Source of the DNA: Buttiauxella selenatireducens
GTDB lineage: Bacteria > Pseudomonadota > Gammaproteobacteria > Enterobacterales > Enterobacteriaceae
Length of the DNA: 64,000 nt
Assembly (NCBI RefSeq): GCF_031432975.1
Contig: NZ_CP133838.1
Coordinates: 1,674,001 to 1,738,000, forward strand
Direction: 5' to 3'
The notes under the pieces are model-generated. The model saw only the letters and a list, made by a program, of their open reading frames with translations, was not told the origin of the DNA and did no database searches. The translations under genes were made by a program, and so were the position numbers. The number at the start of each line of letters is the position of its first letter. The first letter of the stretch is position 1. Below, piece after piece: positions 1-64,000 of this stretch.

Positions 1-152
1 GTGTGTAACCAACGTGAACAGGTAAATGCTGTTCTCATAAACACACAGCCGCTTTCCCCCTGTAACTCCTGTTCCTCTGGGTTGGACATTGTGATTCTTC
101 CCGCCTGCGCCGAAAGGGGCAGCAGCACACAAAGTAGCGTTAATAGTCTCAT
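1..152 (-). CDS. Partial small exported protein, C-terminus off the left edge
   Basis: The reading frame opens with ATG at 152 on the minus strand and stays open to base 1, giving 50 codons without a stop. The first 17 residues (MRLLTLLCVLLPLSAQA) look like a classic Sec signal peptide with an AQA cleavage site, followed by a hydrophilic segment with two cysteines. A GGAGAG sequence precedes the start by about 8 bases. It lies 64 bases downstream of the recombinase gene in the same orientation, so the two may be co-transcribed. I do not recognise the family. A secreted or periplasmic protein is the only inference the visible part supports. Confidence 0.5.
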   Translation of the reverse strand, partial: MRLLTLLCVLLPLSAQAGRITMSNPEEQELQGESGCVFMRTAFTCSRWLH

Positions 153-216
153 CACTTCTACTCTCCGTTATTTCACCCGTTGTACGGTTTTACCTTTGGT
201 AAATCGCCTTGCGATG

Positions 217-771
217 TTAGATATTCAGGTCCAGATAGGTTTGATTAACTTCATCCTGGGTAATGTCCAGATACGTCATAGTAACCGCCGGACTGCTGTG
301 GTTTAGCATCTTACTGATAACCTCAATCGGTGTTCCTGTCTCCCACAATGCACGGCCCCGACATTTACGCGCCGAATGGCTGCTGATGTTCTTATCCGTT
401 ACCATTTCTCCCGCATCACTGAATGCACGGCTTGCCGCTTCTCGTGTGATCGGACGTGGCTCAAGGTTCTTAACCCTGTTGGATTTGGACTGAAACAGGA
501 ATTTATCCTCTGGGTATTCAGCACGACGACGGAGGATAATCTCCCGTGCTCGGTTGTTAATCGGGAATACTTTCGCTTTACCTGTCTTCTTTTCCTTTAT
601 GGTCACTACATTCCCAGCAACATCATCAAAGGTCAGGGCCAGCAGATCGCTAATGCGTAGAGCCATATTGAGGTTAAGCGCCCAGGCATCAGCAAACGTT
701 TCATTGCGGCGGCGTAGCACCGCCTCTATTGCGCGAGCCTCTTCCGGTGTTGGTGCATTGGTTTTAGCCAT
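217..771 (-). CDS. Small tyrosine recombinase / integrase
   Basis: A 184-residue site-specific recombinase of the tyrosine (phage integrase) family, made almost only of the catalytic domain, like FimB/FimE. The catalytic residues are visible in order: Arg39 in ALRISDLL, Lys61/Lys62 in the beta-hairpin KEKKTGKAKVFP, His132-x-x-Arg135 in HSARKCRG, His158 in LNHSS, and the nucleophile Tyr167 in TMTYLDI. There is no room for an arm-binding or SAM-like core-binding domain, so it is much shorter than usual prophage integrases (over 330 aa). A strong GGAGG lies just before the ATG. It probably integrates or excises the 1-10 kb element, but dimer resolution or DNA inversion is also possible. Confidence 0.88.
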   Translation of the reverse strand: MAKTNAPTPEEARAIEAVLRRRNETFADAWALNLNMALRISDLLALTFDDVAGNVVTIKEKKTGKAKVFPINNRAREIILRRRAEYPEDKFLFQSKSNRVKNLEPRPITREAASRAFSDAGEMVTDKNISSHSARKCRGRALWETGTPIEVISKMLNHSSPAVTMTYLDITQDEVNQTYLDLNI

Positions 772-812
772 GAGGCATACCTCCCTTTACAATCACGTTG
801 TGAGTAAATGAT

Positions 813-830
813 TGATCATAACTCGATCAT
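813..830. promoter_or_regulatory. Possible operator or recombinase site near the integrase promoter
   Basis: GATCAT occurs at 814-819 and again at 825-830, one helical turn apart, about 45 bases upstream of the recombinase start codon. The first copy is inside the palindrome ATGATTGATCAT. The spacing and position fit binding by a regulator or by the recombinase itself, but no known site was recognised. Confidence 0.25.
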
Positions 831-1834
831 TATCAAGGTGTTTTTACATCACAAAATGAATAAAGACAACCCGCCCAGTTGAAGGGAATCTACAGAGGTC
901 CTCTCTTGCGGTTGTCTGGTCGAAAAATATCCCAGTACTGTTGGTGATCTGTTAGGCATGTGATTAGCTAGCTATCTATTTTGGCAAATCTTGGTCAAAT
1001 ATCGTACAAACTCACAGTGCGACAGGTGCCACACAGGGCCACCGCCGCGCCAGGTCACCACAACAGGGTGGACCGCTTGTGTTGCATAGTTACTCGATAA
1101 TTTTGCATTATAATTCAATCTGGGATTGCATAAAACGGTGTGGGTTGGAGTGGCAAACCAAGTGAACTAAGAAAATCATTGTGTGTCAGTGTGTTACGTT
1201 ACGTTCTCTCATGTTAGGTCACAATCTATCAGAGTGTGATGTAATACTTCGCGCTATTTCTTGGCTGCTCTCCTTCCACAACAATTGGCAGGTCTAAACC
1301 ACGCTGATCTCCTCATCTTCACCACATCAGCCGCCAGTTGCTGGCGATATTCTCAGGCCTGTTTCGGCCTCCTCTCTATACCCTTTCGCCACAATGTGAA
1401 CAGCCTACCCAGAAGGGCCTCTGTGCTTTACCAGACGCACCAGACGGTGACTTCTCCCACAATACGAATAACCTGTTGAGCTTGTCTCAGGGCTTCCCAC
1501 AATGGCTTACAGAGGCCCACATTTGGCTGATTTATGATGTTTTTATGTTTTTTCAACAAAAATGAAAAATGGTTTCAGATAAAGATTGGTGCTTAGACGC
1601 AGTACCCCGCATGAGATTTCACGATGTCAGCAATGGCGCGGGTTCTCGGTGTATTCGTGGTGTACTTCCCAACATGGTGGTCGCCAGTAGATGAGCACAG
1701 CAGGCTACAGGGGACGGTCATATTCATCTAATTACTTCAAATTAAATCAATTAAATGGGTATTTATTGGCGAGTGTGCGGCGGGGCGGTTGCAGGTCGGG
1801 ATAGGGGGAATCGTTATTGACGGGGGGGTCAGAA

Positions 1835-1930
1835 GGCCATTAGTAAAGGTTCTTAACCAACCATTGGTAAAGAGTCTTAACTAGCCATTGGTTAAAGTTC
1901 TTAACTAACCATTAGTTAAAGTTCTTAACC
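1835..1930. repeat. Four tandem 24-bp iterons (putative oriV)
   Basis: Four tandem copies begin at 1835, 1859, 1883 and 1907, an exact 24-bp period. Each copy contains CCATTRGT, then an A-rich step, then TCTTAAC; the last two copies are almost identical. Tandem repeats of about two helical turns next to AT-rich DNA are the hallmark of Rep-controlled iteron origins of plasmids and some phage-plasmids. There are no unique spacers, so this is not a CRISPR array. Confidence 0.78.
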
Positions 1931-1980
1931 CTACTATATCTTTCTATATCATTACTAAATCAATACCTATATCACTTTAA
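1931..1980. promoter_or_regulatory. AT-rich segment beside the iterons, possible DNA unwinding element
   Basis: Immediately after the last iteron the DNA is about 80 percent A+T and contains CTATATC three times (1934-1940, 1944-1950, 1967-1973). In iteron origins an AT-rich repeat cluster beside the Rep sites is where strands open. I did not find a good DnaA box (TTATCCACA) close by. Confidence 0.5.
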
Positions 1981-2068
1981 AACCAGGTCAAGACCAAAGG
2001 CAAACGGCTGGGATGACTGAGAGTCATCAGTGGTGTTAGAGATTGATAACTGGAATCACTCCGTGATG

Positions 2069-2120
2069 AATGGCTCCGCCTCACAGCGTTCCACGCTGCT
2101 ATTTGTGGAATGGCTCCGCC
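2069..2120. repeat. 12-bp direct repeat AATGGCTCCGCC, 40 bp apart
   Basis: AATGGCTCCGCC occurs at 2069-2080 and 2109-2120. Nearby are palindromes such as GCGCAAGCGC and GTCGTCGATGACGAC (about 2179-2193). The function is unknown; an accessory origin site, partition site or folded transcript are possible. Confidence 0.4.
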
Positions 2121-2487
2121 AGAGAGATGCGCTCTCATTTTGTGGGAGACAAGCGCAAGCGCGGCAGTACATTGTGAAGTCGTCGATGACGACAGGAGCT
2201 ATCAACGCGACGATCCGACTGTGGGCGGCGGCGTGGCCCCTACACTCGCCCTGAATCCATTTTAACGAGCTGTGCGGCACCGTCAGGTGATTTATCTTCT
2301 AATTCATGTGTATGTGTCACTCATTGCCTTGCATTGCTCTGTGGTGCCTTACGTTTATCTTGCTGAGTCAGCGACTATTTAACCAACATGGCGTCAAACC
2401 ACTTGACGAAGGGGGAGAGAGTGTGTATATTTGCCGGATGCATGTGTTGCGTAGTTATTCTTATCATCTATTAAATAACTAAATATA

Positions 2488-2516
2488 TTGACAAAGAAAG
2501 TGATTTATTGTAAACT
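2488..2516 (+). promoter_or_regulatory. Sigma-70 promoter for the rightward gene block
   Basis: A perfect -35 box TTGACA lies at 2488-2493 and a -10-like TAAACT at 2511-2516, with a 17-bp spacer. It would start transcription about 55 bases upstream of the first rightward gene at 2579. The TTGACA match and spacing make this the clearest promoter in the element. Confidence 0.62.
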
Positions 2517-2578
2517 GGTATTCTAAATTGAGATGACTCAATGACTTAAAAAAAATCATACTGACAACAGGGGACCCT

Positions 2579-3019
2579 ATGGCAAAACCAGCCAAATTTA
2601 ATTTCGAACTTCACGATGCACAAACCATTGCCGACGCCATTTTGAACGGTGTCACATCTCTTCAAAACCTTCGCGCTTTCCGTTACCGAGTTGGTACACC
2701 AAAACAAGCCGATGCTCGATACCCAGAAACACGCGCTGCAATGCAGATAATTTCTGCTGAACGGAAGAAAACCCGTGACCGCAAAGCTTTCAAAACCATT
2801 CTAAAGCCGCTAAGTAACCAGTACGCCGCAGGATCGACACTGGTTGAGATTTTGAAACCAGTACTCGAAGGTTACCGCCAGATGTATATGGAAAAGCTAG
2901 GCCTTGCACTCACTCATGAGCAAATCATCATGTTGTTGATTGCAACTGATGGTGTGGAACAGCTTGAAAAGTATGGCTACAGCGTGATCGGTGAGTTTCC
3001 AGCAACCACAACCGCATAA
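2579..3019 (+). CDS. Unrecognised 146-aa protein, first gene of rightward block
   Basis: A 146-residue soluble, basic protein with no signal peptide or membrane segment. An AGGGG sequence sits six bases before the ATG, and a good promoter lies about 65 bases upstream. The middle (residues 35-80) is rich in Lys and Arg, which would suit DNA or RNA binding. The C-terminal part looks helical and ends in a flexible Thr/Ala tail. I do not recognise the family. As the gene nearest the iterons, a role in replication or copy control is a reasonable guess, but nothing in the sequence proves it. Confidence 0.65.
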   Translation: MAKPAKFNFELHDAQTIADAILNGVTSLQNLRAFRYRVGTPKQADARYPETRAAMQIISAERKKTRDRKAFKTILKPLSNQYAAGSTLVEILKPVLEGYRQMYMEKLGLALTHEQIIMLLIATDGVEQLEKYGYSVIGEFPATTTA

Positions 3020-3148
3020 CGTCCGACCCACGGCGACAGCCGACCCCAAGAAATACCAATTAAATAGCCGAAAATCGGCAACGCTACCCCTGATTACTCC
3101 CGTAATCCCCAGGGGCGATCCCGTATATCTTTTTGGAGGACCGATGAC

Positions 3149-3340
3149 ATGAATATTAAGTTCCAGGATCACGTTTTTCAGGCGTTACTTGCTGAAGCCA
3201 ACCGCCAAAACAAACCGATGGCGAGGCTGTGCCACGAAATATTGGCTACTGCCGCAAGCATTTTCGACAACGCACCAACCATACCCAACGAGGGGACAAA
3301 CCAGAATGGAGATACTAATGATCGAGACGGTAGAAACTAA
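3149..3340 (+). CDS. Small 63-aa protein of unknown function
   Basis: A 63-residue ORF with a very strong ribosome binding site (TGGAGG, eight bases before the ATG). The first 40 residues, with KFQDHVFQALLAEANRQNKPMARLCHEIL, resemble the helical half of small ribbon-helix-helix or Arc-type proteins. The tail is rich in Asn, Asp and Gly. Its end overlaps the start of the next gene (3318) in another frame, which suggests translational coupling. A small DNA-binding control protein is an inference only. Confidence 0.6.
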   Translation: MNIKFQDHVFQALLAEANRQNKPMARLCHEILATAASIFDNAPTIPNEGTNQNGDTNDRDGRN

Positions 3341-4313
3341 TAAATCAGACGACCAAGACGGCACTTTTGATCGCAACTACACCGAAGTTAAGCGAATTAC
3401 CACCCTAACCTCTAAGAATGGAATAGATAAGGTGGGCAACGGTAAAGATTCAATGCTCGTACCTGTACCTGATGGAACCAAAGTACCCTTTACTGGAAAC
3501 ATGAAAATCGTCTACGCCTATCTATTCACTTTCCAGGATAACGAGAAACGCCACAATTATCCGGCACCGATCCACCCAAACATGGAAATGATCGCATGGG
3601 AGAATGGCATCACTAAACCTACGGCGCAAAAAGCCGTGGATGCTTTAATGTTAGCGGGTGTGCTGATAAAAGATCAGATTCAGGTTGGCAACGGGTTTAA
3701 GTCCAATAATTACGTCGTGTTAAAACCATCAAAAGTGGTCGAGATGGGAATTATTCCGACACATCCGAGCGAAGCAAAAAGCAAGAACCAAAAGCAGCAG
3801 CCCGAGGAAAACAACAATGGCAAATCCAAAGAACCAAACCACGCCGACGATGTGGTGCCTTCCACGGCAGATACTGGAGAATCAGAATTTGTTCAACAGC
3901 TTGCTAGTGATCGGTTCGATGATGTTTCCCCTGATGATGAGGTAAGCGAGGAAGAAGATCCGGTTTTCCCAGTGCCAAAGGCAGAACCAGAACAAAGCCC
4001 AGCCGTTCAAACTGAACCAGAACGCGCAGACTTTATTAATTTAGAATATTGGTTCCATGGTGGTGAAGAAGACCGCGAGGAATACGGGAGACAGTGGGGA
4101 AAAACTAAACCAGGTGAGATAACCGACTTGATCCATAGCCACTACCGCGCCGCGCAGAAAGATAAAGAGAAAAACCGAGGTTTTAAATCTGCCGCCAATG
4201 ATGAGCAGCCTGGTGCTGATGTCCGGTATAGACAGCAACAGGAACAGAACCTAGCAGCTAGTCGGCCTGCAAATGGATTTTCCATGCAAGATCTGAACCA
4301 AATCCCTTATTAA
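3318..4313 (+). CDS. Winged-helix replication-initiator-like protein
   Basis: A 331-residue protein if started at the ATG at 3318, which has GGAG six bases upstream; an ATG at 3306 is an alternative. Residues about 55-130 form a helix-turn-helix/winged-helix module (NMEMIAWENGITKPTAQKAV, then a hydrophobic helix and a wing) of the type seen in plasmid and phage replication initiators and DnaD/HTH_36-like proteins. The second half is low-complexity, very acidic and Gln/Pro/Glu-rich (about residues 145-245), then a basic Gln-rich tail. It is the best candidate for the Rep protein that binds the iterons at 1835. A transcription regulator is the alternative. Confidence 0.65.
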   Translation: MIETVETNKSDDQDGTFDRNYTEVKRITTLTSKNGIDKVGNGKDSMLVPVPDGTKVPFTGNMKIVYAYLFTFQDNEKRHNYPAPIHPNMEMIAWENGITKPTAQKAVDALMLAGVLIKDQIQVGNGFKSNNYVVLKPSKVVEMGIIPTHPSEAKSKNQKQQPEENNNGKSKEPNHADDVVPSTADTGESEFVQQLASDRFDDVSPDDEVSEEEDPVFPVPKAEPEQSPAVQTEPERADFINLEYWFHGGEEDREEYGRQWGKTKPGEITDLIHSHYRAAQKDKEKNRGFKSAANDEQPGADVRYRQQQEQNLAASRPANGFSMQDLNQIPY

Positions 4314-4329
4314 CGTAATGTGAGGTGCA

Positions 4330-4797
4330 ATGAATGATGACCGCAACAGCGTAAACGCTGAACAATCCAACAAATGGCAGACTACCCGCCTGAAGTACCG
4401 CAAGTACGATGAAGCCCTAATAAAGAAAGCCAAAACCATGCTTGTGTATGGTGTTTCACCTGGCAAGGTAGCACTACTCTGTCGGCTTGATCCTGCATAT
4501 GTCGACCAGCTTTTTTTAACGTGGAACCCCACGTTTCGCAGAATTTGCAAACCGAATCAATTTACTACCCAGCGTATGGCAAAACAGCTATTCAGTGATG
4601 GTGCCAATCTTGAAAGCATCTGCAAGTTATTAGACATCCCAATTTTCACCCTGAGTGAATATCTAATCACAGCAGGCGTTTCCAGAGTCGATGTGATGGC
4701 CCGAATGCCTGAACCAACTCATAAATTAGCAGTTGAATATCGAAAGACTATCGCCAGAAAACAACGGGCGAAACACAAAGCTTTTTCCCTGCACTAA
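4330..4797 (+). CDS. 155-aa protein with two similar HTH-like units
   Basis: A basic 155-residue protein with GAGG before its ATG, 16 bases after the previous gene. Two stretches look like copies of one another: KAKTMLVYGVSPGKVALLCR (about residues 34-53) and MAKQLFSDGANLESICKLLD (about 83-102). Each has Ala-Lys, a Gly turn, a hydrophobic helix and Leu-Asp, consistent with a tandem helix-turn-helix. The closing segment is rich in Arg and Lys. This pattern resembles FlhC-like or phage activator proteins only in a general way; no family was recognised. It may regulate the structural genes downstream. Confidence 0.62.
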   Translation: MNDDRNSVNAEQSNKWQTTRLKYRKYDEALIKKAKTMLVYGVSPGKVALLCRLDPAYVDQLFLTWNPTFRRICKPNQFTTQRMAKQLFSDGANLESICKLLDIPIFTLSEYLITAGVSRVDVMARMPEPTHKLAVEYRKTIARKQRAKHKAFSLH

Positions 4798-4804
4798 ATT
4801 CCGC

Positions 4805-4993
4805 ATGAATTTACTTGAATACCTAGCGCTGATCCCTTTATCAGTGGCGATAACTCATTGCCTGCTGTCTGGGATCGGTCTGTTTTACAGATACCTAAAG
4901 GAATATCACATTGAAAAAATTAGAAGAAGTAAGAGCCGAGCTACTCAAGGCAATGACCACAGCGAACGCAGAAGACGAGCGGGAAGACCTTAG
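4805..4993 (+). CDS. Small single-pass membrane protein
   Basis: A 62-residue ORF starting at ATG 4805. Residues about 7-29 (LALIPLSVAITHCLLSGIGL and on) form one hydrophobic transmembrane segment; the rest is strongly basic (RRSKSRATQ..., SERRRRAGRP), so the C-terminus should stay in the cytoplasm. There is no clear ribosome binding site, but the start is only eight bases after the previous stop, so coupling is possible. It overlaps the next gene by 83 bases. A holin-like or anchoring role cannot be told from sequence. The ORF could be spurious. Confidence 0.42.
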   Translation: MNLLEYLALIPLSVAITHCLLSGIGLFYRYLKEYHIEKIRRSKSRATQGNDHSERRRRAGRP

Positions 4994-5243
4994 CAAAAGT
5001 GCGGATCAGGCCCTGGCTGATGCAATTCAAGGTTATCTCAGCGTAAGCAACGAACCAGCAACGCCAAAGGTGGGGAAAACCATTAAAGAGAAGGGGATTG
5101 CCCTCTGTCACAGCGTTCAGGGATATAGCGCTAACCTACGCCCTGTCAGTCTGATGATGAAAAGCAAGCTCGAAGACTTGACCACTGAACAGCTTGAGGC
5201 CCTGAAACGCCTTGGCTACGCCATTAACCAGGTGGCTGAATGA
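4911..5243 (+). CDS. 110-aa acidic helical protein preceding the tape measure gene
   Basis: Begins with a TTG codon at 4911 preceded by AAAGGA at the right spacing. The product has 110 residues, is highly charged and mainly helical, with an acidic N-terminal half and a C-terminal helix ending LEALKRLGYAINQVAE. Its stop codon overlaps the ATG of the tape measure gene (ATGA at 5240), so the two are translationally coupled. In tailed phages the genes just before the tape measure encode tail assembly chaperones. Position suggests such a role, but sequence similarity was not recognised. Confidence 0.62.
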   Translation: MKKLEEVRAELLKAMTTANAEDEREDLSKSADQALADAIQGYLSVSNEPATPKVGKTIKEKGIALCHSVQGYSANLRPVSLMMKSKLEDLTTEQLEALKRLGYAINQVAE

Positions 5244-7345
5244 GTACATCGAACAAGATAGTAACCAGTACCGTCAACGAAATTTCCTTCTCTGTCAACC
5301 AGACAAGTTACGGGCAAGCGCTAAAGAAAATAAAGAGCATTGGCAAAGCTTGGGACAATGTCGGCAAAAGCTACGAACGCAGCGCAGAGAGATTCAAATC
5401 TCACCCAGTCTTTGGCGGCAACGGTGGGAGTTCACCAAACAAACCCTCTAAACCCAACAGCACAAAGCCACAGCGTGAGGCCCTCCGCCGTCAACGTGAA
5501 CAGCTTCAACTAGAGAAAAAACTCAACACCATTAAGGCCCGTGGCATTCGGTTTAGCACTGCAACCAACAGCTACAACCTAACAGCACCACAACGCGCCC
5601 AAGCGATTCAGGATTTTAGCCAGCTAACGAAACAATTCCACAATGGCTCGTTGGCCCTTGGAGTGTATAACGCCCGTGTAGCCCAATTGCAGCAGCGCCT
5701 ACGCCAGCAGGGTGGGTTAGTCAAAAAGCCGGTGACTGTTCCGGTGAAGGCCAGGATAACCAAGCTCGATACATCACTCCTTGATCAGGCTGGTCCGGCT
5801 ATCGCGATTGGTGCCACCATCGGTATTGGTGCAACCATTATGCGCACTGGTCAGGATATGGATTCGGTTATATCGGGTTTAACGGCTGTAACTGGTTCAT
5901 CCGAAACCGCTGCAAAAGAGTTTGAATATCTTCGTGGCGAGGCCAATCGCCTTGGATTGGATTTGGTTAAGACATCTCAGGAGTACATGAAATTTAGTGC
6001 TGCCACTAAAAGCAGCATGACTGAGGCCCAGACTAAAAGTATTTTTGCTGGGTTATCTGAATATTCTACGGTTTTAGGGTTGTCTGCTGAGAAAAGTAGT
6101 TTAGCTCTCAATGCTTTAACGCAAATGTCGAGTAAGTCAGTTGTCAGTATGGAAGAACTGCGTCAACAGTTTGGGGATCAGATTCCTGGTGCGTTGGCAA
6201 TTTTCACCAAGGCTTACAACAAGGTTAACAAGACAGCCTTGTCCGAGGGCGAGTTTGCTAAATTGGTAGGTGATGGCAAAGTATTAGCCAAAAATGTTTT
6301 ACCTGCCGTTGGTGACGAATTAAAAGCTCTGGCCCGTAACGGTGGTGCTTTAAATAAAGCTGTGAATAGCAACCGCGCTGCTTTTCAACGTCTACAAACC
6401 TCAATGCAACTTTCTCAGAAAAACCTCTTTGATGCGGGTTTCGGTAAGAGTCTAACTGATGCCTTTAACGGCGTAACTGACGCTATCAACAGCAACCAAA
6501 GTGCATTCTCATCATTGGGCGAGGTTTCTGGCAAAGTCATCGACGGGTTTATGGCGGTGGCTGGCGGGGTGTATAACGCCTTCATCGATATTGACGGCAT
6601 AATTAAAACCTACCTCCCCAGCATCTCGAAATCATTTGAAGGATTAGGAAATACAGCAGCTTACGCTACAGGCATTGCTTTGTTTACAGGCAGTCTGTGG
6701 AAGCTGGGCGGGGCGCTGAAGTACATCGTGGGCTTCCTCAACCCGTTGCGTGGAGTTGTTGGCACACTCCAGACCCTTGGCGGTCTTGGTGGAATAACAA
6801 CTCCAGGGACAGACAACAACGGCAATCAAGGCGCAGATAAAGGAAAACCAGGCCGCAAGCCAACGAAAGCGGGTAGGGGTGGCTTCTCAATCGGACTGCC
6901 AGCAGTTATTGCGGGTGTTTCCCTGTGGAACCAGGTTGACGAAGTTCAGGCCGACCCTCAAGCATTCCTGAAAAATGTACAGAAAAACAACAACAGGCCG
7001 ACGATGTGGACTGATATTAAAGAGTTCTTTGCAACCCATTCACTGGGATTAACTAACTCATTCGTTGGGATGAACACACTACCAGGCTTACCAGGAATGC
7101 AACCAGCCGTTGCAGGGCAATCTGGTATGACTTATCAGCCAATGGCACAGCTACCAGGGATTGATAACCTTGCTACAAGCTTGGGTCTCGATAAGCCGCT
7201 AGAGGTGGCAGGTAAGGCTGATTTGCAGGTCAATAACGAAATCAAGTTAACGTTTGATGACTCCAGGTTCAGCGATGCCATACGTGCAGTAGTTCAGGAG
7301 CAAAACATATACAACATGAATATGTTGCTAGGCACACAGGAGTAA
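5240..7345 (+). CDS. Orphan phage tail tape measure protein
   Basis: A 701-residue protein with the standard tape-measure layout. Residues about 1-175 are charged and Gln/Arg-rich coiled-coil-like. A Gly/Ala/Ile-rich hydrophobic stretch follows (about 182-200). The conserved tape_meas N-terminal domain follows, with MDSVISGLTAVTGSSETAAKE, a Leu-Gly-Leu-Asp helix, and SSKSVVSMEELRQQFGDQIPGA at about 300-325. Further hydrophobic stretches lie at 445-510, then a Gly/Pro/Asn-rich linker and a short C-terminal domain. Such proteins set tail length and help deliver DNA. No tube, sheath, baseplate or fibre gene is visible here, which is highly unusual. At about 0.15 nm per residue it would specify a tail of roughly 100 nm. 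Confidence 0.88.
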   Translation: MSTSNKIVTSTVNEISFSVNQTSYGQALKKIKSIGKAWDNVGKSYERSAERFKSHPVFGGNGGSSPNKPSKPNSTKPQREALRRQREQLQLEKKLNTIKARGIRFSTATNSYNLTAPQRAQAIQDFSQLTKQFHNGSLALGVYNARVAQLQQRLRQQGGLVKKPVTVPVKARITKLDTSLLDQAGPAIAIGATIGIGATIMRTGQDMDSVISGLTAVTGSSETAAKEFEYLRGEANRLGLDLVKTSQEYMKFSAATKSSMTEAQTKSIFAGLSEYSTVLGLSAEKSSLALNALTQMSSKSVVSMEELRQQFGDQIPGALAIFTKAYNKVNKTALSEGEFAKLVGDGKVLAKNVLPAVGDELKALARNGGALNKAVNSNRAAFQRLQTSMQLSQKNLFDAGFGKSLTDAFNGVTDAINSNQSAFSSLGEVSGKVIDGFMAVAGGVYNAFIDIDGIIKTYLPSISKSFEGLGNTAAYATGIALFTGSLWKLGGALKYIVGFLNPLRGVVGTLQTLGGLGGITTPGTDNNGNQGADKGKPGRKPTKAGRGGFSIGLPAVIAGVSLWNQVDEVQADPQAFLKNVQKNNNRPTMWTDIKEFFATHSLGLTNSFVGMNTLPGLPGMQPAVAGQSGMTYQPMAQLPGIDNLATSLGLDKPLEVAGKADLQVNNEIKLTFDDSRFSDAIRAVVQEQNIYNMNMLLGTQE

Positions 7346-7614
7346 ACCTCCACTAAATGGCCTCAATGATGAGGCTCGTGAAATTTTCAGCCTGAAAAAC
7401 GCCAACCCTCTGAATAGTCGTGAAAAATCACATTATATTGATTGCATAAGATATAGTAACATGATAAAATAATAACTATGGTGATAATTGTAGTTTGTAA
7501 TGCGTACTACTGCCGTTATTACCCTGACAACTCCTAACGAATACAAAGCGGCCTACGCCTTTAGGCCCTTTTCTCATGTGTTTAGACCGCTCCTAAGATT
7601 TACCTCTCAAGGCG

Positions 7615-7720
7615 GGAAGGCTCTCAGCCAGCCGCTGAACATATGATAAAAGAAAAGTTTCGCTGACCCTTGGATTAGCGGATTTGCCGAAGCCCTTTCA
7701 TCCTCGGAAGGCTGTCAGCC
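7615..7720. repeat. 15-bp direct repeat, 91 bp apart, each able to fold
   Basis: GGAAGGCTCTCAGCC lies at 7615-7629 and GGAAGGCTGTCAGCC at 7706-7720. One base differs and both contain GGCT...AGCC, which can pair. Paired repeats in gene-free DNA suggest a bound protein or RNA structure. Confidence 0.5.
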
Positions 7721-7886
7721 GGACACTAACGGCATCAGGTGTTCAGCGTTTGAGGCTCCTTACCTCTTGGATGGCGTTGAGCACCTACCCATTCTCTCCG
7801 GTTGCAGGGCAATGAACTAAAAGTTCACCCGTGAACGGGCCTAATCTCTCCATCAGAAAACGTTAACTCTCATGAGTTCTCCTACC

Positions 7887-7916
7887 CCAGGCGGGATCTC
7901 CCGTCTTGGTTTTTTT
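7887..7916 (+). terminator. Rho-independent terminator
   Basis: A stem CCAGGCGGGA paired with TCCCGTCTTGG (one G-U pair and one bulged T) is followed directly by seven T residues. It is one of the strongest terminator signals in the window. It lies upstream of the capsid genes rather than after a gene. Confidence 0.72.
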
Positions 7917-7936
7917 CTGTATGGATACCAAACAAG

Positions 7937-7962
7937 AAGGCCATCGAATGATGGCCTTTTTT
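7937..7962 (+). terminator. Second, tandem rho-independent terminator
   Basis: AAGGCCATC pairs perfectly with GATGGCCTT around a four-base loop, followed by a run of T. It is 20 bases after the previous terminator and about 93 bases before the decoration gene. It would block readthrough into the capsid genes unless a promoter lies between or antitermination occurs. Confidence 0.72.
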
Positions 7963-8055
7963 GTACCAAAACGGCTTGGTCGTGAAATATGCCAGCCGAT
8001 CAAAACAACTGCCGCCAACTGGCAGAACATGACTACTGATTGGAGAAACAAAACT

Positions 8056-8397
8056 ATGAAAATGGGAACAACTCAACGTTCTTACAATTCGGTGATCGCG
8101 TATGCCGCAGATCCGAATTTTGACAGAAAGTCGCTCACTGTCGATCTGGCTGTCGATGTGCAACCAGGTAGCTGCATTACAAGTGCTGGGGCTGCTTACG
8201 TATCCGGAGCTGACTGTCTGTTAGTGCTGAGTCATCACAATGCAGGGGCAGATGCTCACATCATCGTTGCAGACCGTGGCGTTTATATCAAACAGGACAC
8301 CATCATTGCTGTTATGGGCGCGACGGCTGGCCCGTTAGCTGTTGCAGCCTTGACCGCTTCAGGCGATATCCGCACCACCACACCAGACGCAGAATAA
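8056..8397 (+). CDS. Lambda gpD-like head decoration protein
   Basis: A 113-residue protein from ATG 8056, chosen because GGAG precedes it and longer frames run back through a terminator. It is Ala/Gly/Val-rich and predicted all-beta, with the pattern of lambda gpD-type capsid-stabilising proteins: a disordered N-terminus, then VDVQPGSCITSAGAAYVSGAD, a short DRGVYIKQDTI strand, and an Ala-rich end. It lies directly before an E-like capsid gene, the same order as lambda D-E, with 15 bases between. Size, composition and position support the call more than any single motif. Confidence 0.66.
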   Translation: MKMGTTQRSYNSVIAYAADPNFDRKSLTVDLAVDVQPGSCITSAGAAYVSGADCLLVLSHHNAGADAHIIVADRGVYIKQDTIIAVMGATAGPLAVAALTASGDIRTTTPDAE

Positions 8398-8412
8398 TAA
8401 GGAGAAGACAAC

Positions 8413-9444
8413 ATGGGACTATCAACCAATTTCAGCTTTGCTGACTACACCAACACCTTTGTAAATTTGCCAGCACAAAACACGTTGCTGACCACACTTA
8501 ATGTTTTCAGTGATCGACAGACTTCAGCAAGTCCGAAGGTGAGCCTCGACGTGATTGATGAAATTGCTCAAAAAGTAGCTAGCTCAGTTAATCGCTATTC
8601 ATCTGACTGGTCCAGTACAGTGAAGAGTAGCGCCTCTAATCACCTTATTGAGGCCCCTCTTTATGCATTCCAGGATCGGATTACAGCAGCCGATATCCAA
8701 CCATACCGCAAACCAGGTAGTGACTTGCAAGCAACCATCATGGACGCTGTAACCTCTTCGGCTCTCGCTATGCATGATAAGTACATGCGCACAAAAGAAA
8801 AAATGTTCGCAGATGCACTTTTCCGTAATACCGTTGATGCACCATACACCCAGCAGCCGCTCATTTCATGGGAGGATGAGTTCGGATACCAACAAGCGAC
8901 CGGAACGATCAAAACCAACGTTGCTTCAGGTGACCCGCTACGCAGTCTGGATGACGCTGTGACGGCTGCTAAAGTGCGAATGGGTGGCCTGGCTGGTCAT
9001 CTGGATGGCTTTATCCTCCTTGCGGGTAGCAATGTCTACAAGGGGGTAAAATATCACCCAGATATTCGGCAGAACGTCCAGATGGGGCTGTTAGATCGTG
9101 ACGTGCTGTTTAACAAGGAAATCCTCCCGGCATTTTCAACATTCTTGATCGACAATGTTCGAATTATTGAAGTGACAGATCCGCTTTACGGTGTAGGTCC
9201 AGACGATTCATACCTGGTCCCACGTTTCAGTAAACCGCTGTCGTCTAACATTGCTCTACCTTTCGGATATGTAGCAACGGCAACAAGCCGCGATCTAGAA
9301 CTGGCATTTGCTGAACCGGTAGATTTTAGGATCTGGTCTCTTCAGGACAGATTTAAGAATGTGGAAATCTTCGCGGAAAGCTCAATCTTACCAGTGGTGT
9401 ACCGTCCTGATATGGTCACGCTGTTGACGAATGACCCAGCGTAA
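8413..9444 (+). CDS. Lambda gpE-like major capsid protein
   Basis: A 343-residue protein, close to lambda gpE (341 aa), preceded by a strong AAGGAGA. The layout fits the phage major capsid E family. Residues 1-60 carry a segment like the family N-arm (LPAQNTLLTTLNVFSDR... VSLDVID). A loop around residues 78-100 (EAPLYAFQDRITAADIQPYR) follows, then a long helix with MRTKEKMFADALF. A central beta region is next, and the C-terminal strand pattern includes DPLYGVGPDDSYLVP. It would form the icosahedral head with the gpD-like partner. No portal, protease, scaffold or terminase gene is present in the window, so assembly must depend on a helper phage or on genes outside it. Confidence 0.72.
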   Translation: MGLSTNFSFADYTNTFVNLPAQNTLLTTLNVFSDRQTSASPKVSLDVIDEIAQKVASSVNRYSSDWSSTVKSSASNHLIEAPLYAFQDRITAADIQPYRKPGSDLQATIMDAVTSSALAMHDKYMRTKEKMFADALFRNTVDAPYTQQPLISWEDEFGYQQATGTIKTNVASGDPLRSLDDAVTAAKVRMGGLAGHLDGFILLAGSNVYKGVKYHPDIRQNVQMGLLDRDVLFNKEILPAFSTFLIDNVRIIEVTDPLYGVGPDDSYLVPRFSKPLSSNIALPFGYVATATSRDLELAFAEPVDFRIWSLQDRFKNVEIFAESSILPVVYRPDMVTLLTNDPA

Positions 9445-9581
9445 GCAGTTGAGTTAACGGTTTTGGGGGCGACTTGTCCCCCACCGTGAAGAACGGCCCA
9501 TAACATCGCTGTTGGCGATTTGGCTATAGCCAAACCTGCACGGCAGGTGATGGAGGGCGAGGCAAAGGAAAGGAGATATAG
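9445..9581 (+). promoter_or_regulatory. Hairpin-rich leader after the capsid gene
   Basis: GGGGG at 9465-9469 can pair with CCCCC at 9478-9482. A perfect 16-bp palindrome TTTGGCTATAGCCAAA lies at 9519-9534, and CCTGCACGGCAGG follows. The palindrome could be an operator for the 72-aa protein encoded next, or these elements could fold in the transcript. Confidence 0.4.
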
Positions 9582-9800
9582 ATGTGTAAAATAGTGATCA
9601 CGGGTTTTGCTAACATGCCCTTACTCAGCATGATAGCTGATGGCAGCTTGAAAAGTGACAGTATCCTTAACGTGTCGGCATTAGCTCGTTATTGTGGCGT
9701 GGCAAGGGCGACATTTATCAGCCGCTGTGAACGATACGGCCTTGAGTCCACCATCAAGCATTTTCTCAACGAGAAGCGCCGCAAACAATGCAATACATAA
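9582..9800 (+). CDS. Small HTH-like protein
   Basis: A 72-residue basic protein with a very strong ribosome binding site (AAAGGAGATATAG before the ATG). Residues about 30-60 (ILNVSALARYCGVARATFIS and on) fit a helix-turn-helix: Ala-Leu-Ala-Arg-Tyr-Cys-Gly-Val-Ala-Arg-Ala-Thr. The tail is Lys/Arg-rich. A small DNA-binding regulator is likely. It closes the rightward block and is followed at once by a terminator. Confidence 0.6.
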   Translation: MCKIVITGFANMPLLSMIADGSLKSDSILNVSALARYCGVARATFISRCERYGLESTIKHFLNEKRRKQCNT

Positions 9801-9825
9801 AGCCAGGTGAAAGCCTGGCTTTTTT
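9800..9825 (+). terminator. Rho-independent terminator after the 72-aa gene
   Basis: AAGCCAGG and CCTGGCTT form an 8-bp stem with a six-base loop, followed by T residues. It separates the rightward genes from the convergent leftward gene at 9837. Confidence 0.8.
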
Positions 9826-9836
9826 GTGCCTGTAAT

Positions 9837-10085
9837 TTATAACATACTGACTTGGAGCCCTGCTGCTTTCAGACGTTCAGTTAGGTTTCTCATCTTGCTA
9901 AACTCAGAACCAAAACTTGACGCAATACCCAATCCCTCACAAAACTCTTTGGCGGTAACGTTTTTAAGATCGTCGGCATACTTGATCATTTGCAGGTGTA
10001 ATTCTGCTGTGTAACGGTTGCGGGGGGCATCTCGCAAGGCGAGGTTAATACGTTCATAAATCTTTGCTTCTGTTGCAGTAGCCAT
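9837..10085 (-). CDS. 82-aa putative repressor-like protein
   Basis: A leftward gene encoding 82 residues, preceded by a strong GAGGAGG. Residues about 38-75 (LKNVTAKEFCEGLGIASSFG then SEFSKMRNLTERLKAAGL) look like a helix-turn-helix with a following recognition helix. Size, orientation opposite to the structural genes, and the paired AT-rich repeats right upstream fit an autoregulated repressor. The exact family was not recognised. Confidence 0.58.
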   Translation of the reverse strand: MATATEAKIYERINLALRDAPRNRYTAELHLQMIKYADDLKNVTAKEFCEGLGIASSFGSEFSKMRNLTERLKAAGLQVSML

Positions 10086-10101
10086 TGGTTTACCTCCTCT
10101 A

Positions 10102-10136
10102 TATAAATTATATAAAAAATATAAATTATATAATTT
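10102..10136. promoter_or_regulatory. Paired 14-bp AT-rich operator-like repeats
   Basis: TATAAATTATATAA occurs exactly at 10102-10115 and 10120-10133. The second copy overlaps a perfect palindrome AAATTATATAATTT (10123-10136). The pair sits 17-51 bases upstream of the 82-aa regulator start, overlapping where its promoter should be. This suits autoregulation. Confidence 0.5.
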
Positions 10137-10146
10137 AGAAAATCAA

Positions 10147-10497
10147 GGTGCTTGTACAAATGAACTTTTGGCCTTTTGTTTTCTGGAGGACATACGTGCT
10201 CAACATACCCTGATAGCTCTTTCAATCCCGCTCTCTTGCTGTACGTCCTGAAACTTCCAATCTCTTGGCACTTGCTCTACAAGCACCACGATTCTGTTCT
10301 ACCGCAAGAACAACCTCAAATACTGATGCTGGGGAAAGCCTGTTTTTTGTGTATGTCGTTATTATTGGGCCACTGCTTGGGCCGCGATGCGGAGCACATG
10401 TCGTTTTTGAGGGGGTTGTGTCTTTGGCTTCCCGCTGGCATTATCCTGATTAGGGATTAACGGGACGTTAATCGCAAGTAGTTGATTTTGATTTTAA
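10147..10497. other. About 350 bp without a gene at the right end of the element
   Basis: No supported coding sequence. An inverted repeat GGTGCTTGTA (10147-10156) and TACAAGCACC (10278-10287) brackets about 120 bp. The junction between mobile DNA and the thiM leader must lie between about 10140 and 10497. No direct repeat marking an att site could be paired with the left side. Confidence 0.4.
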
Positions 10498-10498
10498 A

Positions 10499-10577
10499 TG
10501 ACTCGGGGTGCCCTTCTTTGTGAAGGCTGAGAAATACCCGTACCACCTGATCTGGATAATGCCAGCGTAGGGAAGTC
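10499..10577 (+). ncRNA. TPP riboswitch (thi box) of thiMD
   Basis: The conserved thiamine pyrophosphate aptamer is plain: CTCGGGGTGCCCTTC at its start, the GCTGAGA core followed by AATACCCGT, then the second sensor helix with ACCTGATCTGGATAATGCCAG and the closing CGTAGGGAAG. It agrees almost base for base with the E. coli thiM leader. Bound TPP lowers thiM translation. Confidence 0.96.
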
Positions 10578-10582
10578 AGATG

Positions 10583-10617
10583 CCTGTCCGGCATCCCTTC
10601 TTCGCGCCGGACAGGAG
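10583..10617 (+). promoter_or_regulatory. Riboswitch expression platform hiding the thiM ribosome binding site
   Basis: CCTGTCCGGC (10583-10592) can pair fully with GCCGGACAGG (10606-10615), covering the start of the AGGAG sequence at 10613-10617. This 10-bp stem is the expected OFF structure that blocks thiM translation when TPP is bound. Confidence 0.72.
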
Positions 10618-10624
10618 CTTTATG

Positions 10625-11413
10625 ATGCAACCTGACCTGCTACCCGGCCATATCGCCGCGTCGATTTTACTGCAACTTCGCACAACTTCCCCTCTTGTTC
10701 ACTGCATGACTAACGATGTGGTGCAGAGTTTTACGGCTAATGTTTTGCTTGCCATCGGTGCCGCTCCGGCCATGGTGATTGAAGCGCAAGAAGCCGCTCA
10801 ATTTAGCCCTGTTGCCCATGCGCTGCTGATCAATATTGGCACTCTGACCGCTGAACGTCGTCACGCCATGCTTGCAGCCATTCATGCGGCAAATGAATCT
10901 TCCACACCCTGGGTGCTTGATCCGGTTGCCGTTGGCGGCCTGGCGTTTCGCACGCAGTTCGCCCATGAGGTGCTCGCTCTAAAGCCGGCCGTTATTCGCG
11001 GGAATGCGTCGGAAATCCTGGCGCTGGCGAGTGGTCATTCCGGTGGGCGCGGCGTGGATAGCATCGACGATGCACTTTCTGCCCTTCCCGCTGCACAGGC
11101 TCTGGCACAACGGGTAGGGACGATTGTTGTGGTAACCGGTGAGCGAGACTACATCACAGACGGTGAAAATAGCTGGAGTGTTGCGGGTGGAGGCGTTTTG
11201 ATGACGCGTGTGGTCGGCACCGGTTGTGCGTTATCTGCTGTGGTGGCCGCTTGTTGTTCATTGCCTGGCTCGAAGCTTGATAACGTCGCAGCCGCCTGCC
11301 AGTTTATGAAGATTGCGGGTCAACAGGCCATTTCAGAGAGCCGTGGCCCAGGCAGCTTTATTCCTGCCTTTCTCGACGCGCTTTACGGGCTTCATGTGGA
11401 GGCTCTGGCATGA
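10625..11413 (+). CDS. thiM: Hydroxyethylthiazole kinase
   Basis: ThiM phosphorylates 4-methyl-5-hydroxyethylthiazole with ATP to salvage the thiazole half of thiamine in the cytoplasm. From ATG 10625 the product has 262 residues, the same as E. coli ThiM, and aligns from the first residues; ATG 10622 is equally possible. Family signatures are [12 protein letters not shown] near residue 22, WVLDPVAVG, the RGNASEI substrate loop, and the [12 protein letters not shown] nucleotide and active-site loop near residue 197. It ends in an ATGA overlap with thiD, forming an operon under the TPP riboswitch. Confidence 0.97.
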
Positions 11414-12219
11414 AAGGATTAAAACGAATCAATGCGCTGACTATTGCCGGAACCGATCCAAGCGGTGGTGCGGGCATTCAGGCCGACCTGAAAACTTTCT
11501 CGGCGTTGGGCGCGTATGGCACCAGTGTGGTTACCGCGCTCGTGGCGCAGAATACGCGTGGGGTGCAGTCGGTCTATCGCATTGAGCCCGCGTTTGTTGC
11601 CGCCCAACTGGATTCAGTGTTGAGTGACGTGCGCATCGATACCATAAAAATCGGCATGTTAGCTGAAACCGATATTGTTGAAGCGGTGGCGGAGCGGCTG
11701 GCGTTTTACCACGCGCAAAATGTGGTGCTCGACACGGTGATGCTGGCGAAAAGCGGCGATCCCTTGCTTGCACCTTCGGCGGTTGACAGCTTACGTCGCA
11801 GGCTTCTACCGCAAGTGGCATTGATAACGCCGAACCTGCCGGAAGCCGCAGCACTGCTGGATACACCCCATGCACGCAATGAGCGGGAAATGAAACAGCA
11901 GGGTGACGCTTTGTTAGGGTTGGGCTGCCAGGCCGTGCTGATGAAAGGCGGTCATCTTGATGATGCTGAAAGCCCGGATTGGTTATTTACCCGTGACGGC
12001 GCGCAGCGCTTTACCGCACCGCGTGTGCAAACCCGTCATACTCACGGAACAGGCTGCACATTATCTGCGGCACTTGCCGCACTTTATCCACGCTATAACA
12101 ACTGGCCGCAAACCATCGATGCGGCGAAAAAATGGTTATCCCAGGCGTTAGAACAGGCGGATTCACTGGAGGTCGGAGGCGGAATTGGGCCTGTACATCA
12201 CTTTCATGAATGGTGGTAA
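11410..12219 (+). CDS. thiD: Hydroxymethylpyrimidine / phosphomethylpyrimidine kinase
   Basis: ThiD makes HMP-P and then HMP-PP, the pyrimidine precursor that is joined with thiazole phosphate to form thiamine phosphate. The 269-residue product shows the ribokinase-like fold signatures: [20 protein letters not shown] near the N-terminus, the central [22 protein letters not shown], and the C-terminal [15 protein letters not shown] anion hole with catalytic Cys. It is three residues longer at the N-terminus than the E. coli protein. The start overlaps the thiM stop, so translation is coupled. Confidence 0.97.
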
Positions 12220-12270
12220 TCCGGTATATACTTGGGCTCTTTCTCTTCATCTTCCGGATACTTGCGCGAC

Positions 12271-13017
12271 ATGGAACAGGTTCACACTCAGCTTATTGAA
12301 CAGCTTATCCAGCGGTTCTCGCAGGCCGATAACACGCCGTTGTATTTGAAATTCGCCGAAACGGTGAAGGCGGCTGTGCGCAGCGGTATTTTGCCGCAGG
12401 GCAATATTCTGCCGGGTGAGCGCGATCTCAGCCAGTTGACCGGTGTTTCGCGCATCACGGTGCGCAAAGCGATGCAGACGCTGGAAGATGATGGGGTAGT
12501 AACACGTTCGAGAGGTTACGGTACGCAAATTAACACCACTTTTGAGTATTCGCTCAAAGAGGCGCGTGGATTTTCTCAACAGGTGGTTTTGCGCGGTAAA
12601 AAACCGAACACACTGTGGGTCAATAAACGGGTGGTGAAATGCTCGCCGGAGGTTGCCGAACAACTGGATGTGGCGGCGGACAGCGACGTGTTCTTACTCA
12701 AACGCATTCGTTACGTTGATGAAGATGCGGTATCAGTCGAGGAATCGTACGTACCTGCGCAATTGATTGCAGATGCCGATGATATCGGCGTCTCGTTGTA
12801 TGACTATTTCCGCAGCCAGAATATTATTCCGCAGCGCACCCGCAGTCGTGTGAGTGCCAGAATGCCGGACAGCGAATTCCAGTCGCACATCAAACTGGAA
12901 ACACCTGTGCCGGTTCTGGTGATCAAACAAGTCGCCTTTGATCCCCAAAACCGGCCTATCGAATACAGCATCAGCTACTGCCGCAGCGATTTATACGTTT
13001 TCGTCTGCGAGGAGTAG
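12271..13017 (+). CDS. yegW: GntR/HutC-family transcription regulator YegW
   Basis: A 248-residue regulator, the same length as E. coli YegW and very similar through its whole length. Residues about 20-90 form the GntR winged helix (ILPGERDLSQLTGVSRITVR is the recognition region). Residues about 100-245 form a UTRA effector domain, closing with the family ending SYCRSDLYVFVCEE. The start at 12271 matches the family; an in-frame extension to 12232 has no support. It probably senses a metabolite of the yegTUV genes. Its 3' end overlaps the convergent yegV by 27 bp. Confidence 0.93.
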   Translation: MEQVHTQLIEQLIQRFSQADNTPLYLKFAETVKAAVRSGILPQGNILPGERDLSQLTGVSRITVRKAMQTLEDDGVVTRSRGYGTQINTTFEYSLKEARGFSQQVVLRGKKPNTLWVNKRVVKCSPEVAEQLDVAADSDVFLLKRIRYVDEDAVSVEESYVPAQLIADADDIGVSLYDYFRSQNIIPQRTRSRVSARMPDSEFQSHIKLETPVPVLVIKQVAFDPQNRPIEYSISYCRSDLYVFVCEE

Positions 13018-13971
13018 CGCTTCATTGAGTTGTTCAAGGTGCGGCGCGCAGTCGCCGCCACGATGACTGACCACGTAAGACGCGACCGCATTACCCAGAC
13101 TTACCGCATCTGCCAGACTCCACCCCGCGGCAAGACCTGCCAGGGTGCCGCCCGCATGACTATCACCCGCGCCGATGGTATCGACGACAACTGCCGGGAA
13201 CGGGGCCACGTGCCCAATTGCCGTATGTGAGCCGTACCACGCGCCTTGTGTATCGAGCCGCACAATGAGTGGCGCATCATAACGTTCAAGCCAGGCGCGG
13301 CAAATGCCTTCAATGTCGTCGCCAGCCACCTTCAATCCTTCGGCGGCAATGGCGGCTTCCTGGCGATTAAGCGAGACGATCGGTTTACAGGCCATAATCC
13401 GCGCCAGCAGAGCGGCTGGAATATCGGCAATGCGTGGCCCGAAGTCGATAAATGCGGTGACCGCATCAAGCGATTCAAGCCAGTTCACCAATAAGTCTGC
13501 GCACGGGCCAGCCAGTTGATACCCCGAAAGCGAAAGCAGAGTGCCTGGTGCGAGCTGAAGTTTATCCAGCCATTGCTGATTCCACTGATGCTCAACGCCA
13601 CGAAATGACATAAACGTTCGTTCGCCGTCTGGCTCAACCAGCGCCAGACACCAACCGTTATCGCCGCAGCTCGTGTGGATTTCGCTCTCGATGCCTTGTT
13701 TATCAAGGCTTGTACGAATGATATCCGCCCAGGTTCCCTGGCCAATCGGCAGCGCATTTTTCGAGGCGACACCCAGACGTGAAAGTGTCAGCGCGATATT
13801 CAACGCGCAGCCACCGATATTCACGCTTTGCTGTTGCAGTTCGATATCGCACCCGCGCCACGGCAGGGAATAAGCGTCGGCGATAACATCAATCACCGCC
13901 GAGCCCAGCACGCATACCGGGCGCTGCGCCACCAATGTTGGCAAGCGAGAATGTAATTCACTGGCTGTCAT
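12991..13971 (-). CDS. yegV: PfkB-family sugar/nucleoside kinase YegV
   Basis: A 326-residue ribokinase/PfkB-family kinase. Visible signatures are NIGGCALNIALTLSRLG (family signature 1, about residue 51), GDNGWCLALVEPDGERTFMSF, and the catalytic DTIGAGDSHAGG (about residue 272) holding the anion hole and general-base Asp. The substrate is unproven; the neighbouring ADP-ribosyl hydrolase-like yegU and nucleoside transporter yegT point to ribose or nucleoside use. ATG 13971 was chosen by comparison with the E. coli start. It overlaps the end of yegU by 14 bases, typical of an operon. Confidence 0.93.
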   Translation of the reverse strand: MTASELHSRLPTLVAQRPVCVLGSAVIDVIADAYSLPWRGCDIELQQQSVNIGGCALNIALTLSRLGVASKNALPIGQGTWADIIRTSLDKQGIESEIHTSCGDNGWCLALVEPDGERTFMSFRGVEHQWNQQWLDKLQLAPGTLLSLSGYQLAGPCADLLVNWLESLDAVTAFIDFGPRIADIPAALLARIMACKPIVSLNRQEAAIAAEGLKVAGDDIEGICRAWLERYDAPLIVRLDTQGAWYGSHTAIGHVAPFPAVVVDTIGAGDSHAGGTLAGLAAGWSLADAVSLGNAVASYVVSHRGGDCAPHLEQLNEALLLADENV

Positions 13972-14974
13972 AATGCGCCTCCCGCTGCTGGCGATACGCC
14001 ATAAACAGGCGGCTGTAACGCGTAAAGTCGAGCTGGTTAACATCATCAAGCTGTTGTTTTAGCGCGACATCAATGCTTTCTACGCCGTGGAGTGCACCAC
14101 AAATCGCCGTCGCCATCGCACCGATGGTATCGGTATCGCCACCGAGGTTTGCGCATAAAATCGCGCAACGATTTGGATTGGTTTGCGCCAGTTCCACCAT
14201 CGCAATCGCCGCTGCGACAGACTCAATGGTGCTGGTGCCTGTACCGACCAGTTGATAAACCTGTTCCATGGCGGACTCCGTTCCGCGCGCATTTCTGACA
14301 ACGTTCAGCGCCAGTTCGATACGGGCACCGAGGGACGCATTAAATGTTGTGACCCATTTTTCCTGAGCATGACGGGCGATTGAAGGCAATTCGTCGCAGA
14401 TGGTTTCCCAGCTTGCACCTTCGATGGCTTTTGAAATAGACCAGGCGATAACCACGGCACCGGCCAGGGCGAGATCGGATTTGTGCGTAGGGCTGGATGC
14501 AAGCGCCACTTCATCAATAAAAGCATCGAGATTGTGCGTCGGCAGTAGGCAACCCAGCGGTGAAGCGCGCATTGCCGCTCCGTTGGTCACGCCGTTGTTT
14601 TCTAGCTCGCTAACCGGAGTGCCTTGTTTTATCGCCTTCAGGGCAATTTTGGATGTAGGGCCGAGCACGTTCTTGTTGAACGCATCAAACCCTTCAGCCC
14701 AGGTCAAAATGTGGCGACCAATGGTGTCTGCGTTAATCACGCCATCGTGCTCAATAATCGCATCCGCCAGCGCCAGCGCCATCGAGGTATCGTCGGTAAA
14801 CTCTGCGCGGTTGAAATAACAGGCGGCGTTGTTTTCCGCAGGCCCAGGCAGGAAGCGGTCAATCCAGCCGAAGTGCGCCTTCACCCGCGAGCGTGGCCAC
14901 AACTCCGACGGCATTCCCATCGCATCACCTAACGCCTGGCCGTAAAAGGCTCCAAGAATTCGATTTTCCATCAT
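13958..14974 (-). CDS. yegU: ADP-ribosylglycohydrolase-family protein YegU
   Basis: A 338-residue member of the ADP-ribosylglycohydrolase/DraG family. The metal-binding motifs are present: EFTDDTSMALALADA near residue 57 and GGDTDTIGAMATAICGALHG near residue 277. The family cleaves ADP-ribose or related N-glycosidic bonds with two Mg2+ ions. The true substrate of YegU is unknown, but it sits between a transporter (yegT) and a PfkB kinase (yegV), suggesting uptake, hydrolysis and phosphorylation of one nucleoside-like compound. It starts one base from the end of yegT. Confidence 0.93.
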   Translation of the reverse strand: MMENRILGAFYGQALGDAMGMPSELWPRSRVKAHFGWIDRFLPGPAENNAACYFNRAEFTDDTSMALALADAIIEHDGVINADTIGRHILTWAEGFDAFNKNVLGPTSKIALKAIKQGTPVSELENNGVTNGAAMRASPLGCLLPTHNLDAFIDEVALASSPTHKSDLALAGAVVIAWSISKAIEGASWETICDELPSIARHAQEKWVTTFNASLGARIELALNVVRNARGTESAMEQVYQLVGTGTSTIESVAAAIAMVELAQTNPNRCAILCANLGGDTDTIGAMATAICGALHGVESIDVALKQQLDDVNQLDFTRYSRLFMAYRQQREAHYDSQ

Positions 14975-16251
14975 TATGCTTCCTTTAAATCTTTTTCAGA
15001 TTGATTGCCTGCAACGTCAATAGGGGTGATCTCTTTGTCCGACTCACGGAAAAACACCAGGAACAGTACGGTAATCACCGCGATCATAATGGCACCGAAG
15101 CCCCACATTCCGGCCCAGTTGAACGTCTGGCCGTTGACCGGAGCAGGGAGGGCGAACATTTTTTCCATTAGCTGTGCGCCGATGCGATAACCGAGCAAAC
15201 TCCCGAAGCCCTGGCAACATAGCGTGATAAGCCCTTGTGCCGCGGTGCGCATATGGACGGGCGTTTTTTTATCCACGTAGATATAGGCGGTGACATAGTA
15301 AAAGTCGTAACTCACGCCGTGCAGCAGAATGCCAAGGAACAGCAGGCCGTAAGTAAAGATATGATCGGCACCACCGTAGACGAAGAAACCGTAACGAATT
15401 GCCGCGGTGATAAGACCAAGCAGTAATACCTTTTTAATGCCAAAGCGCTTAATAAAGAAAGGGAGCGCCAGCATAAAGAAGATTTCGGAGAACTGTCCGA
15501 GCGTCATCCATCCAGTGGCGTTATGCATACCCACTTCGGTCAGATAACCGTTGGCAAAGATGTAATAGAACGCCAGCGGCATAGCAAACAGGAATGAGCA
15601 GAAGAAAAAGACCAGGAAGTTTTTATCTCTTAGCAACACGATAGCGTCGAGGCCGAGCATCACTTTCAGGCTCATTTTACCGGTACTTTTCGGCGGCGTA
15701 TTTGGCAGCGTCAGGGCAAAGACACCCAGCAGTGCTGAGCTAGCGGCGGTGATAAGCAATGGAACGTTGGTCGGTGAAATATCGCTAAAACCCAACATTT
15801 GCGGCAGGAAACCGCACACCAGACCGGAAGCAATCCAACCGATAGTCCCCATGACCCGAATGCGCGGGAAGTCGCGCTCAACGTCCTCAACATTGGAGAA
15901 TGCGATGCTGTTGGTTAGCGCAATTGTCGGCATATAAGTCAGGGAATAGGCCAGCAATAGCGGGAAAAAGTAAACGAACTCCGTTTGCTGAGCGGCCAGG
16001 TACATCAACACTGCACCGACAAACATCAACAGTGCCAGCACCTTTTGCGCGGCAAAGAAACGGTCAGTCAGCGAGCCGACGAGAATTGGCGATAAAATAG
16101 CTGCGATCGCAGTACAGGCGTAAGACCAGCCGATTTCGGTTGGACTAAAACCACTTTTACTCAGGAATAGCCACAGAGGAACGAACCAGGCGCCCCAGAT
16201 AAACCATTCAATAAACATCATGAATGAAAGACTAATAGTTGTACGTTTCAT
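14974..16251 (-). CDS. yegT: Nucleoside:H+ symporter family transporter YegT
   Basis: A 425-residue inner-membrane protein of the major facilitator superfamily, NHS family (with NupG and XapB). About 12 hydrophobic segments are visible, starting with SFMMFIEWFIWGAWFVPLWL, and the central loop lies near residues 190-215. The C-terminal 25 residues are cytoplasmic and charged. It is the first gene of the leftward yegT-yegU-yegV operon. Nucleoside import by proton symport is inferred from the family. Confidence 0.94.
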   Translation of the reverse strand: MKRTTISLSFMMFIEWFIWGAWFVPLWLFLSKSGFSPTEIGWSYACTAIAAILSPILVGSLTDRFFAAQKVLALLMFVGAVLMYLAAQQTEFVYFFPLLLAYSLTYMPTIALTNSIAFSNVEDVERDFPRIRVMGTIGWIASGLVCGFLPQMLGFSDISPTNVPLLITAASSALLGVFALTLPNTPPKSTGKMSLKVMLGLDAIVLLRDKNFLVFFFCSFLFAMPLAFYYIFANGYLTEVGMHNATGWMTLGQFSEIFFMLALPFFIKRFGIKKVLLLGLITAAIRYGFFVYGGADHIFTYGLLFLGILLHGVSYDFYYVTAYIYVDKKTPVHMRTAAQGLITLCCQGFGSLLGYRIGAQLMEKMFALPAPVNGQTFNWAGMWGFGAIMIAVITVLFLVFFRESDKEITPIDVAGNQSEKDLKEA

Positions 16252-16529
16252 ACTTAGAACCTTTCATGATTGTGTTGGGTACACCTTAACCATACCAATC
16301 AATAATACCTTTTAAATACCTTTGCATTGATTCTTTGAGCGCCGTAACAAAAATACCCCTTATAACGGCAAAATGTTACACCGTAAAAGCAACCAAAAGT
16401 GCTCACCGAGTGGCGAAGCAGACCAGTCACGACCAGGATTAGGACTGCCTGTTTGCATCTACGTTCAAGCAGGTCAGGAATATCCATTCTCAGTGGGCAG
16501 GGGGCTCGCTGAAATAACGGGAGCGTATT
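16252..16529. promoter_or_regulatory. Divergent control region between yegT and fbaB
   Basis: A 278-bp gap with no gene. ATACC occurs at 16292-16296, 16305-16309 and 16316-16320, spaced 11-13 bases apart, in an AT-rich stretch 40-70 bases upstream of yegT. This could be an operator, for example for YegW, but no consensus is known to me. fbaB has a clear GGGAG ribosome binding site. Confidence 0.35.
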
Positions 16530-17582
16530 ATGACTGATATTGCGCAGTTGCTTGGCAAAGATGCCGACAGCTTGTTACAGCATCGTTGTATGACTATTCC
16601 GGCAGACCAGTTGTATCTGCCTGGCTCTGATTATGTAGACCGCGTAATGGTGGACAACAACCGTCCGCCTGCGGTGTTACGTAATATGCAGACGCTATAT
16701 AACACCGGTCGTCTGGCTGGCACCGGTTACCTCTCTATTTTACCCGTAGACCAGGGCGTTGAGCACTCCGCCGGAGCATCTTTCGCGGCAAACCCGCTCT
16801 ATTTTGACCCTAAGAACATTGTTGAACTGGCGATTGAAGCGGGTTGTAACTGTGTGGCTTCAACCTATGGCGTGCTGGCTTCGGTATCGCGTCGCTACGC
16901 CCATCGCATTCCTTTCCTCGTCAAACTGAACCACAACGAAACGTTGAGTTACCCCAATACCTTCGACCAGACGTTGTACGCAAGCGTTGAGCAGGCGTTC
17001 AATATGGGAGCCGTGGCAGTAGGCGCGACTATTTACTTTGGCTCACCGGAATCACGTCGTCAGATTGAAGAAATTTCTGTGGCGTTTGAACGTGCGCATG
17101 AGCTGGGGCTGGTGACAGTGCTGTGGGCGTATCTGCGTAATCCAGATTTCAAAAAAGAGGGAGTGGATTACCACGTCAGTGCTGACCTCACAGGGCAGGC
17201 GAATCATCTGGCGGCCACGATCGGCGCGGATATCGTGAAGCAGAAAATGGCGGAGAATAACGGGGGCTACAAAGCCGTAAACTTTGGTTATACCGATGAC
17301 CGCGTTTACACCAAACTGACCAGCGATAACCCTATCGATTTGGTGCGTTATCAACTGGCAAACTGCTACATGGGACGCGCCGGTTTGATTAACTCTGGTG
17401 GCGCTGCAGGAGGTGAAACCGACCTCACGGACGCAGTTCGTACTGCGGTAATTAACAAGCGTGCAGGCGGTATGGGGTTAATTCTGGGACGCAAAGCCTT
17501 TAAGAAATCCATGTCTGAAGGCGTGAAGTTAATCAACGCGGTCCAGGATGTTTATCTGGATGGAAAAGTCAGTATCGCCTGA
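16530..17582 (+). CDS. fbaB: Class I fructose-bisphosphate aldolase
   Basis: FbaB (DhnA-type class I aldolase) splits fructose 1,6-bisphosphate into DHAP and glyceraldehyde 3-phosphate through a Schiff-base lysine; it needs no metal. At 350 residues the length equals the E. coli enzyme. Recognisable segments include [32 protein letters not shown] and the GADIVKQKM region carrying the Schiff-base Lys (about residue 237), followed by [18 protein letters not shown], which binds phosphate. In E. coli it works mainly during gluconeogenic growth. It stands alone and is followed by a palindromic repeat. Confidence 0.97.
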
Positions 17583-17589
17583 TCAATTG

Positions 17590-17699
17590 CCCTCACCCTA
17601 ACCCTCTCCCCCAGGAGAGGGGATAGCTTTGTTTCTCCCGTGGGAGAGGGAACCATGATTTTTCTCCCTCTCCCCGTGGGAGAGGGTCGGGGTGAGGGC
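17590..17699. repeat. Intergenic palindromic repeat, copy 1
   Basis: The segment opens with CCCTCACCCTAACCCTCTCC and closes with GGGAGAGGGTCGGGGTGAGGG, so the ends are inverted copies; further CTCTCCC/GGGAGAG pairs lie between. It sits between the convergent genes fbaB and yegS and could act as a two-way terminator. Copies 2 and 3 are at 52749 and 58113. Confidence 0.85.
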
Positions 17700-17746
17700 A
17701 TTCATGTCACCAGCCAGGCACCTTCTTTATATGCAGTAAATAACCG

Positions 17747-18646
17747 CTAGCCCAACAGCGGGCAATTTGGTGGCAGGCGGCAACTGAGAGCATTGGGGTG
17801 GATATCAATACGGAATTTCTGTCCGGTCAGCGGCTCGCCATCCAGGTTAAACGTAATATCATGCGGGGCCGTTATCTCAAACCAGGATGAACGCCCATCA
17901 ATAATATTCGGGCTGTCATCCGGGCGCGTAAGCGTGTTAAAAATGGCTGGCAGTAGTTCTTCGCCAGTAAAAATACGCAGCTCCAACAGCCCGTCATTAA
18001 TCAACGCTTGCGGGCAAAGTTGTTGCCCACCACCTGCCTGGCGACCATTGCCAATACCAATAACCAACGCGTCACCTTGCCACTCGAATTCTTCCCCGCG
18101 AATTTCGCAACGGTCTGGTTTGAGTGTATCCATGCGAATCAGGCCGTGAATAAAATAGGCGATACCACCGAGTGCGGCTTTCAGTTTTTCTGGTGTTTCG
18201 GTCGTAATGCGTGTGCCAAATCCACCGGTAGCCATATTAATAAAGAAGGAAGATTCGTTAACCTGAACCAGGTCTATGGCCACGCCTTTGCCGACAATCG
18301 CCAGTTGTAGCGCTTTATCCAGCTCCTGAGGAATGCCGACGCTGGTGGCAAAATCGTTTGCAGTGCCCAGCGGTAAAATCCCCAACACCGGGCGGTGTTC
18401 CGGGGCAAGCTGTGCAAGTGCGGTCGCCACTTCGTTGATAGTGCCATCGCCACCACCTGCGACGACAGTTGCCACACCCATACGCCAGGCCTCTTCAACA
18501 TAACGTATCGCATCCCCTTTTTCCCAGGTTACACGGATATGCACTGTGTATCCCTCTTCACGCATGACTTTCACCGCGCTGCGTAAGGTGTCGTTTTCTG
18601 CACCTTTACCGTTCAGGATAACAAGCGTTACTGGTAACTGCTCCAT
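17747..18646 (-). CDS. yegS: Lipid kinase YegS
   Basis: A 299-residue soluble lipid kinase of the diacylglycerol-kinase catalytic-domain family; E. coli YegS phosphorylates phosphatidylglycerol in vitro. The nucleotide-binding motif [14 protein letters not shown] is near residue 62, then PLGTANDFA, and the beta-sandwich C-terminal domain with FNLDGEPL. The length equals that of E. coli. It is a single gene, converging with fbaB across the repeat at 17590. Confidence 0.95.
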
Positions 18647-18732
18647 GGCATACCTCAGGAATTATCGTTGAATTGAGAGTGTATCTTATGCGTGGCGTTT
18701 ACGGTTAAGAACGAGATGAGTCTGAGGGCTTG

Positions 18733-18772
18733 AGCAAAAAAGAAGGCCTGTGAAAGGGAGATTTCACAGGCC
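18733..18772 (-). terminator. Rho-independent terminator of trhP
   Basis: On the minus strand GGCCTGTGAAA pairs with TTTCACAGGCC (an 11-bp perfect stem, 18745-18772, six-base loop) and runs into CTTCTTTTTT. It lies about 135 bases past the trhP stop codon. Confidence 0.75.
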
Positions 18773-18906
18773 AATGAGGTGGTTCCTGGTATAGCTAGCA
18801 TTTATGGGTTATGTTTTTCAGCGCTGAGATAATAACCGCATCTAACGAAGCGGTGTGTGATCGGTTTCTAAGAATTTTCTCAGCGCGAAAAAATAACGCA
18901 AATTAA

Positions 18907-20268
18907 CTATTTAGCGTGCGGATCTCGTGAGGTCTGACCTGCCAGGTTACGCATTAGCAGCGCATAATCCAGCGATACATCTTCCGGCACAGGCATCCAT
19001 ACGGTATGACCATCTCCAGGCGCGACATCAATCGGTTGCGCTTTGGTGTTTTCCAGCACTTCGAGAGTAAAAGTGACGTTACCTTGCGGTGTCATTAACT
19101 CCAGGCTGTCGCCCAGCAGGAATTTATTCTTCACTTTTACTGCCGCCAGCTCGCCACGACGTTCCCCGGTAAATTCACCCACAAACTGCTGAGTTTCAGA
19201 AACCGAGTGGCCGTAGTCATAGTTCTGATAGGAATCATGATTATGGCGACGCAAGAAACCTTCGGTATAGCCACGGTGCGCCAAACCTTCGAGTGTGGTC
19301 AGAAGTGTTGGGTCAAACGGTTTTCCTGCTGCTGCATCATCAATCGCACGGCGATAGACCTGAGCGGTGCGCGCGCAGTAGTAATAGGATTTGGTACGGC
19401 CTTCAATTTTCAGCGAATGTACGCCCATTTTAGTCAGGCGTTCAACGTGTTCAATTGCCCGCAGATCTTTCGAGTTCATGATGTAGGTGCCGTGTTCGTC
19501 TTCGAACGCCGTCATGTACTCACCTGGACGCTTGGCTTCTTCCATCATGAATACTTTATCGGTCGGCGCACCTGCGCCAAGCGTAGGTTCGATGTTTTGC
19601 ACCGGAATCGGCTCGTGAAGATGCACGATATTGCCCACATCATCTTCTTTGCCTTCTTCAACTTTGTATTCCCAACGGCAGGCGTTGGTGCAGGTTCCCT
19701 GGTTTGGGTCGCGCTTGTTGATGTAACCCGAAAGCAGGCAACGGCCAGAGTAGGCCATGCACAATGCGCCATGAACGAAGATTTCAAGCTCCATGTCCGG
19801 CACTTGCTCACGGACCTCAGCAATTTCTTCAAGGGAGAGTTCGCGAGAAAGAATGACGCGGGTCAGCCCCATTTGTTTCCAGAACTTCACGGTTGCCCAG
19901 TTTACGGCGTTGGCCTGCACGGACAGGTGAACATCCATTTCCGGGAACGCTTCGCGCACCATCATGATAAGGCCGGGGTCGGACATTATCAGAGCGTCTG
20001 GGCCCATATCGATAACCGGCTTCAGGTCACGGATAAAGGTTTTCAGTTTGGCGTTGTGCGGGGCAATGTTGACAACCACGTAGAATTTTTTACCCAATTC
20101 GTGGGCTTCGTTAATACCCAACTGGAGATTTTCGTGATTGAACTCGTTATTGCGTACGCGTAAGGAGTAGCGCGGCTGGCCCGCGTAAACCGCATCGGCG
20201 CCATAGGCGAAAGCGTAACGCATATTTTTCAGCGTTCCGGCTGGCGAAAGAAGTTCTGGTTTAAACAT
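18907..20268 (-). CDS. trhP: tRNA 5-hydroxyuridine synthesis protein TrhP (YegQ)
   Basis: A 453-residue U32-peptidase-family protein, the same length as E. coli YegQ/TrhP. In E. coli it hydroxylates U34 of several tRNAs, using prephenate as a needed metabolite, on the way to cmo5U. Family marks include LSPAGTLKNMRYAFAYGADAVY at the N-terminus and the cysteine-rich cluster MAYSGRCLLSGYINKRDPNQ followed by GTCTNACRW (about residues 169-195), expected to bind an iron-sulfur centre. The C-terminal domain is a beta barrel. Single gene with its own terminator. Confidence 0.95.
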   Translation of the reverse strand: MFKPELLSPAGTLKNMRYAFAYGADAVYAGQPRYSLRVRNNEFNHENLQLGINEAHELGKKFYVVVNIAPHNAKLKTFIRDLKPVIDMGPDALIMSDPGLIMMVREAFPEMDVHLSVQANAVNWATVKFWKQMGLTRVILSRELSLEEIAEVREQVPDMELEIFVHGALCMAYSGRCLLSGYINKRDPNQGTCTNACRWEYKVEEGKEDDVGNIVHLHEPIPVQNIEPTLGAGAPTDKVFMMEEAKRPGEYMTAFEDEHGTYIMNSKDLRAIEHVERLTKMGVHSLKIEGRTKSYYYCARTAQVYRRAIDDAAAGKPFDPTLLTTLEGLAHRGYTEGFLRRHNHDSYQNYDYGHSVSETQQFVGEFTGERRGELAAVKVKNKFLLGDSLELMTPQGNVTFTLEVLENTKAQPIDVAPGDGHTVWMPVPEDVSLDYALLMRNLAGQTSRDPHAK

Positions 20269-20464
20269 GATGTTCTCGTTCTGATATCAGGTCAGAACCG
20301 CCTCACCTGATGAAGCGGCTTGGAAAAGTGGGATTGCCACAATTTTAGGGTGGGAATTGTAACGTTATGGGAAAGGGGAGTAAACCATCGTTGCCGGTGC
20401 ACGCTCTTATACCTTGAATTATTTAGGTTATACTTAGCGAAATCACAATGAATTTGGCTATTTT

Positions 20465-21112
20465 ATGAATGATTTGAATAATCGTAGTGTTATAGAAAAG
20501 CCTCTGGAAAGCCTGAATCGCTTGATTGCTGCTTTTACCCATATTTCCGAACCTTTCCCGCTTGTTGGCAAGCACACCGAGGCTCGCTTAAAAGGTAAAA
20601 ACGCGGGGTTTGAGGTTTTCGTGGTGACAAAGGGGCGAGTGGATATATGGCGTGAGGTGGATAATCGGCTGGTCGAAACCGCTTTTGCACCGACAATACT
20701 CGGGTTGCAAGGCTCTGCGTATCGATCTCAATATTATCATTTACAATTCCCGGCAGGCAGTGAAGTCAGTACGCTACCATTGCAAACGGCAATAGAAATA
20801 ATCGAGCAGCAGTCGTTGTGGCGTGACATGTTTTACTACCAGGGTTATCTCAATGATCGGCAACTGCATCATGAATCAATGCTGATAAACAGCTCTACTT
20901 ATGAAACTGTTTGTTTATTTCTTAAAGAGTTAGCTCATTATGCTGATGACGAGCGTGCAAGGCTAAGTGTCGCTGATTACATTTTGCAGCGTTCAAATCT
21001 TGCGCGGAGCGGCGTAATGAAAGTGCTGGCAGATCTGCGTTTCGGTGGCTATATCGAAATTCACCACGGAAAGCTGATCAAAATCCTCAATAACTTCCCC
21101 AAAAGTTACTGA
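20465..21112 (+). CDS. IprA/YaiV-family winged-helix regulator
   Basis: A 215-residue protein with the layout of the IprA/YaiV group of Crp-like regulators: an N-terminal cupin-like sensor (about 20-130, with EVFVVTKGRVDIWREVDNRL and PTILGLQGS) and a C-terminal winged helix (about 145-210, SVADYILQRSNLARSGVMKV then FGGYIEIHHGKLIKI). No cyclic-nucleotide binding residues are obvious. It lies just upstream of, and in line with, the three-gene adhesin-like set and may control it. The ATG has no strong ribosome binding site. Confidence 0.75.
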   Translation: MNDLNNRSVIEKPLESLNRLIAAFTHISEPFPLVGKHTEARLKGKNAGFEVFVVTKGRVDIWREVDNRLVETAFAPTILGLQGSAYRSQYYHLQFPAGSEVSTLPLQTAIEIIEQQSLWRDMFYYQGYLNDRQLHHESMLINSSTYETVCLFLKELAHYADDERARLSVADYILQRSNLARSGVMKVLADLRFGGYIEIHHGKLIKILNNFPKSY

Positions 21113-21487
21113 AAAATATCTTATTTTTCATTACCGCTAATCCTTCCGGACTGATTGTATTTATACGAACTGTCCGCCTTCCTACACTTCGATTCGTGAT
21201 CGGGTCATCGTCCAGGAATTAACTTGTTTCATATGGATTATCTATATGAAAAATTTAATCATACAAATGATCGATTATTTAGCTTGTTGTATTTTCAGGC
21301 TTTTATCTTTTTTGTGGGTTGTGCCATCGCTTATGAATCTTTATAAAGCTAAAATTCTATCCAGTTTTGGATATTTCAATGGTCAATAAACACGTTCATA
21401 ATTTGATTCATTCCCAGCACGGTACGAGATTTTTATTTAGCCACTCTATTAAAGGTGACTCTCTGCCGATAATACTTTTCGGTGTGT
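21113..21487 (+). promoter_or_regulatory. 375-bp leader upstream of the adhesin-like operon
   Basis: AT-rich DNA between the regulator and the inverse autotransporter gene. A weak hairpin GAAAAATA/TATTTTTC follows the regulator stop. No clear -35/-10 pair stands out. A 57-codon frame from ATG 21379 runs over the next start but lacks a ribosome binding site. Confidence 0.3.
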
Positions 21488-23743
21488 ATGAAAAAGATAA
21501 TATTTTATTTTCTGATGGCGCCATCGTTAAGTATGTTATTTCCAGGTGTTAGTTATTCTGCTAATAACATCGTTTTGCCTGACCTCGGAAGTAGTGATTC
21601 CATTATGAGTGAGCATAGTTCACCTACAGCTTCAGCTTTAAGTGATAAAAATAATCTCATTGAGAAAAAAACTTCTGAAATTTTGGTCAGTCAAGCACAA
21701 AGTAATTTCTATAACTTGACGCCAGAAGGAATGAAGTCTCAAGCTTTGCAATATGGTAAAACGTTGGCGACAGACGCTGCACAAACAAAAATTGAGTCGC
21801 TACTTTCGCCCTATGGTCATATTGCAACAAGTTTAAATATTAATGATAAAGGCAATCTTGATGGTTCTTCGCTGGATTATTTAATTCCGTGGTATGAAGG
21901 GGAAAGTGACCTCTGGTTCAGTCAATTTTCAGTCCACAATAAAGACGGGCGTACTATTGCAAATATGGGGGCGGGCGTTCGTCACAATATTGCTAAAGAG
22001 TGGATGCTGGGTTCCAACGTTTTTTATGACCACGATATCACTCGCGGGCATCATCGTGCGGGCTTCGGTGGTGAAGCCTGGACAAATTATTTGAAATTGA
22101 GTGGAAACTATTATCTCCCGCTTTCTTCATGGAAAGACTCACCGGATCTTGAAGATTACGAGGAACGTCCTGCCCGTGGCTGGGATTTACGTATGCAGGC
22201 TTATTTGCCTGCTTATCCGCAGCTGGGTTCATCATTAGTATATGAAAAATACTACGGCGATCAGGTTGCGTTATTTGGTACCGATAATTTGCAGAAAGAC
22301 CCGTCTGCGGTGACGGTGGGCATTGATTACACGCCGGTTCCGTTGATTACCCTGCAAGCTGGCTACAAAAAAGGGGATACGGAAACAAACGAAGCGACGG
22401 CAAATTTGAGCCTGGATTATCGCATCGGTGTCCCTTTATCAAAACAGCTTGATGGTGATGAAGTCGCGCAAATGCGTACCCTTGCGGGTAGTCGAATGGA
22501 TTTTGTCGACCGCAATAATGACATCGTGCTGGAGTATCGTGAGAAAAATGATCTTGATGTAGGGCTTTATCTCAAACCTACCGGGACAGCGGCTGCCTGT
22601 ATTCTGGCTGATGACCCCGATAGCGCTGAGGCTTATGAGGGCTGCCATTGGACAGTCAATGCTACCGTGACCTCGCATCTTAAACTTAAGAGCGCGCAGT
22701 GGGTACCGATGAGCAGCTTCAGCCCGGAAAACACACTTGGATTACCCGCTTTAACATCAGGAAATATCAGTAACGGGCAGGACAATCATTGGATGCTGAC
22801 GTTCCCGGCATGGGTGGATTCAACCGATCCGAATGCGAATAAATACAAGCTTGCATTAACGCTGGTGGATGATAAAGGGCATACGAAACAATCTAATGCC
22901 GTGAATATCATCGTGACAGAAGCACCTATTAATTATCAGCTAGTCATTGATGACAGTGGTGAAGCGAAAAAGGCCATCAAGCTACTTGCCAATGGTAATA
23001 GTTTTGCAAATCTTGTCGCCAGTGGTGCCAAAGTTTCAGGTCTTGCGGGTGAAACGACGCCAGTTGATGCCCAGAACCTGGGGTTAACCTTCCATGCTTA
23101 TAAAATGGAAGATAAATCGCATTCTCAGGAAGTCACGATTCATGCTTCAAAAAGCGAATGTACTTCAGGCAGCGAATGCCTTTTTTATAAAGAACCACCA
23201 TCCGGCTCTGAAGCAGTATTAGGCAGTACGATGAGCGGAGTCTTTTCGGTAATAGCATCAAAGGATGATGACAATACCAAGAAAACGAACGCGGTATTAG
23301 TCGATTTTAGCCCAGCGAGCACCATGATTTATAGCGCGATCGTTGATAGCGAAAATCCAACCGTTAATTTAACTGCGACGAAAGGCAATGTGCTTAAACT
23401 TGGCCATAAATATCAGTTCAAAATTGCCTATGACAGCAATAATAACGGGCAGTGGGATGCGACAGATCGTGAAACTGTTTCGGATAGTAACCCGACGCCA
23501 TTAATTTCGTTGGTCGATTATAAATGGTTTTTTGCTGGTGATTCATCTGACGGAACAAAAGGTGGTTACGCAGTGAATTCGACAAATAATAATACGATTC
23601 TCATTCCTGAAACTAACGCGCAATCAAGCCAGGTATTTGCTAATGCAGGCGCGGATGGAGTGCAGGGATATGAACTGAAAGTTGATTACCAGTTAACACC
23701 GTCAGGGCAACAAATTATGAATAATCTGCGCGCAGCAAAATAG
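21488..23743 (+). CDS. SinH/intimin-like inverse autotransporter adhesin
   Basis: A 751-residue outer-membrane protein from ATG 21488. Residues 1-25 form a signal peptide ending SYSA. Residues about 95-325 form the inverse-autotransporter beta barrel, with the family blocks SLDYLIPWYEGESDLWFSQF, GWDLRMQAYLPAYPQLGSSL and YEKYYGDQVALFG. The passenger follows: Ig-like beta domains (about 330-600) and a C-terminal domain (about 615-750) beginning DSENPTVNL. No LysM domain is visible. This matches SinH/YchO-like intimin relatives. The C-terminal domain is closely copied in the next gene. The ribosome binding site is weak. Confidence 0.86.
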   Translation: MKKIIFYFLMAPSLSMLFPGVSYSANNIVLPDLGSSDSIMSEHSSPTASALSDKNNLIEKKTSEILVSQAQSNFYNLTPEGMKSQALQYGKTLATDAAQTKIESLLSPYGHIATSLNINDKGNLDGSSLDYLIPWYEGESDLWFSQFSVHNKDGRTIANMGAGVRHNIAKEWMLGSNVFYDHDITRGHHRAGFGGEAWTNYLKLSGNYYLPLSSWKDSPDLEDYEERPARGWDLRMQAYLPAYPQLGSSLVYEKYYGDQVALFGTDNLQKDPSAVTVGIDYTPVPLITLQAGYKKGDTETNEATANLSLDYRIGVPLSKQLDGDEVAQMRTLAGSRMDFVDRNNDIVLEYREKNDLDVGLYLKPTGTAAACILADDPDSAEAYEGCHWTVNATVTSHLKLKSAQWVPMSSFSPENTLGLPALTSGNISNGQDNHWMLTFPAWVDSTDPNANKYKLALTLVDDKGHTKQSNAVNIIVTEAPINYQLVIDDSGEAKKAIKLLANGNSFANLVASGAKVSGLAGETTPVDAQNLGLTFHAYKMEDKSHSQEVTIHASKSECTSGSECLFYKEPPSGSEAVLGSTMSGVFSVIASKDDDNTKKTNAVLVDFSPASTMIYSAIVDSENPTVNLTATKGNVLKLGHKYQFKIAYDSNNNGQWDATDRETVSDSNPTPLISLVDYKWFFAGDSSDGTKGGYAVNSTNNNTILIPETNAQSSQVFANAGADGVQGYELKVDYQLTPSGQQIMNNLRAAK

Positions 23744-23795
23744 GCTCAGAGGATTCAGGTAATAGTTAATACTAACTTTATGAGTCAATATCAAT

Positions 23796-24683
23796 ATGAA
23801 AACATTTAATAAAACACTGCTGGCAAGCTTTGTCTTCGTCAGTTGCAGTCCCTTTGCTATGGCAGTTATGACAGACTCGGCAGGTACGCTTAACGGTACC
23901 GTGCCTGTGATTACATCTGGCCCGGGCGGTCCAGACCATACTGTTTCTTTCTCAAATGACCATACCGGTGGTTCAATTGATGGGATGGTTCCGGGTGACA
24001 AAATCTCGTTGGCTTACCTGATAAAAGATGCTGAAGGGGATAAGGATAGCAGTAACACTTCCATCAAATGGTTTACCACGACGGATGGCGTTGGGGCGAA
24101 TAAAAAGATGTTGTCGGGCAGCGATGGAAAGGATTTTTATACCATTCAGAATACTGATGCTGGGCTCTATTTAGGGGCAGAAATTACGGAACAAACCTCA
24201 ACAGGGGTGCCAGCGACTGGGCAAACTATCGTCATTAATGACGTCAGTAAAAACGATAGTTCGGACGGTATTCCCGATGGTCCAATTGTGGGCGGCACCA
24301 TCGGTACTGCAATCGTCGATAGCGCTGAACCAACGGTTAACTTAATTGGTAAAGCGGATAGCAAACTGCAAGTTGGCCACACTTATCAGTTCCAGGTCTG
24401 GTATGACGTTAACAATAACGGTACAAAAGATGCGGGCGAACTCGATGCATCGGCTAACTATAACTACAAATGGGTCTTCGGCGGCACGAGTGCAACAACT
24501 GGCACTGCCGGTGGTGATGCTGTAAGCAGCACAGACAACAAAGACTTGACCATCCCGGCCACAAACGTTGATGCGAAAAATGTATTTGCAACGGCGGGTG
24601 CAGATGGTGTCCAGGGTTACAGCCTGAAAGTCGATTACAACGCAAAAGTTAAAGCTGTTTTGAAATCGACCAAGCGTAAATAA
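23796..24683 (+). CDS. Exported protein sharing the adhesin's C-terminal domain
   Basis: A 295-residue protein with a clear signal peptide (cleavage after FAMA, residue 23). Residues about 24-165 form one beta domain opening with DSAGTLNGTVPVITSGPGGP. Residues about 172-290 (DSAEPTVNLIGKADSKLQVG onward, ending ATAGADGVQGYSLKVDY) closely repeat the C-terminal passenger domain of the upstream adhesin. It has no barrel, so it would reach the periplasm and need a partner to reach the surface. In Salmonella sinH is followed by sinI; this may be an equivalent, though that is inference. Only 52 bases separate it from the upstream gene. Confidence 0.72.
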   Translation: MKTFNKTLLASFVFVSCSPFAMAVMTDSAGTLNGTVPVITSGPGGPDHTVSFSNDHTGGSIDGMVPGDKISLAYLIKDAEGDKDSSNTSIKWFTTTDGVGANKKMLSGSDGKDFYTIQNTDAGLYLGAEITEQTSTGVPATGQTIVINDVSKNDSSDGIPDGPIVGGTIGTAIVDSAEPTVNLIGKADSKLQVGHTYQFQVWYDVNNNGTKDAGELDASANYNYKWVFGGTSATTGTAGGDAVSSTDNKDLTIPATNVDAKNVFATAGADGVQGYSLKVDYNAKVKAVLKSTKRK

Positions 24684-24697
24684 TCTGTGGGAAGAGT

Positions 24698-24727
24698 GGG
24701 AGTTGAGCACTTTGGTGCTCAATTCCC
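24698..24727. repeat. Hairpin between the two exported-protein genes
   Basis: GGGAGTTGAGCAC pairs with GTGCTCAATTCCC (one G-U pair) around TTTG. There is no T run after it, so it is more likely an mRNA stability or attenuating element than a complete terminator. Confidence 0.5.
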
Positions 24728-24773
24728 ATTACAAGGATGCCTCTTATTCATTTAGCCATTGCATGGTGAAATC

Positions 24774-25862
24774 ATGAAAATAAAGAGTATTAACAGCCGC
24801 GCAGTGGCCTTTATTTTATTTATGTTTTTAAGCTCGTTTGTTAAAGCCAATGCAAATGATTTAACGGGCAGTACGGGGATCATTAATGGGACTCCCCCTG
24901 TTATTTATAATGATAATAATGAAGCTGGTAAGGTCAGTTTTCAACGAGTCAGTGAAACGATGGGGGTAGATGATGAATTAGATATCACCGATATCATTAA
25001 ATTGTCGTGGACCGTCGCTGATGCTGAAGGTGATGAAGAAGCCTCACTCCCAACAGTAGAATGGATTTGTACCGATACAAGTAATAATAAGCGCGTGCTG
25101 GCTACGGGTATTAATCAATATGTCATTCATCCTGTTGATAAAGGTTGTACCGTTGGGGTCAACATAATACCCACAACAATCACTGGCCTCCCACGGGAAA
25201 ATAACGCGATCGCTATCAAAGATATATCGACTTATGATGTCAACGATAACATCCCAACTGGCCCTGTTAATCCGCACATTTTAAATATAACGAGCTATAT
25301 AGTTGCACCATTAAATAATGCTGCAACTTACAGTGTGCCTGCCGGTAACACACTTCATACCGCGTTTTCGGGTGCCCAAATACAATTAGAAACCGATAAC
25401 GTAGATGAGCAAATTGATGAGTGGACGACCACTAATCCAGCCATTGCAACCGTTAGCAATACCGGGCTTGTCACTATCAAGGCGAAAGGGGCATTCAGAA
25501 TCACTGCTCGTCATAACGAGGTGAAAGGAACGATCACCTTTAATCCGCAGAAATTTTTTATTTTTAGCGAAAATACCAAAATGAGCTGGTATGACGCGAA
25601 GGCCTGGTGTGAAAACCAGGGTTATCGTTTGCCAGCGATGGAAGATTTGTCTACAGCGAAGGGCAAGCGTGAAGTCCCGAGCGATGCACTATGGCAGGAG
25701 TGGGGAAGCAGTATTGAGGATGTTCCGCACGTGGGGTCCGTATTCTGGTCATCTGATGAAATGGTTGCTGATGAAGATGCCTATGCTTACATGTATCTTT
25801 CAGACGGGCATCAATCGTCGAATGGGGCTGAGACTCCAGAAGGCGTTGCTTGTATTGAGTAA
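24774..25862 (+). CDS. Exported protein with Ig-like and C-type-lectin-like domains
   Basis: From ATG 24774 the product has 362 residues with a signal peptide ending VKANA (about residue 27). The first domain (about 28-170) is related to that of the previous gene: both open GT(L/I)ING(T)...P and contain DAEGD. A Big_2-like Ig domain follows (about 180-262, with DEWTTTNPAIATVSNTGLVT). The C-terminal domain (about 268-362, MSWYDAKAWCENQGYRLPAM to VACIE) resembles the C-type-lectin-like tip of intimin and invasin, with two cysteines. It looks like a passenger without its own barrel. Confidence 0.7.
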   Translation: MKIKSINSRAVAFILFMFLSSFVKANANDLTGSTGIINGTPPVIYNDNNEAGKVSFQRVSETMGVDDELDITDIIKLSWTVADAEGDEEASLPTVEWICTDTSNNKRVLATGINQYVIHPVDKGCTVGVNIIPTTITGLPRENNAIAIKDISTYDVNDNIPTGPVNPHILNITSYIVAPLNNAATYSVPAGNTLHTAFSGAQIQLETDNVDEQIDEWTTTNPAIATVSNTGLVTIKAKGAFRITARHNEVKGTITFNPQKFFIFSENTKMSWYDAKAWCENQGYRLPAMEDLSTAKGKREVPSDALWQEWGSSIEDVPHVGSVFWSSDEMVADEDAYAYMYLSDGHQSSNGAETPEGVACIE

Positions 25863-25868
25863 TAAATA

Positions 25869-25889
25869 TGCGGGGTAAATTACCCCGCA
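25869..25889. terminator. Bidirectional terminator between the adhesin set and baeR
   Basis: TGCGGGG and CCCCGCA form a perfect 7-bp stem, extended by the complementary TAAATTA loop. It lies between convergent genes; T-rich sequence on the + side is short. Confidence 0.6.
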
Positions 25890-25892
25890 GTT

Positions 25893-26615
25893 TCATGCAA
25901 TCCGGCAGGCGTCCGCTTCCCAACGGTATCCCACACCATAAACCGCGCGGATAAACGACTGCTCTTCATCCAACGCTTCGAGCTTACGGCGCAGGTTTTT
26001 AATATGGCTGTCGATAGTGCGGTCAGTGACGACGCGGTAATCGTCATAAAGCTGGTTCAACAATTGTTCGCGCGAGAACACTTTGCCCGGTTCGTGGGAA
26101 AGGGTTTTGAGCAGGCGGAACTCTGCTGGCGTTAAATCTAACAGTTTGTCGCGCCAGCTTGCCTGAAAACGGCCCTCGTCGATAATCAGCGGGCTGATTT
26201 CGTCGGTAAGAATCGGATCTCGCTGGCGTTTGCAGCGGCGCAAAATTGTTTTGACGCGCGCCACGACTTCCCGCGGGCTGTAAGGCTTGCAGATGTAATC
26301 ATCGGCACCAATTTCCAGCCCTAACAGGCGGTCAATTTCCTCGATTTTCGCTGTGACCATCACAATCGGTACTTCAGAGAAGCGACGGATTTCGCGGCAC
26401 AACGTCAGCCCGTCGGTGCCGGGCAGCATCAAATCGAGCAGGATCAGGTCTGGGGGAGTCTGACGCACAAACGCCAGCACTTTATCGCCGTGGGTAATGA
26501 GTTCCGGCGCGTAACCGGCAGCGCGTAAGTAATCAATAAGCAACTGCCCAAGTTTAGGCTCGTCTTCAACAATTAAGATGCGCGGTGTGTTTTCGTCTAT
26601 TGGTAACTCAATCAT
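25893..26615 (-). CDS. baeR: Response regulator BaeR
   Basis: A 240-residue OmpR/PhoB-type response regulator. The receiver domain (about 11-125) has the acidic pocket VEDEP and phospho-acceptor Asp61 in LLDLMLPG; the C-terminal winged helix (about 135-235) has the [20 protein letters not shown] and [13 protein letters not shown] recognition segments. BaeR responds to envelope stress through BaeS and activates mdtABCD, acrD and spy. It is the last gene of mdtABCD-baeSR and overlaps baeS by four bases. Confidence 0.97.
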
Positions 26616-28006
26616 ACAGGTCTCAAAGATTCTGACTGTAGAGGTATCTCTACTGTAATGCTAACCCCACCGAAAGGCGAATGCGTAGCGTATAGCTTGC
26701 CGTTATGGGCCTCGACAATGTTCTGGCAGATGGACAGCCCAAGCCCTGAGCCTCCACTGGCACGGTTGCGCGAGCCTTCAGTGCGGTAGAAACGCTCAAA
26801 CAACATGGCTAGCTGTTCGTCACTCACGCCCGGTGCGCTGTCGGCGAAATGCATCACGAAACGCTGCTGGACAACTTCACCGGAGATAACCAATTGGCCA
26901 CCTGTATCGGTGTAGCGCAGGCTGTTTTCCAGCAGGTTATTGAATAACTGCATTAAACGGTCGCTATCACCAAAAATGGTCACGCTGTCCGGCAGGGCAA
27001 GGCTAATGGTTAACCCGCGAGAATTGAAGCGTTCACGAAACGCACCCGCCGCAATTTCCAACAGGTTAATGATATCCAGCGACTGCTTCTGATAGGCCAA
27101 CGCCCCTTCGTCGGACATCGACAACTGGTGAAGATCGTCGACAAGTTTAGTTAGCGTGGCGACTTCCATTTGTAACGAAGCTACCGATTCGGGCGTGAAT
27201 TTACGCACCCCATCCTGAATCGCTTCCAGTTCGCCGCGTAAAATTGCCAGCGGAGTGCGCAATTCATGTGAAATATCAGCCATATATGCGCGCCGCATAT
27301 TGTGATTTTTCTCAAGCGTGCTGGCGAGTTGGTTAAAGTCTTGCGCCAGTTTGCCCAGCTCATCCTGGCTGGTGGAGTCGACGCGGGTTGAGAAATCCCC
27401 CGCCGCCAGTTTATGTGTGCCTTCAACCAGGCGTTTTACCGGTGCAAGTAAACCGCGAGCCAGCAAGAAGGTGGCTGCTGCCGCCAGTAGAGAGGAAAGG
27501 GCGACGATAATCCAACTGGTGCGGCGTTGCTGCCTGTCGAAATTAATATCGGTATTGCGCGTTAATCGCTCAACGGGTGAGGCGACTACCCATCCGGCAT
27601 CACGGCCATTTACGTTAATTGAACGGCGCATGCCGTCTGTCGGCACGGGGCCACGCGGGCCTACCAGCACTTTGTAATCCTGATCGACCACCCAAAACTG
27701 CGTACGCCAGCCATGCGGTGGCAAGTTACGGTTTTCTTCATCGCCATGCTCAAAAGAGCGCAACAGTTTGAACATAAAACGGTCGTTATTGCGCAGAAAC
27801 TGCCAGTTACCGTGCTGGGCATATTGTTCGCCAAGTGCGTCACTTAACATTTCCAGGCGCTGTTCATTGCCGCGTTTGATGTAATCAATAAACCCATGTT
27901 CGAAGCTGAGCCGCACGCCCCAATGCATAATGGCCAATACCAGTAAGCAGGTGGAGAAAATGGCCAAAAATAGCTTGCCGGTAATGCCTGGACGCCAGAG
28001 CTTCAT
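26612..28006 (-). CDS. baeS: Envelope-stress sensor kinase BaeS
   Basis: A 464-residue inner-membrane histidine kinase. It has a first membrane helix (about 9-30), a periplasmic sensor region, a second helix (about 163-183), a HAMP linker (about 184-236), the phospho-acceptor His247 in [13 protein letters not shown], the N box [10 protein letters not shown] and the G boxes [14 protein letters not shown]. It phosphorylates BaeR in response to misfolded envelope proteins and toxic compounds. Its ends overlap mdtD and baeR by four bases each. Confidence 0.97.
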
Positions 28007-29418
28007 GAGCTCCTCCTTTTACGCCGTGCAATCACGACATTTTTTGTGGTGTCTTTTGGGACGCGAGCAAAAATCAACGCGGGGAGGGCGATAACCAGCG
28101 CCATGCTCAGATAGGTGTACATAAAGACGCTATGAACCACCGTGCTATCCGCTGTCAGTTGATGATGACCGTACATCCCAAGCAGCATCCCGGCGATGGT
28201 AACGCCGATACTCATAGACAGTTGCATCACCATCGACAGCATACTGTTGCCGCCGCTTGCGAGGTCATCAGGCAAATCTTTTAGCGTCAGGGTGTTCATC
28301 GACGAAAAACGGGTGGAGTTCACCATGCCGAGCAAGAACAGCACCACCGGTAGCAGGTAATACCAACCCATCAAAGCGGTGCCCATGAACATCAGAATTA
28401 CCAGCGCCAGGCCCAGCGTGGTGGTGACGAGCACATTGCGATAGCCAAAGCGGTTAACGACCTGCACCACAATACGTTTCATGCCCATACTGCCGAGTAC
28501 CATCGGCACCATCATCAAGCCCGCATGGAACGGGGAAAATCCAAGACCGATTTGCAAGAATACCGGCGTCATAAAGGGGATCATACCGCTGCCGATGCGC
28601 CCGCAAAAACTCCCCAGCAGACCGAGTGAAAAGGTTTGAGTCTTAAATAAATTGAGGTTGAACAAGGCGCTGTCATTGGCTTTGGCATGCCATAAATAGA
28701 GCGCTATCGCTGCGGCGCCACCGCCAACTAACAGCCAGAGCGTAGATTGTGGGATGCCTAAACCTTTGGCACCATCCAGTGCGATAGTCAGTGCCGCCAT
28801 GCCAAACGCAAGAAATACAAAACCCATCATGTCGAATTTACGTGTCTGCATGGTGTAGTTCGGCATCAGCCACAACGTCGCGATCGCACCGATAATGCCA
28901 ACCGGTAGATTGATCAGGAAAATCCAGTGCCAGGACGCGTACTCCACCAGCACGCCGCCTAACGCCGGGCCGAGCAATGGGCCTATTTGCCCGGGTAACG
29001 TAACGAATGTCATTGCTGCCATATACTGTTCGCGTGGGACAATTTTCATTACCGTCAAACGCCCAACAGGGACCATCATCGCCCCGCCAATCCCTTGCAC
29101 CACTCGCGCCATGACCAGTTCGTTAAGTGTCGATGCATGAGCACAAAACAGTGAGCCAATGGTGAACAGCACGATGGCGGTGAAAAATATATTGCGCACG
29201 CCAACCCGGTCAGCCAGCCAGCCGCTGGCAGGCAGCATCACCGCCACCGTCAGCACATAGGCAACAATCACCGAGTGCATGTGTAACGGGCTCTCCCCAA
29301 GGCTTGCCGCCATAGAAGGGAGGGCGGTGTTGACGATGGTGGTGTCGAGCGACTGCATGAAGAAGCCGAAGGCGACAATCCACAGTTGCCAGCGGACGGC
29401 GGCAGGCAATTCGGTCAT
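28003..29418 (-). CDS. mdtD: MFS transporter MdtD
   Basis: A 471-residue inner-membrane transporter of the DHA2 (14-helix) drug:H+ antiporter family, the same length as in E. coli. Motifs include [13 protein letters not shown] in the first helix (motif D1-like), the loop 2-3 motif [11 protein letters not shown] and the motif-C-like [13 protein letters not shown]. In E. coli MdtD is not needed for the drug resistance given by MdtABC, and iron-citrate export has been proposed. It overlaps mdtC and baeS by four bases each. Confidence 0.95.
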
Positions 29419-32400
29419 GGGTTCAATACCTCATCTTTACGAGCTTTTCGCACAAACCGTATCCGTAAACGATCAAAGAACAGATAAACCACCGGCGTGG
29501 TGTACAGCGTCAGCAACTGACTGACGACCAGACCGCCAACAATCGTAATCCCAAGCGGCTGGCGAAGTTCCGCGCCGTCACCGCTGGTCAGCACTAATGG
29601 CAATGCGCCAAACAGCGCCGCTAATGTCGTCATCATTATTGGTCTAAAACGTAATAAACAGGCCTGGAAAATCGCATCTTCCGGCGACAAGTTGCCGTTG
29701 CGCTGCGCGTCGATGGCAAAGTCCACCATCATGATGGCATTTTTCTTCACGATGCCGATTAACAGCATGATACCGATGAGCGCAATCAGGCTAAACGGTG
29801 CTCCAAATAATTCCAGCGCCAGCAGTGCTCCGACCCCCGCTGAAGGCAGAGTGGACAGAATAGTCAGCGGGTGAACGTAACTCTCATACAAAACCCCCAA
29901 TACGATGTAAACCGTGGCAATGGCGGCGATAATCAGCATCACCTGGGATTTCATAGTGTCCTGGAAAACTTGCGCGGTTCCGGCGTACATGCCGCGCACG
30001 GTTGAAGGCACGCCGAGTGCGGTCATGGTGCGGTCAATCGCTTCGCTTGCTTCCGATAGAGACACGCCAGTTGGCAGGTTGAAGGAGACCGTTGAGGCCG
30101 CAGATAACCCCTGGTGATTGACCGACAGCGGAGCATTAGCAGGCTGCCATTTCGCAAACCACGATAACGGAATCGCCTTGCCGTCTTTGTTAATGACGAA
30201 CATTTGATCTAACGCACTGATGTCCTGGGTGTAGCGCGAGTCAACTTCCATCACCACTTTGTACTGGTTAAGCGGTTGATAGATTGTTGAAATCTGGCGC
30301 TGCCCAAAGGCGTTGTTAAGCAAGGCATTGGCGTCCTCGACGCTAATTCCCAGACGTGCCATGGATTCACGATCATAAATCAGATCCATTTCCGCACCGT
30401 TGTTCTGGCTGTCTGAGTTGACGTCAGCAAGCTGCGGCAGTTTTGCCAGCGCCTGGCGAATTTTAGGCTCCCAGGTTCGCAGGTCGGCTAAATTATCAGA
30501 AAGCAGGGTGTACTGATAACTGGCGTTGGCCTGCCTGCCGCCGACGCGAATATCCTGTACCGCCATCAAAAACAGACTGGCACCTGGCTCTTTCGCCAGC
30601 GATTTACGCAGGCGGTCAATGACCTGCTGCGCAGTCTCTTTACGCTCAGAAAGCGGTTTTAGCGAGATAAACATCATGCCGCTGTTGACCCGTGAACCGC
30701 CGGTGAAACCGGTCACATTCTCTACGGCAGGATCATCGCGAACAATTTTCATGAAATCCTGCAATTTACCGCGCATCGCCTGGAAGGAAATGCTCTGGTC
30801 GGCCTGAATATTGCCCATCAATCGCCCGGTATCTTGTTCCGGGAAGAAGGTTTTTGGGATGGCGATATACAGCCAGATGTTAAGTGCTATGGTCGCTAAC
30901 AGCACCACACCCACCAGTTTAGTGTGATTGAGCACCCATTTAAGTGAGCGTCCGTAGCCCTGCTGCATCGCCACTAACAGGCGTCCAAAACCACGATTGC
31001 GGACAGGTGTATGTTTCGGTTTGTTCTTTAACAACCAGCCGCACATCATCGGCGTAAGGGTTATCGACACCACCAGCGAAATCCCAATGGCTACCGACAA
31101 CGTGACGGCAAACTCTTTAAATAATCGCCCTGGCAACCCGCCCATCAACAATAGCGGCAAGAACACCGCCACCAGCGACAGGCTCATCGACAGCACGGTA
31201 AATCCGACTTCGCGTACCCCTTGCAGTGCGGCCTGTAACGGTTTCACACCCGCTTCGAGATGGCGCGAAATATTTTCCAGCACCACGATGGCGTCATCCA
31301 CCACAAAACCGGTGGCGATGGTTAACGCCATCAACGACAGGTTATTCAGGCTGAAACCGCACAGATACATGGCGATAAAGGTCCCGATAAGCGACACCGG
31401 AACGGCCACCGCAGGGATAAGTGTCGCCCGGCCTGAGCGCAAAAACAGGAAGACCACCAGAATCACCAGCGCGACCGAGATAACCAGCGATTGCTCGACT
31501 TCAGCCAGCGACGCACGAATGGTCGGCGAGCGATCCTGCGCAATTTGCAAATCTATTGAAGCCGGAATGGTTTCACGCAGTTCAGGGAGTTTCGCCCGGA
31601 TCCTGTCCACCGTTTCGATGATATTCGCTTCCTGCGATTTACGAATCATCAGCAAAATAGCCGGTTTTGCATTGGCCATCCCGGCGTTGCGCACATCCTG
31701 AACGGAGTCGGTAACGGTGGCGACATCGCTCAAATGCACTGCACCGCCGTTGTTGTAATGGATGATTAACGGCTGATACTCCGCCGCCGTCTTTAGTTCA
31801 TCGTTTGTCTGTAACTGCCAGCGTTGTGAGTTATCTTCCAGTGCACCCTGTGGGCGACGCACGTTGGCATCGCTAATGGTTTTGCGCACCGCATCCAGTG
31901 AAACGCCCTGGTTAAACAGCGCTTGCGGATTGAGCGCCACGCGCACCGCCGGGAGTGAACTGCCACCGATGTCCACATCGCCCACGCCATCAATCTGTGC
32001 GACGGTTTGCGCCAGTTGCGTGGAGGCGAAATCATATAATTGCCCCTGAGAAAACGTGTCGGAGGTCAGCGTCAGGATCATAATGGGCGCATCTGACGGG
32101 TTGGCTTTGCGATAGGTCGGACGGCTTGGCATCCCGCTGGGTAACAGACTTTGCGCGGCGTTAATGGCGGCCTGCACGTCACGCGCAGCACCGTTGATAT
32201 CACGATCAAACGTAAATTCGAGAATAATGCGGGTGCTGCCGAGTGAACTTGATGAGGTCATCTCGTTAACCCCCGCAATGCGCCCGAGCGCGCGTTCAAG
32301 CGGTGTGGCGACCGACGAGGCCATGGTTTCCGGCGAAGCACCCGGCAGTGAAGCACTGACCATGATCACCGGGAAATCTACCTGCGGCAGTGGAGCAACC

Positions 32401-32498
32401 GGCAGCAGACGGAAGCCCAACACGCCGCACAAGGTGATGGCGACCGTTAGCAAAATGGTGGCGACCGGTCGATAGATGAACAGTGCGAAGAATTTCAC
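29415..32498 (-). CDS. mdtC: RND efflux pump subunit MdtC
   Basis: A 1027-residue resistance-nodulation-division transporter subunit with about 12 membrane segments and two large periplasmic loops. Conserved blocks include [20 protein letters not shown] near the N-terminus, the helix-4 proton-relay segment [18 protein letters not shown] with paired Asp (about 405-415), and [20 protein letters not shown] near residue 920. MdtB and MdtC form a B2C heterotrimer that exports novobiocin, bile salts and others with MdtA and TolC. It starts one base after mdtB ends. Confidence 0.97.
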
Positions 32499-35400
32499 TT
32501 ACACTTCCTCTTCACGATGATCTTCACGACGACCAAAACGGCGGCGCACAGCGTGCGACAGATTATCAAACAGTAAATAGATAACCGGCGTGGTGAAGAG
32601 CGTCAGCACCTGGCTGACCAGCAACCCACCAACCATGCCAATCCCCAGCGGGCGGCGCAGTTCAGCACCGGCACCTGTTGACAGCATCAGCGGTAACGCC
32701 CCCAGCAGAGCGGCAAGCGTAGTCATCAGAATCGGGCGAAAACGCAGCAAACAAGCCTGATAAATCGCATCGTAGGGTTTCATCCCTTGTTCACGCTCGG
32801 CCGCCAACGCAAAGTCGATCATCATGATGGCGTTTTTCTTGACGATACCGATGAGCAAAATAATACCGATGATGGCAATCACATCCAGTTCGGCACCCGC
32901 CAGCATCAGTGCCAGCAAGGCGCCGACCCCAGCTGTCGGCAGCGTGGACAAAATGGTTATCGGGTGAATAAAGCTCTCGTATAACACGCCGAGTACGATA
33001 TACATCGCCACAACGGATGCGATGATAAGCCAAATCGTGTTGCCTAATGCGGCCTGGAAGGCGAGGGTGCTGCCCTGGAATTGGGTGGACATATCTGTCG
33101 GCATCGCGAGATCTTTTTCCGCAGCCGAAATTGCCTCTACCGCTTCTCCCAGCGAATGGTCACTGGTTACATTGAAGGAGAACGTGGTCGACGGGAATTG
33201 GTCGAGATGGTTGATTGTCAACGGCGCAAAGCGCTGCTCGATTTTGGCAATCGCGCTGAGCGGAACGCTGCCGCCATCAGTGCTGGCTAGACGGATGTTA
33301 TCCAGCCCACTCAGACCTGGTGTTGCGCGGGTATCGTGTTCAAGAACAACGCGATACTGATTGGCTTGCGTATAAATAGTGGAAATCAGGCGCTGACCAA
33401 AAGCGTTGTACAGCGCGTTGTCCACATCTGACATCGAAATACCCAGACGGCTGGCGCTGGCCCGGTCAACATTCACATACGCCACCAGACCTTGATCCTG
33501 CCAGTCGCTGCTGACATCCGCCAATTCTGGCAAAGCCCGCAGTTTTTCGGTTAGCTTCGGCACCCAGGTGCTGAGTTCGTCAAGGGATGTGGCCTGCAAG
33601 GTGAACTGATACTGCGTGCGGCTGACGGTGGTATCAATGGTCAGGTCTTGCACCGGCTGCAAATAAAGCTCAACGCCCGGCACTCGGGCGACGGCATTTT
33701 GCAGTCTTTCGATAACGACCGGAATACGGTCGTCACGGTCGCTGAGCGGCTTGAGGTTAATTTGCAAACGCGCGCTGTTTAGTGACGGATTCGTGCCGTC
33801 TACGCCAATAAACGACGTCAGGCTTTCTACCGCCGGATCTTTCATCACCACATCGGCAACTTGCTGCTGACGCTGCGCCATACTGGCAAATGAAACCGAT
33901 TGTGGCGCTTGTAACGTTCCCTGAATAATGCCGTTATCCTGAATCGGGAAGAAGCCTTTCGGAATGAAAATCCACAGCACGATGGTTAGTGCCAGGGTGC
34001 CAAAAGCCACGCCCAACGTCAGCCACGGGTGGTGTAATACGCGGGCTAAAAGGCGGCCATATCCGGCAATGACACGGTCAAAGAAACGCTCGCTGGCGCG
34101 AGAAAAACGGTTCTGTTTGCGTAGCGATTCGTGGCTTAACATGCGGGCGCACATCATCGGCGTCAGCGTCAGCGACACCACCGCCGAGATCAAAATGGCG
34201 ATAGCCAGCGTGACGGCAAATTCACGGAATAAGCGCCCCACAATATCGCCCATAAATAACAAGGGAATCAGCACTGCGATCAGCGAAAAGGTCAGCGAGA
34301 TAATCGTAAAGCCAATCTCGCCAGCCCCTTTTAGCGAGGCGGCCAGTGGCTTTTCACCTTTTTCGATGTAGCGCGAAATGTTCTCGATAACCACAATCGC
34401 ATCATCAACCACAAAGCCGGTGGCTATCGTTAATGCCATTAGCGTGAGGTTGTTTATTGAGAAGTCGAGAAACACCATGACGGCGAACGTCCCAATCAGC
34501 GACAACGGAACCGCCACTGCGGGAATAATGGTTGCCGGGACATTGCGCAGGAACAGATAAATAATCATCACCACCAGTGCGATGGCGAGCATCAACTCGT
34601 GCTGCGTGTCGGTAACGGAGGCACGAATATTGGTGGTGCGGTCGCTGAGTAATTTGACCTCAACCGATTTCGGCAAACTTTTGGTTAATGCGGGCAACAT
34701 CGCACGAATACTGTCGGCGGTGTCGATGATGTTCGCGCCAGGTTGACGTTGCACGTTCATCACAATGGCGGGCTGCTTGTTGGCCCAGGCTCCGAGCCAG
34801 GTGTTTTCGGCACCTTGTTCAACGGTTGCCACATCGCCAAGGCGAATTGGTGCGCCGTTTTGGTAAGCAATAATCAGATTGCGATATTCATCGGCCGACT
34901 GCATTTGGTCGTTTGCCGAAAGCGTCACGGCACGCTCCGGGCCATCCAGGCTACCTTTTGCCGAGTTCACGTTGGCGCTGGTAATGGCGGTGCGCACGGT
35001 TTCACTGGTTAAGCCAAGAGCGGCAATCGCGGGCGCGTTCAGTTTCACGCGTACGGCAGGGCGCTGGCCGCCGGAAAGCGTCACCAGACCGACGCCGGAA
35101 ACCTGTGAAATTTTCTGCGCGACACGCGTTTCCACCATATCTTCGACTTGCGTCATCGGCATCGCGGTTGAGGTCACGGCGAGCGTCATAATCGGCGGAT
35201 CGGCAGGGTTAACTTTGCTGTATACCGGCGGATTTGGCAGATCGGTTGGCAGCAGATTAGTGGCGGCGTTAATGGCTGCCTGAACTTCTTGTTCGGCCAC
35301 GTCGAGCGGCAGCGTGAGCTGGAATTGCAGCGTCACAACCGAGGCACCACCAGCACTTTGTGAGGACATCTGTTTGAGCCCGGACATCTGCCCAAACTGA

Positions 35401-35633
35401 CGTTCAAGGGGGGCGGTAATCGCCGATGTCACGACGTCCGGGCTGGCACCCGGATAGAGCGTAACGACTTGAATCGTCGGGTAATCGACTTCGGGCAGTG
35501 CTGAAACCGGCAGGAAGCGATAACCGATAATCCCGGCAATCAAGATAGCCACCATCAAAAGCGTGGTGGCAACAGGCCGCAGGATAAACAGGCGTGATGG
35601 GCCTCCTGTGGCGCTTGGTGGTAGCACCTGCAT
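32499..35633 (-). CDS. mdtB: RND efflux pump subunit MdtB
   Basis: A 1044-residue RND transporter subunit, paralogous to the adjacent mdtC. It shows [21 protein letters not shown], the helix-4 [18 protein letters not shown] proton-relay segment, and [20 protein letters not shown]. It is the partner that in E. coli supplies most of the proton relay in the B2C trimer. The start shares one base with the mdtA stop. The C-terminal tail is strongly charged ([14 protein letters not shown]). Confidence 0.97.
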
Positions 35634-36883
35634 CAGGACGTCGCTCCGTTACGTTTGTGTTTTGGCTGTGTTTCAGGGCGAGTTTCGGGAAGCTCGGAGG
35701 TTGTTGAGTGCGCCTCGACCACTTCCACTTTCGCGCCTTCTGTCAGACGGTCAATACCGTCTGTGACCACTCGGTCACCGGTCGAAATCCCGGCGGTAAT
35801 CACGACTTTCTGGCTATCCTGAATACCGACCGTCACCCGATGTTTACTGACCTTATCTTCGTTGTCGAGTACCCAAACGAAGTGACCTTCGTTGCCCATT
35901 TGTACGGCAGCCGTGGGGATAACGACCGCGTTTTGCTGGGTATCAACCAACATGCGCGCATTAACGAATTGATTGGGGAACAAGGCGTCATCTTCGTTAT
36001 TGAAACGCGCTTTAAGTTTGATGGTGCCGGTTGTGGCATCGATTTGGTTATCAAGGCTCAGCAAAGATCCGCTGCTAAGTTTCTGCGTGTTGGTGCGATC
36101 CCAGGCTTCAACGCTCAGCGTTAATCCTGCTTTCTGCGCTTTTACCACGGTGGCAATATCGTTTTCTGGCAGGGTAAAAATCAGATCGATGGGATGTGTT
36201 TGGGTCAACACCACAATGCCCGTGGTGTCGCTACTGGAAATCTGGTTACCAATATCAACTTGTTTCAAACCGACACGGCCATCAATCGGCGCGGTGATGC
36301 GGCTCCAGTCGAGTTGTAATTGCGCGCTGGCCACGGCGGCTTCATCGGCCTTGATCGTTCCGACAGATTCATTGACTAACGCTTGTTGCGCGTCCAGTTC
36401 CTGGCGTGACACCAGGTTGGTTTTGACCAGTTGCTGAAAACGCGCGAGGTCGCGGCGAGCATTTGCCAGAGTAGCCTGATCTTTTGCGAGTTGCCCTTGC
36501 GCCTGAGCCAAGGCAATTTTGAATTGGCTAGGGTCAATTTCTGCCAGCAAATCACCGGCTTTAACTTGTTGCCCTTCCTGGAAATGAATCGCCAGCAGTT
36601 GCCCGTCGACACGGCTGCGAACCGTCACGGTATTCGCGGCGGTAATCGTTCCAAGCCCGGTCAGGTAGCGCGGCACCGATTCACTGGTCGCCGTTGCCGC
36701 CTGAACTGGAGCCAACGCACCGCCGCGCATCCCGCGGCTACCGCCAGCAGTGCGTTGTTGTGCAGATTGCGTACCCGAGGTGTCGTTACTGGAACTCGTA
36801 CTGCGCCAGTAAAAAACGGCGGCGATAACGACAATGACTGCGGCTGCAATCCCTATCCAACGTGCGGTGAAAGTGCCTTTCAT
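35633..36883 (-). CDS. mdtA: Membrane fusion protein MdtA
   Basis: A 416-residue periplasmic adaptor that links MdtBC to TolC. Residues about 8-28 form an N-terminal membrane anchor, followed by a Ser/Gly/Gln-rich linker. Then come the first half of the lipoyl domain ([20 protein letters not shown]), the alpha-hairpin (about 130-190), the second lipoyl half ([20 protein letters not shown]) and beta-barrel domains. ATG 36883 matches the E. coli start; longer frames run into the ERIC element. First gene of mdtABCD-baeSR. Confidence 0.96.
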
Positions 36884-36924
36884 ATGTGTCGGTCTTCTCT
36901 TCCTGAAACGATTAGGCTTAATGA

Positions 36925-37049
36925 TATACCCGTCATACTTCAAGCTGCATCTTTGTTGGCTGCGTTCGCTCACCCGAATCACTTACTTATGTAAACTCAT
37001 CGGGGTTCGTTCCCTTGCCGCCGCAATGCAACTCGAATTATTTGGGTAC
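36925..37049. repeat. ERIC element upstream of mdtA
   Basis: A 125-bp imperfect palindrome with ends TATACCCGTCATACTTCAAG and AACTCGAATTATTTGGGTA. The centre has CGCTCACCCGAATCACTTAC followed by TTATGTAAACTCATCGGGGT. This is the enterobacterial repetitive intergenic consensus, matching the regions used for ERIC1R/ERIC2 typing primers. It begins about 40 bases upstream of the mdtA start, so it is probably transcribed into the mdtA leader or separates promoter from gene. Confidence 0.9.
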
Positions 37050-37110
37050 TCTAGTGTAGTGAGTGAGGGCGGCGGAAAAATGGAGGAAATATGAAGTACT
37101 GTATGGATAA

Positions 37111-37245
37111 GTCTTATTGGGGGCTATTGAGCAGCGTGGTAATGATTTAAAAGTGCTGACGCTTAAGCGCTACATTGAGGCAATGGGAGGGAAACTTTCT
37201 TTGTTAGTTCAGCTACCGGAAGGTAATAAAGTGTTCCGAATTTAA
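37111..37245 (+). pseudogene. Remnant of an XRE-type antitoxin or regulator C-terminus
   Basis: An open frame gives GAIEQRGNDLKVLTLKRYIE then AMGGKLSLLVQLPEGNKVFRI and a stop. The segment LKRYIEAMGGKLSL is typical of the C-terminal end of XRE/HigA-like antitoxins. The helix-turn-helix and start are missing: a stop codon lies directly before the fragment, and an ATG with strong GGAGGAAAT at 37091 is in another frame and ends after 19 codons. It looks like a decayed gene, possibly damaged when the neighbouring ERIC element moved in. Confidence 0.55.
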
Positions 37246-37250
37246 GCAAA

Positions 37251-37271
37251 GCCGTGAGTTTCCCCACGGCG
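37251..37271 (-). terminator. Terminator-like hairpin after yegD
   Basis: GCCGTG and CACGGC form a 6-bp stem just after the yegD stop. On the minus strand it is followed by TTTGCTT, so termination may be moderate. Confidence 0.5.
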
Positions 37272-37278
37272 TTGCATT

Positions 37279-38637
37279 TTAGTCTTTAAATACGACATCA
37301 GCCCAGCGCGCAAGGCCTGCGGTTACCGATCCGAAATCATCGCCACCGGCCAGTGGAATCCCCGGCAATTGTTGAGCCAGAGCCTGTTTTAGCAACGGCG
37401 AGCGAGCGCTGCCGCCGGTGAGATAAATCACGTCAGGTTTCACGGCGCTGTTTTCCAGTGCCAGCGTGACTTGCTCCATAATCCGCTGCAACGGCTGGCT
37501 AATCGCACTTTCCAGCTCGGGTTGGCTGATATCACAGCCCAACTCTTTGCTGATAAACGGCAACAGCGTGGCGACCTGCTGACTGTCTGAAAGGGCAATT
37601 TTGCTCTCTTCAGCGGCACGCACCAGGCGATAGCTCAGGCGCTGACGCCAGACTTTTTGCAAGTGTGCGACTTTTTCCGGGTCACGAGAATCGCGTACCA
37701 GTTCATTGAGCATGCGGCCATTGGCGCTACTGTAAAAATCGTTTTGCGCGGGAACATCGTTTATCGCCACAGCATTCCACCATGGCAATACCGGCAGTGC
37801 GATGCCTTTTTCGGTTTGACCACCCATCCCTAATAACGGGGAAAGCTGTTTGAATGCCAGCATAATATCGAGGTCATTACCCCCCACTCGGCAACCACTG
37901 TGGCCGAGCAGGCTCTGTTCGCGGTCACGACGGGCGCGCCATTGTGGCCCCATCAGTAAGACTGAGCAGTCCGTTGTACCACCACCGATATCGACCACCA
38001 GTACCTGTTTTTCTTCGGTTAGCGTGGCTTCAAAATCCAGGCCTGCGGCAACCGGCTCAAACTGAAAGACCACGTCTTTAAAGCCAGCACGATGTGCTGC
38101 GCGATCGAGGATCCCTTGCGCCTGCTGGTTAGCCTCGTCTCCACCTAAACCCTGGAAGTTTATCGGACGGCCAATGACGGCCTGAGTAATGGACTCGTCA
38201 ACCTGGCTTTGTGCCTGATTGCGAATGTGCAGCATCATGGCGCAGACCAAATCTTCAAACACTGCGACTTGCTGTGGCTTTAAGCCTGTCGCGCCGAGAA
38301 AGGATTTCGGTGATTTAACAAAGTAAACCTCTTCCGGATCTTCCATATACTGGCGCAACGAACTCAGCCCGAACTGCACGCTGCCTGGCAACACGTCGAT
38401 ATCTTCTTCGCGGTTAAAAGAGACCGCACGGCGCAGCAAGGCCTGAGTTTCAGTCCCTGTTGCCGGAACGTCGTGATGGCGATATAACCACTCACTGACC
38501 GATTCACGCGTTGGTGCACACAACATAGACGGAAGCAACGTTGAACCGTTTTCCATCTCCAGCGCCTGTGGAACACCATCGCGCATCACTGCTACAGAGC
38601 AGTTTGCAGTACCATAATCAAAGCCTATAAATTGCAT
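37279..38637 (-). CDS. yegD: Hsp70-family chaperone-like protein YegD
   Basis: A 452-residue actin-like ATPase of the Hsp70 family with no C-terminal peptide-binding domain. The phosphate-1 loop FIGFDYGTANCSVAV is at the N-terminus, phosphate-2 VVDIGGGTTDCSVLLMG is near residue 208 and the adenosine motif YLTGGSARSPLLKQAL is near residue 412. Clients and function are not established. The start at 38637 was chosen to match the E. coli protein; the upstream 20-residue extension has no support. Confidence 0.94.
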   Translation of the reverse strand: MQFIGFDYGTANCSVAVMRDGVPQALEMENGSTLLPSMLCAPTRESVSEWLYRHHDVPATGTETQALLRRAVSFNREEDIDVLPGSVQFGLSSLRQYMEDPEEVYFVKSPKSFLGATGLKPQQVAVFEDLVCAMMLHIRNQAQSQVDESITQAVIGRPINFQGLGGDEANQQAQGILDRAAHRAGFKDVVFQFEPVAAGLDFEATLTEEKQVLVVDIGGGTTDCSVLLMGPQWRARRDREQSLLGHSGCRVGGNDLDIMLAFKQLSPLLGMGGQTEKGIALPVLPWWNAVAINDVPAQNDFYSSANGRMLNELVRDSRDPEKVAHLQKVWRQRLSYRLVRAAEESKIALSDSQQVATLLPFISKELGCDISQPELESAISQPLQRIMEQVTLALENSAVKPDVIYLTGGSARSPLLKQALAQQLPGIPLAGGDDFGSVTAGLARWADVVFKD

Positions 38638-38758
38638 AACGTCCCCATGCCGGTGAAGAAGGGGGGCGACTTTAGCGGAATGTTTCGCTTCGGGCAATAG
38701 AATTACCCTGCATAATTCAAGCGGTATTCATGGCGAGACTCAACGACAGGACGAAAAA

Positions 38759-39649
38759 ATGTATCAGTTGGACTACAAGCCACCGTATGACTGGAAGTGG
38801 ATGTTTGGTTTTCTCGCAGGCCGCGCAGTCAGTGGAATTGAGACGGTCAGCGAAACACATTACTGCCGGAGTTTTGCACTCGATAACCATCAGGGATTAC
38901 TGACGCTTGTGCCTGACGAAGCCGCTTGTCAGTTGAACGTGACTTTGAGCGCGGGTTTGCAACCGGTCGCCAGTGAGGTTTTGCAGCGAATCAAACAGTT
39001 GCTGGATCTCGACTGCCAGCCCCAGACCATTCTTGAAAGTCTGGGAGATTTATCGGCAGCACGCCCAGGCCTGCGTTTACCGGGCTGCATGGATACGTTT
39101 GAGCAGTCGATACGTGCCATTTTGGGCCAACTGGTGAGTGTGGCAATGGCGGCAAAACTAACCAGCAAACTGGCACAAACTTTTGGTGAGCCGTTGGCGC
39201 AAGACCCTGACTGGCGGCTTTTTCCTACGCCCGAACGCCTGGCATTATTACGTCCTGAACAGCTAAAAGCCTTGGGAATGCCGCTTAAGCGCGGTGAAGC
39301 GATCATTCATATGGCGCGTTTAATGGTGGAGGGGAAGTTTGCGCACAACCGTCCAGCGGATGTTGAACACGGGGTAAAGGTGCTGACCACTTATCCAGGC
39401 ATTGGCCGGTGGACGGCAAACTACATCGCCTTACGTGGATGGCAGGCAAGCGATGTGTTCTTGCCCGATGATTACCTGATTAAGCAGCGATTTCCAGGCA
39501 TGACGCCCGCGCAAATCCGGCGTTATGCGGAGCGCTGGAAACCCTGGCGCTCCTATGCGTTATTGCATATCTGGTATAGCGACGGCTGGGTGCCGTCGAC
39601 GTCAGAGCCGTCAGAGTTAGTTAATGGCAAAATAACTGGTATTCAATAA
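38759..39649 (+). CDS. alkA: 3-methyladenine DNA glycosylase II
   Basis: AlkA removes 3-methyladenine and other alkylated bases from DNA to start base-excision repair; in E. coli it is induced by Ada. The 296-residue product has an N-terminal mixed domain, then the helix-hairpin-helix LTTYPGIGRWTANYIALRGW and the catalytic Asp238 in FLPDDYL, the same number as in E. coli. It carries about 14 extra residues at the C-terminus compared with the 282-aa E. coli enzyme. Its end overlaps the convergent dgcE by 33 bases. AGGACG precedes the ATG. Confidence 0.96.
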   Translation: MYQLDYKPPYDWKWMFGFLAGRAVSGIETVSETHYCRSFALDNHQGLLTLVPDEAACQLNVTLSAGLQPVASEVLQRIKQLLDLDCQPQTILESLGDLSAARPGLRLPGCMDTFEQSIRAILGQLVSVAMAAKLTSKLAQTFGEPLAQDPDWRLFPTPERLALLRPEQLKALGMPLKRGEAIIHMARLMVEGKFAHNRPADVEHGVKVLTTYPGIGRWTANYIALRGWQASDVFLPDDYLIKQRFPGMTPAQIRRYAERWKPWRSYALLHIWYSDGWVPSTSEPSELVNGKITGIQ

Positions 39650-42600
39650 CGTCTCCAGTGGAACCGGTTGGGAGACGGCTTCACCATAAATCAGGTCGAA
39701 GCCGATACCGGAAAGCGTATCCATCACCATCGGCATATCGGCAGGTCCTGCAATGGCTTGCAAGGATTGACGATGCGCGTGTCCATGGATGATGGTCACC
39801 ATCATTTCGTCCATCAGGTTGTTATGCACGTTTTGAATCAGTTCATCATCGACAATGATGTAGCTGAACTTTTGGTGCGAAATTCGTTTAAAGATGTCGA
39901 GATCACGGCCTACGTGGCTGAGAATTAAATGGCAGCCGCTGTCGCGCAGGCGTTGCAGATTGCGATCGATCTTCTCATCTTCGATGAGCAGCGCTTCGCT
40001 ATGGATATTCAAATGTAATAAACGTGCAGGCAGCGAACTGCGCGCTAAACGTGCCAGTATTTCATCGATAACCTTGTCATTAGCGAGGCCGTGGAAGGAG
40101 AGGGGAAGCGCCACGCCAAAACCTTTGTTGGCCACCTGAAGTGCAAATTTACTGAAGAATTCATTGAAAATTCGCAGGTCGAGCGCGCATTGCAGCTCTT
40201 TGTCTTTCACTGTGGCGCGGAACATCGATTCATCCAGTACCACGTCGTCATTTTCTTTGAAACGTAATGACAGCAGATAGAAACTGGTTGATTCCGGAAT
40301 GCGTGGCGGGGCAACGGCTTTTGCGATCATCAGGATAGGGTTCTCGTTGATGATGCGTTTTTGCTCGTCTAGCGGCAGATTCTGGTTCTCTTTGCGAATG
40401 GCATGCTGAGATGATTCAAACACAGTCACCCGACCACGCCCACCGTTTTTCGAGGCGTAGCAGGCAATGTCAGCCTGAGACAGAACTTCAGGTGCGATGC
40501 GGTTATCGGCATCAATTTGTGTGATACCCGCGCTTGCGCCAATGCGATGTAAACGCCCGTTCCACGTAAAGTGGTAGTCGTTAATACTTTGGATAATACG
40601 CTCAGCAATATGTCGCGCATTATCCGACGAGCAATCCGGAAGCAGCAGACCAAACTCATCGCCGCCCAATCGAGCGAGGAAATCGCCGGTGCGTAACATG
40701 CTGAGCATCAAAGAGGAAAGTTCACGCAGTAGCGCATCACCCGCAGCGTGGCCGGCGGTGTCATTCACCGCTTTAAAACGGTCAAGGTCGATGAACACCA
40801 GGGCGTGGCGCTGATGGTTTTCACCGGCACTTTGCAGCAAACGTTTGAGATGATTTTCGAAACTGACGCGGTTTGCCAGGTGGGTTAGCCCATCGTGTGA
40901 AGCGCTATAGCTCAACTGTTTGAGCATTTTACGCGATTCGGTCACATCCTGAATAACCAGCACTGAGCCAATACTTTGCCCATCAAGCGTGGTCAGTGGC
41001 GTTATGCTGTAATGGATATCGTGGCTACCGCCGTTGCGACAATGCAGGACTACATCATGTTCGATGGTGGTGCGGGAATAATCACCGCTATGAATATTCT
41101 CCATTATCGGGCCAGTGTCGCCGAAAGTGATGTGGAGAATCGTCAGAATATGTTGGCCGATTGCCTGCTGTTGCGGCCAGCCGCTGAGCTTCTCGGCAAT
41201 GGGGTTCATAAAGGTGATGTTCATATCAACATCGGTACAAATAACCGCTTCACCGATGGAATCCAGCGTGATGTGCAGGCGTTCTTTTTCCTGATACAGC
41301 GCTTCGTTCAGCAGTTTGACTTCTGTCATATCCATGTTGATACCGAGCAGGCGCTCAACATCCCCATTTTTATTCAATACGCGGTTCGCGAGGGATCGAA
41401 TATGACGAATGCCATCTTTAACGTGAATGCGGTATTCCATTTTGAAGGGAATACGGGCGCGTAGGGCATCGTGAACGGTTTTCTCCGCGGCCGGTGCGTC
41501 ATCGGCAACAAGACAATCAAGCCACAAAGCGTAGGTCGGTTTCACATGCGCCGGGATTTCGTAGAGATCAAACATACGTTTATCCCAACTGATGACATCG
41601 CTCCCCAGGTCCCATTCCCAAATGCCAATGCCGCCAGCTTCATTGGCAAGCGTGATGCGCTCCATCAGGCGCTTATTCACCCACTCGGTATGCTTGAGGT
41701 CGTTAATATCCTCTATTTGTGCGATCAAATAGAGTGGGGAAGCGTCGATATCACGCACGATAGATACGGCGAGTAACGCCCACACCACATCGCCTTTACT
41801 GGTGTAATAGCGTTTTTCCATCGAGTAACTATTAATACTGCCACTTATCAGCATATTGAGTTGCTGCAAATCACCGTGTAAATCTTCCGGGTGGGTGATT
41901 TGTTGGAAGGTCAAAGAACGAAGCTGTTCTGCCGTATAGCCCAGAAATTTACTTAGCGATTTATTGACTTGCAGCCACTGGCCGTCTATCGAAACCAGGG
42001 CCATCCCAATGGCGGAATATTCCATCGCATTACGAAAACGCGCTTCGCTTTCCGTAATGTGTTTACGCTCTTCGCGGAACGAATACATCACCATCGTCAT
42101 CACGTTAGCAGGCAGTAAAATCAGCAGGAATGGCAGCCACGGAGCATTGTTCATCACCGTGGTATGCGGCTGTAAAATAGACGAACTGTTGGTTGCAACC
42201 ATCAACGAAACAACCATCAGCGTGGAGAGGAAAATAATGAAGGCTTCCAGGCGCGGCAGGCGGATCGCACTCCACATCAGAAAAACGATAATAAAGGTAA
42301 ATGGCCACGGCATATAACGCAGGGCCAGATAGCTAAGTAATAAAGTAATAACAAAAGTGAGTATTGTTTCTATGAATAGTTTTGGATTTTTATGCCGCAA
42401 TAAATAGCTGGGTTTGAACAATAATGCGATGGGAACCAGTGCCAGGGTGCCAATAGTTTCAGACAGAACCCAGACGAAAAATGTTTTTGCCATGCTTTCA
42501 CTGGCCGAACCGGTAAGAACTATCGCCAGTAAACCGCCAATTAACGGCGGAATTAGCGCGCTACAAACGACCAACTTAGCCCAATTATTTAGGTTTTGTA

Positions 42601-42949
42601 ATGGGTTATGCTGCGTGATAAAACGCCGCATTAACGATGCACCCAGTAAAGCTTCAGTAATATTGATAGCCGTATAAATGAGGTCTATCTCACCGACGGG
42701 CAGTAATACTGCCGAAGCACACAAACTCCCCGCAGAACAAACAACGATGACCATCGGCCATTGGCGCAAAGGGTTACGGAACAGCGCTACCATCATCAGT
42801 GCGGTTGGGAACCATAGCGGTGCTAAAACAGTCCCTACCAGAGATAATTCCAGGGAGTAAAAGGTGAATATAAAGCTTAAAATCCCCAACCCCACCGGCA
42901 GTACGAAGGAAGGTATTGCGATTAACTCTTTTGTGCTTTGTTTGATCAT
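39617..42949 (-). CDS. dgcE: Diguanylate cyclase DgcE (YegE)
   Basis: A 1110-residue inner-membrane protein that makes cyclic di-GMP, promoting csgD and curli in E. coli. It has an N-terminal MASE1 sensor with about eight to ten membrane helices (1-300), PAS/PAC domains (about 300-420, 430-550 and 560-680), and a GGDEF domain with intact RLGGDEFG (motif at residues 762-766). The C-terminal EAL-like domain (about 860-1110) lacks the EAL motif and catalytic residues, as in E. coli. It probably acts as a cyclase only. Confidence 0.96.
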   Translation of the reverse strand: MIKQSTKELIAIPSFVLPVGLGILSFIFTFYSLELSLVGTVLAPLWFPTALMMVALFRNPLRQWPMVIVVCSAGSLCASAVLLPVGEIDLIYTAINITEALLGASLMRRFITQHNPLQNLNNWAKLVVCSALIPPLIGGLLAIVLTGSASESMAKTFFVWVLSETIGTLALVPIALLFKPSYLLRHKNPKLFIETILTFVITLLLSYLALRYMPWPFTFIIVFLMWSAIRLPRLEAFIIFLSTLMVVSLMVATNSSSILQPHTTVMNNAPWLPFLLILLPANVMTMVMYSFREERKHITESEARFRNAMEYSAIGMALVSIDGQWLQVNKSLSKFLGYTAEQLRSLTFQQITHPEDLHGDLQQLNMLISGSINSYSMEKRYYTSKGDVVWALLAVSIVRDIDASPLYLIAQIEDINDLKHTEWVNKRLMERITLANEAGGIGIWEWDLGSDVISWDKRMFDLYEIPAHVKPTYALWLDCLVADDAPAAEKTVHDALRARIPFKMEYRIHVKDGIRHIRSLANRVLNKNGDVERLLGINMDMTEVKLLNEALYQEKERLHITLDSIGEAVICTDVDMNITFMNPIAEKLSGWPQQQAIGQHILTILHITFGDTGPIMENIHSGDYSRTTIEHDVVLHCRNGGSHDIHYSITPLTTLDGQSIGSVLVIQDVTESRKMLKQLSYSASHDGLTHLANRVSFENHLKRLLQSAGENHQRHALVFIDLDRFKAVNDTAGHAAGDALLRELSSLMLSMLRTGDFLARLGGDEFGLLLPDCSSDNARHIAERIIQSINDYHFTWNGRLHRIGASAGITQIDADNRIAPEVLSQADIACYASKNGGRGRVTVFESSQHAIRKENQNLPLDEQKRIINENPILMIAKAVAPPRIPESTSFYLLSLRFKENDDVVLDESMFRATVKDKELQCALDLRIFNEFFSKFALQVANKGFGVALPLSFHGLANDKVIDEILARLARSSLPARLLHLNIHSEALLIEDEKIDRNLQRLRDSGCHLILSHVGRDLDIFKRISHQKFSYIIVDDELIQNVHNNLMDEMMVTIIHGHAHRQSLQAIAGPADMPMVMDTLSGIGFDLIYGEAVSQPVPLETLLNTSYFAIN

Positions 42950-43304
42950 TACCGCAAATCCGTTAAGGCGTGCCGCCAGGTGACATGCCCGGATGCAAAT
43001 AAAAAGATAATTTCGGTTTATGCTAGTACAAACAATTTACATTTCCTATGCAGTTCGGTCATAAATTAACATCAAGAAGTCACAAAAAGTGATATTTGGC
43101 AGACTTATTTTCCTTGCCTGTTACTCGGCACGTGTTCAGGGTGGACATTCGCGCCACGCCTTCAGCCCATCAGCCCCTCAGCTAAAATCACCCGCCAGAG
43201 CGCATTACTCTGGTATCAGCGGGCGGATCTCCCTATAATTGCCGCGTTTGACGTCTTTCGCGTCGCCCTTCCTCAACATTTAAGTCAACAAGGCTCGTTA
43301 CAAC
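42950..43304. promoter_or_regulatory. Divergent region between dgcE and udk
   Basis: 355 bp without a gene. A perfect -10 box TATAAT at 43234-43239 probably belongs to udk; the -35 candidate TGGTAT at 43211-43216 is weak but at 17-bp spacing. The dgcE side is AT-rich and should hold its promoter, which I could not place. Confidence 0.5.
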
Positions 43305-43946
43305 ATGACTGACAAGTCCCATCAATGCGTCATCATCGGGATAGCCGGTGCGTCGGCTTCAGGAAAAAGTCTTATAGCCAGCACACTGTATCGCGAACTA
43401 CGTGATCAGGTTGGTGATGAACACATTGGTGTCATTCCAGAAGATAGTTACTACAAAGACCAAAGCCATCTTTCGATGGAAGAACGAGTTAAGACGAATT
43501 ACGACCATCCCAACGCGATGGACCACAACTTGCTGTTCCAACATCTGCAATCTCTGAAAGCCGGTAATCCGATTGAACTGCCCGTTTATAGTTATGTGGA
43601 ACATACCCGTACCGGTAACACCGTTCACTTAATGCCGAAGAAAGTCATCATTCTGGAAGGGATTTTGTTGCTGACGGATGCCCGTCTGCGCGAAGAGATG
43701 AATTTCTCCATTTTTGTTGATACGCCGCTGGATATTTGTCTGATGCGCCGTATGAAGCGTGATGTTAACGAACGTGGCCGTTCGATGGATTCCGTCATGG
43801 CCCAGTATCAGAAAACCGTTCGCCCTATGTTTTTACAATTCATCGAACCTTCCAAGCAGTATGCCGATATTATCGTGCCGCGCGGGGGCAAAAACCGTAT
43901 CGCCATCGATATTCTGAAGGCGAAAATCAGTCAGTTTTTTGAATAA
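43305..43946 (+). CDS. udk: Uridine kinase
   Basis: Udk phosphorylates uridine and cytidine for pyrimidine salvage; GTP is the preferred donor in E. coli. The 213-residue product matches the E. coli length. The Walker A loop [11 protein letters not shown] is at residues 12-22, then EDSYYKDQ with a catalytic Asp, [12 protein letters not shown] for nucleoside binding, and [13 protein letters not shown] as the lid. AAGGCTCG-type sequence precedes the ATG only weakly. Confidence 0.97.
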
Positions 43947-43970
43947 CCATCAGGCATAACCGCCTCTGGA

Positions 43971-43999
43971 CGAGCGCGTTCTTCTGGCCCGCTCGCAAA
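43971..43999 (+). terminator. Possible terminator between udk and dcd
   Basis: CGAGCG (43971-43976) pairs with CGCTCG (43990-43995), followed by AAAAAATA on this strand rather than T. On the minus strand the run would be T, but no gene ends there. It may be only an mRNA hairpin. Confidence 0.25.
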
Positions 44000-44098
44000 A
44001 AATAATGTAATCCCAGAGTTTACCTGTCTTAGCGTGGCTATATTAGCCCCGCTGTGGCAGGGTAAATAAAACTGAGCATGAGATAAGGAGCATCACTG

Positions 44099-44680
44099 AT
44101 GCGTTTGTGTGACCGCGATATAGAAGCCTGGCTTGATGACGGGCGCTTAACGATTACCCCTCGTCCGCCAGTTGAACGCATTAGCGGTGCTACCGTTGAT
44201 GTCCGTTTGGGTAACAAATTCCGTACTTTCAGTGGCCATACCGCGCCGTTTATTGATTTAAGCGGCCCGAAAGATGAAGTCAGCGCTGCGCTGGATCGCG
44301 TGATGAGCGATGAAATCGTTCTCAATGAAGGCGATGCTTTCTACCTGCATCCGGGCGAACTGGCTCTGGCGGTAACGCTTGAGTCCGTTAAGATCCCTGC
44401 TGATTTAGTCGGTTGGTTAGATGGCCGTTCATCTTTGGCGCGTTTGGGCCTGATGGTGCACGTCACCGCACACCGTATCGACCCAGGTTGGCATGGCTGC
44501 ATCGTTCTTGAGTTCTATAATTCCGGTAAGCTGCCTTTAGCGTTACGTCCAGGCATGATGATTGGCGCACTGAGCTTCGAGCCACTCTCAGGCCCGGCTG
44601 CACGTCCTTACAACAGCCGCCAGGATGCGAAATATCGCGATCAGCAAGGTGCGGTTGCAAGCCGTATTGATAAGGACTGA
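44099..44680 (+). CDS. dcd: dCTP deaminase
   Basis: Dcd converts dCTP to dUTP, the main source of dUMP for thymidylate synthesis. At 193 residues it equals the E. coli enzyme. Conserved parts are [17 protein letters not shown], the [20 protein letters not shown] segment and the catalytic Glu in [14 protein letters not shown]; the C-terminal lid contains [15 protein letters not shown]. It has a strong GATAAGGAGC ribosome binding site and lies 23 bases upstream of asmA. Confidence 0.97.
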
Positions 44681-44703
44681 GTTCCCATCTGTATGAGGGC
44701 TGT

Positions 44704-46548
44704 ATGAAACGATTTTTAACCACGCTGATGATCTTGCTGGTGGTACTAATAGCCGGCCTTTCTGCGTTGGTGCTATTGGTTAACCCCAATGATTTTCGTG
44801 AATATATGGTGCGCCAGGTTGAATCCCGCAGCGGCTACCAGCTGAAGATAGAGGGTTCGCTGCGTTGGCACGTCTGGCCGCAACTCAGTATTTTGTCCGA
44901 CCGTATGTCTCTCACAGCACCTGGGGCTAGCCAGCCTTTGCTCAGCGCTGAAAACATGCGTCTTGATGTGGCGTTAATCCCACTGATATCCCACCAATTA
45001 CACGTTCACCAGGTGATGCTCAAAGGGGCGGTGATTCAACTCACGCCGCAAACGGAAGAGCGTCGACCGAAAGATGCCCCTGTGGGGCCATCAAGCAGTA
45101 TCCCTGAACCTGGCGAAGAACGCGGTTGGTCCTTCGATATTGCCAAATTAAAAGTGGTCGATAGTGTTCTGGTATTCCAGCATGACGACGACGAGCAAAT
45201 TACCGTACGCGATATCAACCTGCGCATGGAGCAGGATGATAAAAAACAGGCACATCTTGAACTCAGCAGCCGTATCAATCGCGACCAGCGTGATTTGAAT
45301 CTCTCACTGGTGGCTGATTTGAATGCCGCTGATTATCCGCAGCAGCTTGTCGCCAATATCTCTCAGCTCAATTATCAGATTCAGGGAGCCGATCTTCCTG
45401 CGAATGGGATTTCCGGCACCAGCACGCTGACGGCTCGTTGGTTTGAACCCGAACGTCGAGTCGAACTCAGCCAGTTGCAAATGACGGCAAACGACAGCGA
45501 TTTACAAGGTACTGCGAGTGTCGTGCTGAAAGAGAAACCTCAGTGGGTACTCGATCTACGTTCCAGTAAGCTGAATCTTGATAGTCTGGTCGCTGCGAAT
45601 GCCGTGACCAGCACTCAGGCGGTACAGCAGGCGCAGCAGCAACCGACGTTGCCACGCCCGATAATTGCGTCAGGTGGTGAAGATACCCCTTACCAGAATT
45701 TGCGCGGCTACAGCGCGCAGGTGAACATTGCCGCTTCCAGTGTGCGCTGGCGCGGGCTGGATTTCACCGATGTGCAATCGGCGATGACCAACCAGTTCGG
45801 CCTGCTGACGGTGTCTGAACTGACGGGTAATTTGGGCCACGGCAGTATGTCGTTCCCCGGTCAACTTGATGCGCGTAAGAATCAGCCGCAATTAACCTTC
45901 AATCCTAAAGTGGATAACATTGAAATTGGGCCGATTCTCACCGCCTTCGACTATCCCATTGCGTTGTCGGGTTTGCTGTCGATGGAAGGGGAGTTTAGCG
46001 GTGACAAACTCAATGCCGATGCTTTCCGCCGCAGTTGGCAAGGGAATGCGAGCATAACGATGTCGCATTCCACGATGACGGGGATGAACTTCCAGCAGCT
46101 GATTCAACAAGCGGTAACTCGCAGCAATGATGACGTGAAGGCAAAAGAAAATTACGACAATGTCACGACCCTGGATAGCTTCTCGGCACAGGCAACTCTC
46201 GACAACGGTGACCTGGCGCTGAAGAAAATGGAAGGTAAGTCTTCCGTGCTGGCGCTGACCGGGCAAGGTTCGTTAGATTTGGTCAAACAGCTTTGTGATA
46301 CCCAATTTAATGTCACCGTGCTGGGCGGTTGGGAAGGGGACAGTAAGCTGATTGACGTGCTGAAAACCACGCCTATTCCATTGCGCGTTTACGGCCCGTG
46401 GCAGAAGCTTAACTACTCATTGCAAGTCGACCAGGTCTTGCGTAAGCAGTTGCAGAGTGAAGCGAAACGTCGCCTGAATGAGTGGTTAGAGAAGCATAAA
46501 GACAGCAGCAAATCGAAAGATGTGAAGGAACTGCTCAATAACCTGTAA
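44704..46548 (+). CDS. asmA: AsmA-family inner-membrane protein
   Basis: A 614-residue protein (E. coli 617) with an N-terminal membrane anchor (about 4-26, LTTLMILLVVLIAGLSALVL) and a large periplasmic body of AsmA/VPS13-like beta repeats. AsmA affects outer-membrane protein assembly and, with related AsmA-like proteins, is tied to phospholipid transport to the outer membrane. It is just downstream of dcd, likely in one transcript. Confidence 0.95.
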   Translation: MKRFLTTLMILLVVLIAGLSALVLLVNPNDFREYMVRQVESRSGYQLKIEGSLRWHVWPQLSILSDRMSLTAPGASQPLLSAENMRLDVALIPLISHQLHVHQVMLKGAVIQLTPQTEERRPKDAPVGPSSSIPEPGEERGWSFDIAKLKVVDSVLVFQHDDDEQITVRDINLRMEQDDKKQAHLELSSRINRDQRDLNLSLVADLNAADYPQQLVANISQLNYQIQGADLPANGISGTSTLTARWFEPERRVELSQLQMTANDSDLQGTASVVLKEKPQWVLDLRSSKLNLDSLVAANAVTSTQAVQQAQQQPTLPRPIIASGGEDTPYQNLRGYSAQVNIAASSVRWRGLDFTDVQSAMTNQFGLLTVSELTGNLGHGSMSFPGQLDARKNQPQLTFNPKVDNIEIGPILTAFDYPIALSGLLSMEGEFSGDKLNADAFRRSWQGNASITMSHSTMTGMNFQQLIQQAVTRSNDDVKAKENYDNVTTLDSFSAQATLDNGDLALKKMEGKSSVLALTGQGSLDLVKQLCDTQFNVTVLGGWEGDSKLIDVLKTTPIPLRVYGPWQKLNYSLQVDQVLRKQLQSEAKRRLNEWLEKHKDSSKSKDVKELLNNL

Positions 46549-46568
46549 TGCTAAGAAGCGTTGAGTGA

Positions 46569-46645
46569 TTGGGTGGATGCCGCGGTTGCGAATCCACCCA
46601 ACAACTCCATTGCCCTGGTCGGATTAGCGGTAGCGACATCCGACC
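46569..46645. terminator. Two hairpins between convergent asmA and yegH
   Basis: TTGGGTGGAT pairs with ATCCACCCAA (46569-46601), and GGTCGGAT pairs with ATCCGACC (46617-46645), the second resembling a REP-type palindrome. They lie in the 110-bp gap between convergent genes and probably serve as terminators or transcript-end stabilisers. Confidence 0.55.
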
Positions 46646-46658
46646 TTATCTTCTGTAC

Positions 46659-48239
46659 TCATACCTCGTAATCCGCCTTATCATCGGCCTCCAACGGCAC
46701 AATCTGCACTTTCTGCACTCGGTGGCTTTCCACCTGCAGGGTGCGTAACAGGAAATTCCCCACCTCAACCGTTTCGCCTGTCACCGGAATATGCTGTAGC
46801 GTCTCCATCAATAACCCGGCAATAGTGTGATAGTTACGTTTGTCTTCCAGCGGCAACGGCACGTACTGGACTAAATCATCAAGCGGCATGTGGCCGTTTG
46901 CCGTCCAGCTTCCATCCGGATTTTTCTGGATGTCATGGCGCGCGTCTATCTCCTCCACTTCATTTGGCAAATTACCGGCGATGGTTTCCATCACATCACT
47001 TAACGTCACCACCCCTTCGACTGAACCAAACTCATCCACGACAAAGGCAAAGTGTGTTCTGGCATTACGGAATTGCTCCAGCGCTGCCAGCAAAGGCAGT
47101 GTCTCCGGGAAGATCAACGGCTGGCGTATCAGCACTTCAAGATCGAACGGCTCACCTTTTAACGTCTGCTGGAGTAAATCAATGACGTGCACCACACCCA
47201 AAATTTCATCGCCGCTGCCGGTTACCACGACGCGGGTATGTTGGTTTTTATCCAGCAGCGCACGAATTTCAGCTTCTGGGGAGCTCAAGTTGATGTACTC
47301 GACGTCATGACGCGAGGTCATGATGCTGCTCACCGTACGCTGGTTCAGGTTCAGCACACGTTCAATCATCAGCCGCTCTTGCGGGTCAAAGATTTCATCT
47401 TGTGGCGTATGATCGGCAATCAACGATGCGGTTTGCGCATCCAGTTCCGCTTCTTCCTTTTTACCGTTCAACAAACGCAGCACTGCTTCGGCCGTGCGCT
47501 GGCGTAACGATTGATCGGCTGATAAGAAGCGGCGGCGATTGAAAATGGCAAGCTGATTGAGGCTTTCAATCATCACTGAGAAGCCGATGGCCGCGTACAA
47601 ATAGCCTTTCGGGATATGGTAGCCAAAGCCATCCGCCACCAGGCTAAAACCAATCATCAGCAGGAAGCTCAGACACAAAATCACAATAGTCGGATGGTTA
47701 TTCACAAAGCGTGTCAGCGTTTTGCTCGCCAGCAACATCAGGCAAATGGCAATAATCACCGCGGCCATCATGACGGCCAGATGGTCAACCATCCCCACTG
47801 CGGTAATCACAGAATCCAGAGAAAACACCGCATCCAGAATCACTATTTGTGCCACAACGGGCCAAAATCGTGCGCCGCGCCGTTGGGAGTGCGTTTCGCT
47901 GTCTTTGCCCTCAAGTCGCTCATTGAGCTCAACGGTGGCTTTGAATAACAGGAACAAACCGCCGAAAAGCATGATCAGGTCCCTTGCGCTAAAGGCGAGT
48001 TCACCGGCATGAAAGAGTGGGCGAGTCAGTGTGACAAGCCAGGAGATTGAGGCCAGAAGCAATAAGCGCATCAGCATGGCGAGGACCAGCCCAGTGACGC
48101 GGGCGCGGTCGCGTTGCGCCGGAGGTAATTTTTCGGCAAGGATGGCGATAAACACCAGGTTATCAATACCAAGGACTAGCTCAATAACCACCAGGGTTAT
48201 GAGGCCTGCCCAGATCGATGGGTCGGCAATCCATTCCAT
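46659..48239 (-). CDS. yegH: TerC/CorC-type membrane protein YegH
   Basis: A 526-residue inner-membrane protein. Residues 1-235 form a TerC-like integral membrane domain ([20 protein letters not shown], then Asp-bearing helices). Residues about 300-420 form a CBS pair ([33 protein letters not shown]). The last about 85 residues form the CorC/HlyC transporter-associated domain. Function is unproven; metal-ion handling is inferred from family. It is upstream of, and divergent from, the colanic acid operon, as in E. coli. Confidence 0.94.
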
Positions 48240-48503
48240 AAATCGTTCATAACCTTTTATAAGATGACAAATGTCACAATGAAATGATGGATAATCGAGT
48301 GGGAAATTGCAATATTCGTGCGGGATAAATCCTGCATGGATTAATGTTGGTGTTTAAATTTGCTCAATCCCACTTAATAACCAAGGTAAATAATTAATCA
48401 TTTTCCGAATTGTCATGTCATTTAATTTTCCAGTAATGAAATTCACATGAGATAGTTCTGTATATTATTCTCGGACGTATCAGCAATTAATTTTCTGTCA
48501 ATA

Positions 48504-48517
48504 TAAAGAAATTCCTA
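48504..48517 (+). promoter_or_regulatory. RcsAB box of the wza promoter
   Basis: TAAAGAAATTCCTA closely fits the RcsA-RcsB binding consensus (TaAGaatatTCctA) and the site ahead of wza in E. coli. It implies activation of capsule synthesis by the Rcs phosphorelay. Confidence 0.82.
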
Positions 48518-48749
48518 AAGCCGTCTAATTGTGTTGTTAATACTATTCTTAAAAGTCTCGGTATTGTTGGAGGGTGCCTTGCCTGATATAGGCTTAACTG
48601 CAACAATCCGTATCGGTGTCTGATATTAGATGTATTTTTTATATTCGCTGAAGCCATGATATTTAACCTGGTGGTGGGTTTTTTTGTTCCTCAGATAATT
48701 CTTTGGATTTAACTCCTGCCATTGTTACTCCTTATAAATTGTCTCTTTT

Positions 48750-48789
48750 CAGTAGGTTGGTGACTGTAAGCCAGGGGCGGTAGCATGCT
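48750..48789 (+). promoter_or_regulatory. JUMPstart sequence with ops element
   Basis: The segment contains AGTAGGTTGGTGACTGTAAG then CCAGGGGCGGTAGCATGC, matching the JUMPstart consensus. The core ops GGCGGTAGCATG is at 48776-48787. There RNA polymerase pauses and recruits RfaH, which reduces termination over this long operon. The usual CGTG is CATG here, which creates an ATG. Confidence 0.9.
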
Positions 48790-48979
48790 CAAAGGCCAGA
48801 GAATAAGCCTCAATTATTCTGTCAATAGGATGTCGGGAAATAAGCGTTTTTTTAGGATTGATGCCAGTTATTTCAAACGGCAAGTAGGTTTCAATTCATG
48901 CCTCATTCAAAAACCTAACGAGTCACTTATTTTATTCGTTCAGGATAATTACTCTGCCATAGTGATAAATACTCAATGA
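48785..48979 (+). CDS. Possible 64-codon leader ORF coupled to wza
   Basis: The frame starts at an ATG inside the ops element, with AGGGG of JUMPstart seven bases upstream acting as a plausible ribosome binding site. It ends in TGA overlapping the wza ATG (ATGA at 48976). The predicted peptide is basic and not recognisable. Since wza itself has no Shine-Dalgarno sequence, translation could be coupled to this ORF. The peptide sequence may not matter. Confidence 0.4.
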
Positions 48980-50109
48980 TAAAATACAAACTTAAATTGA
49001 TGCCTTTATTGGTGTCGGTAGCCCTTATGAGTGGTTGCACAGTCCTCCCCGGTAGCAATATGTCGACGATGGGGAAAGATGTCATCAAACAGCAGGATTC
49101 AGATTTCAATCTGGATCGCATGGTTAACGTGTATCCATTAACACCGCGCCTGGTTGAACAATTACGTGTTCGCCCCGCGGTCGCGCAGCCAAATATGTCT
49201 CTCGACCAGGAGATCGCTGCTTACCAATATCGTGTTGGTCCGGGCGATGTTTTGAACGTCACGGTCTGGGATCACCCTGAACTGACGACGCCTGCAGGCC
49301 AGTACCGTAGCTCAAGCGATGCCGGTAACTGGGTACAGTCGGACGGCACCATGTTCTATCCCTACGTTGGCAAAGTGAAAGTCACCGGCAAAACACTTTC
49401 TGAAATCCGCAGTGATATTACCAGCCGCCTTGCGACGTACATTGCTGACCCGCAGGTGGACGTTAATATCGCTGGGTTCCGCTCCCAAAAAGCCTATGTC
49501 TCAGGCCAGGTCAACAAATCCGGCCAACAACCCATCACCAACGTGCCACTCACAGTACTGGACGCCATAAACGCCGCGGGCGGCCTGACTGATGCAGCCG
49601 ACTGGCGCAACGTCGTTCTGACACATAACGGCAAGGAAAAACGGATTTCCCTGCAAGCGTTGATGCAAAACGGTGACCTGAGCCAGAACCATCTGCTTTA
49701 TCCCGGTGACATCCTGTTTGTTCCGCGCAATGACGACCTGAAAGTGTTTGTGATGGGCGAAGTGAAGAAACAGACCACCCTGAAAATGGACTTCAGCGGT
49801 ATGACGCTGACCGAAGCGTTGGGTCAGGCTGAAGGTCTGGATATGACCGCATCGAACGCCAGCGGGATATTTGTGATTCGCCCACTCAAAGATAAGCAGA
49901 GCGGCAAGATTGCCAACATTTACCAGCTTGATATGTCGGATGCGACATCGCTGGTCATGGGCACCGAATTCCAGTTGCAGCCATACGATGTGGTGTATGT
50001 GACTACCGCACCGATCACACGTTGGAATCGTCTGATTAACCAACTGCTGCCAACCATCAGTGGCGTTCGTTATATGACGGATGCAGCCAAAGATATCCAT
50101 ACCTGGTAG
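48976..50109 (+). CDS. wza: Outer-membrane polysaccharide export lipoprotein Wza
   Basis: Wza forms the octameric outer-membrane channel that exports colanic acid. The 377-residue precursor has a lipoprotein signal with lipobox LMSGC and acylated Cys21. The Poly_export domain (about 75-160, [20 protein letters not shown]) and SLBB domains ([11 protein letters not shown]-like [28 protein letters not shown]) follow. The C-terminal amphipathic helix (about 345-377, [20 protein letters not shown]) forms the membrane barrel. First structural gene of the operon, six bases from wzb. Confidence 0.97.
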
Positions 50110-50115
50110 GGCGCT

Positions 50116-50559
50116 ATGTTCAACAAAATTTTGGTTGTCTGTGTGGGGAACATCTGCCGTTCCCCAACCGCTGAGCGGTTACTGAAAAGCTATCACCCGG
50201 AACTTATCGTGACGTCTGCGGGGCTCGGGGCGCTCGTGGGGAAAGGGGCCGATGTCGGGGCCATTCGCGTGGCGCAGGAGCATAACCTCTCTCTTGAGGG
50301 GCATTGTGCAAAACAGGTCTCCGGCAAAATGTGCCGCGAATACGACCTGATCCTCGCCATGGAAAAACGCCATATCTCCGCAATTTGCGAAATGGCTCCA
50401 GAGATGCGCGGCAAAGTGATGCTGTTTGGTCACTGGGATGCGGAACGGGAAATTCCCGATCCGTATCGCAAAAGTCATGACGCTTTTGAAGCGGTTTACG
50501 GTCTTCTGGATCTCAGTGCCCAAAAATGGGCTCACGCACTCAACGCTCATCAGGGATAA
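50116..50559 (+). CDS. wzb: Low-molecular-weight protein tyrosine phosphatase Wzb
   Basis: Wzb dephosphorylates the tyrosine kinase Wzc, and the cycle is needed for colanic acid polymer production. The 147-residue product has the P-loop signature C9-VGNIC-R15-S near its start and the catalytic Asp in EIPDPYRKS near residue 115. The length equals E. coli Wzb. It is followed two bases later by wzc. Confidence 0.97.
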   Translation: MFNKILVVCVGNICRSPTAERLLKSYHPELIVTSAGLGALVGKGADVGAIRVAQEHNLSLEGHCAKQVSGKMCREYDLILAMEKRHISAICEMAPEMRGKVMLFGHWDAEREIPDPYRKSHDAFEAVYGLLDLSAQKWAHALNAHQG

Positions 50560-50561
50560 CA

Positions 50562-52730
50562 ATGACAGAAAAATCAAGCCGTTCGAGCGCCCTCACTGAG
50601 GGCAATGATGAAATTGATATTGGCCGATTGTTTGGTACGGTGCTCGAAGCTCGTTGGTGGGTTTTGGGGATCACGGCCATTTTTGCGGTGCTGGCGACGG
50701 TTTATGCGCTGTTTGCCACGCCAGTTTATAAAGCCGATGCGTTGGTGCAAATTGAGCAAAACGCCGGTAATTCGCTGGTTAATGATATTAACTCCGCACT
50801 CTCCAACAAGCCGCCAGCCTCTGCCGCTGAAATGCAGTTGATCCAGTCGCGACTGGTGTTGGGTAAAACGGTTGATGATCTCAATCTCGACATTGCCGTT
50901 GAGAAAAATAGCCTCTGGCTGTTGGGCGCGGGCTGGGATCGTCTGCAAGGCCGTCAGAATGACACCGTCGTCGTCGAAACCTTTAACCTTCCTGCCGGTC
51001 AGGCTAAAAATGTCTTTACGGTAGAGGTGCTTAGCCCGACGCAGTATTTACTGACCAGCGATAACGGATTTAGTGCGAAAGGGCAGGTCGGACAACCGCT
51101 GAATAAAGATGGCATCGCGATGACCGTAAGCGCTATCAAAGCGCAAGTGGGCGATACTTTTACAGTCACCAAATACTCGACGCTCGGCATGATTAACCAG
51201 CTTCAGGGCAACCTTGTGGTGGCTGAAAATGGTAAAGACACCGGGGTGTTGAGCCTGTCTTATACCGGTGAAGATCGCGACAAAATCCGCAATATTCTCG
51301 ATAGCATCACCCGTAACTATCTTGAGCAGAACGTACAACGTAAATCGGAAGAAGCGGCGAAAAGCCTTAAATTCCTCGCCGAACAGTTGCCGGAAGTGCG
51401 CTCCCGTCTTGATGCAGCTGAAAACAAACTCAACGCTTATCGCCAGCAACAAGACTCAGTTGACCTGTCGCTTGAGGCTAAATCTGTCCTCGACACCATG
51501 GTGAACATTGATGCGCAGCTTAACGAACTGACCTTCAAAGAAGCTGAGATTTCCAAGCTGTATACCAAAGTTCACCCGGCGTATCGCACGCTTTTGGAAA
51601 AACGCCAAACCCTGGAAGAAGAGAAAGCCCGCCTGAATGGGCGCGTGACGGCGATGCCGAAAACCCAGCAGGAAATCGTGCGTCTAACGCGTGATGTGGA
51701 ATCTGGCCAGCAGGTTTATATGCAGCTGTTGAATAAACAGCAGGAGCTGAAAATCACAGAGGCCAGCACCGTCGGTGATGTGCGTATTGTCGATGCGGCG
51801 ATTGCTCAGCCGGGAATGGTCAAACCACAGCGTGCGCTGATTATCCTCGGCAGCATAATCCTTGGTCTGATGTTGTCGATTATGGGTGTGCTGTTACGTT
51901 CACTGTTTAATCGTGGTATCGAAAGCCCGGCGGTACTGGAAGAGGCGGGAATAGGCGTCTATGCCAGCATCCCACTGTCCGAATGGCAGAAATCCCGCGA
52001 CTACGCCACGGTGCGTAATGTCAAAGGGGCCAGGCGTAACAAGCAAAGCCAACTGCTGGCCGTCGGCAACCCGACGGATCTGGCCATCGAAGCGATTCGT
52101 AGTCTGCGTACCAGTCTGCACTTCGCCATGATGCAGGCGCCAAACAATGTCCTGATGTTAACGGGTGTGAGCCCATCCATCGGTAAGACGTTTGTTTGCG
52201 CCAACCTCGCCGCGGTGATTAGCCAGACCAACAAACGGGTGCTGCTTATCGACTGTGATATGCGCAAAGGCTATACCCACGAACTTCTGGGCACCACCAA
52301 CACCAATGGTCTGGCGGATGTGTTATCCGGCCACGCTGAAATCAGCCGCTGCGCACAAAAAACCTCCGTACCTAACTTTGACCTCGTACCGCGCGGAGTC
52401 GTGCCATCCAATCCTTCCGAACTGTTGATGAGCGATCGTTTTGCTGAACTGGTGGCGTGGGCAAGCAAGAATTACGACCTGGTATTGATTGATACCCCGC
52501 CAATTCTTGCTGTCACCGACGCCGCTGTCGTGGGTCGTCATGCAGGCACCACGCTGATGGTGGCGCGTTACGCGGTCAATACGCTGAAGGAAGTCGAAAC
52601 CAGCCTCAGCCGCTTTGAGCAAAATGGCATCAAGGTACGTGGCGTAATTCTCAACTCTATCATCCGCCGTGCCGTGGGATATGAGGATTACGGTTACTAC
52701 GAGTACGAATATAAATCTGATGCTAAATAG
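50562..52730 (+). CDS. wzc: Tyrosine autokinase / copolymerase Wzc
   Basis: A 722-residue inner-membrane polysaccharide co-polymerase and BY-kinase. It has a Wzz domain with membrane helices (about 30-55 and 427-447) around a periplasmic coiled coil. The cytoplasmic kinase follows, with Walker A GVSPSIGKTFVCANLA (about 531), Walker A' LLIDCDMRKG and Walker B LVLIDTPPILAVTDA. The C-terminus YEDYGYYEYEY carries six Tyr for autophosphorylation. ATG 50562 was chosen after the wzb stop; earlier frames lie inside wzb. Confidence 0.97.
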   Translation: MTEKSSRSSALTEGNDEIDIGRLFGTVLEARWWVLGITAIFAVLATVYALFATPVYKADALVQIEQNAGNSLVNDINSALSNKPPASAAEMQLIQSRLVLGKTVDDLNLDIAVEKNSLWLLGAGWDRLQGRQNDTVVVETFNLPAGQAKNVFTVEVLSPTQYLLTSDNGFSAKGQVGQPLNKDGIAMTVSAIKAQVGDTFTVTKYSTLGMINQLQGNLVVAENGKDTGVLSLSYTGEDRDKIRNILDSITRNYLEQNVQRKSEEAAKSLKFLAEQLPEVRSRLDAAENKLNAYRQQQDSVDLSLEAKSVLDTMVNIDAQLNELTFKEAEISKLYTKVHPAYRTLLEKRQTLEEEKARLNGRVTAMPKTQQEIVRLTRDVESGQQVYMQLLNKQQELKITEASTVGDVRIVDAAIAQPGMVKPQRALIILGSIILGLMLSIMGVLLRSLFNRGIESPAVLEEAGIGVYASIPLSEWQKSRDYATVRNVKGARRNKQSQLLAVGNPTDLAIEAIRSLRTSLHFAMMQAPNNVLMLTGVSPSIGKTFVCANLAAVISQTNKRVLLIDCDMRKGYTHELLGTTNTNGLADVLSGHAEISRCAQKTSVPNFDLVPRGVVPSNPSELLMSDRFAELVAWASKNYDLVLIDTPPILAVTDAAVVGRHAGTTLMVARYAVNTLKEVETSLSRFEQNGIKVRGVILNSIIRRAVGYEDYGYYEYEYKSDAK

Positions 52731-52748
52731 CCTTCGCCTTCGCCTTCG

Positions 52749-52957
52749 CCCTCACCCTAACCCTCTCCCCCAGGGAGAGGGGATTAAATCGGCTTCTCCC
52801 TCAGGAAAAGTGATCGGTTTTCTCCTTCTCCGTCAGGAAAAGGGGAGCGCTTTTCTCCTTCTCCCCCAGGGAGAGGGGATTAAATCGGCTTCTCCCTCAG
52901 GGAAAGGGGGCATTCTTTTCTCCTTCTCCCTCAGGGAGAAGGCTGGGATGAGGGTGG
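52749..52957. repeat. Intergenic palindromic repeat, copy 2 (internally duplicated)
   Basis: A GC-rich stretch opening CCCTCACCCTAACCCTCTCC and closing GGGATGAGGGTGGG, made of repeated CTCCCTCAGGGAGAGG-like palindromes. A 41-base unit is duplicated exactly at 52765-52805 and 52861-52901. It fills the wzc-wcaA gap inside the colanic acid operon. Long reading frames across it are repeats, not genes. Confidence 0.85.
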
Positions 52958-52995
52958 GTTAACTTGCAATCAACGAGACTTCTTTGGGGAACGCC

Positions 52996-53832
52996 ATGAA
53001 TAACCCACTTATCTCTATTTATATGCCGACATGGAACCGTCAGCAGTTGGCGATCCGCGCCATCAAATCGGTGCTTCGCCAGGATTATGAGCACTGGGAA
53101 ATGTTAATCGTTGATGACTGCTCTTCATCGTATGAGCAATTGCAGCGTTTTGTTGAAGAACTGGGCGATGCGCGAGTTCGATACGTCCGCAACGATTTCA
53201 ACTCCGGAGCATGTTCGGTGCGTAATCAGGCTATCAGCCAGGCAACAGGTGAGTTGATTACAGGTATTGATGATGATGATGAATGGACGCCCAACCGCCT
53301 GTCGGTATTTCTGGCGCATCAACACCAGTTGGTCACCCACGCCTTTTTGTATGCCAATGACTACGTTTGCGAAGGGCAGGTTTACTCGCAGCCCGCCAGT
53401 TTGCCGTTGTACCCAAAATCGCCATTTTCATTAAAGCTGTTTTATAAGCGCAATATCATTGGTAATCAGGTGTTTACCTACGCAAGCCGTTTCAAAGCCT
53501 GCCTGTTTGATACGACGCTGGCAGCCGCTCAGGATTACGATATTTTCTTGCGCATGGTGGTGGAGTACGGCCAACCGTGGAAAGTGGAAGAGGCGACGCA
53601 AATTCTGCATATCAATCACGGCGAAATGCAGATAACTAAATCGCCCAAGAAATTCGCGGGGTACTTCCATTTTTATCAAAAGCACAAAGACAAATTCGAC
53701 CGGGCCAGCAAGAAATACCAACTGTTTACGCTTTATCAAATCCGCAATAAGCGCATGTCTTTGCGCACCTTATTCGCGCTGTTAAGTGTACGAAACACCA
53801 AACGCCTGGCCGATGGATTACGGGGGAAATAA
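52996..53832 (+). CDS. wcaA: Colanic acid glycosyltransferase WcaA
   Basis: A 278-residue GT2-family transferase, near-identical in length to E. coli WcaA (279). The nucleotide-sugar fold opens with PLISIYMPTWNRQQLAIRAI, DDCSSSYE, and the metal-binding GIDDDDEWTPNRLSVF near residue 93. It adds a sugar to the lipid-linked colanic acid repeat on the cytoplasmic membrane face; which sugar is not shown by sequence. It is separated from wzc by the repeat cluster and is followed two bases later by wcaB. Confidence 0.95.
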   Translation: MNNPLISIYMPTWNRQQLAIRAIKSVLRQDYEHWEMLIVDDCSSSYEQLQRFVEELGDARVRYVRNDFNSGACSVRNQAISQATGELITGIDDDDEWTPNRLSVFLAHQHQLVTHAFLYANDYVCEGQVYSQPASLPLYPKSPFSLKLFYKRNIIGNQVFTYASRFKACLFDTTLAAAQDYDIFLRMVVEYGQPWKVEEATQILHINHGEMQITKSPKKFAGYFHFYQKHKDKFDRASKKYQLFTLYQIRNKRMSLRTLFALLSVRNTKRLADGLRGK

Positions 53833-53834
53833 CG

Positions 53835-54320
53835 GTGCTTGAAGATCTTCGCGCAAACTCCTGGAGCTTACGACCTTGCTGCATGGTGCTGGCTTATCGC
53901 ATCGCACATTTTTGCTCGGTGTGGCGAAAAAAAAGCGTCATCAACAATCTTTGGGCGGCCCCGATCATTCTGCTGTATCGCTTCTTCACCGAGTGCCTGT
54001 TTGGTTATGAAATCCAGGCAGGAGCAACGATTGGACGGCGTTTCACTATTCACCACGGTTATGCCGTGGTGATTAATAAATTCGTGGTCGCCGGGGATGA
54101 TTTCACCATCCGTCATGGTGTCACCATCGGTAATCGCGGCAAAAGCCTTGCCTGTCCGGTTATCGGTAATGGCGTCGAACTGGGTGCCAACGTGGTGATT
54201 ATTGGCGACATCACGCTCGGTAATAACGTCATCGTCGGAGCTGGCAGCGTGGTGCTGGATAGCGTTCCCGATGACGCTCTGGTGGTGGGGCAGAAAGCGC
54301 AGATAAAGGTTCTGAAATGA
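53835..54320 (+). CDS. wcaB: Colanic acid acyltransferase WcaB
   Basis: A 161-residue left-handed beta-helix acyltransferase of the serine O-acetyltransferase (CysE) type. Hexapeptide repeats run from about residue 66 to 150 (GRRFTIHHGYAVVINKFVVA, GNGVELGANVVIIGDITLGN), with a catalytic His in the IHHG segment. It probably O-acetylates a sugar in the colanic acid repeat. It starts with GTG and overlaps wcaC by ATGA. Confidence 0.93.
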   Translation: MLEDLRANSWSLRPCCMVLAYRIAHFCSVWRKKSVINNLWAAPIILLYRFFTECLFGYEIQAGATIGRRFTIHHGYAVVINKFVVAGDDFTIRHGVTIGNRGKSLACPVIGNGVELGANVVIIGDITLGNNVIVGAGSVVLDSVPDDALVVGQKAQIKVLK

Positions 54321-55533
54321 ATATTATGCAATTTAACGTTCGCCTTGCCGAAGGCGGTGCTGCGGGAGTGGCGCTCGATCTTCACCAACGCGCACAAGCG
54401 GCAGGTTTTAATTCACGTTTTATCTACGGGTACGGTAAAGGGGGAAGAAAAGCGCCAGTCACGATAAATTCTCTGGTGTTGAAAAACACACGCCGCGTTT
54501 GACGTCGATTGCCAACATTGTGTTATTTCGCTTTTTTAACCGCGACCCGTTCGGCAACCTGAATAATCTGTATCGCAAAGTGACGCGCGCCACTGGCCCG
54601 GTGGTGCTGCATTTCCATGTCGTCCACAGCTATTGGTTGAATCTTGAAGAAATGGTGACGTTTTGCCAGCGCGTGAAAGCGCATAAAGCGGATGTCACTT
54701 TTGTCTGGACGCTGCACGATCACTGGAGCATCACCGGACGCTGTGCGTTTCTCGATGGGTGTGATGGCTGGAAAACAGGCTGCCAGAAATGTCCTTCATT
54801 GAATAATTATCCACCGGTGAAACGAGATCGCGCTCATTTACTGGTGGATGCAAAGCGCCAGCTGTTCCGTGAAATGCTGGCGTTGGGTTGCCAGTTTATC
54901 TCCCCAAGCCAGCACGTGGCCGATGCCTTTAACCGAATTTATGGGGCAGGGCGCTGCAAAATTATTAATAACGGAATTGATGTCGCAACCGAGACGATCC
55001 TCGCGGAACTGCCTCTCACGCAAGCGGCGGGCGAAAAGCCAAAAGTGGCGATCGTTGCCCACGACCTGCGCTATGACGGCAAAACGAATCAACAACTTGT
55101 GCAGGCAATAATGGCACTGGGCGATGAAATCGAATTGCATACCTTCGGTAAATTCTCGCCATTTAACGGTCCGAACGTCGTGAACCACGGCTACATGACG
55201 GATAAAAAAGCGTTGATGAGCCAACTCAACCAGATGGACTCGCTGGTGTTTAGCTCACAGGTGGATAACTACCCGCTGATTTTGTGCGAAGCGCTGTCGA
55301 TTGGCGTGCCGGTGATTGCCACTCAAAGTGACGCCGCAGATGAAGTGCTGCAAAAAGTGGGCGGTAAAACCTTTAGCGATGCGCGGGTGCTTGAATTGGT
55401 GAAAATGCCAAAAGAGCAGTTGGCTCAGCAGGTGTTTGGCAAAACGTTGCAGGCGTTCAAAAGCGCCAGTCGCCAGGCTTTCAGTGGACAACAGATGCTG
55501 GAGGAGTATGTCTCGTTCTATCAAAATCTGTAG
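54317..55533 (+). pseudogene. wcaC: Colanic acid glycosyltransferase WcaC, frameshifted
   Basis: GT4-family transferase, expected at 405 residues. The first frame (54317-54502) gives MNIMQFNVRLAEGGAAGVAL to FIYGYGKGG and then diverges to a stop. The second frame picks up at once with KKSASHDKFSGVEKHTPRLT, the expected continuation, and runs to FYQNL at 55533. The switch is at five G residues, 54440-54444; one added G gives exactly 405 residues. A TTG at 54499 overlapping the first stop could restart translation, but would lack the N-terminal about 60 residues. This may be a real mutation, slippage or sequencing error. Confidence 0.9.
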
Positions 55534-56728
55534 TTATCTGCTGTTACCGTTCATCTATCTGGTGGTCAACGTCAAGTTGGCCTCACTCGGAGAAAGCTTC
55601 CCCGTTACGATAGTTACCTTCTTGCCCGCAATCCTCTTTTTGTACATCGAACGCATCAGTGTCAAAAAATTGATGATTGCGTTAGGCATTGGTGGGGGAC
55701 TGACGGCATTTAACTACATCTTTGGCCAATCCCTGAATGCCAGTAAATACGTCACCTCTACATTATTGTTTGTTTATATCGTGCTGATTCTGGCGATGAC
55801 CTGGAGCTGCCGCTTCAAAACTATTTCACAGCATAATCACCATAAAATTCTAAGGGTATTTTATTGCGTGGTGGGCATTATCGTGATGCTGGCCGCAGCG
55901 GAAATGGCACAGATTATTCTCACGGGCGGCAGTAGCCTGATTGAGAAAATTTCGAAGTTTCTTATATACAGTAATAGCTATGTTCTGAACTTTATTAGCT
56001 TTGGAGGTAAGCGAACGACAGCGCTCTATTTTGAACCCGCATTTTTTGCTCTGGCATTAATCTCAATTTGGCTCAGCATCAAACAGTTCGGTATCAAAAC
56101 ACCAAAAATTGATGTTATGATTCTGTCAGGGATAGTTCTTTCAGGATCGTTTTCAGGAGTAATGACATTTATTCTGTTTTATCTTCTTGAATGGGCATTT
56201 CAGTACCTTAATAAAAATGCCATCAAGAAGAAGTTGCCTCTGGCAATTATTTCTCTGTCCGTATTTTTAGTGGGGTTAGTATTCGCGTTTCCTTATATTG
56301 CTACACGCTTGGGTGATTTAGGAACCGAAGGTTCGTCATCGTATTATCGTATTATTGGCCCGTTAGCAATGGTCGGATATTCATTGAGCAATATCGCTGG
56401 GGTAGTGCGTTTCGGATCTTTATATGAATATGTCGCATCATTCGGAATCTTTAACGGTGCGGATGTCGGTAAAACAGTAGACAATGGTTTGTATCTTCTG
56501 ATTATTTATTTTTCCTGGTTCGCTGTATTACTGACAATGTGGTACATGTGGAAAGTCATTAAAATGATGCGCACGGCATTTGGCAATAATGAAAATTTCC
56601 GTGTGCAATTATGGCTTTTTACACCGCTGTCACTGTTTTTTACCGGCTCAATTTTTAGCCCTGAATATGCGTTCTTAATTGTGTGTCCATTTATTCTGCG
56701 TAAGGCACTCAATATTACCCGCAACTGA
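55508..56728 (+). CDS. wcaD: Putative colanic acid polymerase WcaD
   Basis: A 406-residue inner-membrane protein (E. coli 405) with about 10-11 hydrophobic segments from [20 protein letters not shown] to the C-terminal [20 protein letters not shown]. It is the likely Wzy-type polymerase that joins repeat units at the periplasmic face; a larger periplasmic loop lies between about 260 and 330 ([35 protein letters not shown]). The start ATG 55508 is preceded by GGAG and overlaps wcaC by 26 bases, as in E. coli. Confidence 0.94.
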
Positions 56729-56738
56729 GGTTTATAAA

Positions 56739-57491
56739 ATGCTCTTAAGTGTCATCACTGTTGCTTATAAAAATCTCGCCGGAATTGAAAAAACCTGGCA
56801 GTCGCTGGCTCATTTAGCGAAGGCACCAGGCATCACATTTGAGTGGATTGTGGTTGATGGGGATTCGCAAGACGGTACGGCAGAATTCCTGAAAAATCTC
56901 AATGGAAAGTACAACTTACGCTATGTCAGTGAACGAGATAACGGTATCTATGATGCCATGAACAAAGGGATTGAAATGGCTCATGGCCGTTATGCCTTGT
57001 TCCTCAATTCAGGTGATATTTTCCACCCGGAGATAGCAAACGTCGCACATCAGCTCGCTGCAATGCCCTTGACTGATAATGCAATGGTGATTGGTGATGC
57101 TTTATTAGATTTCGGTGATGGGACAAAAATAGCGCGCCTTGCAAAGCCCGGTTGGTATATTTACCACAGCTTACCGGCCAGCCATCAGGCAATATTTTTC
57201 CCGGTTTCTGGGTTGCGGAAACATCCTTACGATCTGCAATATAAAGTCTCATCTGATTATGCTTTGGCCGCGAAAATGTACAAAAGTGGTTACGCCTTTA
57301 AACGTATTAAAGGCCTGGTCTCTGAGTTTTCCATGGGGGGCGTGTCAACATCGAATAATGTTGAATTGTGTCATGATGCAAAAAATGTGCAGCGTAAGAT
57401 ATTAGGCGTACCTGGTATTATCGCGGAGTTATCATTCAAATTTCGTTTGCGTACTACCGGAAAAGCAAAAGCACTTTATAACAAGACTTAA
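56739..57491 (+). CDS. wcaE: Colanic acid glycosyltransferase WcaE
   Basis: A 250-residue GT2-family transferase (E. coli 248). It has the opening [20 protein letters not shown], the nucleotide-binding [15 protein letters not shown], and the metal-site region [15 protein letters not shown] with SGD in place of a plain DxD. The acceptor site is not determined by sequence. ATG 56739 follows GAGG; upstream in-frame codons lie inside wcaD. Confidence 0.94.
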
Positions 57492-57558
57492 ATTTTCGGC
57501 TGAGTCTGCAGATCGAATTCGCACAAGTAATATCCGATAAAATCCTCAAGAGGATAAT

Positions 57559-58098
57559 ATGCAGGAATTAAATGGCTTCTCGGTACCGAAAGGTTTCCGG
57601 GGTGGGAGCCCTATTAAAGTACAACTGTGGTGGGCAGTGCAGGCAACATTATTTGCCTGGTCACCGCAAATATTTTATCGCTGGCGCTCATTCTTATTAC
57701 GTTTATTTGGCGCACAAATTGGTAAAGGTGTTGTGATTCGCCCCTCGGTCAAAATTACATACCCATGGAAGTTAACGTTGGGTGATTATGCCTGGGTAGG
57801 GGATGACGCGGTGTTATATACGCTGGGTGATATTACCATCGGTGCCAATTCTGTGGTGTCACAAAAGTGTTATTTATGTACCGGCAGTCACGATTATATG
57901 AGCAAGCATTTTGATATTACCGCTGCACCGATTGTTATTGGCGAAAAATGCTGGTTGGCAACAGATGTATTTGTTTCACCTGGTGTGACGATAGGTAATG
58001 GCACCGTCGTCGGTGCCCGCAGCAGTATTTATAAATCATTACCGGCGAATGCCGTTTGTCGGGGAAATCCGGCGGTAGTGATTCGGGAGCGCGTATAG
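57559..58098 (+). CDS. wcaF: Colanic acid acetyltransferase WcaF
   Basis: A 179-residue acetyltransferase of the maltose/galactoside O-acetyltransferase group, with left-handed beta-helix hexapeptide repeats (about 60-170: IGKGVVIRPSVKITYPWKLT, GEKCWLATDVFVSPGVTIGN). The family active-site segment is CTGSHDY with a catalytic His near residue 113. It acetylates a fucose or neighbouring sugar in colanic acid. An AAGAGGATAAT ribosome binding site precedes the ATG. A palindromic repeat follows. Confidence 0.94.
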   Translation: MQELNGFSVPKGFRGGSPIKVQLWWAVQATLFAWSPQIFYRWRSFLLRLFGAQIGKGVVIRPSVKITYPWKLTLGDYAWVGDDAVLYTLGDITIGANSVVSQKCYLCTGSHDYMSKHFDITAAPIVIGEKCWLATDVFVSPGVTIGNGTVVGARSSIYKSLPANAVCRGNPAVVIRERV

Positions 58099-58112
58099 AA
58101 CTTTCGCCTTCG

Positions 58113-58224
58113 CCCTCACCCTAGCCCTCTCCCCCAGGAGAGGGGATTGTACGGTGTTCTCCCTCATGAGAGGGGATTGTTCGACTTTCCCCCTCTCCCT
58201 CAGGGAGAGGGCCGGGGTGAGGGT
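58113..58224. repeat. Intergenic palindromic repeat, copy 3
   Basis: It opens CCCTCACCCTAGCCCTCTCC and closes GGGAGAGGGCCGGGGTGAGGG, so the ends pair as in copy 1 (17590). It lies between wcaF and gmd, inside the operon. Confidence 0.85.
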
Positions 58225-58255
58225 GGTACAAAAATGTTAACAGAGGAAAAACATT

Positions 58256-59377
<1,122 letters not shown>

Positions 59378-59379
59378 GC

Positions 59380-60345
59380 ATGAATAAACACCGTATCTTT
59401 GTTGCTGGCCATCGTGGGATGGTCGGCTCTGCCATTGTCCGTCAGCTTGAACAACGTGCTGACGTTGAGCTGGTGCTGCGTGGCCGTGATGAACTGAATC
59501 TGTTGGATGGTGCCGCGGTTAACGCTTTCTTTGCCGAACAGCGAATCGATCAGGTTTACCTGGCGGCGGCGAAAGTGGGCGGTATTGTTGCGAACAATAC
59601 GTATCCTGCTGACTTCATCTACGAAAACATGATGATTGAGGCGAATATTATTCACAGTGCCCATACGCACAACGTGAATAAGCTGTTGTTCCTCGGTTCA
59701 TCGTGCATTTATCCAAAGATGGCCAACCAGCCGATGGCGGAAAGCGAGCTGCTGCAAGGCACGCTTGAAGCCACTAACGAACCGTATGCGATTGCCAAAA
59801 TTGCTGGCATCAAACTGTGCGAGTCATACAACCGCCAGTTTGGTCGCGATTATCGTTCGGTGATGCCAACCAATTTGTATGGCCCGCACGATAACTTCCA
59901 CCCGAGCAATTCACATGTGATCCCCGCTTTGCTGCGTCGTTTCCATGAAGCGACAGAGCAGAACTCTCCTGACGTCGTGGTGTGGGGGAGCGGTACGCCA
60001 ATGCGTGAGTTCCTGCACGTTGATGATATGGCGGCAGCCAGCATCCACATTATGGAGCTGGCGAGTGAAGTGTGGGCCGAAAATACCCAGCCCATGCTTT
60101 CACATATTAACGTCGGTACCGGGGTCGATTGCACCATCCGCGAGCTGGCGCAAACCATCGCGAAAGTGACGGGCTACCGTGGGCGCGTGGTGTTCGATGC
60201 CACCAAACCGGACGGCACGCCGCGCAAACTGTTGGATGTGACGCGACTGCGCCGTCTGGGTTGGTATCCGGAGATCACACTCGAGCCGGGTCTTGCCAGT
60301 ACTTACCAGTGGTTCCTCGAAAACCAGCAACGGTTCCGGGGGTAA
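59380..60345 (+). CDS. fcl: GDP-L-fucose synthase
   Basis: Fcl (WcaG) epimerises C3 and C5 and then reduces the Gmd product with NADPH to GDP-L-fucose. The 321-residue protein is an extended [23 protein letters not shown] at the N-terminus, [13 protein letters not shown] with catalytic Ser, and the Tyr-x3-Lys pair in [15 protein letters not shown] (about 136-140). The length equals E. coli. It is tightly packed between gmd and gmm. Confidence 0.97.
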
Positions 60346-60347
60346 GC

Positions 60348-60827
60348 ATGTTCCTGAGTGCTGAAGACTTCGCAACGGTCGTGAGTTCCACACCGCTTAT
60401 CTCCATCGACCTGATTGTTGAAAATCAGGACGGCGAGTTCTTGTTGGGGCAACGCACTCAGCGCCCGGCGCAGAACTTTTGGTTCGTGCCGGGTGGCCGG
60501 GTACAGAAAGATGAAACGCTGGAGCAGGCTTTTGCTCGCTTAACCGAAGCCGAACTGGGTAAGCGTTTCGTGATGGCCGACGGCGAGTTTTACGGCGTGT
60601 GGCAGCACTTCTATGACGACAACTTCTCCGGGACGGATTTCTCAACGCACTACGTGGTGCTGGGATTCCGCCTGCGTGTCGATGCGAGCGCGCTGCAATT
60701 GCCAACCGCGCAGCACAGCGCATATCGCTGGTTAACGTCAGAGTCGTTGTTAGCGCGTGACGATGTCCATGACAACAGTCGCGCATATTTCCTTGCGGAT
60801 AAAGCTAATAAGGTCATCGGGTTATGA
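60348..60827 (+). CDS. gmm: GDP-mannose mannosyl hydrolase
   Basis: Gmm (WcaH/NudD) is a Nudix-family enzyme that splits GDP-mannose or GDP-glucose into GDP and the free sugar. The 159-residue product has the modified Nudix box [20 protein letters not shown] near residue 50, which lacks the usual final Glu pair, as is known for this enzyme. It probably tunes the GDP-mannose and GDP-fucose pools. The frame extends back into fcl, but ATG 60348 gives the family length. It overlaps wcaI by ATGA. Confidence 0.95.
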
Positions 60828-62044
60828 AAATACTGGTGTATGGCATCAACTACTCGCCGGAACTAACCGGCATCGGTAAATACACCGGTGAAATGGTTGA
60901 GTGGATGACGCGCCAGGGCCATGAGGTGCGGGTGATCACCGCACCACCTTACTATCCGGTCTGGGAAGTGCATCCCGATTATTCATCCTGGAAGTACAAG
61001 AAAGAAGTCGGCGCGGCCACCGTCTGGCGCTGCCCATTATATGTGCCAAAACAGCCGTCAACGTTAAAGCGCCTGATCCATCTCGGCAGCTTTGCGCTGA
61101 GTTCATTCTTCCCGCTGCTGGCGCAACGTCGCTGGAAGCCGGATCGCATTATTGGCGTAGTGCCAACGCTGTTTTGCGTACCAGGTATGCGCCTGCTCGC
61201 GAAACTCAGCGGCGCACGTACGCTGTTGCATATCCAGGATTACGAAGTGGACGCCATGCTTGGCCTGGGAATGGCAGGTAAAAAGCAGGGGAAAGTAGCC
61301 CGTCTGGCTCAACGTTTTGAGCAAAGTGGTCTGCATAACGTCGATAACGTTTCGACCATTTCGCGTTCGATGATGAACAAAGCGGTAGAGAAGGGCGTGG
61401 ACCAGCAAAAAGTGATCTTCTTCCCTAACTGGTCGGAAGTTGAACGTTTTCGCGGTATTTCCCACGAGGATGTTCTTGCGGTGCGCACCCGCTTACAACT
61501 GCCTGTTGATAAAAAAATCATTCTCTATTCCGGCAATATCGGGGAGAAGCAGGGGCTGGAAACCGTCATTGAGGTGGCTGCGCGTTTCGCTCATCAGCCA
61601 TGGTTATTTGTGATTGTCGGCCAGGGCGGTGGCAAAGCGCGCTTGCAAAAACAGGCGCAGGAGAAGGGTTTGCAAAACGTGGTGTTCCATCCGTTACAGC
61701 CTTACGACGCACTGCCAGCGTTACTGCATCTCGCGGATTGCCACTTGGTTATTCAGCGTCGGGGTGCGGCAGATGCCGTGTTGCCTTCCAAGCTGACCAA
61801 TATTCTTGCCGTGGGCGGCAATGCGGTGATTACCGCAGAACCGGAAACTGAGCTCGGCCAACTTTGCGAGGCATATTCCGGCATTGCCGTGTGTGTCGAG
61901 CCTGAATCGGTTGATGCGCTAGCGGATGGCATCGAGCGCTGCCTACAATTGCCGGTACTCAATACAGTGGCATGTGAATATGCCGAGCGCACGCTGGAGA
62001 AAGACAGCGTACTGAATCAATTTATTACTGACATTCGGGGTTAA
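60824..62044 (+). CDS. wcaI: Colanic acid glycosyltransferase WcaI
   Basis: A 406-residue GT4-type transferase (E. coli 407). The N-terminal Rossmann half opens with [20 protein letters not shown]. The C-terminal half has [35 protein letters not shown] and the donor-binding [20 protein letters not shown] with a Lys/Glu region. It probably adds fucose during repeat-unit assembly. It overlaps gmm by four bases and is two bases from manC. Confidence 0.95.
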
Positions 62045-62046
62045 AA

Positions 62047-63477
62047 ATGAGCCAACTTTATCCGGTGATCATGGCTGGCGGGAACGGTAGCCGTTTATGG
62101 CCGTTGTCCCGCGTGCTTTACCCGAAACAGTTCCTGTGTCTGAAAGGGGAGCTGACCATGCTGCAAACCACCATTAGCCGTTTGAACGGTGTGGCGTGCG
62201 AAAGCCCGGTGGTGATTTGCAACGAAGAACATCGTTTTATCGTGGCTGAACAGCTACGTGAGCTAAACAAGCTGACGGAAAATATCGTTCTGGAACCCGC
62301 TGGCCGTAACACGGCCCCTGCAATTGCGCTGGCAGCCCTCGCGGCATTACGCAATCAGCCGGAACACGATCCGCTGATGCTGATCCTCGCGGCCGATCAT
62401 GTGATTCAAAACGAAGAGGCATTTCGCGAAGCGGTTCGCAGCGCGCTGCCGTTTGCCGAAGCGGGGAAACTGGTGACGTTTGGTATCGTTCCTGACCTGC
62501 CGGAAACCGGTTATGGCTATATTCGCCGTGGGCAACCGCAGGCGGCAGAGACGGATGCGGTTGCGTTTAGTGTCGCGCAGTTCGTGGAAAAACCAGATTT
62601 ATCAACCGCACAGGCGTACATCGCCAGCGGTGAGTATTACTGGAACAGCGGTATGTTCCTGTTCCGCGCCGGGCGCTACCTTGAAGAACTGAAAAAATTC
62701 CGCCCGGATATTCTCAGCGCCTGTGAAAAAGCGATGGCAAACGTAGACCCGGACCTGGATTTTGTCCGCGTGGACGAAGCGGCCTTCCTGAGCTGCCCGG
62801 ATGAGTCTATCGACTATGCCGTGATGGAAAAAACCGCTGATGCCGTTGTCGTGCCGATGGATGCAGGCTGGAGCGACGTGGGCTCGTGGTCATCTCTGTG
62901 GGAAATCAGCACCAAAAACTCACAGGGCAATGTGCATCACGGCGATGTGATCAGTCACGATACTGAAAACAGCTATATCTATGCGGAGTCAGGGCTTGTC
63001 ACCACCGTTGGTGTGAAAGACTTAGTCATCGTGCAGACCAAAGATGCGGTACTGATTGCCGACCGCGACCACGTGCAAAGCGTGAAAAAAGTGGTTGAGC
63101 AAATCAAGTTTGATGGCCGCCACGAACACCACAATCATCGCGAAGTGTATCGCCCGTGGGGAAAATACGACTCCATCGATGAAGGCGAGCGCTACCAGGT
63201 GAAACGCATTACCGTCAAGCCAGGCGAAGGGTTGTCTTTGCAGATGCATCACCACCGTGCTGAGCACTGGATTGTGGTGGCGGGCACCGCAAAAGTCACG
63301 TTGGGTGAAGAGACAAAATTGCTGGGCGAGAACGAGTCCATCTACATTCCTCTGGGCGTGACGCATTGCCTGGAAAACCCCGGAAAAATCCCGCTCGATC
63401 TGATTGAAGTGCGTTCCGGCACTTACCTCGCAGAAGACGATATCGTTCGTTTCGAAGACCGTTACGGGCGTATCTAA
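62047..63477 (+). CDS. manC: Mannose-1-phosphate guanylyltransferase
   Basis: ManC (CpsB) makes GDP-mannose from mannose 1-phosphate and GTP. The 476-residue protein (E. coli 478) has the pyrophosphorylase signature [16 protein letters not shown] near residue 7 with PKQFL, then [12 protein letters not shown] with the catalytic Lys, and [13 protein letters not shown]. The C-terminal cupin part (about 355-476, [20 protein letters not shown], then [12 protein letters not shown]) is the mannose-6-phosphate isomerase-like domain; whether it is active here is not known. Confidence 0.97.
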
Positions 63478-63498
63478 CCCCATCACAATTTAATCATT

Positions 63499-63521
63499 CC
63501 CGCAGCCCGCGAGCCTGCGGG
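63499..63521 (+). repeat. Hairpin between manC and manB
   Basis: CCCGCAG pairs with CTGCGGG around a nine-base loop in the 73-bp gap. There is no T run, so it is likely an mRNA processing or stability element. Confidence 0.45.
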
Positions 63522-63550
63522 TTGGGTAACTGTTGCCCGAAGGAGTGGAT

Positions 63551-64000
63551 ATGACACAGAAATTAACCTGTTTTAAAGCCTACGACATCCGTGGAAAGCT
63601 GGGTGAAGAGCTGAACGAAGAGATAGCCGAACGTATTGGCCGCGCTTATGGCGAGTACCTGAAACCGAAGACCATTGTGCTGGGCGGTGATGTGCGCCTG
63701 ACAAGCGAGCGGCTTAAGTTAGCGCTGGCAAAAGGGTTGCAGGATGCGGGCGTGGACGTGCTGGATATCGGCCTGTCCGGCACCGAAGAGATCTACTTCG
63801 CCACCTGGCATCTGGGCGTGGACGGTGGCATTGAAGTGACCGCCAGCCATAACCCGATGGACTACAACGGTATGAAACTGGTGCGCGAAGGTGCGCGCCC
63901 CATCAGTGGTGACACCGGCCTGCGCGATGTGCAGCGTCTGGCGGAAGCCAATGACTTCCAGCCTGTTGATGCAACCCAACGAGGTCGTTACCAGAAGATT
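63551..64000 (+). CDS. manB: Phosphomannomutase, N-terminal part
   Basis: ManB (CpsG) converts mannose 6-phosphate to mannose 1-phosphate for GDP-mannose synthesis. The window holds the first 150 codons. The opening [20 protein letters not shown] and the active-site loop [16 protein letters not shown] with phosphoserine Ser (about residue 98) are diagnostic of the alpha-D-phosphohexomutase family. AAGGAGTGGAT precedes the ATG. The gene continues past the right edge. Confidence 0.96.

Follow-up and report, generated by a model that had tools for sequence, protein, structure and literature searches.

P4-like satellites are elements of ∼11–12 kb; P4 itself remodels the capsid of P2 through Sid and encodes a primase-helicase of its own. 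The cf-PICIs (capsid-forming PICIs) carry portal, protease and terminase genes. The Vequintavirinae are virulent myophages of 135–150 kb and are common coliphages; to our knowledge, no satellite has been reported for them. The nearest precedent for the locus described here appears to be PLE, a satellite of the virulent Vibrio myophage ICP1 that is described as encoding its own tail tape measure protein (TMP) and forming chimeric tails (Nature 2026; PMC12987554). The TMP of PLE11 is given there as 95 residues shorter than that of the helper, with tails ∼10 nm shorter (PMC12987554). PLE also reshapes the ICP1 coat protein via TcaP (PMC12987554, PMC10945586), and putative tmp genes are noted in some cf-PICIs (PMC12987554, legend to Extended Data Fig. 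10).

The present element lies in a window (the whole stretch of DNA that was analysed) of 64,000 nucleotides from Buttiauxella selenatireducens and is best read, from its sequence, as a member of a new family of phage satellites. It likewise encodes a TMP shorter than those of its putative helper group. It differs from PLE in encoding capsid, decoration and scaffold-like proteins itself, where PLE uses the helper coat, and in its host; the two are likened by their described features. With cf-PICIs it shares a capsid gene of its own, an integrated state and, presumably, tails taken from a helper, but no portal, protease or terminase was detected. Like P4-like satellites, it is a small integrated enterobacterial element with a myophage as its probable helper; unlike P4, it has its own capsid, and no Sid/Psu or P4 alpha primase-helicase families were found among the ten window proteins (Pfam, PHROGs). 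The separation from cf-PICIs and P4 proposed in an earlier note on this DNA thus holds for the features tested.

The same note had described a compact block spanning positions 1–10140. The block is real and makes up the larger part of an integrated element of 13,389 bp, but its bounds were misplaced: the element begins 2,892 bp before the start of the window and ends at position 10570 (Table 1). The attL and attR repeats are identical at 73 of 74 positions and both form part of the thiM TPP riboswitch; related elements are integrated at the TPP riboswitch, tRNA-Thr, tRNA-Gly and other sites. Left of the window the element contains a 451-residue integrase adjoining the left repeat and a PD-T7-4 anti-phage defence gene (E = 1.6e-98), and the genes beyond the repeat are chromosomal. 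No terminase, portal or tail genes occur there, contrary to what would be expected were the block the end of an ordinary prophage. The length is nearly constant, with a mean of 13,393 bp (SD 547) for 21 integrated elements and 13.2–13.7 kb per unit for nine plasmid records. Flanking repeats were sought at spacings of 11–16 kb and later of 6–25 kb; the wider search left the best spacing unchanged for 20 of the 21, the exception (L034) being a run of N, and gave no clear flank repeat in 11 of 32 loci.

Table 1. Features of the element, in window coordinates; type A denotes the 21 related loci that contain the cassette.
Feature	Position	Strand	Evidence or remark
Left end of element	2,892 bp left of window		Boundary by 74-bp repeat
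Small exported-protein-like ORF (start; cut by window edge)	3..155	-	fam11
Minimal tyrosine recombinase, 184 aa	217..771	-	Pfam Phage_integrase E 4.7e-20; PHROG integrase E 1.5e-37
Iteron array	1836..1929		~22-bp units, 24-bp spacing, overlapping 46-nt copies
fam0, 146-aa core protein, predicted all-helical	2579..3019	+	21/21 type-A loci
Small protein, 63 aa	3149..3340	+	19/21 type-A loci
Rep-like protein, N-terminal winged helix	3318..4313	+	PHROG replication initiation; start codon inferred
fam2, 155 aa, helical, HTH-like	4330..4797	+	21/21 type-A loci
Scaffold-like protein, 110 aa	4911..5243	+	PHROG 2970 E 1.6e-17
Tail tape measure protein (TMP), 701 aa	5240..7345	+	PHROG tape measure E 7e-86; Pfam TMP_3 E 1e-22
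Promoter-like TTG-N-TAAAAT upstream of candidate non-coding RNA	7442..7470	+	20/21 type-A intergenic regions, counted without shuffle control
H-type pseudoknot	7713..7733	+	20/21 regions
Two terminator-like hairpins with T-runs, end of candidate non-coding RNA	7886..7965	+	
Decoration-like protein, 113 aa	8056..8397	+	Profile match; PHROG weak
Major capsid protein, 343 aa	8413..9444	+	Phage_cap_E E 3e-14
fam7, 72-aa core protein	9582..9800	+	21/21 type-A loci
82-aa protein	9837..10085	-	phrog_30666 (no known function) E 1.1e-37
attR, right copy of 74-bp repeat	10497..10570	+	Within thiM TPP riboswitch 10494-10590

Pfam and PHROG matches, together with the repeat array, bear out the recombinase, iterons, winged-helix Rep candidate, TMP and capsid that the earlier note had named. 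The 184-residue recombinase is the second of the element, besides the 451-residue integrase, and adjoins fam11 in other elements. The iteron array is a probable replication origin, with similar arrays at 23-bp spacing in L024 and in the plasmid L018. The Rep-like protein, the relatives of which are named DUF6945, occurs in 20 of the 21 type-A loci; its best match to PHROG replication families has an E-value of 2.8e-5, with Pfam HTH_36 at just 0.28. In the translations used for the comparison of element profiles with phages, the first residue was always set to M, and that of the window Rep begins two codons inside the likely start. Structure models of fam0 (pLDDT 77) and fam2 (pLDDT 75) gave no confident fold match, and fold searches of these two proteins yielded no candidate packaging recognition protein. 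The 63-residue protein could, as a guess, be a ribbon-helix-helix (RHH) protein. Integration and replication genes are thus combined with an incomplete virion set, as is general for phage satellites.

The structural genes point to a single phage group, the Vequintavirinae. Element profiles match the capsid, scaffold and TMP genes of the phages MaxTheCat, phiTE and ChuuTotoro. The capsid profile matches the Vequintavirinae capsid with E-values of 1e-19 to 7e-24. The scaffold-like profile matches the MaxTheCat scaffold (E = 2.7e-11), with residues ∼53–102 corresponding to the N-terminal part of the head scaffold in Vequintavirinae; a direct match to MaxTheCat was obtained in just 10 of the 21 type-A loci. 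This segment is present in 320 phage records at up to 73% identity, chiefly Vequintavirinae as judged by size and name, and includes an exact 23-nt DNA match to phage. The ICP1 scaffold has a 23-residue piece of the same motif. The element proteins differ from their Vequintavirinae homologs in length (scaffold-like protein 110 versus 325–371 residues; TMP 701 versus 778–811 residues), and the other virion genes are missing. The capsid pair of the earlier note is secure for the capsid; the decoration gene, likely to start at the ATG at 8056 rather than at 7906, is weak by PHROG head decoration (E = 0.075 and 0.024), and its family profile matches the decoration proteins of two of the three phages (E = 4e-5). 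A phage decoration protein used as a single-sequence query found no match in the elements, and the plasmid-form decoration proteins did not match those of the phages. Plasmid-form profiles additionally match the phage neck protein and tail-tube initiator, the latter ∼50% identical over 205 residues. In the reverse search of 24 MaxTheCat structural proteins against 17 elements, matches were found for the scaffold (7), capsid (15), TMP (13), neck (4) and tube initiator (4), and for none of the remainder.

Capsid identity to known phages is ∼23%, and the true helper may therefore be an unsampled relative. The same low value could mean that the helper belongs to another group and that the shared genes reflect an old capture, as could the absence of any match in the phage collection for type-II scaffold-like proteins (such as that of L023) and the distribution of TMP matches over 1,367 records. 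This alternative is considered unlikely, since an old capture would not be expected to leave sequences as close to those of phages as the scaffold segment, with its exact 23-nt match, and the tube initiator of the plasmids.

No terminase, portal or protease families were found among the ten window proteins (PHROGs, Pfam and NCBIfam; the batch scans gave the best 25 of 28 Pfam and the best 25 of 45 PHROG families), in agreement with the earlier note. Homologs of the phage terminase, portal, protease, sheath and tube were not found in the element, the MaxTheCat terminase, portal and protease had no match in the 17 elements, and the full set of a Vequintavirinae prophage (terminase, portal, sheath, tube and baseplate) is not present. 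In one stretch (L036r), three baseplate-like ORFs occur 1.6–3.9 kb into the sequence, 9 kb or more to the left of fam0; no element edge was found in this stretch, and these ORFs are read as a neighbouring prophage. The host genome contains no second copy of the capsid or TMP and therefore, by those two genes, no cognate helper prophage. Virus-contig scans identified two relatives of the capsid and none of the plasmid capsid or of the window TMP. The combination of head-shell, head-scaffold and tail-length genes with no packaging motor or tail body suggests that the missing parts are probably borrowed from a large virulent phage.

The missing genes and odd gene order could also arise from decay of a prophage that has lost its packaging and tail genes, and true remnants do exist (L026 and L027, with IS1, and the broken L074). 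Such an origin is very improbable here: fam0, Rep, fam2, scaffold-like, decoration and capsid genes recur in the same order in 20 of the 21 type-A loci, so that the block is not a product of chance, the att repeats are intact and no relative bearing a terminase or portal was found among the loci examined, mostly as 18-kb stretches. The capsid gene is under purifying selection, with a median dN/dS of 0.064 (15 usable of 78 pairs). Together with the conserved order, this also disposes of the possibility that the block is a lone scrambled copy. The median for TMP is 0.226 (23 of 45 pairs), with higher values for the scaffold-like (0.61) and Rep (0.63) genes. Among 392 sampled species genomes of Enterobacteriaceae, 25 contained the family, two of these hits being 64-residue fragments. 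Besides type A it includes ∼13.4-kb circular E. coli plasmids, which carry the extra tube initiator and neck protein, and a third integrated lineage; E. coli has both chromosomal and plasmid forms. Two remnants (L026, L027), a fragment (L007) and L060, which was dropped as not being a satellite, were left out of the counts, and L074 and L033 out of type A. The capsid dS between E. coli (L002) and E. asburiae (L031) is 0.30, compared with 1.54–1.73 for thiD between the same species, which is interpreted as cross-genus mobility.

TMP is missing from seven of the 21 type-A loci and is a 65-residue fragment in one, and is therefore dispensable for the family. In L064 its slot is occupied by an HTH/ImmA-like gene pair, the ImmA likeness being our reading of the ORF start. 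These features, together with the defence genes in the cargo, would suit a defence island of captured virion genes, in which capsid, scaffold-like protein and TMP poison helper assembly in a dominant-negative manner without the element itself being packaged. This is quite improbable given that the element retains its integrase, att repeats, iterons and Rep and varies little in length, that it appears to move between genera and that the autonomous plasmid cousins hold a still larger structural set; moreover, interference and packaging can coexist.

A conserved pseudoknot RNA is located between the TMP and decoration genes. Its descriptor, which was derived from the same sequences prior to the shuffle test, matched a mean of 0.5 and a maximum of three of 21 shuffled regions, versus 20 of 21 native ones, with three pair types in stem 1 and six in stem 2. 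Terminators across the type-A intergenic regions were counted without a shuffle control; in the window, a shuffle control gave seven terminator-like matches versus 0.7 and one promoter-like match versus 1.1, this single match not being the conserved promoter. The 116-nt leader fold by itself is unremarkable (z = -1.5).

Taken together, the sequence comparisons favour, with a probability of about 0.78, a phage satellite of a Vequintavirinae-like helper that would provide a small head and a tape measure of its own and rely on the portal, motor and remaining tail of the helper. The earlier idea of a mobile element exploiting a helper's head and tail is supported and essentially right, with its mechanism a matter of inference. 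Beyond that note, the analysis adds a likely group of helpers, a scaffold-like protein, the actual ends of the element and its relatives in plasmid form. The element would stay integrated in the chromosome until infection by a Vequintavirinae-like virulent phage, and would then excise and replicate from its iterons. Its capsid, decoration and short scaffold-like proteins would build a head sized for ∼13.4 kb, with the shared scaffold segment drawing in a helper component, such as the portal or protease, and the helper terminase would package the element DNA. Helper sheath, tube, baseplate and fibres would assemble on the 77-residue shorter TMP, giving a slightly shorter chimeric tail, while PD-T7-4 and other cargo would shield the host population. 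A fuller version, rated slightly below even odds, is that the satellite replaces the whole head-size and tail-length determinant of a 135–150 kb virulent phage, running a complete small-head kit (capsid, decoration and a mini-scaffold bearing a docking peptide copied from the helper) together with a TMP of its own (in plasmid forms also tube initiator and neck) on the helper portal, motor and tail; the pseudoknot RNA, as a unit with a separate promoter and terminator, might gate the capsid genes or silence helper morphogenesis messages, as does the SviR of PLE.

The scaffold segment leads to a testable claim on the recruitment of helper components by a foreign procapsid, and both helper and host are readily handled in the laboratory (BASEL collection phages and E. 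coli K-12). If the satellite reading is correct, a satellite can encode its own head and yet lack portal and terminase, and tape-measure swapping, described in 2026 for PLE, would have arisen or spread more widely.

The element is bounded by two 74-bp repeat copies that agree at 73 positions and lie 13,389 bp apart. Its left end lies on the same chromosome 2,892 bp outside the window, which starts inside the element, and chromosomal genes are found beyond the left repeat. The part left of the window encodes a 451-aa integrase, a 139-aa protein and a DUF4145 protein with a match to the defence family PD-T7-4 (E 1.6e-98); within the window, a 184-aa recombinase is followed by a gene-free stretch with iterons and then by the remaining genes. 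The right repeat falls within the thiM TPP riboswitch, which is present as a single copy in ten of the 12 genomes of the genus (including that of the window) and as two copies in the window's genome. One further genome of the species carries two riboswitch copies around an unrelated 11.6-kb insert (L060, G403:C1:866000-882000) with large ORFs of 697, 1302 and 485 amino acids; this insert may be a defence island that exploits the site as well.

Features of the element located in the window
Feature	Position	Description
Conserved non-coding RNA candidate	7442-7965	H-type pseudoknot with covariation; ends resemble a promoter and a terminator
thiM TPP riboswitch	10494-10590	Contains the right repeat copy
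Right end of element	10497-10570	Right copy of the 74-bp repeat

Relatives were gathered by capsid searches, including one larger search, and the 21 loci with the cassette from fam0 (146 aa) to fam7 (72 aa) are termed type A. Profiles detect the fam0, fam2 (155 aa), scaffold-like, decoration-like, capsid and fam7 genes in all 21, although each profile was built from 6-11 type-A loci, so that matches in these founder loci hold by construction; eight later loci are independent of profile building. The order of the six genes is kept in 20 of the 21, Rep is present in 20/21, a 63-aa gene in 19/21 and a full-length tail tape measure protein (TMP) in 13/21, with a 65-aa TMP fragment in one more. The TPP riboswitch is the site of at least eight type-A loci (L034 weakly), and the remaining sites include tRNA-Thr or tRNA-Gly. 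The IMG/VR contig L036 (55.6 kb) holds a type-A element next to baseplate-like genes that probably belong to a neighbouring prophage.

A second lineage comprises nine E. coli plasmid records of 13,238-13,697 bp, one of them a tandem trimer of 39,610 bp (L020). The E. coli plasmids L018, L019, L020, L042 and L043 (13.2-13.7 kb) are filed as non-mobilizable or plain plasmids; they carry capsid, TMP, tube initiator and neck genes and look like episomal satellites. L026 and L027, two remnants disrupted by IS1 that carry a baseplate-like gene and an integrase, are relatives of this plasmid type. The third lineage is integrated in Klebsiella and other genera, with a TMP of ~600 aa downstream of the capsid in L021, L039, L041 and L069. 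Capsid-positive genomes number 5/394 in the order and 25/392 in the family. Among 5,426 E. coli genomes, 22 contain the L002 cassette at a coverage of 80% or more, three the L003 cassette and seven a plasmid-form match; the window's own element reached 80% coverage in none of the E. coli genomes searched.

The mean length of the 21 integrated elements whose flanking repeat was clear is 13,393 bp (SD 547, range 11,918-14,174). The TMP gene occupies 2.1 kb, yet the type-A means with TMP (13,604 bp, n = 12) and without it (13,177 bp, n = 6) stay near each other. In L064 the place of the TMP is filled by two other genes on the opposite strand (reverse strand, 10126-12009), which suggests an exchangeable cargo slot. 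The near-constant length fits a capacity limit, within the bounds of a repeat search that spanned 6-25 kb in stretches of mostly 18 kb.

The gap between the TMP and decoration genes in type-A elements (516-774 bp) contains no conserved gene. Promoter-like patterns, terminator-like hairpins and an H-type pseudoknot are each present in 20 of the 21 gaps, the last against a shuffled mean of 0.5 and maximum of 3, and both pseudoknot stems show changes on both sides. Whole-locus scans find the pseudoknot once in L005 and once in L002; it is absent from the five plasmid records, ten third-lineage or unassigned loci and five phage stretches scanned. The RNA candidate, for which no Rfam family was found, may gate the capsid genes or act in trans. 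The SviR RNA of PLE, a satellite of Vibrio phage ICP1, is said to act on helper morphogenesis messages (PMC12987554), which is a parallel and not evidence for the role of this RNA.

Among pairs with dS <2, the capsid has a median dN/dS of 0.064. The medians lie at 0.22-0.26 for fam0, fam2 and TMP, rise to 0.37 in the decoration-like gene and reach ~0.6 in the scaffold-like and Rep genes. Capsid dS between E. coli and E. asburiae elements is 0.30, whereas thiD dS between these species is 1.5-1.7.

A search of the window capsid against 50,697 phage records produced four distant matches (~23%), while the plasmid capsid produced 47, among them members of the Vequintavirinae and Vibrio phages with genomes of 130-150 kb. 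The capsid is old relative to any known phage, which was counted against the satellite reading. The window TMP matches 1,367 phage records, with the best coverage in phages of 145-150 kb, and the plasmid tube initiator is ~50% identical to its counterpart in E. coli rV5-like phages. The C-terminal half of the 110-aa scaffold-like protein is shared with the N-terminal part of phage head scaffolds in 320 records. The NCBI name of one of its homologues derives from gene 211 of the Vequintavirinae phage phiTE, which immediately precedes the decoration and capsid genes, the position of the annotated head scaffold in MaxTheCat, of the same subfamily. Half of the type-A loci gave no direct scaffold match to MaxTheCat, which was likewise counted against the satellite reading. 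A second scaffold-like allele, differing in its C-terminal half, occurs in L009, L023, L025, L011 and L006; the L023 allele, the one searched, had no match in the phage collection, and this second allele may point to another helper group. Profile and reverse searches agree on a short list of genes common to elements and phages, and neither matched terminase, portal, protease, sheath, tube or hub.

The window TMP and that of MaxTheCat differ by 77 aa. In PLE11 a 95-aa TMP difference accompanies tails ~10 nm shorter (PMC12987554), and if that rule holds a tail length difference of ~8-12 nm would be expected for the element. According to the legend of Extended Data Fig. 10 in the same paper, PLE-like elements and capsid-forming PICIs (cf-PICIs) have putative tmp genes. 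Satellites with their own capsids and satellites with their own tape measures are both already known, and the searchable literature yielded none with both but without portal or terminase, or with Vequintavirinae as the helper group. The element probably belongs to a new family of satellites whose division of labour is unusual.
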